NCBI GenBank assembly: GCA_017554455.1
Contig: JAFZIH010000105.1
Location: forward strand, 1 to 32,848
DNA length: 32,848 nt
DNA from: Clostridia bacterium
GTDB taxonomy: Bacteria; Bacillota; Clostridia; Christensenellales; CAG-138
Direction of reading: 5' to 3'
This document shows positions 1-32,848 of this stretch, one piece after another (positions within the stretch are counted from its first letter, which is position 1; every line of letters begins with the position of its first letter). The position numbers and the translations under genes are program-made. The notes under the pieces are model-generated. The model did not search any database. It was not told the DNA's origin and worked only from the letters and a program-made list of their open reading frames with translations.

Positions 1-914
1 AGGCGCTTGAACTCGTTGTTCAGCACGTTGTCGAGACGCTCCAAAAGTCCCTTGTCAACGAACTTGTTGAAAAACTCCATCTCGGCGGGGCAGCGTTCCA
101 GCACCGTCCTGATGATGTATTTTACCATCGCTTCGGCGACGTCCATGTCGCCCTCGAGGTCGCAGAATGCCATCTCCGGCTCGATCATCCAGAACTCGCT
201 TGCGTGGCGGGCGGTGAAGGAATATTCGGCGCGGAACGTCGGTCCGAAGGTGTAGATGTCGCGAAACGCCAAAGCAAACGCCTCGCCGTAGAGCTGACCG
301 GAACCACTTAGGTGCACGGGCTTTTTGAAGAAGTCCTGCGAATAGTCCACCTTGCCGTCCTCGGTGCGGGGCAGGTTTTCAAGATCGAGCGTCGTGACCT
401 GGAACATTTCGCCGCGTCCCTCGCAGTCGGCGTTCGTCAGGATCGGCGTGTGCACGTAGACGAAGCCGCGGTCCTGAAAGAACTCGTGGATCGCCGCCGC
501 CGTGACGGAGCGCACGCGGAACGTCGCAAGGAACGTGTTCGTGCGCGGACGGAGCGTCTGCATGGTGCGAAGATACTCGAGCGTGTGGCGCTTTTTCTGC
601 ATCGGATAATCCGGCGGGCACTCGCCCTCGATCATGATCGCGTTCGCGTGGATCTCGAACGGCTGCGGCGCGTCCGGCGTCAAAACGAGCTCGCCGTCCA
701 CGACGATCGCGCAGCCGGTGGTAAGCCCCTTGCCGAGCTTGCGCTCATCGTTCGGGTACACGATCTGCACGGGACGGAACGAGGTGCCGTCGTTCAGCTC
801 GATAAAGCCGAACGCCTTGCCTTCGCGCACGGTACGGACCCAGCCGCATACGGTGATCGCGCCGACGTAACTTTCCGGCGCCTTCTGGATATCCTTCAGC
901 TTCAAATACTGCAT
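1..914 (-). CDS. asnS: Asparaginyl-tRNA synthetase (C-terminal part lies outside the window)
   Basis: Charges tRNA-Asn with asparagine in the cytoplasm (class IIb synthetase). About 304 N-terminal residues are present; the family is usually about 460 long, so the 3' third lies beyond the left edge. The N-terminal OB-fold anticodon-binding domain (about residues 15-105, with VCGWVRTVREGKAFGFIEL) is followed by the catalytic core with YLRTMQTLRPRTNTF, HLSGSGQLYGEAFA and the motif-2 region FGPTFRAEYSFTARHASEF, then WMIEPEMAF. Asn- rather than Asp-specific features are the TNTF segment and RHxSEFWMIEPE. The start ATG (912-914) has AGGAGG 7 nt upstream. The motif-2 loop reads EYSFT where many AsnRS have ENSNT. 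No T-box leader fits in the short upstream region. Transcribed divergently from the zinc protease gene. Confidence 0.95.
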   Translation of the reverse strand, partial: MQYLKLKDIQKAPESYVGAITVCGWVRTVREGKAFGFIELNDGTSFRPVQIVYPNDERKLGKGLTTGCAIVVDGELVLTPDAPQPFEIHANAIMIEGECPPDYPMQKKRHTLEYLRTMQTLRPRTNTFLATFRVRSVTAAAIHEFFQDRGFVYVHTPILTNADCEGRGEMFQVTTLDLENLPRTEDGKVDYSQDFFKKPVHLSGSGQLYGEAFALAFRDIYTFGPTFRAEYSFTARHASEFWMIEPEMAFCDLEGDMDVAEAMVKYIIRTVLERCPAEMEFFNKFVDKGLLERLDNVLNNEFKR

Positions 915-968
915 ATATCTGCCTCCTCACGGGAATAGACTGCCCTAATTTTGCGTTTCGTACAGAGA

Positions 969-996
969 ATTATAACATATTTTTCACGTTTTGCAA
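969..996 (-). promoter_or_regulatory. Putative sigma-A promoter of asnS
   Basis: On the minus strand, -35 TTGCAA (991-996) and -10 TATAAT (969-974) are 16 bp apart, about 55 nt upstream of the asnS start codon. The -35 matches the consensus at 4 of 6 positions. Confidence 0.55.
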
Positions 997-1019
997 TGGT
1001 ATTTCGCTTGCGGTTCGTT

Positions 1020-1025
1020 TATAAT
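1020..1025 (+). promoter_or_regulatory. Putative -10 element of the zinc protease gene
   Basis: TATAAT lies 21 nt before the start codon at 1047, but no good -35 sits at 16-18 bp. The only candidate, TTGCAA at 991-996, is 23 bp away and serves the opposite strand better. If used, this promoter would give a very short leader. Confidence 0.3.
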
Positions 1026-1046
1026 AAAGGAAAAGGAGGGATCGAC

Positions 1047-1754
1047 ATGCAAGATTATATGTATATCATCCTGCTGCTTGCGATCATGGTCCTGTCGATG
1101 ATCGCGCAGGGCCGCGTGCAGAGCGTGTTTCAGAAGTACGCGCAGGTGCCGTCGAAAAAAGGCGTGACCGGCGCGCAGCTTGCCAAAGAGCTTTTGTATC
1201 GGAACGGTCTTGATCTGCCGATCCAGCCGGTTTCGGGCACGCTGACCGACCATTACGATCCGAAGAATCAGGTCGTCGGACTCTCCGAGGCGGTGTACGG
1301 ATCGCCCTCGGTTTCCGCGCTTGCCGTCGCCGCGCACGAGATCGGGCACGTGCTGCAGCACAACGAGGACTACGGTCCCATGAAGATGCGCAGCGTGATC
1401 CTGCCCGCGGCAAACATCGGCTGCCGCATCGGACCGTATCTCGTCCTCGGCGGACTGCTGCTCTCGTACCTCGCGCAGGGCACGGGCAACGCGGGCTACT
1501 ATATCGCGCTTGTCGGCGTCGGGCTGTACGTCATGATGCTTTTGTTCCAGCTCATCACACTGCCGGTCGAATTCAACGCCTCAAAGCGCGGGCTTGACAT
1601 GCTCACCGACGGCGGGTATCTTTCCGAAGACGAACTGCCCGGCGCGAAGAAGATGCTCCGCGCCGCCGCCATGACCTACGTGCTCGCCGCGCTCGGCTCC
1701 TTCGTCACGGTCCTCCGTCTCTTTTCGCTCGCCGGACGGGCACGGAGAAGATAA
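1047..1754 (+). CDS. YugP-type membrane-bound zinc metallopeptidase
   Basis: A 235-residue integral membrane protein of the neutral zinc metallopeptidase family represented by B. subtilis YugP. An N-terminal membrane helix (about residues 4-22) is followed by a soluble stretch holding the zinc motif HEIGH (97-101, in AAHEIGHVLQH). Two or three further hydrophobic segments (about 117-142, 146-170, 213-230) flank the conserved LPVEFNASKRG motif. The physiological substrate is unknown for the family. An upstream in-frame TTG exists at 951, but ATG 1047 is preferred because GGAGGG stands 6 nt before it and the protein then begins at the membrane helix like its relatives. It is a single-gene unit closed by a terminator it shares with the convergent reductase gene. 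Confidence 0.9.
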   Translation: MQDYMYIILLLAIMVLSMIAQGRVQSVFQKYAQVPSKKGVTGAQLAKELLYRNGLDLPIQPVSGTLTDHYDPKNQVVGLSEAVYGSPSVSALAVAAHEIGHVLQHNEDYGPMKMRSVILPAANIGCRIGPYLVLGGLLLSYLAQGTGNAGYYIALVGVGLYVMMLLFQLITLPVEFNASKRGLDMLTDGGYLSEDELPGAKKMLRAAAMTYVLAALGSFVTVLRLFSLAGRARRR

Positions 1755-1765
1755 AAAAGCGAAAT

Positions 1766-1796
1766 AAAAAGGGCTCCTCAGAGCCCTTTTTTGCTG
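1766..1796. terminator. Bidirectional rho-independent terminator
   Basis: GGGCTC-CTCA-GAGCCC hairpin (1771-1786) with an A tract on the left and a T tract on the right. It can end both the protease transcript (+) and the reductase transcript (-), which converge here. Confidence 0.85.
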
Positions 1797-1798
1797 CT

Positions 1799-2911
1799 TT
1801 ATTCAAACTGCTCCACGGCTTGCTTCAGGAGCTCGCGGATCGGAAGATGCTGCGGGCAGATGTCCTCGCACTGACCACATTCGATGCAGTCGGACGCCTT
1901 GCCGCCTTTACTCGTCACCCAACCGTAGGGGCTCCCGGGCTTTGTCGGGAACTTGATCTTATCGTTGATGCAGCGGAACACGCCGGGGATGTTGATGCTC
2001 ATGGGACACCCGTCCGTGCAGTAGCGGCAGGCGGTGCACGCCACAAGCGGCAGCGCGCGCATCATGGCCCGGACCTCGTCGATCGTCCGGTGCGCCGCAT
2101 CCGAAAGCGGCTTCGGATCCTTCATGAACGCGATATTTTCCTGCATCTGTTCGACGTTATTCATGCCGGAGAGGATCATCACGACCGGCTCCTGCTCCGC
2201 GACGAACCTGAGCGCGATCTCCGCCGGCGCGCCCTCGTTCAGCGCGGCGAGCTTTTTTTGCGCCGCGTCCGGCAGAAACACCAGTCCGCCGCCCTTGATC
2301 GGCTCCATGACGAGCACGGGCTTATCGTGCTTTTTGCACACGTCCATGCACGCCTGCGACTGCACGTGCGGATCGTCGAGGTCGAGCCAGTTATACTGGA
2401 TCTGCACGACCTCAAGCTCCGGATGCTCGCAAAGAACGCGGTCCAGAAACTCCGGCGAATCGTGGAACGACATGCCGACGTGTTTCACCCTGCCCGCGGC
2501 TTTCAGCTCCTGCGCGATCTCAAACGCGCGGCAGTCCGTGTACTTTTGATAGTTCCCCTCGAGCACGGAGTGGATCAGGTAGAAATCAAAATACTCCACG
2601 CCGCACGCGTCGAGCTGCGTCTGAAACAAGGGCAGGATGTCCGCTTCGGTCTCAAAGCAGCTTGAGGTCAGCTTGTTCGTGAGAACGTACGATTCGCGCG
2701 GGTAGCGGCTCGTGAGACCCGCCTTCAAAGCGCGCTCGCTCTTGCCTTCATAGTAGACGTGCGCCGTGTCGAAATAGTTGAAGCCCGCGTTCATGTAGCA
2801 GTCCACCATCTCGCGGAAGTTATCGAGATCCACCTCGCCGTTAGCGTCGAGCTGCATGCGCATGCACCCGAACGCGAACTTGCCCTTCAAAAGATTTGAA
2901 AACCGTTCCAT
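1799..2911 (-). CDS. Aldo/keto reductase with C-terminal 2x[4Fe-4S] ferredoxin domain
   Basis: A 370-residue cytoplasmic oxidoreductase. The N-terminal TIM-barrel AKR domain shows the expected tetrad regions: Asp and Tyr in FDTAHVYYEGKSE, Lys in YVLTNKL, His in FDFYLIHS. The C-terminal ~70 residues carry two cysteine clusters, CTACRYCTDGCP and CIECGQCEDICP, each fit to bind a 4Fe-4S cluster. This fusion is common in anaerobic Clostridia. Its substrate is usually undetermined, and electrons may pass between nicotinamide and the clusters. ATG 2911 is chosen because GGGAGG is 6 nt upstream and MERFSNLLKGKFAFGCMRM aligns with the family start; a longer in-frame extension to 2971 has no SD. Monocistronic by context, ending at the shared terminator. 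Confidence 0.93.
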   Translation of the reverse strand: MERFSNLLKGKFAFGCMRMQLDANGEVDLDNFREMVDCYMNAGFNYFDTAHVYYEGKSERALKAGLTSRYPRESYVLTNKLTSSCFETEADILPLFQTQLDACGVEYFDFYLIHSVLEGNYQKYTDCRAFEIAQELKAAGRVKHVGMSFHDSPEFLDRVLCEHPELEVVQIQYNWLDLDDPHVQSQACMDVCKKHDKPVLVMEPIKGGGLVFLPDAAQKKLAALNEGAPAEIALRFVAEQEPVVMILSGMNNVEQMQENIAFMKDPKPLSDAAHRTIDEVRAMMRALPLVACTACRYCTDGCPMSINIPGVFRCINDKIKFPTKPGSPYGWVTSKGGKASDCIECGQCEDICPQHLPIRELLKQAVEQFE

Positions 2912-3023
2912 ACCGTGCCTCCCGTATCTTTGTATATACCTATTGTAACGGGCGGCGCTTCCTTCTGTCAAGCAAAAGCCGCGTCGATCCGCTTTTCTGC
3001 CGTCCGTTCACAATTCGGACACA

Positions 3024-3112
3024 CTATCCACGCTCCTTTTCCACCTTATCCACAAAGTTATCCACAATCCACGTATTTATGGGCGTTTCAAAGGCGGTGT
3101 GCATGTGGATAA
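3024..3112. promoter_or_regulatory. Cluster of DnaA boxes
   Basis: Three perfect 9-mers of TTATCCACA: 3046-3054 (+), 3058-3066 (+) and 3104-3112 (reverse strand, read as TGTGGATAA). A 7/9 match, CTATCCACG, lies at 3024-3032, and a weaker 6/9 match at 3065-3073. The first two perfect boxes are 12 bp apart in the same orientation. DnaA is the replication initiator, and clusters like this occur at origins, titration sites and DnaA-controlled promoters. With no adjacent dnaA/dnaN and no clear AT-rich unwinding element, a DnaA titration or regulatory cluster is more likely than oriC. Confidence 0.7.
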
Positions 3113-3181
3113 GCGCGTCCGCGAGCGTCATTTTTGCGCACTTCGGCTCGGCCGTTTGTCGGTTTTCGGCGAAAAAACTCT

Positions 3182-3209
3182 TTTCAAACGATGCGGAACA
3201 TGGTATTCT
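3182..3209 (+). promoter_or_regulatory. Possible extended -10 promoter of the LRR protein gene
   Basis: TGGTATTCT (3201-3209) is an extended -10. A poor -35, TTTCAA (3182-3187), lies 16 bp upstream. The predicted start of transcription is about 35 nt before the start codon. Confidence 0.35.
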
Positions 3210-3252
3210 GTATATGGAGAAAAATGCGCGATCGCGCAAGAGGGAGGAGCTT

Positions 3253-4515
3253 ATGGAACAGACGTCCGGAAATCCGAAAAAAACGGGAAAAAGCGGCGTG
3301 CCGGTCTGGGTGGTGATCGCACTTGTCTGCGTGATCGCTGCAATGGCGGTATCGTTCTGCCTGATCCTGCTGCCGCGCTGCTATACGATCAGCTGCGAAA
3401 AGGTCGGCGATCCGTCTGCGGAGGCGACAGCCGTTGTTGAATTGCCGACGCAGGCGCCGGATACGCCCGTGCCGGCGGCCACGGAAGCGCCCGCACTGAC
3501 GCCCGAACCCACCGAGGAAACGACCGTGACCGTCACCGATATGCCGACGCCGGAACCCACCGAAGTACCGACGCCGGAACCTACCGAAGAGCCGACGCCG
3601 GAACCCACCGAAGAACCGACGCCTACCCCGACGCCGACGCCCACCCCGACGCCGACGCCCACCCCGACGCCGACGCCCACCCCGTCGCCGACCCCTGTGC
3701 CGGAATATTTCATGTTCGGCGGCAAGAAGGTCAAGTCCGGGTCGAAGATTCTGAGAGGCAAGGACCTCGGCATTGACGGAAAGAGCGGCAGCCAGAAACA
3801 CATTCCTCCGGAAGATGTTGAAAATCTGGTCCTTCTGTGCCCGGATCTTGAGGAGTTCGAGCTTGATTACTGTAGCTTACAGGATTATGCGCTGCTCGGC
3901 AAGCTCACCAAACTGCAGCGGTTGGAGCTGCAAAGCTGCGGCGCGGGCGACGGGAACCCGATTACGGACATCAGCTGGGTCAAGGGGCTGACGGCGCTGA
4001 ACCATCTGAGCTTTGTGCACAACAAAGTCAGCGATACGGCCCCGCTCGAAGGACTGATCAATCTGACGTATCTGAATATGGGGGACAATCCGCTGACGAA
4101 CAAATCCCTTGAGCCGATCGGAAAGCTGACGAACCTGAAGGAGCTCTATCTGTACAGCATCAGCGACGTCTCGGACGTCACGCCGCTCGGCAATCTGACA
4201 AAGCTGACGTATCTGCACCTCGGAAAAATGAAGAAGCTGGAAAACGTCAAGCCGCTGACGGCGCTTACCAAGCTTGAAAAGCTGCGCATTCACAAAACCA
4301 AGGTAAAAGATCTGACAGGTTTCGGCAAGCTTACCGCGCTGAAAAAGCTGGATCTGAGCGGTCTGAAGATCAAAACGAGCACGATCTCCGAGCTGAAGGG
4401 CTGCAAAAAGCTCGAAACGGTCGTCATTGAAATGGGCGACGTCGACACCTACAACGCGGTTCTCGATCAGCTGATCAACAAGGGATATCCGGTCCATTTC
4501 TCCTATAAGTGGTAA
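3253..4515 (+). CDS. Membrane-anchored leucine-rich-repeat protein with Pro/Thr linker
   Basis: A 420-residue extracytoplasmic protein. A short cytoplasmic basic N-terminus precedes a membrane helix (about residues 16-38). A low-complexity linker (about 60-150) is built of PTEEPTPE and TPTPTP units, and an internalin-like leucine-rich-repeat domain (about 185-400) has repeated units of the LTKLxxLxLxxxxxxDxxPL type. A short C-terminal cap ends at HFSYKW. Such domains usually bind protein ligands; the partner is unknown. The start at 3253 is preferred because GGGAGGAG stands just upstream. An in-frame ATG at 3214 would add 13 residues but lacks an SD. The linker DNA carries exact tandem repeats, so its length could vary. 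The gene stands alone and is followed by a strong terminator. Confidence 0.85.
   Translation: MEQTSGNPKKTGKSGVPVWVVIALVCVIAAMAVSFCLILLPRCYTISCEKVGDPSAEATAVVELPTQAPDTPVPAATEAPALTPEPTEETTVTVTDMPTPEPTEVPTPEPTEEPTPEPTEEPTPTPTPTPTPTPTPTPTPTPTPSPTPVPEYFMFGGKKVKSGSKILRGKDLGIDGKSGSQKHIPPEDVENLVLLCPDLEEFELDYCSLQDYALLGKLTKLQRLELQSCGAGDGNPITDISWVKGLTALNHLSFVHNKVSDTAPLEGLINLTYLNMGDNPLTNKSLEPIGKLTNLKELYLYSISDVSDVTPLGNLTKLTYLHLGKMKKLENVKPLTALTKLEKLRIHKTKVKDLTGFGKLTALKKLDLSGLKIKTSTISELKGCKKLETVVIEMGDVDTYNAVLDQLINKGYPVHFSYKW
3540..3690 (+). repeat. Tandem repeats encoding the PT-rich linker
   Basis: Imperfect 24-nt units encoding TPEPTEEP run through about 3540-3625. They are followed by three identical 18-nt units at 3631-3648, 3649-3666 and 3667-3684, encoding TPTPTP. 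Both unit lengths are multiples of three, so slippage would change linker length without breaking the frame. Confidence 0.85.
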
Positions 4516-4533
4516 GCATCGGAAAACAAAATC

Positions 4534-4567
4534 AACCGGACCTTCGCACGCGCGAAGGTCCGGTTTT
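4534..4567 (+). terminator. Rho-independent terminator after the LRR gene
   Basis: A 13-bp perfect stem, ACCGGACCTTCGC (4535-4547) with its complement at 4552-4564, a 4-nt loop and a TTTT tract. Confidence 0.85.
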
Positions 4568-4621
4568 CTATACGGACGCCGAAAACGAACGGAAAGGCAG
4601 TGAATAAACGGCGCGTGCGCA

Positions 4622-4725
4622 CGTGGAAAACCGCCGCTTGATCCCTTGCGGTATTTCAAACGACGGTTCTCCACGGATTATGAGGTTGGGGCATTCCTGC
4701 AAGGAGACGGGGCTTCTCCTGCAAG
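4622..4725. repeat. Inverted repeats downstream of spo0A
   Basis: Two structures lie between the LRR terminator and the 3' end of spo0A. One has 12-bp arms, CGTGGAAAACCG (4622-4633) and CGGTTCTCCACG (4664-4675), with one mismatch. The other is a smaller hairpin with arms at 4698-4707 and 4716-4724 and one bulged base; it includes a direct repeat of TCCTGCAAG. Neither has a proper T tract on the spo0A side. They may end or protect the spo0A transcript. Confidence 0.45.
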
Positions 4726-4743
4726 AGGGATGAAAACGGCCTT

Positions 4744-5523
4744 TCAGCCGGCTTTCTTGCTTTGTTCTTCCATCAGGAGCTTGTCCGCGACCAGCGCGAT
4801 GAACTCGCCGTTCGTCGGCTTGTCGTTCTTGCCGTAGATGTTGTAGCCGAAGAGCGCGTTCAGGTTTTCGATCTTGCCGCGCGTCCAGGCGACCTCGATC
4901 GAGTGGCGGATCGCGCGCTCCACCTTGCTTGCTGAGGTGTTGAACTTCTTTGCAATGCCGGGATAGAGTTCCTTGGTGATGCGGTTGATCAGCGTCGGGT
5001 CCTCGTAGACCATGCGGATGCCTTCGCGCAGGTAATGATAGCCCTTGATGTGCGCGGGGATCCCGGCGACGAGAAAGATCGCCGTCACCTTTTCGTCAAA
5101 GGACTTCGGCGCCTGCTGATACGAGAGCACGCCGCCCTTTGCGCGGTCGTTTTCCAGCATGTCGAGCGCGCGCTTCAAGAGCGTTTCCGGCTCGATCGGC
5201 TTTACCATAAAATAGCGTGCGCCGAGCGTGCAGCAGCGGCGGACCATCGTTTCGTTGCGGAGCGCGGAGATCACGATCACCGCCGGCGCGGCGGCGCCCG
5301 CGATCGCCGGAAGCTGTTCCAAAACCGTCAGTCCGTCGGTGTTCGGCATAATGAGATCGAGCGTCATAAGATCGTAATGCCTGTCCTTCAAACGCTCGAG
5401 CGCTTCGCGTCCGTCCGCGGCCGTGTCGACCTCTCCGATGCGTTCCTCCGTCAAAAGATACCCTTTCATAAGATCGGTGAAGCGCGTGTCGTCGTCCACC
5501 AGCAGGATCCGAAGTTTCGTCAT
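4744..5523 (-). CDS. spo0A: Sporulation master regulator Spo0A
   Basis: A 259-residue response regulator that, when phosphorylated, switches on entry into sporulation. The receiver domain (1-125) has the acidic pocket DDD (10-12), phospho-acceptor D56 in LDLIMP, and K108 in MVKP. After a linker, the C-terminal DNA-binding domain (about 145-255) contains the family hallmarks GIPAHIKGYHYLREGI, SKVERAIRHSIEVAW and KPTNGEFIALVADKL. The length is normal for Spo0A. ATG 5523 has GGGAGG 7 nt upstream. The usual neighbour spoIVB is absent; the upstream gene is hsp20, closed off by a terminator, so spo0A is probably transcribed alone. This is the strongest evidence in the window that the organism forms endospores. 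Confidence 0.97.
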   Translation of the reverse strand: MTKLRILLVDDDTRFTDLMKGYLLTEERIGEVDTAADGREALERLKDRHYDLMTLDLIMPNTDGLTVLEQLPAIAGAAAPAVIVISALRNETMVRRCCTLGARYFMVKPIEPETLLKRALDMLENDRAKGGVLSYQQAPKSFDEKVTAIFLVAGIPAHIKGYHYLREGIRMVYEDPTLINRITKELYPGIAKKFNTSASKVERAIRHSIEVAWTRGKIENLNALFGYNIYGKNDKPTNGEFIALVADKLLMEEQSKKAG

Positions 5524-5573
5524 GCCGTCCTCCCTTTGCGCCGCATGTCCGGCGCACGTTCTTGATTACCTGT

Positions 5574-5579
5574 ATTGTA
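5574..5579 (-). promoter_or_regulatory. Possible -10 of spo0A promoter
   Basis: TACAAT on the minus strand, about 50 nt upstream of the spo0A start. No convincing -35 or sigma-H pattern accompanies it, and no exact Spo0A box was found in the upstream 140 bp. Confidence 0.25.
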
Positions 5580-5667
5580 CGATACTCCGACCAAAGAATA
5601 TAGCGTGCGCGGATCGCTGTTTGTGTCGGTTTTTTCGCGACTTTTGTCGGGAAGGACGGGCGGAGAC

Positions 5668-5698
5668 AAAAAAAGAACGGCGCATCTCGCGCCGCTCC
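5668..5698 (-). terminator. Rho-independent terminator of hsp20
   Basis: On the minus strand, GCGGCGC-GAGAT-GCGCCGT is followed by TTCTTTTTTT. It lies just after the hsp20 stop codon and insulates spo0A from hsp20. Confidence 0.85.
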
Positions 5699-5715
5699 TT
5701 TGGGTCGGTATAATG

Positions 5716-6153
5716 TTATTCGATCGTGATCGAATGTGTCTCCGGCAGCTTCGGCTGTTCCGCCTTCGGGAACGTGAGCGTCAGCACGCCGTCCTCATAC
5801 TTGCACTTGACCGATTCGGGGCGAATGTCGCCCACATAGAAGCTGCGGCTCATCGAGCCAACGTAACGCTCGCTGCGGATGACCTTCTTTTCCTTCTTTT
5901 CTTCCTTCTCAAGGTTCTTCTCGGCGCGCAGCGTGAGATATCCCTCCTTGAGATCCACATGGATGTCCTCTTTCTTGAAGCCGGGCAGCTCCACGTTCAT
6001 CTCGTAGCTGTCCTCCCCCTCGTGGACGTCGGTCTTCATCAGGTTTGCCGCGCGTTTGCCGTACAGCTCGCGTTCGGCGGGCCACGGCGTCATTTCAAAG
6101 CTCCTGTCAAACAGGTCGTCGATCCAATTACGATTCCAAATACCGGGCAGCAT
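5716..6153 (-). CDS. hsp20: Small heat-shock protein, Hsp20 / alpha-crystallin family
   Basis: A 145-residue ATP-independent holdase chaperone that forms oligomers and keeps unfolding proteins soluble. The alpha-crystallin domain spans about residues 38-137, with the conserved YEMNVELPGFKKEDIHVDL segment and the A-x-x-x-G-V-L-T-L-like motif (YEDGVLTLTFPK). The short C-terminal tail carries only a weak I-x-I motif (SITIE). The start at 6153 has AAGGAAG upstream. The gene is single, read from a consensus sigma-A promoter that overlaps a CIRCE operator, so HrcA repression with heat induction is expected. The leader of about 75 nt can fold into small hairpins. Confidence 0.95.
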   Translation of the reverse strand: MLPGIWNRNWIDDLFDRSFEMTPWPAERELYGKRAANLMKTDVHEGEDSYEMNVELPGFKKEDIHVDLKEGYLTLRAEKNLEKEEKKEKKVIRSERYVGSMSRSFYVGDIRPESVKCKYEDGVLTLTFPKAEQPKLPETHSITIE

Positions 6154-6237
6154 AGGTCACACTTCCTTTCTCTTTGTCACAATTCCTTGTGCCCTCGGAC
6201 ATCCTTTAGGATGCCCTTCTTTCTTCTTTCAATACCC

Positions 6238-6265
6238 ATTATACGCGCGATTTTAGCACTGTCAA
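6238..6265 (-). promoter_or_regulatory. Consensus sigma-A promoter of hsp20
   Basis: Minus strand: perfect -35 TTGACA (6260-6265) and perfect -10 TATAAT (6238-6243), 16 bp apart. The -35 lies inside the CIRCE element. Confidence 0.88.
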
Positions 6266-6279
6266 TAGGAGAGTGCTAA
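6253..6279. promoter_or_regulatory. CIRCE operator (HrcA-binding inverted repeat)
   Basis: TTAGCACTG-N9-GAGTGCTAA, one base off the TTAGCACTC-N9-GAGTGCTAA consensus. It overlaps the -35 of the hsp20 promoter, the position expected for HrcA repression. Confidence 0.93.
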
Positions 6280-6325
6280 ACGTCACAAAGGAAACACAAT
6301 CGACAAAATTGCGTCATAATTCAAA

Positions 6326-6350
6326 GAAAAAAGCCGCACAAGCGGCTTTG
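6326..6350 (-). terminator. Rho-independent terminator of the small membrane protein gene
   Basis: On the minus strand, AAGCCGC-TTGT-GCGGCTT is followed by a T tract. It sits 26 nt after the stop codon and before the hsp20 control region. Confidence 0.85.
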
Positions 6351-6375
6351 CGCGTGAAAACATTCCCGCAGAATC

Positions 6376-6618
6376 TCAAAAGTATTCTTCGCGGATTACC
6401 ATGACCAGGATCGGAACGCCGATCAAAAGTCCCACGTGTCCGACGATCAGGAAGGTCAAGATCAGAAAGAGCTGACCCGGATACGCCTGCCTGTACTGCG
6501 TGATCACGCCTTCCCATTTGCCTTCTTTGGGAAGATTGTCAAACAGCGAATACAGTGCAAAAACGATCATTGCAATACACAAAATTACACAGATTGAGCA
6601 TATCAAAACACGTTTCAT
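6376..6618 (-). CDS. Small two-helix membrane protein, unknown function
   Basis: An 80-residue protein not recognised as a named family. It has two hydrophobic segments (about residues 4-25 and 47-74) separated by a polar loop with PKEGKWEGVITQYRQ, and a charged end IREEYF. The ATG at 6618 is preferred because AGGGGG stands 8 nt upstream; a GTG three codons earlier (6627) would abut the SD. It has a consensus promoter and its own terminator, so it is very likely a real, independently expressed gene. It diverges from the XRE-TPR regulator, which might control it. Confidence 0.75.
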   Translation of the reverse strand: MKRVLICSICVILCIAMIVFALYSLFDNLPKEGKWEGVITQYRQAYPGQLFLILTFLIVGHVGLLIGVPILVMVIREEYF

Positions 6619-6640
6619 ATTTTTCACCCCCTGTTTTTAT

Positions 6641-6669
6641 TTTATATATCAAAAAGCAGGTCGTGTCAA
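6641..6669 (-). promoter_or_regulatory. Sigma-A promoter of the small membrane protein gene
   Basis: Minus strand: -35 TTGACA (6664-6669), 17-bp spacer, -10 TATAAA (6641-6646). The leader is about 16 nt long and holds the AGGGGG SD. Confidence 0.85.
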
Positions 6670-6800
6670 GCATTCCTGCGTTTAATGTAACCCCGCTGTT
6701 TCATCGAAACGGTCCGCGTTCTTGGCGCAAAACGACAAACGCACGAAAAGGATCTCATGAATAATCAACCGTTGGTAGAGCAAAGAAGAATTCGCCTCGC

Positions 6801-6828
6801 TTGTATTTTCGAAAAATACAGGTATAAT
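6801..6828 (+). promoter_or_regulatory. Promoter of the XRE-TPR regulator
   Basis: -35 TTGTAT (6801-6806), 16-bp spacer, -10 TATAAT (6823-6828). A palindrome covers most of the -35 and the spacer. Confidence 0.7.
6802..6820. promoter_or_regulatory. Candidate operator palindrome
   Basis: TGTATTTT-CGA-AAAATACA, perfect 8-bp arms with a 3-bp centre, inside the promoter of the regulator gene. The position suits autorepression by the encoded XRE protein. Confidence 0.55.
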
Positions 6829-6889
6829 AAGGGCATAAGATCGATCTGAAGAAAAACGGAATCAAACAACGGTTTAGGAGGAACAAACC

Positions 6890-7918
6890 ATGATCGGCAT
6901 GAACATCAAACAACTGAGACAGGAAAAACATATCAAACAGGACACGCTTGCGGACGCGATCGGTGTTTCCGCACAGGCAGTCAGCAAATGGGAGACCGGC
7001 GCGAGCGATCCGGACGTCGCTCTGCTTCCGCGGCTTGCGACCTACTTCGGCGTGAGCATCGACGAACTCTTCGAAACGCCGCGCGCCGAAAAGATGGAGC
7101 GCATCCAAAACATGATCTGGGACGAGCGCCGCATCAGCCCGGAGACCTTCGACCGCACCGTCGCGTATCTCGAAGGGATCCTGAAAGAAGACCCGAAGGA
7201 CGCGGAAACGCTGACCATGCTTTCCGAGCTCTACAACCACCGTGCGCATGCGGATCACGAAAACGCGTCCTATTATGCGGAGCGCGTGCTCGAAGCCGAC
7301 CCCGATGACGAGCACAACGCATGGGCGGCGTACCTTGAAGCGAACAACGCGCCTTGCGGCGACAACTGGCTCGACAATCACTTTGCAGTCATTCGCTTTA
7401 TCCGCACATTCGTCGAAAACCATCCTTTCGATCGTTACGCGAAGATCATCCTTGCGGAAAACCTGCTCGCGGATCACCGGCTTGGCGAGGCGGAGGCGAC
7501 CATCGCGTCGATGAAGAAGGACGACGCATATCTCGATTACAGCGCGAAGCTGGCGTTTCTGAAGGGCGACCGCGAGGAGGCGCTGCGCCTCTGGAAGAAG
7601 GCCGCGGCGGAGTATCCGCAGAGATGGCAGGCGACTGACAGCCTCGGCGAAGGATACCTTGCACTGGGCATGTACCGGGAAGCGCTCGACGCGTTCGAGA
7701 AGAGCTTCACGATGCAAAGCGCGCCGCGCTACACCGACGGACTGTTTGCAAGAGCACAGGTACACGAGGAGATCGGCGACTACGAAGGCGCGATCGAGGA
7801 CCGCAAGCGCATCATCGACTGCCTGAAAACCGAGTACAACGTCACAGACGGCGAGAGCGTCGACGAAAACCTTCGCGAGATCGAGCGGCTGAAAGCCCTG
7901 ATCGCAAAGCGGAAATAA
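6890..7918 (+). CDS. XRE-family regulator with C-terminal TPR-like domain
   Basis: A 342-residue cytoplasmic protein. The N-terminal helix-turn-helix (about residues 5-60) has the typical LRQEKHIKQDTLADAIGVSA and VSKWETGASDPD segments. The rest (about 75-340) is all helical with TPR-like pairs, for example the stretches around AVAYLEGILKEDPKDAETL, EEALRLWKKAAAEYPQ and YREALDAFEKSF. HTH plus TPR resembles peptide-sensing regulators (RRNPP group), but many Firmicute members of this architecture have no known ligand. ATG 6890 has GGAGG 8 nt upstream; an internal ATG at 6899 is less well placed. A palindrome in its promoter suggests autoregulation. It ends at a terminator shared with the convergent acetyltransferase gene. 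Confidence 0.85.
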   Translation: MIGMNIKQLRQEKHIKQDTLADAIGVSAQAVSKWETGASDPDVALLPRLATYFGVSIDELFETPRAEKMERIQNMIWDERRISPETFDRTVAYLEGILKEDPKDAETLTMLSELYNHRAHADHENASYYAERVLEADPDDEHNAWAAYLEANNAPCGDNWLDNHFAVIRFIRTFVENHPFDRYAKIILAENLLADHRLGEAEATIASMKKDDAYLDYSAKLAFLKGDREEALRLWKKAAAEYPQRWQATDSLGEGYLALGMYREALDAFEKSFTMQSAPRYTDGLFARAQVHEEIGDYEGAIEDRKRIIDCLKTEYNVTDGESVDENLREIERLKALIAKRK

Positions 7919-7927
7919 CATGCAGTC

Positions 7928-7964
7928 AAAAAGGGCTTTGCTTCATACGCAAAGCTCTTTTTTT
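7928..7964. terminator. Bidirectional rho-independent terminator
   Basis: GGGCTTTGC (7933-7941) pairs with GCAAAGCTC (7949-7957), with a T7 tract on the right and A5 on the left. It separates two convergent genes. Confidence 0.8.
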
Positions 7965-8593
7965 CAATCGAACAGCTGTCCCGGCAGCTTCAGCTTTTCC
8001 TTTTTCGGGAACGCCGCGTCGAACAGTTCGGCGTCGTCCGGGTCCACGTAATACCCCAAAGGCGTCTGATACACGCCCGTGACGCCCGAAAGAGCCCACG
8101 GGATCAGCTCTTTACAGAGAAAGAACGAATCGTCCTCGCCCTCCTCAAGATCGTGGTAACGGATGCCGAAGTTTCGCGCGTAATCGAACCCGCTGTGCCC
8201 GTAAAAGCCGATATTGCCCTCAAAAAGCACGGCGGAGAACCCCATCTCCCTTGCCTTTTCGAGCGAATAGTCGAGCAGCAGCTTGCCGTAGCCCTGTCTT
8301 TTCAGCGCGGGCATGATGCCGATCGGTCCCATCGTGAGCACCTCGATTTGCCGCCCGTCGTCGGCGTCGATGTGCGTTTTCATAAACATGTTCTGCCCGA
8401 TGAGTTCCCCACCCTGTTCCATGACAAAGTCGAGTTCCTTGACAAACGCCGGATCGTCGCGGAGCACGTGGATCACGTAATGTTCGAGGCAGCCCGGGCG
8501 GTACACGTTCCAGAACGCTTCCCGCACGAGGTTTTCGACCGCGCGAAAGTCTTGTTCGGTCTCGCGCCGGATGACGATGTTGTTCTGTTCCAT
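7964..8593 (-). CDS. GNAT-family N-acetyltransferase
   Basis: A 209-residue cytoplasmic acetyl-CoA-dependent transferase with unknown acceptor. The GNAT fold is visible: IVIRRETEQDFRAVENLVREAF at the N-terminus, then the acetyl-CoA-binding motif A region LTMGPIGIMPALKRQGYGKL (R/Q-x-x-G-x-G/A type), then LEKAREMGFSAVLFEGNIGFYGHSGF, as in the YhbS-like subgroup. ATG 8593 is chosen because GAGAGG lies 6 nt upstream and the fold begins right after it; the in-frame extension to 8713 overlaps the upstream AraC gene. Only 13 bp separate it from that gene, so the two form an operon. Confidence 0.88.
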   Translation of the reverse strand: MEQNNIVIRRETEQDFRAVENLVREAFWNVYRPGCLEHYVIHVLRDDPAFVKELDFVMEQGGELIGQNMFMKTHIDADDGRQIEVLTMGPIGIMPALKRQGYGKLLLDYSLEKAREMGFSAVLFEGNIGFYGHSGFDYARNFGIRYHDLEEGEDDSFFLCKELIPWALSGVTGVYQTPLGYYVDPDDAELFDAAFPKKEKLKLPGQLFD

Positions 8594-8606
8594 GGGGATC
8601 CTCTCT

Positions 8607-9497
8607 TTATTGTTTTCTTCTTTTAATTGGGATCCAGATCGCGCTCTTATAGTCCGGCGCGGTCGTATCGCCCATACCGTACCACTCGACGTTGGCGACA
8701 CCTGCAAACTCATAGTCCGGGTTGCCGGGCAGCCATTCTTTGAAGATGCGCGTGTTCACGCTTTGCAGCGCCTCCGGCAGCGGGCCGGTGCAGTCGAAGA
8801 TCGCCCAGTCACCGCGGGGAAGTTCGTAGACCGTCATGCCTTCCGGCACGTCCCCGCCCATGTATTCGCCCGCGATCAGGTAGCGGAACCGATTGCCGTT
8901 GAGATCGTCGACGCAGACGCCGTATTCGCCGATGTGATGGTCGGCGACCGCCTTTTCAAAAGCGTTTGCGGGCGGATTGCCCGCCCAGACGTTCGCGCAG
9001 TATGTTTGCACGATCTCGTCCCAGAATGCCGGGACTTTTTCGTACGCGGTTTCGTTGTTGAATGTCCGTTCAAAGCCGATGACCTTGAAGGAATCCATCT
9101 GTGTGATCCTGCAGTCCATTTGATTGCCTCCCTGAATGGTAAGATGAATGGTCAAAGGAAGGAACGTTCGGATCGGCGCGCCGCCGCGGACCTGCGAAGG
9201 CGTTGCGCCGTGGAAGCGCGTGAATGCCTTCGTGAAGCTCTCCGGCGTCTCGTAGCAATATCGCAGCGCGACGTCGATGACCTTGTCGTCCGTATGCCGA
9301 AGGTCAAGCGCCGCCTGATAAAGCCGACGGTTTTTGAGATATTCCCCGATCCCGACGCCGGTCATCAGCGAAAACCCGCGCTGCAAAAAGAACGGCGAAA
9401 GATACACCGCTTTTGCGACGTCGTCCGCGCCGATATCGTCGACGAGGTGCCGTTCCATGTAATCAACGGACGCGCGAATGCAGGTCAGCCATTCCAT
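8607..9497 (-). CDS. AraC-family regulator with GyrI-like effector domain
   Basis: A 296-residue transcription regulator. The N-terminal ~110 residues hold the two AraC helix-turn-helix motifs (IGADDVAKAVYLSPFFLQRG; second HTH ending FTRFHGATPSQVR). The C-terminal part (about 128-292) is a GyrI-like/SOUL-type small-molecule-binding domain (MDSFKVIGFERTF ... YELPRGDWAIFDCTG ... FAGVANVEWY), as in Rob- and SoxS-related multidrug-sensing regulators. ATG 9497 has AAAGGAG upstream. First gene of a two-gene operon with the acetyltransferase. It probably responds to a hydrophobic or cationic compound and may control its own operon. Confidence 0.9.
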   Translation of the reverse strand: MEWLTCIRASVDYMERHLVDDIGADDVAKAVYLSPFFLQRGFSLMTGVGIGEYLKNRRLYQAALDLRHTDDKVIDVALRYCYETPESFTKAFTRFHGATPSQVRGGAPIRTFLPLTIHLTIQGGNQMDCRITQMDSFKVIGFERTFNNETAYEKVPAFWDEIVQTYCANVWAGNPPANAFEKAVADHHIGEYGVCVDDLNGNRFRYLIAGEYMGGDVPEGMTVYELPRGDWAIFDCTGPLPEALQSVNTRIFKEWLPGNPDYEFAGVANVEWYGMGDTTAPDYKSAIWIPIKRRKQ

Positions 9498-9523
9498 ACG
9501 GTGCTCCTTTCTTTGACGGGATC

Positions 9524-9552
9524 ATTGTATCGCGTTTTTTCGCGCCTGTCCT
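9524..9552 (-). promoter_or_regulatory. Putative promoter of the AraC-GNAT operon
   Basis: Minus strand: -35 AGGACA (9547-9552), 17-bp spacer, -10 TACAAT (9524-9529). The spacer holds a small palindrome (CGCG-N6-CGCG) that could be an operator. Confidence 0.4.
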
Positions 9553-9596
9553 GTCATTTTCTGCGCAGGTTTGTCCAAGCGCATATCAGCGTTCAA

Positions 9597-9621
9597 ATCC
9601 CGGACGGAGACCGTCCGGGAT
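9597..9621 (-). terminator. Hairpin, probable terminator of the mscS operon
   Basis: ATCCCGGACGG-AGA-CCGTCCGGGAT, an 11-bp perfect stem 30 bp after the mscS stop. The T tract on the minus strand is short (ATTTG), so termination may be partial. Confidence 0.6.
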
Positions 9622-9650
9622 GGATGGGATATGAAAGTCGGCGGGGGAGA

Positions 9651-10607
9651 TCATTCGCCCTGATGCACGACGACCTGCGGGAACGGGATTTCGACGCCTT
9701 TTTCGTCAAACAGGACACGGATATCCCGCGCGAGGCGACGCTTGCCGATAAAGAAGTTTTCCTCGGTGACCGAGACGCAGAACCGCAGTTTGACGCCGCT
9801 TTCTCCGAGTTCCTCGACGCCCATATACCTCGGTGCGGACAGATACAGCTCGCTGTTCTCTTCGTACATGCGCTGGAGCTCCGGAGGAAGCATTTTTTCG
9901 AGCGCTTTGAGATCGGTATCGTATGCAACATCGACCTCGCAGATCGCCAGGGAGTCGTTGCGCGAGCGATTCTGAAGATTCCGGATGTCGGAATTGTTGA
10001 CGATTTTCAGGTTTCCGCCTGCGTCTTCGAGGACGGTCGTACGGACGCCGATATTGCGGACCACGCCGCGGAAATCGTCAAGCACGATGATATCGCCGAT
10101 CCCGTACTGTCCTTCAAAGATGATGAAGAAACCGGTGATGATATCCTCGATCAGACTTTGCGCGCCGAAACCGAGCGCGAGACCGAGTATCCCGACACCG
10201 GCAAACACCGCGAGCATGTTGACGCCGAGGATGCCCAGCCCCCAGATGATCGCGACAATTACGGCGATATACTTCAGGATCGCCTTCAGCATCGAGGTCA
10301 CGGTCGCCGTGCGGTTGCTCTTTTCTCCGATCACGTTGAGCAGACAGCGCAGCAGAATATAGAAGAGAACGATAATCGCGACGGCAAGCACCACATTCAG
10401 GAGCCGCACAAGGGATAATTTCGCGTTTCCGTTGATCAGAAAACTCTCGCGCGTGATATCCTGCATCTCCCTGGCGGAGTCCGGGCTCAAAAACCACTGC
10501 GGGTTCAGGAGCAGAACGATCAGTAAGATCGCGATGACCACGCCGACGAACGCGCCGACGCCTTTGCGGCGCTGCTTGGATTTCTTATCCGATGTTGATT
10601 GTTTCAC
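9651..10607 (-). CDS. mscS: Small-conductance mechanosensitive ion channel, MscS family
   Basis: A 318-residue membrane channel that opens under membrane tension to release solutes after osmotic downshift. A basic cytoplasmic start is followed by membrane helices at about 17-36, 64-88, 104-122 and the pore-lining helix with the glycine/alanine-rich [20 protein letters not shown], then [20 protein letters not shown] and the beta domain [22 protein letters not shown]. The soluble vestibule ends at [10 protein letters not shown]. The start is taken as GTG at 10607, with GGGAGGG 8 nt upstream; TTG at 10613 is closer than usual to that SD. The first 23 bp overlap the 3' end of the upstream surface-protein gene, so translation is probably coupled. 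Confidence 0.92.
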
Positions 10608-11847
10608 GTACAAAGCCCTCCCAGTCGTTATAAGTTAATTCGCATTCAAAGCTGTAACTGCCGGACGGCAGCGATTCCGTCATGTTGAAGACAAAGCGGA
10701 CGGTGTTTCCGTCCCGGGTTACGGTCGGTTCCGGTAAAGAAATGTATTCGTAATCCTCGTCGCTGATCACACGGAACAGTGCGTAGTATGCACTGTCAAG
10801 ATCGATTGCATCTATGTCGGCGAGATCGTCATCAACGTTGATGTCCACCGTCAGCACGGGCGAATCCGAAGGACCGCTGACGTTCATACCGCCGAACGTG
10901 AAGAAGTTGCCGCTGTGGACAGACATCTCGCTTGATTCGATCTGTTCGTTGAATCCGTCCGGATAGGTGACGTCGAAGACGAGTTTGACTTTTGCAACAG
11001 CACCGGAGTTGCTGCCCTTGTCGAGGTAGTAATAGAGTTCGTAGTATTCCCATACCTCGTCGTCCCCGCCGCTGTATGTCGTCTGCGCGCTCGTCGGCGC
11101 AAAGCTGCCGCTCTCGTTGCTGTACAGCGTTGCAGTCGCCGATCCGCCTTTCAGATCGTTCAGCTGCATGACGAAGCTGACGCGGATTTCACCGTTGTTC
11201 GGGGAATCGGATTCCCATGCATCCGAGTATGTTTCCTGAATGACCGGTTGATTGTGCGGCACGTATGGCGTCGGCGACGGTGTGGGCGTCGGCGTCGGGG
11301 TCGGCGTCGGAGTCGGTGTGGGCGTCGGGGTCGGCGTCGGAGTCGGTGTGGGCGTCGGGGTCGGCGTCGACGTCGGTGCGGACGTCGGCGTTTTGGTCGG
11401 CGCGGCGGTCGGAGCGACAGTCGGAACGGCGGTCGGGGCTTCCGTCGGCGAAAGTGTGGCAGCCGGAGTCGGAGCAGCGGTCGGTGCGGTTGTGGGATCT
11501 GCCGTCGGAGAAGGCGCGGCGGTTGATGAGGGGGTCGCGTCAGGCGTGACCGAAGGTGTCGGCACCGGCGTGTCGGACGCGGCGGTCGGCGTGACCGAGG
11601 GCGTTACGGTCTGTAACGCGGAGGGGGAGGGCGTTTCATCGACCTCAAGGGCCGCGGGCGGGTTTTCTGCAGGAGAGGAAGGTCCCGCTTTGCCGGGAAG
11701 CAGGACGGATGAGAACAGAAACGTACCCGCCGCCGCAGCCGCGATAAACGGCGCTGCGCTTCCGAACAGTCCTTTTTTGTGTTTTACACCCCGAACGGGC
11801 TCATGCGCAGGCGCGAATTCCGGCGCATGATTGTCAACCTCATACAT
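10585..11847 (-). CDS. Membrane-anchored surface protein with long PT-rich linker, unknown function
   Basis: A 420-residue protein, not recognised by family. A cytoplasmic segment (1-30) leads into a hydrophobic Ala-rich helix (about 31-52). A Pro/Thr/Ala/Ser linker follows (about 55-193), ending in a run of TP dipeptides, and then an extracytoplasmic region (195-420). That region looks like two related beta-rich halves: both have an acidic N-L or D-D patch followed by an ALY/ATLY-type strand and end in a Y-D-V/F-E-C-E-L-T-Y-type strand. The start at 11847 is supported only by a weak GGGG SD. It is the promoter-proximal gene of an operon with mscS, and its stop codon lies inside the channel gene. 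The context suggests an envelope role. Confidence 0.75.
11281..11370 (-). repeat. 30-nt tandem repeats encoding TP dipeptides
   Basis: Two adjacent 30-nt units (11311-11340 and 11341-11370) differ at one base, and a degenerate copy lies before them. They encode the [10 protein letters not shown] part of the linker. The unit length is a multiple of three. Confidence 0.8.
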
Positions 11848-11882
11848 ATGATGCCCCGCAGGTTTTCAGATACGATGTATAT

Positions 11883-11912
11883 AATATACCATTGCGCGGG
11901 CGGCAGTGTCAA
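11883..11912 (-). promoter_or_regulatory. Promoter of the surface-protein/mscS operon
   Basis: Minus strand: perfect -35 TTGACA (11907-11912), 18-bp spacer, -10 TATATT (11883-11888). It lies 35 nt before the start codon. Confidence 0.75.
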
Positions 11913-11944
11913 TCCTTTTGACGATTCAGACGATTGGAGAGCAT

Positions 11945-11973
11945 TAAAAAGACTGCCGCAGAAATGCGGCAGC
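11945..11973 (-). terminator. Rho-independent terminator of leuS
   Basis: On the minus strand, CTGCCGC-ATTT-CTGCGGCAG (with slack at the loop) is followed by TCTTTTT, 19 nt after the leuS stop codon. Confidence 0.85.
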
Positions 11974-11991
11974 CGGCAGTGTGATCTGCAA

Positions 11992-14397
11992 TTATCCGAC
12001 CACGAGGTTGATGATGTTTTTGACGACGATCGTCTTGCGGATCGTCTTGCCTTCGATAAAGGGCTTCACGTCGCCGAGCGCAAGCGCCGCGTCGACGATA
12101 TCCTTCTGCTCCATACCGACCGGCAGCTTGAGGCGCGCGCGGATCTTGCCGTTGACCTGCACGCCGTACTCGACGGTGTTCAGCGCGAGCGCGTCGGGAT
12201 CGTACTCCGGCCATGCCGTGTGGTGCAGCGGTGCAAAGCCGATCCGTTCGTTGAGCTCTTCACTGATGTGCGGCGCGACCGGGTACAGGAGCAGCAGCAG
12301 CGTATGGAATTCGTCCTTCGTCAGCGAGCCCTTTGCGTAGCAGTCGTTGACGAGCGACATCATCGCGGCGATCGCGGTGTTGAACTTCATGCGCTCGTAG
12401 TCCTCCGAGACCTTCTTGATGCAGGCGTTGACCTTGGTGCGCATCTCATCGTCGGTGTACCCTTCGCCCTTTACCATGTCCTGCAGTCTCCAGACGCGGT
12501 CGAGGAAGCGCTTGCAGCCGTTTGCGGAGTCCTCACTCCACGGCGTCGCTGCCATGTAATCGCCCATGAACATGACGTAGAGCCGCAGCGCGTCCGCGCC
12601 GAGGCGGTCGATGACGCTGATCGGGTCGACCACGTTGCCCTTGGACTTACTCATCTTGTCGCCGTCGGGTCCTAAAATCAATCCCTGATACGTGCGTTTT
12701 GCGTACGGCTCGGGCGTGTTGACCTCGCCGATGTCGTACAGGAAGTGGTGCCAGAAGCGCGAGTACAGCAGGTGCCGCGTCACGTGCTCCATGCCGCCGT
12801 TGTACCAATCGACCGGCATCCAGTATTTCATTTCTTCCGGATCGCAGAAGACCTTGTCGTTGTGCGGATCGATGAAGCGGAGATAATACCAGCTGGACCC
12901 CGCCCACTGCGGCATGGTGTCCGTCTCACGCTTTGCGGGTCCGCCGCACTGCGGACAGGTGCAGTTGACGAACGATTCGATCCGCGCGAGCGGGCTCTGT
13001 CCGTCGGTGCCGGGCGCGAAGTTCTCGACGTCCGGAAGCCGCAGCGGGAGCTCTTCATACGGTACGCCGACCGTTCCGCACTTCGGGCAATGAATGAGCG
13101 GGATCGGCTCGCCCCAGTAGCGCTGGCGGTTGAACGCCCAGTCCTTCATCTTGTACTGGATGCCCTTTCTGCCGAGATCGTGTTCCCCAAGGTATTCGAG
13201 CATCGCCGCGATGGAGTCCTTTTTGTTGTCGTAGGCGTTCAGGAAATCGGAATTGATCATACGCCCGTCGCCGGTGTACGCCTCCTTTTCGATGTCGCCG
13301 CCCTCGATGACCGGAATGATGTCCACACCGAATTTATGCGCAAACTCCCAGTCGCGCTGATCGTGCGCCGGCACCGCCATGATCGCGCCGGTGCCGTAGC
13401 CCATCATGACGTAGTCCGCGATAAAGACCGGGATCTCCTTTCCGCTGACCGGATTGATCGTCGTAAAGCCCTGCAAACGCACGCCCGTCTTTTCCTTACT
13501 GAGCTGCGTGCGCTCGAACTCGGTTTTTTTCGCGCAGGCCGCGCGGTATGCTTCGACCTCGTCCCAGTTTCCGATGCGCTCGCGATACTTATCGAGCATC
13601 GGATGCTCGGGCGCGATGACCATGAACGTCACGCCGTAGAGCGTGTCGCAGCGGGTCGTGTAGATCTCGAGCGCTTCGGGGATGTCCTTCACCTTGAAGT
13701 TCACGAACGCGCCGACCGATTTTCCGATCCAGTCGACCTCCTGCTGCTTGATCGCATCGGGATAATCGACGTCGTTCAGCCCTTCGAGCAGCTTATCCGC
13801 GTACGCCGTGATCTTGAGGTACCAGACGTCCTTCGGCAGCTGGATGACGTCGCTGTGGCACACGTCGCACTTGCCGCCCTGCGAATCCTCGTTTGAAAGG
13901 ACGACCTTGCAGTTCGGACAGTAGTTGACGAGCGTCTTTGCGCGGAAGACCAGCCCGTGATCATAGAGCTTCCGGAAGATCCACTGCGTCCACTTGTAGT
14001 ATTCCGGCACGGACGTGGCGATCTCGCGCGTCCAGTCGAACGAATAGCCGACGCGCTTCATCTGATCCTTGAAATGCTCGATGTTCGCGGTCGTGATGTC
14101 GTGCGGATGCGTGTTTGTCTTGATCGCGTAGTTCTCGGCGGGCAGACCGAACGAATCGAAGCCCATCGGGAACAGCACGTTATAGCCCTGCATGCGGCGT
14201 TTCCGGGAGAGGATCTCCAAGCTCGTGTACGCCTTGATGTGCCCGACGTGCATGCCCGCGCCGGACGGGTACGGAAACTCCACAAGCGCGTAGAATTTCG
14301 GTTTATCGTGGGCTGCTTCCGCGGTAAAGCAGTGATGCGCGTCCCAATACGCCTGCCACTTACGTTCAACGGCGTTAAAATCGTATGTTTCAGCCAT
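11992..14397 (-). CDS. leuS: Leucyl-tRNA synthetase
   Basis: An 801-residue class Ia synthetase that charges tRNA-Leu; the length fits bacterial LeuRS. The HIGH-type motif is HVGH (50-53) in YPSGAGMHVGHIKAYT. A zinc-ribbon-like segment with CPNC and CDVC occurs near residues 155-180. The CP1 editing domain is present, with YTTRCDTLYGVTF and the MAVPAHDQRDWEFA segment. The catalytic loop KMSKS is at 581-585. The C-terminal anticodon-binding and small LeuRS domains end at VKNIINLVVG. ATG 14397 has AAAGGAG 7 nt upstream. No T-box leader precedes it. It is single and ends at its own terminator. Confidence 0.97.
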   Translation of the reverse strand: MAETYDFNAVERKWQAYWDAHHCFTAEAAHDKPKFYALVEFPYPSGAGMHVGHIKAYTSLEILSRKRRMQGYNVLFPMGFDSFGLPAENYAIKTNTHPHDITTANIEHFKDQMKRVGYSFDWTREIATSVPEYYKWTQWIFRKLYDHGLVFRAKTLVNYCPNCKVVLSNEDSQGGKCDVCHSDVIQLPKDVWYLKITAYADKLLEGLNDVDYPDAIKQQEVDWIGKSVGAFVNFKVKDIPEALEIYTTRCDTLYGVTFMVIAPEHPMLDKYRERIGNWDEVEAYRAACAKKTEFERTQLSKEKTGVRLQGFTTINPVSGKEIPVFIADYVMMGYGTGAIMAVPAHDQRDWEFAHKFGVDIIPVIEGGDIEKEAYTGDGRMINSDFLNAYDNKKDSIAAMLEYLGEHDLGRKGIQYKMKDWAFNRQRYWGEPIPLIHCPKCGTVGVPYEELPLRLPDVENFAPGTDGQSPLARIESFVNCTCPQCGGPAKRETDTMPQWAGSSWYYLRFIDPHNDKVFCDPEEMKYWMPVDWYNGGMEHVTRHLLYSRFWHHFLYDIGEVNTPEPYAKRTYQGLILGPDGDKMSKSKGNVVDPISVIDRLGADALRLYVMFMGDYMAATPWSEDSANGCKRFLDRVWRLQDMVKGEGYTDDEMRTKVNACIKKVSEDYERMKFNTAIAAMMSLVNDCYAKGSLTKDEFHTLLLLLYPVAPHISEELNERIGFAPLHHTAWPEYDPDALALNTVEYGVQVNGKIRARLKLPVGMEQKDIVDAALALGDVKPFIEGKTIRKTIVVKNIINLVVG

Positions 14398-14436
14398 ACA
14401 ATGCTCCTTTCATCGGTTGCCCGATAGATATAATAG

Positions 14437-14464
14437 GATATAACTTTTTCCTGTGTTTTGTCAA
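14437..14464 (-). promoter_or_regulatory. Promoter of leuS
   Basis: Minus strand: -35 TTGACA (14459-14464), 16-bp spacer, -10 TATATC (14437-14442). It lies about 40 nt from the start codon. Confidence 0.6.
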
Positions 14465-14468
14465 CCGC

Positions 14469-14497
14469 TTTACAATATTTTCGGGATGTGATAAACT
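14469..14497 (+). promoter_or_regulatory. Promoter of the Lgt-like gene
   Basis: -35 TTTACA (14469-14474), 17-bp spacer, -10 TAAACT (14492-14497). It is back-to-back with the leuS promoter. Confidence 0.5.
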
Positions 14498-14542
14498 AAA
14501 TAACTACCGAAAAGCGGCGGAAAAGCCGCGAAAGGAGATTAC

Positions 14543-15718
14543 ATGATCGGTCCATATCTGTTTCATATCGGCAGCTTCGGCGTTCCGGCGATGGGCGTTT
14601 GCGTGCTCGTCGGCGCGGTGCTTGCCGTGCTTTTAAGCTGGATCCTTCGGAAAAGGACGGCGCTCGACTGGAACGGTGAGTTCGTCGACGCGATCATTTA
14701 CGCGGTATTGCTCGGCTTTGTCGGGATGAAACTCCTCTATTGGTTCGTCACGCCGGGCGTGTTCAAAGCCGCGTTTTCGAACGGCTTCTTCAAAGGGTTT
14801 TTAAGTTTACTCATGGAGGGCATGGTGTTCTACGGCGGACTGATCGGCGGAATCATCGGGATCTTTCTTGTCGCGCGGAAAAAGAAAAAGAACGTCCTCG
14901 AGTTTACGGACCTCTTTGCACCGTGCTTCTGCGTGGCGCACGCGTTCGGGCGCGTCGGCTGCCTGCTCGCGGGCTGCTGCTACGGCGTGCAGATCGGCGA
15001 AACGACGCAGTTCGGTCTGCTGACCTACAAAGGCGCGCTTGCCGTGAAGTATCTGGACGGCGCGATGCGTCTGCCCGTGCCGTTCATGGAAACGGTGTTC
15101 CTGCTCGTGCTTTGTGAAGTGCTCGTGCTGGTGTTCTGCACCGAGAAGCGCCTCGGCACGACGACCGGCTGGTATCTCATTGCGTACGCAGTGTGGCGTT
15201 TCGTGATCGAGATGTTCCGCGGCGACGCGGAGCGCGGCAAGTTCGGCGCGCTCTACACTTCGCAGTGGATCAGCATTCTGATCCTGCTTGCGGGCGTTGC
15301 GATCCTGCTTCTTGCGCGCCGGTTCAACTGGAAGAAGGGCAAGCCGTTCAAGGTCTTCCGGGAGGAGGATCTGACCGTTCCCGAACCGGAAGAAGCCGCA
15401 GAGGAAATCGCAGAGGAAGCGTCTGCGGAAGCGGAAGATGCTGCAGCGGAAGCAATCGAGGAAGCCGGAAAAGCTGAGGAAGCCGCGGCGGAAGCGGAAG
15501 AAATCATCGAAGAAACCGCCGAGGAAGCGACGGAGGAAGCCATGGAAACTGCGGAAGAAGCGGTCGAAGAAGCGGAAGAAATCGCGGAGGAAACGGTCGG
15601 GGAAGCCGCGGAAACTGCGGAAGAAACGGTCGAAAAAACCGAGGAAGCTGCGGAAGACGCGGCGGAAGCGGCAAATGACACGATCGCGAACTGGGTGAAA
15701 GAGACTTTGGGAGATTAA
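14543..15718 (+). CDS. Lgt-like (prolipoprotein diacylglyceryl transferase family) membrane protein with acidic Ala/Glu tail
   Basis: A 391-residue polytopic membrane protein. Residues 1-260 match the Lgt fold: about seven hydrophobic helices, the FYGGLIGGIIG segment (96-106), a GR motif in AFGRVGCLLAGCCYG (135-148), FMETVF (181-186) and YAVWRFVIEMFRGD (215-228). Canonical Lgt moves diacylglyceryl from phosphatidylglycerol to the lipobox cysteine. Here the usual HGG reads YGG and the usual GNFxN after GR reads GCLLAGCC, so it may be a paralogue with altered activity. Residues 273-391 form an Ala/Glu-rich, probably helical, strongly acidic tail that ordinary Lgt lacks. ATG 14543 follows AAAGGAG. 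Single gene with its own promoter and terminator. Confidence 0.8.
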   Translation: MIGPYLFHIGSFGVPAMGVCVLVGAVLAVLLSWILRKRTALDWNGEFVDAIIYAVLLGFVGMKLLYWFVTPGVFKAAFSNGFFKGFLSLLMEGMVFYGGLIGGIIGIFLVARKKKKNVLEFTDLFAPCFCVAHAFGRVGCLLAGCCYGVQIGETTQFGLLTYKGALAVKYLDGAMRLPVPFMETVFLLVLCEVLVLVFCTEKRLGTTTGWYLIAYAVWRFVIEMFRGDAERGKFGALYTSQWISILILLAGVAILLLARRFNWKKGKPFKVFREEDLTVPEPEEAAEEIAEEASAEAEDAAAEAIEEAGKAEEAAAEAEEIIEETAEEATEEAMETAEEAVEEAEEIAEETVGEAAETAEETVEKTEEAAEDAAEAANDTIANWVKETLGD

Positions 15719-15734
15719 AACGGAATTACAGAAC

Positions 15735-15768
15735 GGCGGCGGACCGTACGGTCCGCCGCTGATTTTTT
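15735..15768 (+). terminator. Rho-independent terminator after the Lgt-like gene
   Basis: GCGGCGGACC-GTAC-GGTCCGCCGC followed by TGATTTTTT. The convergent M23 gene ends just beyond it. Confidence 0.85.
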
Positions 15769-15775
15769 GGGCGTT

Positions 15776-16531
15776 TTATCCCAATCTCACATACTTTGCC
15801 GGGTCCTTTACCGTGCCGTCGACGGTGATCGCAAAGTGCAGATGCGGCGGCAGCGCGCATTCGGAAATCGCGCTCGTGCCGACCGTGCCGACGACGTCGC
15901 CCGCGTTTACACGGTCGCCGACCTTGACGCGCACGTCCTCGCCGAGATTGGCGTAAAGCGTGGTGCGGCCGTTTTGGTGGCTGATCGTGACGGTGTAGCC
16001 CAGCGCGTCGTCCTTATGGACGCGTTCGACCGTGCCGGCGAACACGCACTTGACCGGCGTGCCGGCGTCGGCCTTGATGTCCACGGCGGCGTGCGTCGTC
16101 CATTGATCGAGCGTCACCGAATACAGCAGCTTGTCGACTGCGTAGCCGAATACGATCTCGCCATCGACGGGCGGCGCGGCTTTAGAAGGCGCGCTTACGG
16201 GCTTTTTGGTCGGCTCAGCCGTTGCGGCAGGCGTCGGGACAGCCGTCGGAAACATCGTCGGTATCGGCGTTTTAGCAGGCGCAAAAGGTTGTACGGTCGG
16301 TGCGTGAAGGATCTCGCCGAGGCGCTCGTCCTCCGATTTTCCGACGATCACGATCGGCGCGTCCGTCGGCGCTTCGGCCTCTTCCTTCTCCGGCTTGTCC
16401 AGAGCGAGCAGCAGGATCGCGCCGCCGATCACGATGAGACACACCACCAGCGCGATGTAGAATCCGTTGTTTTGCAAAAACAGACGGAACCGTTCCATAC
16501 GGTCATTGGTTTCGATCTTCGGTTCTTCCAT
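15776..16531 (-). CDS. M23 (LytM) family protein, SpoIIQ-like
   Basis: A 251-residue bitopic protein. A cytoplasmic segment (1-23) is followed by a membrane helix (24-43), a PT-rich linker (about 78-122) and a C-terminal LytM domain (about 128-250). The zinc site looks complete: H147 and D151 in THAAVD, H230 and H232 in PHLHF. SpoIIQ is the forespore membrane protein that faces SpoIIIAH across the intermembrane space during engulfment; clostridial SpoIIQ proteins keep the zinc ligands, as here. ATG 16531 has GAGGTGAT upstream. A sigma-F/G-like promoter fits right before it. It could instead be a general cell-wall M23 endopeptidase; SpoIIQ is my inference from architecture and promoter. Confidence 0.75.
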   Translation of the reverse strand: MEEPKIETNDRMERFRLFLQNNGFYIALVVCLIVIGGAILLLALDKPEKEEAEAPTDAPIVIVGKSEDERLGEILHAPTVQPFAPAKTPIPTMFPTAVPTPAATAEPTKKPVSAPSKAAPPVDGEIVFGYAVDKLLYSVTLDQWTTHAAVDIKADAGTPVKCVFAGTVERVHKDDALGYTVTISHQNGRTTLYANLGEDVRVKVGDRVNAGDVVGTVGTSAISECALPPHLHFAITVDGTVKDPAKYVRLG

Positions 16532-16550
16532 ATTTTTATCACCTCGGCTG

Positions 16551-16580
16551 TAGTATGGACACGCCGAAACGGAAACATAC
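16551..16580 (-). promoter_or_regulatory. Candidate sigma-F/sigma-G promoter of the SpoIIQ-like gene
   Basis: Minus strand: -35 GTATG (16576-16580), 15-bp spacer, -10 GTCCATACTA (16551-16560). Forespore consensus is GYATA-N15-GGNNANANTR; only one base in each box departs. Transcription would start within a few bases of the SD, giving a very short leader. Confidence 0.5.
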
Positions 16581-16604
16581 CCTGTGAAACGTATTTTTTT
16601 ACAA

Positions 16605-16633
16605 GAAAAAAACGACCCGCATATCGGGTCGTT
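16605..16633 (-). terminator. Rho-independent terminator of the degenerate M23 gene
   Basis: AACGACCCG and CGGGTCGTT arms (16611-16619, 16625-16633) with a T6 tract on the minus strand. It separates the two M23 genes into distinct transcripts. Confidence 0.85.
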
Positions 16634-16644
16634 GAAGCGACGGA

Positions 16645-17811
16645 TCAAGGTAAATAATAAAGTGGGTTATACGGGATCCCGTCGATCAGAAGCTCGTAGT
16701 GCAAAACGGCTTCTTTCGCGCCTTCCGGAGCCGCAAGCACGGCGATCGTTTCGCTTTTGTTCACGTGCTTTTCAAGCATCAGATCCTTTGCCACCGTGCC
16801 CGTGCCGAACGAGATGCGGGAGAGAAAGCCCTCGTCGTGACGGATGTCGATCACAAAGCCGAGCCCCGCACGTTCGCCCAAAAAGACGATCGTACCGGAT
16901 TCCGGCGCGACGACGCGCGTTTCCGGCGCGGCGGTATAGTCGACGCCGTAGCGCATTTCGCCGGTCTGCAATCCGTAATAACCCGTAAGCCGTCCTTCCC
17001 GGACCGGCGCGACGAACGAAAGCAGCGCGGGCACGGACCCGATTCGCCCCTCGTACGGATTCGGCGCTTCGGGATCGTAAACGGTATTTGCCGGAAGACG
17101 GTACGTGCCGACGAGTTCCGTTTTTGCGCTTCCGGCACGCACCGGCGCGCTGAGCGTTTCGGCTTCGGAAACGGGAAGGCCGTTCTGATAGAGCGTTTCG
17201 GTATAGACGAGCGTGCGGGAAGGCGTATCGAGCTTTCGGAACATGCGCGCGCCCTTGGGCAGCAGCGGTGTGCGCTCGGTCTGCGGATCAAACGCTTCGG
17301 TGCGCACCTCGACGCGCTCCGCGGTGCGGCGCACGGGGATCAGGGTACGGTCCTTTCGCAGAAGATTCAGCGCGACGTCGTATTCAAGGTATTCCACGGA
17401 ACCGTCCGCGGGAACGGTCGAAAGCGCTGCGTCGATCGACGCCGAGAGGAGGATCGCGTTTTCACTGAGGTTTTCCGAGGCGCATTCATCCAGAAAGACG
17501 CGGACGAGCTGTTCGGCGACCTCATGGCCGGCGACGGCAAAAAGCGGCTTGCCGTCGACGAGAAGATTGACCGCTTTTTCGGGATAAACCGGCTTCGGCG
17601 TGGAAATCACGGGAACGGGCGAAGGTGTAGGCGTAAAGAACGCAATCGCGTCCTCGCCGGTCTCCGGCTCGGGCGTGATGACGGTGACCGGCTCAGAGAA
17701 CGCCGCCTTCGGAAGGTCTTTTGCGAACAGAAGCGGAACGAGGACGGCAAACAGCGCCAGAACGAGCGTAAAGCTGCCGATCAGGATCCAATGCTTTGTC
17801 GATTGCTTCAT
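16645..17811 (-). CDS. Membrane-anchored G5-like/degenerate M23 protein
   Basis: A 388-residue bitopic protein. It has a membrane helix (7-29), a short PT-rich linker (45-78) and a region with VEYLEYDVALNLLRKDRTLIPV. A G5-like segment (about 195-240, TETLYQNGLPVSEAETL) and a C-terminal LytM-like domain (about 275-388) follow. In the LytM domain the first zinc His is replaced by R287 (RYGVD, Asp kept) and the first His of HxH by V369 (VLHYEL). It is therefore predicted not to cut peptidoglycan but to bind or scaffold, as in other degenerate LytM proteins. ATG 17811 has AAAGGAG upstream. It lies directly before the SpoIIQ-like gene but has its own terminator. A sporulation role is inferred from that neighbour only. 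Confidence 0.72.
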   Translation of the reverse strand: MKQSTKHWILIGSFTLVLALFAVLVPLLFAKDLPKAAFSEPVTVITPEPETGEDAIAFFTPTPSPVPVISTPKPVYPEKAVNLLVDGKPLFAVAGHEVAEQLVRVFLDECASENLSENAILLSASIDAALSTVPADGSVEYLEYDVALNLLRKDRTLIPVRRTAERVEVRTEAFDPQTERTPLLPKGARMFRKLDTPSRTLVYTETLYQNGLPVSEAETLSAPVRAGSAKTELVGTYRLPANTVYDPEAPNPYEGRIGSVPALLSFVAPVREGRLTGYYGLQTGEMRYGVDYTAAPETRVVAPESGTIVFLGERAGLGFVIDIRHDEGFLSRISFGTGTVAKDLMLEKHVNKSETIAVLAAPEGAKEAVLHYELLIDGIPYNPLYYLP

Positions 17812-17919
17812 GGTTCCGCTCCTTTCTCTTTTTGGTGCAGTATACCACATCCCGAAGGAAAAAGAAAACGATTCCGTTAAAATTTCACGGTTTTGCAATA
17901 AATTCGCGGAAGGAAACAC

Positions 17920-17948
17920 TTTCCAAAGGCGGAAATATATGATATGAT
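17920..17948 (+). promoter_or_regulatory. Promoter of the glgBCDA operon
   Basis: -35 TTTCCA (17920-17925), 17-bp spacer, -10 TATGAT (17943-17948), about 55 nt before glgB. It is the only promoter I see for the four genes. Confidence 0.55.
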
Positions 17949-17965
17949 ACAAACGTATAAATATA

Positions 17966-17987
17966 GGGCGCAGGATCGCCTGTGCCC
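17966..17987 (+). promoter_or_regulatory. Hairpin in the glgB leader
   Basis: GGGCGCAGG-ATCG-CCTGTGCCC, nine pairs including one G-U, in the glgB 5' leader just before the GAGGTG SD. No T tract follows, so it is not a terminator. It may affect mRNA stability or translation. Confidence 0.45.
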
Positions 17988-18004
17988 GGGGATGAGGTGC
18001 AATC

Positions 18005-19891
18005 ATGTCACATCTGACGGATGAAGAACTGTACTACTTTAACGAGGGTACGACGAAGACGGCATACCGTTCGCTCGGCTGCCATAAAGTCGAAAACAAC
18101 GGCGAATGGGTATGGCGGTTTTCCGTGTGGGCGCCGAACGCGAGAAGCGTCGCGGTCGCGGGCGACTGGAACGGCTGGAATCCGAATGCGGACCGGATGT
18201 ACCCTGTCGGCTCGACCGGCGTCTGGGAGATCCTCATCGGCATCGCGCAGGAAGGGCAGCTCTATAAGTACGCGGTCGAGGGACCGAACGGCAACGTTTC
18301 GATGAAGGCGGACCCGTACGCGCAGCGCTGCGAGGTCGCCGGGACGGCGTCGATGGTTTGGGAAGCGGGCACGTTCCCGTGGACAGACGATGCGTATCTT
18401 TCGCGCTGCACGAAGCGGCACAACGAGCCGATGAACATCTACGAGGTGCATCTCGGTTCGTGGCGCAAGGGGCTCGGCTATCGTGAGCTCGCGACGGAAC
18501 TCGTCGATTACTGCGCCGACATGGGCTATACGCACATCGAGTGCATGCCGCTGATGGCGTATCCGTTCAATCCGAGCTGGGGCTATCAGGTCACCGGCTA
18601 CTATGCCCCGACGACGCGCTACGGCACGCCGGACGATTTCCGGTACTTTGTCGACCGCGCGCACGCAAAGGGCCTCGGCGTGATCATGGACTGGGTCCCC
18701 GCGCACTTCACGCGCGACAGCTACGGGCTGGCGTACTTTGACGGCACGCCGACGTACGAGCATCCCGACTGGCGGCGTTCCGAGATGAAGCAGTGGGGCA
18801 CGCTGCTGTTTGACTACGGCCGGACGCAGGTGCAGAGCTTCCTCGTTTCGAACGCCTGCTACTGGCTCAAGGAGTTCCACATCGACGGCCTCCGCGTGGA
18901 CGCGGTGAGCTGCATGCTGTACCTCGATTACGGCCGCAACGACGGCGAATGGCTCCCGAACCAGTACGGCGGAAAGGAGAACCTTGACGCGGTCAATCTG
19001 TTCCACAAGATCTCGGCGGCGATCAAGGAGATCCCCGGCAACAAGATCCTGATCGCGGAGGAGAGCACGGCGTTCCCGTGCGTGACGAACAAGCACGAGG
19101 ACAGCTTGGGCTTCGACTACAAGTGGAACATGGGCTGGATGAACGATATGCTGCGCTATATGCAGATGGATTCGCTCTATCGCAAATGGCACCACGACAA
19201 GCTGACGTTCTCCCTGATGTACGCGTTCTCCGAAAACTACATTCTCGCGTTCTCGCACGACGAGGTCGTGCACGGAAAGCTTTCGATGCTCAATAAAATG
19301 CCGGGCGACTACTGGCAGAAATTCGCACAGCTTCGGCTTCTGTACGCCTATCAGATGGCGCATCCGGGCAAGAAGCTGACGTTCATGGGCATGGAGATCG
19401 GCCAGTTCATCGAATGGCGGTTCGACGAATCGCTCGACTGGATGCTTCTGGACTATCCGAAGCACGCCGAAATGCAGTGCTACGTGCGCGAGATGAACAA
19501 GTTCTATCGCCGCACGCCGACGCTCTACCAGCGCGACGACGACTGGAACGGCTTCGACTGGATCGCGGTGGACGACGCCGTACATTCGATCGCGGCATTC
19601 GTCCGCAAGGATGCGGACGGCAATCCGGTCCTGTGCGTATTCAACTTCACGCCCGTCCCGTGGGACGATTACTGCCTCGGCAGCGAACTGCCCGGTACAT
19701 ATTCCGAGATCTTCTCGACCGACGCGCCGTACTTCGGCGGCGGCGGGATGTCGTTCAACGAGCCGGTCAAGACCGTCGAAGAGCCGTTCGGCAAGTTCCG
19801 TCACCGTCTGCACGTGAAGCTGCCTGCCTACGGCGCGGTGTTCTTCCGGTTCACGCCCGAAAAATCCGACCCGAAAGGAGCAAATGAATGA
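18005..19891 (+). CDS. glgB: 1,4-alpha-glucan branching enzyme
   Basis: A 628-residue GH13 enzyme that makes the alpha-1,6 branches of glycogen. An N-terminal CBM48 module (about 15-120, with [20 protein letters not shown]) is followed by the catalytic barrel: [20 protein letters not shown], then [10 protein letters not shown]. The catalytic triad is D299 (GLRVDAV), E352 (IAEEST) and D419 (SHDEVVHGK). A C-terminal beta domain ends the protein. Length is typical. The ATG follows GAGGTG. First gene of the glycogen operon; its TGA overlaps the glgC ATG (ATGA). Together with glgC, glgD and glgA it stores glucose as glycogen in the cytoplasm. Confidence 0.97.
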
Positions 19892-21126
19892 AAAAGAAAA
19901 TCGTCTGCATGCTGCTTGCAGGCGGACAGGGCAGCCGCCTCGGCGTCCTGACGTCCAGCATGGCAAAGCCGGCAGTCCCGTTCGGCGGAAAGTACCGCAT
20001 CATCGACTTCCCGCTGTCTAACTGCGTAAATTCCGACATCGACACCGTCGGCGTTCTGACGCAGTACCGTCCCCTTGCGCTGAACGCGTACCTCGGCACC
20101 GGTCAGCATTGGGACCTCGACCGCACGGACGGCGGCGTGTTCGTGCTCCCGCCGTACATGACGGAGCACGACGGAAGGTGGTACTCCGGCACCGCGAACG
20201 CGATCTGGCAGAACCGCGCCTTCCTCGATCAGTACGATCCCGATTACGTGCTGATCCTTTCGGGCGATCATATTTATAAGATGGACTACACAAAGATGCT
20301 CAAGTTCCACACGGCAAACAGTGCGGCGGCGACGATCGCGGTGCTGCGTGTCCCGATGGAAGAAGCGCACCGCTTCGGCATCATGAACACGGACGAGAAC
20401 GGCAGGATCGTTTCGTTCGAGGAAAAGCCCAAGGAGCCGAAGAGCAACAACGCCTCGATGGGCATCTATATCTTCAACTGGAAGCTGCTGCGCGACTATA
20501 TGGAACGCGACGACGCCGATCCCGAAAGCGAAAACGACTTCGGCAAGAACATCATTCCGAACATGCTGAACGCAGGCGAAAAGATGGTCGCGTACCCGTT
20601 CGAGGGCTACTGGAAGGACGTCGGAACGATCCAGAGCTTGTGGGAAGCAAATATGGATCTTTTGGGCGAACCGCCGGTACTGGAGCTCAACGATCCCTCC
20701 TGGCGCATCTATACGCGCAACCCCGTCATGCCGCCGCATTATACCGACGCGAGCGCGGACGTAAAGAACAGTCTCGTGACGGAGGGCTGCGTGGTGCGCG
20801 GCACCGTGCGGCATACCGTGCTGTTCTGCGGCGCAAAGGTCGAAGGACGTTCCGAAGTACTCGATTCTGTCGTGTTCCCGAACGCCGAGATCGGTGAAAA
20901 TTGCTTCGTGAAGAAAGCGATCATCGGTGAAAACGCGGTCATCGGCGACAACGTGCAGATCGGCATACCGCCGAAGGAAGGCGAAACGGTCGACAACCGG
21001 CTCACCGGCGACATTGCGCTCATCGGAAACGACGTAACGATCCCCGCGGGTACGGTGATCCCGTGCGGCGCGGTCGTGACCGCCGAAACGATCGGACAGT
21101 TAAGGAACGGAGGAATTAAAGCATGA
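19888..21126 (+). CDS. glgC: Glucose-1-phosphate adenylyltransferase, catalytic subunit
   Basis: A 412-residue ADP-glucose pyrophosphorylase: glucose-1-phosphate + ATP gives ADP-glucose + PPi, the committed step of glycogen synthesis. The nucleotidyltransferase signature is [30 protein letters not shown]; the substrate-binding segments [26 protein letters not shown] and [10 protein letters not shown] follow. The C-terminal left-handed beta-helix with I-G-E-N-x-x-I repeats (about 295-380) is the oligomerising and allosteric part. ATG 19888 overlaps the glgB stop by 4 bp, with AAAGGAG upstream. It probably works as a heteromer with GlgD, encoded next. Confidence 0.97.
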
Positions 21127-22250
21127 ATCAGGAAGCATTCGGTCTGATCTTTACCGGCGAACACAATCCCTACATGCGCGATCTCGTGCTCTCCCGCGCG
21201 GTCGCGGCGGTCCCGTTCGGCGGACGCTACCGCGTCATCGACTTCGCACTGTCCAATCTCGTCAACACCGGCATCCGCAATGTCGGTCTCATCGTGCAGA
21301 AGAACTATCATTCCATGATGGACCACCTCGGCACCGGCAAGGAATGGGACCTGAACCGCAAGCGCGACGGTCTGTTCCTCCTCCCCCCGTTCTCCACCAA
21401 GGACAACACCGGCGTGTATCGCGGCGACATTGACGCGTTCCACTCCGTGATGCAGTACGTGCGCCGTTCGAGCCAGAAATACCTGATCCTCTGCGGCAGC
21501 CATACCGTGTTCAACACGACGTTTGACGCAATATTAAAACAGCATCGCGAGACCGGCGCGGACATCACCATCATGTACAACGAGGATCCGCGCTTCTTCC
21601 CGGAGGAGCAGAACCGCGACCTTCGACTCATCTTCGACGAGGACGGCATGACGGTGAAGCGCCTCGAATGGAACCCGCGCAATCCCGGCTCGAACTTCCG
21701 CTCCTGCGAGGTCACGATCATCGACAAGGACCTGTTCGAAGACCTCGTGGAGGAATCCTATTCGCGCGGCGGCGTCGATTTCGTGCGGGAGATCCTGCTT
21801 CCGAAGGTGAGAGAACTCAAGATCATGGGCTGGCGCTACGACGGCTATGTCGGACGCATCGACTCGATCAACACCTATTTCATGCACAGCATGGAGCTTC
21901 TGAATGCATCCGCGGCAAAGGACCTCTACAATATGCGCCATCCGATCTACACCAAGGTCAAGGACGAGATCGCGTCCGAGTACGGCGAGAACGCCGACGT
22001 GCACAACGTGGTCATGGCGGACGGCTGCGCGGTCGACGGCACCGTCGAGAATTCCATTGTGTTCCGCGGCGTCACCATTGAGCGAGGCGCGATCGTGAAG
22101 AACTCGATCCTGATGCAGGGCGTCACGGTGCGCAAGGGCGCCGTGCTCGACCACGTCATCCTCGACAAGAACGTCACCGTCAACGCGGGGCGGCAGCTTA
22201 CGGGCTACGAGGGCATCCCGCTCGTCTTCCGCAAGAACCTGACTGTCTGA
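21123..22250 (+). CDS. glgD: GlgD, regulatory partner of glucose-1-phosphate adenylyltransferase
   Basis: A 375-residue paralogue of GlgC found next to it in Firmicutes. The N-terminus lacks the GGxGxRL nucleotide loop (it reads [27 protein letters not shown]), consistent with the known view that GlgD is inactive alone and raises GlgC activity in a heterotetramer. [17 protein letters not shown], the [14 protein letters not shown] segment (where GlgC has SGDH) and a C-terminal beta-helix (about 290-365) are conserved. ATG 21123 overlaps the glgC stop by 4 bp, so translation is coupled and equal amounts of the two subunits are likely. A 21-bp gap with an AAAGGAG SD leads to glgA. Confidence 0.95.
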
Positions 22251-22271
22251 CGAACCGAAAGGAGAATCATC

Positions 22272-23831
22272 ATGAAGATACTGTTTGCGGCAAGCGAATG
22301 TTTCCCGTACATCAAGACCGGCGGTCTTGCCGACGTCGTGGGCTCGCTTCCGAAGGAGCTCGTGCACCAGGGCGCAGAGGTCGCGGTCATGATCCCGAAG
22401 TATACGCAGATCGGCGATTACTACATCCTCAAGATGCAGCACGTCTGCCACTTCAATCTGCAGCTCGGAAGCTATTCCGTGTTCTGCGGCATCGACATGC
22501 TCGAACAGGACGGCGTGAAGTTCTACTTCATCGACAACCTCGCGATGTTCGGCGGCGAAAAGATCTACACGGGCGACGAGCAGGAGGGCTTCCGCTTTGC
22601 GTTTTTCTGCCGCGCCGTGCTCGAATCGTTCAAGTATATGAACTATTATCCGGACGTGATCCACTGCAACGACTGGCAGACGGGGCTCATTCCGGTATTG
22701 CTGAACGATCAGTACCGCACGCTCGACGGCTACCGCGACGTGCACACCGTGTTCACGATCCACAACCTGAAATTCCAGGGTATCTTCGACTGGCATCGCA
22801 TCAACAGCGTGCTCGGTCTCAACGAGGGATACTTCTCCCCGAACAATCTTGAGTTCTACGGTCTGCTCTCGTTCATGAAGGCGGGTCTTGTGTTCGCGAA
22901 CCGCATCACGACCGTCAGCCCGACCTACGCGGAGGAGATCCGCACCGGATATTACGGCGAACGTCTCGACGGGCTTCTGCGTGCAAGGCAGAACGTCCTG
23001 TCCGGCATCCTCAACGGAATAGACGGAATATCGTTCGATCCAAGTACAGATATGCATATTCCCGTTCATTTCAACGCGGCGGATCCTTCCGGCAAGAAGC
23101 TGGATAAGGCAGCGCTGCAGGAGGAGTTGGGCCTGCAGAAGCGCGACGTACCGCTGATCGCGATGGTCACGCGCCTGACCGCACAGAAAGGTCTTGACCT
23201 TGTCACATGCGTTCTGAACGATATTATGCGTATGGACGTACAGTTTGTCGTGGTCGGTACAGGCGATCAGTATTTTGAAAACGCCTTCCGTGACGCGCAG
23301 TATCGCTTCCCCGGTCGGTTCGTGTGCTGCCTGAGGCACGACGAGCAGATCGCACGCCGTGTCTATGCCGCGAGCGACATCTACCTGATGCCCTCGCAGT
23401 TTGAGCCGTGCGGGTTGAGCCAAATGATCGCGATGCGCTACGGGTCCATCCCGCTCGTGCGCGAAACCGGCGGACTTCGTGACAGCGTGCTGCCGTATAA
23501 CTGGTACACAGACGACGGCAACGGTTTCAGCTTCCATGATTACAACGCACACGATATGCTGCACGTGCTTGAACATGCGGTCGGTTATTGGTATGACGAC
23601 CGCGAAATGTGGAAGCGTCTGATGAAGCGTGCCATGAAGACAGACTTCTCGTGGGCGGTCTCCGCAAGAAAGTACATGGAGCTTTATCGGAATCTGCTCG
23701 GCCTTCCGGATGAGCCGATCAAGCCGGTACGCAGACGTACGACGCGCACGGTAAAGCCCGCGAGCGAAAAAACGGACAAGAAGACGACCGCAAAGAAACC
23801 GTCGACGGAAAAACCCAAGAAAGCAGAATAA
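22272..23831 (+). CDS. glgA: Glycogen synthase (ADP-glucose), GT5
   Basis: A 519-residue glycosyltransferase that adds glucose from ADP-glucose to the growing alpha-1,4 chain. The N-terminal ADP-glucose motif is KTGGL (15-19) in FPYIKTGGLADVVGSLPKEL. The HCNDWQTGLIP segment, the GILNGID segment and the C-terminal MPSQFEPCGLSQMIAMRYGS plus ETGGLRDSV complete the GT5/GT-B fold, which ends near residue 480. The last ~35 residues are a Lys/Thr/Arg-rich tail (KPVRRRTTRTVKPASEKTDKKTTAKKP...), longer than usual for bacterial GlgA and probably disordered; it may bind glucan or other partners by charge. Last gene of the operon, closed by a terminator. Confidence 0.96.
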   Translation: MKILFAASECFPYIKTGGLADVVGSLPKELVHQGAEVAVMIPKYTQIGDYYILKMQHVCHFNLQLGSYSVFCGIDMLEQDGVKFYFIDNLAMFGGEKIYTGDEQEGFRFAFFCRAVLESFKYMNYYPDVIHCNDWQTGLIPVLLNDQYRTLDGYRDVHTVFTIHNLKFQGIFDWHRINSVLGLNEGYFSPNNLEFYGLLSFMKAGLVFANRITTVSPTYAEEIRTGYYGERLDGLLRARQNVLSGILNGIDGISFDPSTDMHIPVHFNAADPSGKKLDKAALQEELGLQKRDVPLIAMVTRLTAQKGLDLVTCVLNDIMRMDVQFVVVGTGDQYFENAFRDAQYRFPGRFVCCLRHDEQIARRVYAASDIYLMPSQFEPCGLSQMIAMRYGSIPLVRETGGLRDSVLPYNWYTDDGNGFSFHDYNAHDMLHVLEHAVGYWYDDREMWKRLMKRAMKTDFSWAVSARKYMELYRNLLGLPDEPIKPVRRRTTRTVKPASEKTDKKTTAKKPSTEKPKKAE

Positions 23832-23848
23832 TCGACACGTATCATCAC

Positions 23849-23876
23849 AGAGCTGCCGCGTGCAGCTCTTTTTTTT
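23849..23876 (+). terminator. Rho-independent terminator of the glycogen operon
   Basis: AGAGCTGC-CGCGT-GCAGCTCT followed by T8. The last T is also the first base of parS1. Confidence 0.9.
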
Positions 23877-23891
23877 GTTTCACGTGAAACA
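23876..23891. promoter_or_regulatory. parS: parS site 1 (perfect)
   Basis: TGTTTCACGTGAAACA, identical to the B. subtilis parS consensus 16-mer. It is where ParB loads on DNA to form the partition complex. It starts on the last base of the glgA terminator tract, 109 bp before parA. Confidence 0.97.
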
Positions 23892-23913
23892 GTCATATGA
23901 ATGTGTGCAAAAG

Positions 23914-23929
23914 TGTTTCCCGTGAAACA
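23914..23929. promoter_or_regulatory. parS: parS site 2 (one mismatch)
   Basis: TGTTTCCCGTGAAACA, one base off the consensus, 38 bp from site 1. It lies just upstream of the parA promoter, so ParB bound here could also affect parAB transcription. Confidence 0.88.
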
Positions 23930-23950
23930 TTGAAAAATTGCAGAACGGTA

Positions 23951-23979
23951 TTGCAAATTGCGAACCGCTACGTTATAAT
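23951..23979 (+). promoter_or_regulatory. Promoter of parAB
   Basis: -35 TTGCAA (23951-23956), 17-bp spacer, perfect -10 TATAAT (23974-23979), about 20 nt before the parA start. Confidence 0.75.
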
Positions 23980-23999
23980 GAACCCGAAAAGGAGCAGTT

Positions 24000-24773
24000 A
24001 TGGAAAAAATTATTTCAATTACAAATCAAAAAGGCGGCGTCGGAAAGACGACGACCGCGATCAATCTGAGCGCGTGCGTGGCGCAAACGGGGAAACACGT
24101 GCTGCTCGTTGATCTGGATCCACAGGGAAACAGCACGAGCGGACTCGGCGTGACGAAGAAAAAAGAGATGTCGACAAGTTATGACGTGCTGATCGACGAC
24201 TTACCCGCACAGGAAGCGATCCGACATACGATGATCGAAACGTTGGACGTGCTGCCGTCGCGTATCGAGCTTGCCGGCGCGGAAGTCGAACTGGTCTCCA
24301 TGATGGCGCGGGAACAGCGTCTGAAGCAGGCGCTTGCGCCGATCGCGGACAGCTACGATTATATTTTCATCGACTGTCCCCCGTCACTCGGACTTTTGAC
24401 GCTGAACGCGCTGACCGCATCCGATTCGCTCCTCGTGCCGATCCAATGCGAATACTACGCGCTGGAGGGACTTTCGCAGCTGATGAACACAGTCAAGCTT
24501 GTACGGCGCAACCTGAACAACAAACTCGACATTGAAGGCGTCGTACTGACGATGTTCTCGTCACGTCTGAACCTTTGCGTGCAGGTCGTCGAAGAAGTCA
24601 AGAAATATTTCCGCGAGAAAGTCTACAACACGATCATCCCGCGTTCGGTGCGCATGAGCGAAGCGCCGAGCCACGGTCTGCCGATCACGCTGTACGATCC
24701 GCGCAACATCGGTGCAAAGGCATACACCAACTTAGCGGAAGAATTTATCAAACGGGAGGAAGCAAATGGCTAA
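24000..24773 (+). CDS. parA: Chromosome-partitioning ATPase ParA (Soj)
   Basis: A 257-residue Walker-type ATPase that binds the nucleoid as an ATP dimer and works with ParB-parS in chromosome segregation. In Firmicutes, Soj also controls DnaA and thereby initiation and sporulation. The deviant Walker A is KGGVGKTT (11-18). [16 protein letters not shown] carries the Walker A' aspartate, and the Walker B region is [11 protein letters not shown]. The short N-terminus, without an HTH, marks the chromosomal type (type Ib-like length), not the plasmid type Ia. The ATG at 24000 follows AAAAGGAG. It overlaps parB by 8 bp. Confidence 0.97.
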
Positions 24774-25620
24774 AAACAAAGGCCTCGGGCGCGGGCTTGA
24801 TGCGCTTCTGGACGAGATCGATGCGCCGGAACAGGCGCAGAACGGCAAGTTCGAAGTCGATCTTTACGATATTGACACGAATCCGAATCAGCCGCGCAAG
24901 ACGTTCGACCCGGAAAAGCTTGCCGAGCTCGCGCAGTCGATCAAGCGTCACGGCGTCGTACAGCCGATCCTGGTCAAGAAAAACGGCGCACGCTATACGA
25001 TCGTCGCCGGCGAGCGCCGCTACCGCGCAGCGCGTCAGGCGGGTCTGATGACGGTACCGGTTGTGTTGACCGACATCGACGAAGACGCGGTCATGGAGAT
25101 CTCGCTCGTCGAAAACATTCAGCGCGAGAATCTGAACCCGATCGAGGAAGCCGCCGCGATCAAGCTTCTCATGCAGCAGCACGACCTCACGCAGGAGGAA
25201 GTTTCCGAGCGTGTCGGTAAATCCCGTCCCGCGATCGCAAACGCGCTGCGTCTGCTCACGCTTGCGAAGTCCGTACAGAAGCTGATCAAGGACGGACGCC
25301 TTTCCGCAGGACACGGAAAGATGCTTGCGGGCGTCGGCGATCCGCGTGTGCAGATGGAAATGGCGGAAAAATGCGTCGAGAGCGACTGGTCGGTACGCCG
25401 TCTCGAGGACGAGTTGCGCTTTGCAGAAATGCCGAAACGCCGCCGCAAAGAGAAGCCGGAACCGACGCCGGAATTCCGCAACGCCATGCACCGAATGCGC
25501 GCCGAGCTCGGCACGAAAGTCTCCGTGCAGGGCAGCGAGGACAAGGGCAAACTGATCATCCATTACTATACACGTGAGGATCTCGACAGGATCTATCATG
25601 TCATTGTCGGAAACGAATAA
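24766..25620 (+). CDS. parB: Chromosome-partitioning protein ParB (Spo0J)
   Basis: A 284-residue parS-binding CTPase clamp. The N-terminal [11 protein letters not shown] (about 5-15) is the ParA-stimulating segment. The CTP-binding domain has GERRYRA (82-88) and [14 protein letters not shown] (116-129). The central HTH that reads parS is about 142-163 ([20 protein letters not shown]), and the C-terminal dimer domain (about 235-284) ends the protein. Length is normal for Spo0J. It overlaps parA by 8 bp and has GGGAGGA upstream, so the two are co-translated. Its targets are the two parS sites 840-890 bp upstream. The usual oriC neighbours gidB/mnmG are not beside it. Confidence 0.97.
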
Positions 25621-25635
25621 TTAAATATTATAATG

Positions 25636-25662
25636 AAAAAGAACGGTGCGCCGTTCTTTTTT
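25636..25662 (+). terminator. Rho-independent terminator of parAB
   Basis: AAAAAGAACGG-TGCG-CCGTTCTTTTTT, 16 nt after the parB stop codon. Confidence 0.88.
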
Positions 25663-25915
25663 GATTGTCCGCAAGGGCCGGGATCACTGCATAGTCAAGT
25701 CAGTATGTTCCGTATATGCAGTCCAAAAGGGCACGAAGAACCGCGTTGGGAAAAGGCGAATTGTATAGACAAATTTGAATAATATCTTCGCAGATCCGCA
25801 CGGAAAAACCCGACGGGAAACCCTCGGATCCGACGGCGATTCCGTGAATGAAACATGAACAAATACGGTTTTTTCTTTGTACATAATAATATATTATTCG
25901 CAGCGCCTTTCCCAG

Positions 25916-25933
25916 ACCACAACATATTGTGGT
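25916..25933. promoter_or_regulatory. Inverted repeat, candidate operator
   Basis: ACCACAA-CATA-TTGTGGT, perfect 7-bp arms, about 60 bp upstream of the promoter of the giant gene. It may bind an activator or be chance in AT-rich DNA. Confidence 0.35.
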
Positions 25934-25992
25934 GTAAACAGGAAATCGCACATATTTACAAAAAATATACATATAAAAAATACAGTTTTATC

Positions 25993-26021
25993 TTGCATTT
26001 TGCAGATCTTTCATCTATAAT
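25993..26021 (+). promoter_or_regulatory. Putative promoter of the giant surface protein gene
   Basis: Perfect -10 TATAAT (26016-26021) with a weak -35 TTGCAT (25993-25998) at 17 bp. AT-rich DNA upstream may act as an UP element. The weak -35 hints at activation. Confidence 0.6.
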
Positions 26022-26137
26022 AGCATAGGATTATACCATGCCATGCTATAGGTATACATATGCCGTCCCGGGTAAAACCGGGTGAATCAAAACGAATTTT
26101 TCCTTATTAGGGATAACACGAACGGAGGAACAAGAAC

Positions 26138-29100
26138 ATGTCAAAGCTGAACAGGATCCTTTTCGGCAGACGCACCTGGGCGATCATCGTATCGATCATC
26201 ATGGTGCTGCAGCTGTTGCCGCTGGCAACGATTGCTGACAATGCCGAAGGTAACGCCGACGCAGTTGACGTCGTTGCAGTTGAAAGCAACGAAGTCGGCG
26301 TAGACGAAGTCGGATTCAAGCCCAGTCGCGGGAACGACGACGGGGATGTGGGCGGCGGCGCTCTGATCGGCGATCTGCCGACAGATCCGACGCTCCCTGC
26401 CGATCCGGAAGAACCGGCTGAGCCCGCAAATCCGGAAGAACCGGCAGAGCCCGAGAATCCGGAAGAACCGGCGGAGCCCGCAAATCCGGAAGAACCGGCA
26501 GAGCCCGCAAATCCGGAAGAACCGGCGGAGCCCGCAAATCCGGAAGAACCGGCACAGCCCGAGAATCCGGAAGAACCGGCACAGCCCGAGAATCCGGACA
26601 AACCTGTTATTGAAATATACTTCCCCGTAACTTTCGTGGACAAGGATGGAAAAGTTCTTGTCCGTAAGTCAGTTTTGGCGGGAACGGCGATCGGCGAGCT
26701 GCCCGAAGCGCCCGCGGTCGAAGGTCGTGCGTTCATCGGCTGGTATGCCGATAACGGTACGCCCGTGTATGCGACCACGCTGGTCAAGGGCATCATGCGC
26801 ATCGAGCCGAAGTATGCGGGCGACGAAGTGCCGCAGACCGAAATGCCTGCGCAGACCTTCAACGGTACCGCTTCGAACGGCGTGAGCGTGAACGCGTCCG
26901 CTCCGGCAGGCGTCTTCCCCGCCGGCACGAAGATGGTGCTGACCGGCATCAGCGACGCAGAAGCGCTCGAACTTGCGAAGAAGGCAGTCGGCAGCAAGGC
27001 GGTCGACGCGGTTGCGGTCGACATCACGTTCTATGATGCGAACGGCAACAAGATCGAGCCGAAGGACGAGAACAAGGTCCGCGTTTCCATCAACGCCGGC
27101 CGTCAGCTGCTGGGCGACAGCTTCAGCGTCTGGCACGAAGGCGCATCGGGCAGCATGAGCTTGATGGGCAGCGCGACGCCGAACGGCGCGGACTTCGAGA
27201 CCGGCTCCTTCTCTATCTACATCGTCGCCGGTACCGAAGAGGATATGCGTCTGACGGTCTACTTCCACAGATACGGTGAAACGAACCCGGTCATGCAGCA
27301 GATCAACGAGCGCCAGCTGGACAAGATCGAGCAGTATATTTACGATCCCGGCGCAAACACGCCGTCGGACGGTTTCTTCAAGGGCTGGACGAAGGATCCG
27401 AATTATACGGCCGAGACCGAGGGCATGACCATTCAGGGCGTCCGTGATGACATTACCGAGATACTGACCGATCCGGAACACCCGGTCGTTGAGGGATCCG
27501 GCAATGACGAAGTTCACTACTACGCCATGGTCTTCGAATCCTACGTCATTACGTATCTGGACGAGGAAGGCATCATCATCAAGAACGACCAGGTCCTGTT
27601 CCCTTATGGCACCGCGGAAACGCATACGTACGAAGTGAATCTTCCTTATGTACCGAAGTCGGCATACGACGCCTCGACCGGCGCGTCCCGCGAGTTCGGC
27701 GGCTGGCAGCAGCTCCTGCCGGAGGTACAGGGTCAGACCGTGATCTACCAGAACGGCGAAACGATTAACCCCCTTACCGGGGACATCACCTTGGGGGCAA
27801 CCATCAACACCGGCTACTGGCTGATCTTCAACGCAAACCTGACCAACGCGTCCTTCACCGTTCCGGTGTTTGCGCCGTTCGTAAACAATCAGGCGGGCGC
27901 GCCTTCCTCCGTGCCCGAGGATCCCACCTGCCCCGGCTACACCTTCGAAGGGTGGTATACCGAGGACGCTTCGAGCGCGAATGACGGTACGGTCGCGGGT
28001 ACACTGTTTGATTTTACGCAGCCGATGACGAACACCATCACCGTCTACGGCAAGTGGACCAGAAACGCCCAGGCAAGATACAGCGTCATCATCTGGCAGC
28101 AGAGTCTCGAGGGCGGCAATAACTATGACTATAAAGAAACCGTAAAAATCGAAGATGCTACGGTAGGCGAGAGCACTTATCCTGTCTACTCCGGTTCTAA
28201 CAGCACCGGCCAATACTTCGTTATAGCTACGGATGCAGCAGGTGAGTATGGCTATGTTGCATACTTGACCGGGTCGTCGGCACTAACCGAGTATAAGGGT
28301 TTCCATGTCGGCAGCATCGATGATGCAAAGACGGTTGCCGCGGATAACACCACGGTTATCAATGTATATTGTGATCGTAATGAGCACACGCTGACGTTCC
28401 GTTATAATGCTAACGGTACGGTCTATAAGACGATCACGGCGCTGTACGGTCAGAACATCAAGGATAACTTCCCGATCTCCGTCAACGGCAATACGTCTTA
28501 TAGATGGGAACCTCAGAACGGTTCCACGTTCAATGAGGTGCTGGTGTATATCGACGTTATGCCCGACGAAGACGTTACGTTCTATAGAAATTCCAGTAAC
28601 GCGTCTACAAAGACCATCCATTATATGGTCGAAGCGCTGCCCGGTGAGACGCCGACCAGAACCTACAACGGAACGGGCTTTGTGGAGTATAAGGCGGTCG
28701 AGGCCAATTACAACTTCTTTACCGAAGCGGAAGACTATATCAAGCTGGACGGCTATATCAAGGGCACCGACTCCAGTCTTTCGACCACGTATCAGCCGCA
28801 GGCATACAATAACACCGATGGCAATTATCCGGTAAACAATCCGAATTATACAGGAAGTGGGTGCTGGGGCAGTAATGGCAATAATAGTACTCGCAGACAT
28901 GTCTTTGTGTACTATCTCCGTAAAGAATACGAGATCAAGTATGAAGACGGCACGTTCTTTGATCTGACCTGGGACAACGGTCAAAAGTATGTTCCGCTTG
29001 TGGAGCAGCCGACGCGGCAGGACATCGATACCAAGGACGACATCAAGTATCAGACGGACATCAGCGGCGACACCTATAACTTCACGCCCACGCAGAGCAA

Positions 29101-32100
29101 GTTCGTGTTCGCCGGCTGGTATAAGGACGTCGGCTGTAACGAACCGTATACCTTCGGTACCATGCCCTCGCATAACTTCAAGCTTTATGCGAAATGGGTG
29201 ACGAAGGTATATAAGGTAAATCTCGTTCCCAATGACAGTACCGATGACCCGATCCGGTATGTTGACACGAATCAGAGCGAGCACTTCTATGTCGACGTCA
29301 ACGAGAAGATCGCCGACATGTCCGGCGCTGAGCGCAACTACTGGGAACTGGTCGGTTGGTTCACGGATGAGGAGTTCACCCATTCGTACGACTTTGCGGT
29401 CATCCCGATCAACGACAGCTATATCGCGCAGTACGGTGATCCGAATTACCGTGAATCCGACTGGATCGCGACGCAGGGCCAGATCACGCTGTACGCCAGA
29501 TGGCGCAACAAGCTGGTCGGTTCCGACGGCATCAATGTCGTTTACGACATATCAGAAGGAGGCGCCGGTGACGCTCCGACCGACACCGGCAACTATGTCG
29601 ACCTGGCGCAGGCGATCGCGGCCGGTGCATGCGAATCTGCAGAACCGGACAACTACGTCTTCAGCCATTGGGAAGTGCAGCACTGGGACGGAAGCGCTTA
29701 TGTGCCTTCCGGTGTGAACGTATATCCCAGCGAGACGTTCGAAGTCAAGATCGACGATTCCAAGATCGTCAATACGGATACCAATGAGGTCGTTCCGAGG
29801 TCTCAGTATCAGAGTCTCGACCCGAACGCACATTATACCTATACCGTCGTTCTGAAGGCGAGGTTCACGGAGAAGGAAAAGCCCATGGACACCTTCATCC
29901 ACTGGTATGACAACCTCGGCGGATTATACCACACGAGCGATGGTATCAAGATCAATGAAGCGACCGCTATTCCGTCAGCACCGGAACGTACCGGCTATCT
30001 GTTCAAAGGCTGGATCCGCGGTTATGAAGAAGACGGCGAAACGACGACGCTGACCGATCTGTACATCTACTACAACAACGGCAAGTATTACTCTGACGAG
30101 GGATTCTCGAATGAGGTATCCCAGGTCGCGGCGGACGAGCACCTTGTCGGCGACGGCACAAAGCACCATGCGATGTTCGCAAAGTGGGAGCCGATCACCT
30201 ACACCGTGCACTTTGATGCAAACGGCGGAAGCGGCACGCAGATGGACGATCAGGAGTTCACCTACGACGTGGCGCAGAACCTGTCCGAGAACACCTACAC
30301 GCGCGATGGCTATACGTTCCTCGGCTGGGCGACGACCGCAGACGGCAGCAAGGAATATGACGACACGGAGAGCGTCAAGAACCTGACCACAACCAACGGC
30401 GACGTGGTCAACCTCTACGCGGTCTGGGCGCAGGATGAATACAAAGCCATTTTCCACCAGAATTATGAAGGCGCTTCCCCGGAGCCGTATGTGACCCAAA
30501 CCGGTCTCCATTACGGCGATCATGTCACCGATCCGGTATATCCCGAGCGCGAAGGCGAGCCGACCTGCGACTATATCTTCTATGGTTGGTATACGGAGCC
30601 GGAATGCACGCATCAGTGGAACGTTGCCACCGACACGATCCCGCTCATGGACCCGCCGCGCGAGCTGCATCTCTATGCGAAGTGGGTCAAAGAGGAGTAC
30701 TATATCACCGGCGCATTCTGCGGCTGGACAGAACCCGGTAATATGGTTCCGGAAAACGCGCTGATTCTGACGAAGAACGGCGAGGGCGAATGGATCAGAA
30801 CCGGGACCGATTGGAGTGAGAATGGTCAGTTCAAGGTTGTCAGAACCCGGGACGGTGAGATTCAGGAATGGTACAGATCTGATTCTCAGAACTATGTAGT
30901 TGATAAAGACCATGTCGGTCCTTCTACGACCTATTTCCATCCGAGTGGAAATGGAGGTACTCTCGGTTGGGAGTATTCGCATATCCATGTCGAGCTTCCG
31001 CATCCGATCACCATCAGCGTGATTCGTGAGGACGAAGGTACGACCGGCAGCGTTACGGTCAGCGGCACGATCAGCGGCACGGCAGGTGACGAGACGATCG
31101 CAGCGAAAGACTTCACGGTAGCAAATCCGGACGTTCTGACGAATGCAGACTGGAAAACCGGTGTCGAGATCGAACTGCAGATTGCCGATGGATACGTGCA
31201 GGTCGACGACATCACCGGCTGGAGAACGAACTATCCGGATACGAGTGTTGCCGTAAGCAACAACTCGTTCACGATGCCCGACGGCGCGGTTACGCTCCAG
31301 ATCAAGATCAGACCGATCACGTACACGGTGCACTTTGACAAGAACGAAGGCACCGGTGAGCAGATGGCAGATCAGACGTTCACCTACGATGTGGCGCAGA
31401 ACCTGAATGCGAATACATACACCCGCGAGGGCTATACCTTCGCCGGTTGGAACACCGAAGCAGACGGCTCCGGCACGCCTTATGCGGACGAGGCCGACTT
31501 CACCAACAAGTCCACCACGGACGGCGACGAGATCACCCTCTATGCGCAGTGGTCGGTCAATCCGTACGATTACGTCATCCACTACTACCTGAAGGGTACG
31601 GAGATCCGGGTCGCAGACGATACCACCGGCAGCGCGGACTTCGGCGCAACGGTGGATGTTCCGACCGGGAATCCGACGTTCAACGACACGTTCAGCGCGT
31701 TCGATCTGACGCGTGATTCCTCGAATCCGGAAACTTCGATCACGATCAAGACCGAAGGCAACGTCATCATCGTTTACTACACGATTGACCTGACGATCAC
31801 GGCAAACGATCAGACCTATCCCTACAACGGCAATCCGCAGGGCGAGGACAACGCGACCTATACAGCCGCAGCCGACATTGCGGAAAAGGTAACGGTTGAG
31901 GGACTGTACGGCAGCGATACGCTTGCGAGCATCACGCTGGACGGTCAGGAAACGCTTGTCGGCGAGTACGAAAACAAGATCGTTCCGAGTGCGGCAGTAG
32001 TCCATAATGTGGACGGAGAAGTTCCTTCCTATTATACTAGTACTGTCACCTATGTCCCGGGCAAGCTGACGATCACGGAGCCGACGGATCCGGAGTTGGT

Positions 32101-32848
32101 TGTCACGAAGGACGACGCAGAGGCGGACGACTACAAGTACGCGGAAGGCGAAACCGTAACCTTCACGATTACGGTCAAGAACATCTACAATAAGGAAGTC
32201 ACGATCACCCTCACCGAGATCAATGGCGTGACGCTTGCGCAGGATACGTTTGAGAACGTAGCGGCAGGCGAAACGGTCACCACCACGGCGACCTACGTCA
32301 TCAAGCCGGACGATATGGCGACGGGCAGCTTCAAGAACACTGTCACCGCGACGCTGAATGAAAAGACTTACGAAGCGAGCGATACGGTATACACCGAAGA
32401 GATCGACGCGTCGATCGAAGTAACGAAGACGGCGTCGAAGACGACGGATGCAGCAGCCGGTGAGACGATTACCTACACGGTGGTTGTGAAGAACACGGGC
32501 AATGCTACGGTAAGCGGCATTACTCTGGACGATACGCTTGTGACGCTGACGGGCGATAACGCGGAAGCGTTCGACCTGGCGCCGGAAGGCACGAAGACGA
32601 TCACGTACACCTACACCGTCACGCAGGAAGACTTCGACGCAGGCAAGGTAGACAACAAGGTCACTGCGATCGGTAAAGATCCGAAGAACAACGACGTAAC
32701 CGACGATGCAGAGGCGACGGTCACGATGGGTGAGACGTCTGCAGAGCTGAGCATTACGAAGAGCGCGGATCCGAAGACGAACGCAGAAGTCGGCACGGAA
32801 GTGACGTACACGGTGGTCGTAACGAACACGGGCGACGTCAAGGTGAAC
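26138..32848 (+). CDS. Giant secreted surface protein with InlB B-repeats and DUF11-like stalk (cut at right edge)
   Basis: An open frame of 2237 codons without a stop. ATG 26138 has GGAGG 9 nt upstream. In order: signal peptide (1-33, WAIIVSIIMVLQLLPLATIA); acidic spacer; 9-residue PEEPAEPxN repeats (about 89-156); a beta domain with RAFIGWY; and a region common in clostridial surface proteins (about 233-365, VDITFYDANGNKIEP). At least seven Listeria-Bacteroides (InlB B) repeats ending GYxFxGWY...LYAxW follow (about 560-1810). An insert of the type YYITGAFCGWTEPG...WYRS (about 1519-1620) resembles a carbohydrate-binding module. An MBG-like domain (about 1885-1980) is followed by three DUF11-like stalk repeats, EVTKTASKTT...YTVVVKNTG (1986 onward). 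A cell-wall anchor is expected beyond the edge. The function is probably adhesion or envelope structure. Confidence 0.88.
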   Translation, partial: MSKLNRILFGRRTWAIIVSIIMVLQLLPLATIADNAEGNADAVDVVAVESNEVGVDEVGFKPSRGNDDGDVGGGALIGDLPTDPTLPADPEEPAEPANPEEPAEPENPEEPAEPANPEEPAEPANPEEPAEPANPEEPAQPENPEEPAQPENPDKPVIEIYFPVTFVDKDGKVLVRKSVLAGTAIGELPEAPAVEGRAFIGWYADNGTPVYATTLVKGIMRIEPKYAGDEVPQTEMPAQTFNGTASNGVSVNASAPAGVFPAGTKMVLTGISDAEALELAKKAVGSKAVDAVAVDITFYDANGNKIEPKDENKVRVSINAGRQLLGDSFSVWHEGASGSMSLMGSATPNGADFETGSFSIYIVAGTEEDMRLTVYFHRYGETNPVMQQINERQLDKIEQYIYDPGANTPSDGFFKGWTKDPNYTAETEGMTIQGVRDDITEILTDPEHPVVEGSGNDEVHYYAMVFESYVITYLDEEGIIIKNDQVLFPYGTAETHTYEVNLPYVPKSAYDASTGASREFGGWQQLLPEVQGQTVIYQNGETINPLTGDITLGATINTGYWLIFNANLTNASFTVPVFAPFVNNQAGAPSSVPEDPTCPGYTFEGWYTEDASSANDGTVAGTLFDFTQPMTNTITVYGKWTRNAQARYSVIIWQQSLEGGNNYDYKETVKIEDATVGESTYPVYSGSNSTGQYFVIATDAAGEYGYVAYLTGSSALTEYKGFHVGSIDDAKTVAADNTTVINVYCDRNEHTLTFRYNANGTVYKTITALYGQNIKDNFPISVNGNTSYRWEPQNGSTFNEVLVYIDVMPDEDVTFYRNSSNASTKTIHYMVEALPGETPTRTYNGTGFVEYKAVEANYNFFTEAEDYIKLDGYIKGTDSSLSTTYQPQAYNNTDGNYPVNNPNYTGSGCWGSNGNNSTRRHVFVYYLRKEYEIKYEDGTFFDLTWDNGQKYVPLVEQPTRQDIDTKDDIKYQTDISGDTYNFTPTQSKFVFAGWYKDVGCNEPYTFGTMPSHNFKLYAKWVTKVYKVNLVPNDSTDDPIRYVDTNQSEHFYVDVNEKIADMSGAERNYWELVGWFTDEEFTHSYDFAVIPINDSYIAQYGDPNYRESDWIATQGQITLYARWRNKLVGSDGINVVYDISEGGAGDAPTDTGNYVDLAQAIAAGACESAEPDNYVFSHWEVQHWDGSAYVPSGVNVYPSETFEVKIDDSKIVNTDTNEVVPRSQYQSLDPNAHYTYTVVLKARFTEKEKPMDTFIHWYDNLGGLYHTSDGIKINEATAIPSAPERTGYLFKGWIRGYEEDGETTTLTDLYIYYNNGKYYSDEGFSNEVSQVAADEHLVGDGTKHHAMFAKWEPITYTVHFDANGGSGTQMDDQEFTYDVAQNLSENTYTRDGYTFLGWATTADGSKEYDDTESVKNLTTTNGDVVNLYAVWAQDEYKAIFHQNYEGASPEPYVTQTGLHYGDHVTDPVYPEREGEPTCDYIFYGWYTEPECTHQWNVATDTIPLMDPPRELHLYAKWVKEEYYITGAFCGWTEPGNMVPENALILTKNGEGEWIRTGTDWSENGQFKVVRTRDGEIQEWYRSDSQNYVVDKDHVGPSTTYFHPSGNGGTLGWEYSHIHVELPHPITISVIREDEGTTGSVTVSGTISGTAGDETIAAKDFTVANPDVLTNADWKTGVEIELQIADGYVQVDDITGWRTNYPDTSVAVSNNSFTMPDGAVTLQIKIRPITYTVHFDKNEGTGEQMADQTFTYDVAQNLNANTYTREGYTFAGWNTEADGSGTPYADEADFTNKSTTDGDEITLYAQWSVNPYDYVIHYYLKGTEIRVADDTTGSADFGATVDVPTGNPTFNDTFSAFDLTRDSSNPETSITIKTEGNVIIVYYTIDLTITANDQTYPYNGNPQGEDNATYTAAADIAEKVTVEGLYGSDTLASITLDGQETLVGEYENKIVPSAAVVHNVDGEVPSYYTSTVTYVPGKLTITEPTDPELVVTKDDAEADDYKYAEGETVTFTITVKNIYNKEVTITLTEINGVTLAQDTFENVAAGETVTTTATYVIKPDDMATGSFKNTVTATLNEKTYEASDTVYTEEIDASIEVTKTASKTTDAAAGETITYTVVVKNTGNATVSGITLDDTLVTLTGDNAEAFDLAPEGTKTITYTYTVTQEDFDAGKVDNKVTAIGKDPKNNDVTDDAEATVTMGETSAELSITKSADPKTNAEVGTEVTYTVVVTNTGDVKVN
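26402..26605 (+). repeat. 27-nt tandem repeat encoding PEEPAEPxN
   Basis: Six full units of 27 nt (starting at 26420, 26447, 26474, 26501, 26528 and 26555) plus partial units at both ends. Units differ at one to four bases, with the GAG/CAG and GCA/GAG codons varying. They form a rigid acidic proline-rich spacer after the signal peptide. Confidence 0.92.
30194..30430 (+). repeat. InlB B-repeat copy A
   Basis: Encodes TYTVHFDANGG ... YTFLGWATTADGS ... LYAVWA, about 79 residues. It is close in sequence to the copy at 31316-31555, sharing TFTYDVAQNL-type and TYTRxGYTF segments, which points to internal duplication. Confidence 0.85.
30690..31000 (+). other. Possible carbohydrate-binding-like domain inside the giant protein
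   Basis: Residues about 1519-1620 read YYITGAFCGW ... NGEGEW ... GQFKVVRTRDG ... EWYRSD ... and look like the starch/glucan-binding beta-sandwich modules in which YxVxGxFNxW opens the domain and FKVV...WY lies in the middle. It stands between two InlB repeats and differs from them in composition. The call rests on pattern resemblance only. Confidence 0.4.
31316..31555 (+). repeat. InlB B-repeat copy B
   Basis: Encodes TYTVHFDKNEG ... YTFAGWNTEADGS ... LYAQWS. It is the closest relative of copy A at 30194-30430, separated by the CBM-like insert and a short unassigned segment. Confidence 0.85.

Follow-up and report, generated by a model that had tools for sequence, protein, structure and literature searches.

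To our knowledge, studies of DnaA-box clusters outside the replication origin cover few bacteria and say little about how such clusters persist in evolution. In Escherichia coli, the DARS loci release ADP from DnaA by means of a core of three boxes in a defined order; we know of no DARS-like activity in Firmicutes. Clostridial origins are usually bipartite, pairing boxes clustered upstream of dnaA (oriC1) with an unwinding site in the dnaA-dnaN spacer (oriC2). The extra-oriC clusters of Bacillus subtilis (Okumura 2012) have been reviewed (PMC5295017), and an in vitro map of DnaA binding is available (PMC4447404). In this species, the removal of six DnaA-box clusters led to early initiation, which was partially relieved when one of them was restored (PMC5295017).

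The window analysed here is a stretch of 32,848 nucleotides that makes up the entire contig C91 of a 2.29-Mb assembly of 166 contigs (G000). It contains an array of DnaA boxes, element A, whose conserved whole spans positions 3021-3115 (+ strand) as a match to the sequence model R1 described below. Within its own genome this match scores 92.2 bits, with an E of 3.6e-26, the model having been built partly from this copy. A weak outer box (CTATCCACG, 3024-3032, +), kept in most of the genus, is followed by box a (TTTTCCACC, 3037-3045, +), which is invariant in an eight-genome alignment and reads TTWTCCACA in other genera. Three exact TTATCCACA boxes complete the array: box b (3046-3054, +) 9 bp after a, box c (3058-3066, +) 12 bp after b, and the inverted box d (3104-3112, - strand) 46 bp after c, across a spacer with conserved T-runs (GTATTTATGGGCGTTT, 3067-3103) whose length differs by about one helical turn between genera. 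On one side, an aldo-keto reductase gene with a 4Fe-4S domain (1799-2911, - strand), identified by Pfam PF00248, by its orthologues and by a Shine-Dalgarno sequence read at its start, has its ATG at 2911, while on the other side an LRR protein gene (3253-4515, +) has its ATG at 3253. As these two starts flank the cluster, element A is non-coding; it falls within the intergenic region 2912-3252 and precedes the reductase start by about 110 bp. Beyond the LRR gene, spo0A (4744-5523, - strand; Pfam PF08769 and PF00072), the family-wide neighbour of A, reads towards the array.

The exact 9-mer occurs seven times in the full 2.29-Mb assembly, three of them in element A, and 6.7 occurrences are expected per genome from a first-order Markov estimate. 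With a simple model of that order, the expected number of exact-box triples spanning no more than 67 bp is about 1e-7 per genome. A search of the assembly for the exact two-box pattern gave a single occurrence, and none for the reversed pattern, and among six origin-region contig stretches scanned, element A alone holds at least three near-perfect boxes within 120 bp. Several boxes are clustered here beyond chance in non-coding DNA. This agrees with the earlier note, which had described three exact boxes (two direct, 12 bp apart, and one inverted) with two weaker ones between the reductase and LRR genes, and had judged the triple very unlikely to arise by chance.

The same box array, with starts 12 and 46 bp apart, lies upstream of reductase orthologues in five members of the genus (G003, G006, G004, G010 and G013), and it is found with other flanks in G001 and G016; those relatives that carry a name are rumen and omasum assemblies labelled Clostridia. 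The sequence-only model R1, built from eight genus copies and used with an E cut-off of 1e-3, matched in 76 of 103 family genomes (E up to 1e-3) and had no match in the other 27. The best 16 matches, from 15 genus genomes, have E < 1e-11, the eight genomes that built the model not being independent in score. Matches in other genera, with E from 1e-7 to 1e-3, are independent of the model and weak; a few of them belong to another type of cluster, in which the fourth box is direct. Alignment by eye and by script gave a family pattern of TTWTCCACN, followed at +9 bp by TTRTCCACA, at +12 bp by TTATCCACN and then usually by an inverted box. The a-b-c steps of 9 and 12 bp are fixed across genera, and the c-to-d distances fall into classes of 35-37, 45-49 or 57 bp, that is, in steps of about one helical turn. 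The 10-12 bp periodicity of these distances was matched by none of 20,000 uniform-placement draws, in a test on 23 distinct genus-distance values (two of them, 22 and 23 bp, from poor matches) that partly removes the effect of relatedness, related genomes not being independent. Additionally, the strict a-b-c pattern is rare, occurring in 15 of 297 genomes of the order, with none for the reversed control. Sequence comparison thus confirms element A as a conserved array that is family-wide in a group of uncultured gut Clostridia. It is extremely improbable that A is a chance cluster or a decaying remnant with no present role. The inverted box d is not present in every copy, having been lost in G012 and G008:C71, as decay would predict, but boxes and spacing are otherwise invariant where the flanks have diverged beyond alignment, and the array recurs in at least ten genera.

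Like the extra-oriC clusters of B. subtilis, element A consists of several DnaA boxes in non-coding DNA outside the likely oriC, and some of those clusters are near oriC and some between converging genes (gcp-ydiF), as are copies of A. Unlike the B. subtilis clusters, A has one defined a-b-c-d geometry kept across many genera, and none of the eight strongest B. subtilis regions is listed beside spo0A; the likeness is drawn with no claim of orthology. E. coli datA resembles A in its fixed-spacing DnaA boxes with a bendable stretch between them, in its non-coding position and in its proposed negative effect on initiation. However, datA has an IHF site between its boxes, depends on IHF and stimulates DnaA to hydrolyse ATP, whereas no IHF site is defined at A, and no homology is claimed. 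E. coli DARS1 and DARS2 share with A a three-DnaA-box core with conserved spacing, a comparison that does not extend to box order letter by letter. The DARS loci act by increasing DnaA-ATP, with IHF and Fis taking part at DARS2.

The best explanation, with a probability of roughly 0.58, is that element A binds DnaA outside oriC and, by holding it at a cluster of boxes, restrains initiation. DnaA would bind boxes a, b and c side by side and, across the bendable T-rich spacer, would reach box d on the same helix face, giving a compact DnaA complex. Where A lies near the origin it would be copied early, and the DnaA held there would leave less free DnaA at oriC; re-initiation would in turn be restrained, as with the DnaA-box clusters of B. 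subtilis and datA of E. coli. Against this, one or two such clusters may hold a small share of the cellular DnaA, and 27 of the 103 family genomes had no match. The earlier note had favoured a titration or regulatory cluster. A regulatory or titration-type cluster is indeed the most that can be read here, and titration itself, like DnaA binding, the compact complex and the effect on initiation, is what we infer.

In the dnaA-dnaN spacer of 18 genus genomes, a conserved box array is accompanied by a DnaA-trio-like tract (CTACTNNTACNACTNCT-like), and the spacer matches the oriC2 layout of Clostridioides difficile (PMC7561715). The statement on the trio rests on the dnaA-dnaN alignment together with near-canonical tracts in G017, G018 and G005. 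A triplet count, which is unable to separate degenerate trio tracts from background, gave at most 3/6 in 67 of 70 A loci and in 16 of 18 dnaA-dnaN spacers, with scores of 5-6/6 among the spacers in G017 and G018 only. At A, no trio-like tract was seen by inspection, the CTACTNNTACNACTNCT-like tract appearing only in the dnaA-dnaN alignment. In addition, the cumulative GC skew reaches its minimum at dnaA, and not at A, in G003, G006 and G010; in G118 the skew is weak, with no clear turn. Given the box array and trio-like tract in the spacer and the skew turn at dnaA, A would not be needed as an unwinding site, and A as oriC itself is disfavoured on the same grounds. These features suggest that oriC likely lies in the dnaA-dnaN spacer and that A is probably not an origin, as the earlier note had also held.

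The dnaA gene of the window genome is found on a separate 3.5-kb contig. Collinearity of this contig, C141 and the window with G003:C9, in which A is 23-24 kb from dnaA, suggests that the distance in the window genome is also about 24 kb and that A lies outside the likely oriC by this much. Two parS sites (23876-23929), one exact at 23876 and one with a single mismatch at 23914, stand just before parA (from 24000) and parB (from 24766), which together occupy 24000-25620 (+), consistent with an origin-proximal region. The window parS and parA adjoin glycogen genes instead of the usual oriC gene block. An origin-proximal place, with parABS 21 kb away, had been proposed before: the parABS genes and sites are present, and the proximity stands for the window organism but not as a rule for the family. 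A and dnaA share a contig in 16 genomes; the distance between them is 76 kb in G033 and 1.5-26 kb in the other 15. In G118, A lies in a 300-kb contig that lacks dnaA, with over 100 kb of sequence on each side. Constant origin proximity was accordingly rejected as a general feature of A. Since A is off the dnaA contig, and possibly far from the origin, in some genera (G118), early copying of a DnaA-holding cluster could not apply everywhere.

The same distances bear on another proposal, in which A would be one half of a bipartite origin that has moved away and would make up, by looping over kilobases, for boxes lost upstream of dnaA. Like the clostridial bipartite oriC (C. difficile oriC1/oriC2), A is a box cluster that may act with a dnaA-dnaN unwinding site, and in C. 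difficile the unwinding of oriC2 in vitro depends on oriC1 (PMC7561715). Boxes upstream of dnaA are almost absent in the genus, and 28 of the 31 family genomes scanned have only 0-1 near-perfect boxes there, compared with 2-4 in five genomes from other families of the order; the 1.5-26 kb range seen in 15 genomes would also suit such a role. This proposal is nevertheless unlikely. In contrast to the bipartite oriC of C. difficile, A lacks a trio-like tract and does not lie upstream of dnaA, and its distance from dnaA runs from 1.5 kb to unlinked contigs. Looping across distances such as that in G033, or from deep inside the 300-kb contig of G118, would be unlike known bipartite origins, and two g21 genomes carry both A and a cluster upstream of dnaA. 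It is more doubtful still that the family has a split origin in which the cluster upstream of dnaA was lost and A, beyond spo0A, became a remote second half; if true, this would tie replication initiation to the locus of the sporulation master gene. In most of the g25 and g9 genomes scanned, there are no near-perfect boxes on either side of dnaA (dnaA upstream regions L273-L300).

The 3' end of spo0A faces A at 37 of 69 family loci, in a single orientation throughout and within 0.19-0.51 kb at 32 of them. With three further genomes found from the spo0A side (G035, G086 and G088), this arrangement is seen in 40 genomes of ten genera (g1, g3, g7, g9, g12, g13, g14, g15, g21 and g25), related genomes being counted as separate. 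Such constancy would suit a coupling of replication to sporulation, in which DnaA bound past the spo0A 3' end alters spo0A expression, for example through an antisense promoter or blocked read-through, and cross-talk between DnaA and sporulation occurs in B. subtilis via sda (PMC4447404). However, A is kept in G026 (98% complete), which has no Spo0A match, and in G010, G012, G021, G031 and G126 it is separated from spo0A, its distance from dnaA being 1.5-10 kb; where spo0A sits elsewhere, A is near dnaN or parAB, absent linkage being weak evidence in such fragmented genomes. Furthermore, the LRR gene separates A from spo0A in the window, and no such cluster was found at 30 Spo0A 3' flanks from other orders of the class. 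Within the order, at least two boxes were found at 3 of 30 Spo0A 3' flanks, one of these belonging to the family member G034, and with so few loci in the order and none among the 30 outside it, a deeply conserved link to spo0A was rejected. Titration alone does not explain the constant adjacency and orientation, but plain inheritance of one ancestral site would give both, and coupling to sporulation is quite unlikely. The earlier note had asked whether the boxes are kept between the same genes: they remain beside the reductase in close relatives, but family-wide the usual neighbour is the spo0A 3' end.

On the other side of A the neighbour varies, being the 5' end of the reductase or SipL gene or the 3' end of dnaN or a peptidase gene. 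Several B. subtilis genes are regulated by DnaA (PMC4447404), and A could similarly be an operator through which DnaA represses or activates an adjacent gene, either the reductase or LRR gene in the window or a sipL-like gene elsewhere. Its position shortly before the reductase start would allow this, as would its place in g3, g7, g9, g12 and g21, where a SipL-type gene follows about 150-200 bp downstream (in g21 and g12, Pfam confirmed the SipL domain). Yet the neighbours change while A stays, and in G009, G118 and g25 the genes on both sides of A converge, an arrangement in which a promoter would not be expected, making an operator very unlikely. The reductase adjoins A in several other genus members but not in the remaining family, which rules out a reductase-gene operator as the general role. 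Together, the variable neighbours and the retention of A without spo0A favour a role in DnaA binding as such, rather than in the control of a particular gene.

As a candidate DnaA-holding cluster, element A is an array with a defined box order and helical phasing that can be traced in ten or more genera of uncultured gut Clostridia despite moves, the loss of its neighbour gene and the loss of boxes. It provides a concrete DNA target for asking whether initiation in Clostridia is held back by DnaA clusters, and its place beside spo0A calls for an explanation.

A second conserved cluster, B (TTTCCACACCGTCCACACAGTTATCCACA ... GTTATCCACC, last box direct), is present at L012:5395-5470 (G000:C141), with copies at G003:C9:26446, G010:C48:36924, G007:C18:17281 and G013:C8:22210. 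In four genus genomes its distance from dnaA is about 9-13 kb, its flanking AT-rich motifs are highly conserved, and a similar direct-box type occurs in genus g9. Between A and spo0A, a non-coding stretch (ACGTGAAAGATCGC ... TTTCACGGATTATGAGGTTGGGGCATTCCTG) is shared by G001, G004, G006, G013 and G016. Two order genomes, G049 and G078, have two-box clusters near a Spo0A-domain gene, as judged from coordinates only. G054:C313 (L417), which belongs to another family, carries the a-b-c core about 290 bp ahead of a gene resembling the SipL-type gene, with no spo0A within the 1.5 kb examined. The a-b-c core is also found within about 130-800 bp of a tsaD/gcp-like gene, identified by sequence, in G085:C43 (L418) and G329:C83 (L416), a location that, by analogy with the gcp-ydiF cluster of B. 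subtilis, may possibly reflect deep conservation.

Follow-up and report, generated by a model that had tools for sequence, protein, structure and literature searches.

Two parS sites that lie between the glycogen gene glgA and the partition gene parA, in a 32,848-nucleotide contig of a Clostridia bacterium (the whole stretch analysed, hereafter the window), very probably serve as the centromere cluster of a chromosomal ParABS system of the ordinary kind, set in a gene neighbourhood that is unusual at the level of the genus. This reading draws on the following features, for which the parS palindromes carry no strand:

18005-19891, forward strand, glgB (NCBIfam match above the curated cut-off)
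19888-21126, forward strand, glgC (NCBIfam match above the curated cut-off)
21123-22250, forward strand, glgD (NCBIfam match above the curated cut-off)
22272-23831, forward strand, glgA (NCBIfam match above the curated cut-off)
23849-23876, forward strand, terminator-like hairpin and T run (8-bp stem, 5-nt loop; hairpin proper 23849-23869)
23876-23891, no strand, parS1, a perfect 16-bp palindrome, TGTTTCACGTGAAACA, 0 mismatches
23914-23929, no strand, parS2, TGTTTCCCGTGAAACA, one mismatch, in the half facing parS1
23951-23979, forward strand, promoter-like site for parA (TTGCAA at 23951-23956, 17-bp spacer, TATAAT at 23974-23979)
24000-24773, forward strand, parA of the soj type (257 amino acids, Walker ATPase)
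24766-25620, forward strand, parB of the spo0J type (284 amino acids, GERRYRAAR motif; TIGR00180 at 191 bits against a cut-off of 58)

The two sites are 38 bp apart from start to start, with a gap of 22 bp, and are the only parS-like sequences in the window at up to three mismatches, where 0.11 would be expected and none of 100 shuffled sequences held two; the pair is beyond chance. Up to three mismatches were allowed in the window, two in the assembly from which it comes and one in related genomes, the consensus used being the bacterial one that is also given in PMC10197239; parS1 matches it perfectly and parS2 with one mismatch, as in other ParABS systems. The first-pass annotation had claimed a perfect parS behind glgA and a one-mismatch site 38 bp further on, the first starting on the last T of the glgA terminator and the second standing just before the parA promoter. 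All of this was borne out, with a terminator-like hairpin and a promoter-like site in the places named, position 23876 being common to the T run and parS1, and 21 bp separating parS2 from the -35-like box. The genome-wide count that it had proposed left the pair as the sole sites, with no third parS at up to two mismatches, in the 2.29-Mb, 88%-complete assembly, and since this is the only parS cluster found there, the pair is probably the main centromere. One alternative is that the pair serves mainly as an operator for parAB and that the working centromere sites are elsewhere, degenerate or unassembled. Indeed, parS2 adjoins the parA promoter-like site, the assembly is incomplete, and up to seven sites per genome occur among the matches listed for other genera of the family. 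However, each of the seven genus genomes with a completeness of 90% or more and a contamination of 5% or less has matches, the places listed being those of the pair, and the single extra site in the genus (genome G005) belongs to a second par locus; we regard a mainly regulatory pair as very unlikely.

The proteins encoded downstream have the expected features of a chromosomal ParABS system. ParA begins directly at the P-loop region, with Walker A present and an N-terminal DNA-binding domain absent, and the best 25 of 30 matches to ParA-family models all lie below the models' own cut-offs. ParB has a parB_part domain and parS-type specificity residues, including the R and G at positions described as absolutely conserved in ParB (PMC7383237), positions that were equated here by motif and not by alignment to Caulobacter ParB. 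Nucleation of ParB at the pair would follow from the consensus of the sites together with these residues. Close relatives of this ParB are encoded in records of uncultured Clostridia, some of goat omasum and sheep rumen. Against the Noc model TIGR04285 it scored 220.9 bits, below the cut-off of 315, and thus does not qualify as Noc.

A role for a Noc-like paralogue deserves separate mention because the inner half of parS2 carries a Noc-type cytosine, which led to the proposal that parS2 is a hybrid site, bound by both ParB and such a paralogue. That cytosine is recognised by an arginine of Noc (PMC7383237), a second ParB-family match of 115-176 bits is present in 20 of the 23 genomes of the genus, and the three such proteins that were scanned (from G022, G013 and, in another genus, G054) have TIGR04285 as their best match. 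Their scores of 219, 296 and 311 nevertheless fall below the cut-off of 315, the window's own assembly has no match of the 115-176-bit class but just a weaker one on contig C147, and parS2 retains the G typical of parS at its other specificity position and is perfect in seven of the 21 genomes that have the pair. Sites resembling the canonical Noc 16-mer were found in only 7 of the 23 genomes, one or two in each, at one or two mismatches. A hybrid parS2 is therefore highly improbable, and control of the pair by Noc was set aside on account of the rarity of such sites. At the Noc-type position, judged by eye, 15 Noc-like proteins of the genus have Q in seven, D or E in seven and P in one. The distant second ParB-like protein in the window's own genome (contig C147, 9185-10084) has DNA methylase- and recombinase-like neighbours, again by eye, and because of these its gene is perhaps on a mobile element.

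Sites at no more than one mismatch were found in 21 of the 23 genomes of the genus, 19 of which have exactly two and one of which (G005) has three; G022 has one such site and another at two mismatches, and in G003 (74% complete) and G007 (59% complete) there was no parS at up to one mismatch. The pair lies upstream of parA in all 21, at 34-70 bp from start to start, a position that is kept while spacing and flanks vary. By eye, parS2 stands just before a -35-like box across the genus and the promoter-like boxes of parA align, with variation; a consensus scan of 23700-26200 gave four promoter-like sites against 2.0 expected, which alone is near the shuffled expectation. The second glg-parS-parAB locus of G005 (L085, on contig C41) has a single parS and a ParB 75% identical to that of the window, and this bin may mix two species. 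In wider samples, each of which includes the window's own genome, a close pair is present in 65 of 396 order-level genomes (one site of the pair being perfect), in 48 of 243 from the class and in 29 of 398 from the phylum. The first-pass annotation had considered that the same spacing in nearly all Clostridia would make the arrangement ordinary; with a close pair in 48 of the 243 class genomes, pairing is neither unique nor universal, and by its distribution close pairing is a recurrent variant. A published comparison of 12 gut bacteria gives one to ten parS sites for each, mostly clustered (PMC10197239).

All parS mismatches in the genus lie in the halves that face each other, the outer halves being perfect in 21 of 21 pairs, and the changes reconstructed on a tree number nine inner and none outer (two-sided p 0.004, in a post hoc test with a tree from the same locus). 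Over the loci compared, 65 pairs gave 48 inner against 17 outer, including 19 against 0 for the genus; a site that belonged to an array of at least three was counted in two pairs. Hand counts with the window's own genome left out were 9 inner against 3 outer in the class sample, 4 against 3 in the phylum sample and 12 against 9 in the order sample, samples that overlap in part; the order count covered pairs with one perfect site and the four central positions only, three rows changed on both sides having been left out. We do not propose that parS pairs in general are restricted to base changes in their facing halves; outside the genus the bias is weak. Reports on half-parS binding bear on such inner-half drift: binding of this kind is reported for P. 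aeruginosa, and B. subtilis ParB was not seen to show it (PMC10419367).

The overlaps and short gaps between glgB, glgC, glgD and glgA argue for a single operon, and glgA, its last gene, adjoins the pair in 16 of the 21 genomes in which sites were found, or at 17 loci when the second locus of G005 is counted. The gene order joining glycogen storage to chromosome partition, as first described from the window, is real in these genomes. The pair has no adjoining glgA in G008, G010, G012 (whose contig has just 222 bp upstream), G013 and G015; glgA is on other contigs in four of these five, and G008 has two copies on the same contig, 32 and 43 kb off. The gene upstream of the pair in G013 encodes an arginine deiminase, G008 and G015 share the same protein start and, by eye, the end of the upstream gene in G012 is similar to the G013 type and that in G010 is different. 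No glgA was found near parS in 16 stretches from 15 other genera of the family; parA is present in 15 of these stretches and neither gene in one, and the G046 stretch begins 93 bp before the site. As far as sampled, the glycogen neighbour appears peculiar to part of the genus, and on these assemblies the link concerns gene order in a single genus. A midpoint-rooted parA-parB nucleotide tree separates the two neighbourhood types. A single origin of the link was not adopted, its support in a ParA protein tree (32 rows, with G004 left out as a fragment) being weak (66/25).

It might be supposed that ParB, as it spreads outward from the pair, silences or adjusts expression of the glycogen operon and so ties storage to the state of origin segregation. 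The end of glgA is 44 bp from parS1, the whole glg set falls inside the roughly 15 kb over which ParB spreads (PMC9242446), most genus genomes with sites retain the link (the 16 of 21 above), and in S. pneumoniae mutation of one parS raised the expression of comCDE, 5 kb away (PMC7022226). By analogy, ParB would be expected to spread over the glg operon and the parA promoter, but any neighbouring gene would be reached in this way. Moreover, the operon starts about 5.9 kb from the pair, five genus genomes with the pair carry glgA elsewhere, a synthetic promoter placed in the S. pneumoniae region gave no response (PMC7022226) and no title on a parS-glycogen link appeared among the literature matches listed. 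We consider such control very unlikely. The fuller version, in which ParB at the single cluster spreads over glgA to glgB and lowers glycogen synthesis during segregation, with the terminator and parS1 as a two-way insulator, is very unlikely too. The glycogen link itself is probably without special function.

Between glgA and parS1 the window has the form of an intrinsic terminator, a GC-rich hairpin followed by a T run, and no Rfam element was found anywhere in the window at gathering scores. A 35-nt piece with the hairpin folds at -12.8 kcal/mol (z -3.1, with 1 of 200 shuffles as good) and for a longer piece of 54 nt z is -1.8 (10 of 200 as good); the consensus scan of 23700-26200 found five terminator-like sites against 4.0 expected, which is not significant alone. 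What raises the weight of the hairpin, given a window scan near the shuffled expectation, is that it is kept in relatives. At 15 of the 17 glg-linked loci of the genus, 0-6 nt separate parS1 from the end of a hairpin with a T run, and the stems differ in sequence among species while pairing is kept; the two exceptions are G004, with a gap of 38 nt, and G017, which the search did not accept, though by eye its hairpin reaches the site. None was found in the 60 bases searched upstream at the five genus loci without the glg link. Among 14 loci of other genera, 12 have a site upstream of parA, and a hairpin is present in two of these 12 (G027 with a gap of 1, G030 with a gap of 11). As a control, mononucleotide shuffles of each upstream stretch produced a hairpin in 0-9 of 200. 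We predict that the hairpin is the glg terminator. Standing against parS1, it would stop glg transcription from crossing the parS sites and the parA promoter, and the hairpin is most simply read as shielding the centromere and this promoter from glg transcription, a role to which we give about an even chance. Insulation cannot be essential, since no such hairpin stands beside parS in the five members of the genus that have a different gene upstream.

If the pair acts as a centromere in the manner known for the family, ParB would bind each palindrome, load as a CTP clamp and slide outward, and ParA would move the resulting ParB-parS complex. As parS2 directly precedes the promoter-like site across the genus, loading of ParB on it may block the parA promoter and limit the expression of parAB, and autoregulation through parS2 seems to us about as probable as its absence. 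There is a likeness to P. aeruginosa, where ParB represses genes beside the intergenic parS3 and parS4 and parS likewise lies beside promoters (PMC5521831), but the genes repressed there are not parAB, and for the window we only infer repression. Loss of ParB is accompanied by minor transcript changes in several species, P. aeruginosa excepted (PMC7022226), so that autoregulation cannot be assumed.

With the chromosomal ParABS of Bacillota (soj-spo0J-parS) the window shares the parA and parB genes, the 16-bp parS consensus, a small ParA and the CTP-binding motif of ParB. It differs in having just two sites, both in the same intergenic gap and 22 bp from each other, and in having glgBCDA as a neighbour, not gidB-noc; B. 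subtilis has several scattered parS sites. The locus of G054, with the order rsmG-noc-parS-parA-parB, resembles the window in having a pair of parS sites ahead of parA and parB, but next to them it retains rsmG and a Noc-like gene, where the window has glg genes. In that genome rsmG (gidB) is about 1 kb from parS, with the Noc-like gene between, and in the other genomes with a shared contig the distance is at least 3.5 kb among the matches listed. Hand comparison of the rsmG and parS positions among the matches listed placed both on one contig in at least 21 genomes, no more than 20 kb apart in at least 17 and farther in at least four. The suggestion that glg had taken the place of a usual gidB-parAB order holds only in so far as parAB is usually near gidB in the family, but the two are rarely directly side by side. 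In the nine glg-linked genus members in which rsmG was found it lies on another contig than the pair, and it was not found in the window's own assembly.

Of 13 genus genomes searched, seven have dnaA on the contig with the sites, 4-57 kb away (about 4 kb in G008 and G015, 5 kb in G013, 7 kb at the second locus of G005, 45 kb in G009, 49 kb in G019 and 57 kb in G022); the window's own assembly carries dnaA on a different contig (C144). The cumulative GC-skew curve falls to a sharp low at dnaA in G008, is almost flat in G019 and in G022 shows a shallow low near dnaA, with a second dip about 25 kb on. No DnaA-box cluster was found beside dnaA in G022, where 255 kb hold three perfect boxes (at 44.3, 44.3 and 80.1 kb), and dnaA is not always at the origin in gut bacteria (PMC10197239). 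The parS sites are likely to lie near the replication origin. If the centromere reading is right, two sites in one intergenic gap would make a compact natural centromere, and its neighbourhood would have changed within one genus while the pair itself did not. The genus would then offer a small comparative set for asking which effects parS position and neighbouring transcription have.

Elsewhere in the window, the last frame (26117-32848, 2244 codons, open at the contig end) has a signal-like start and EEPAEP repeats and, by eye, looks like a large bacterial surface protein. An lgt-like gene at 14543-15718, whose best models are just below or below cut-off, has a long glutamate- and alanine-rich C-terminal tail. 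Two further proteins (2896-4515 and 10585-11847) contain long threonine-proline runs, followed in the first by leucine-rich-repeat-like sequence, all as judged by eye.
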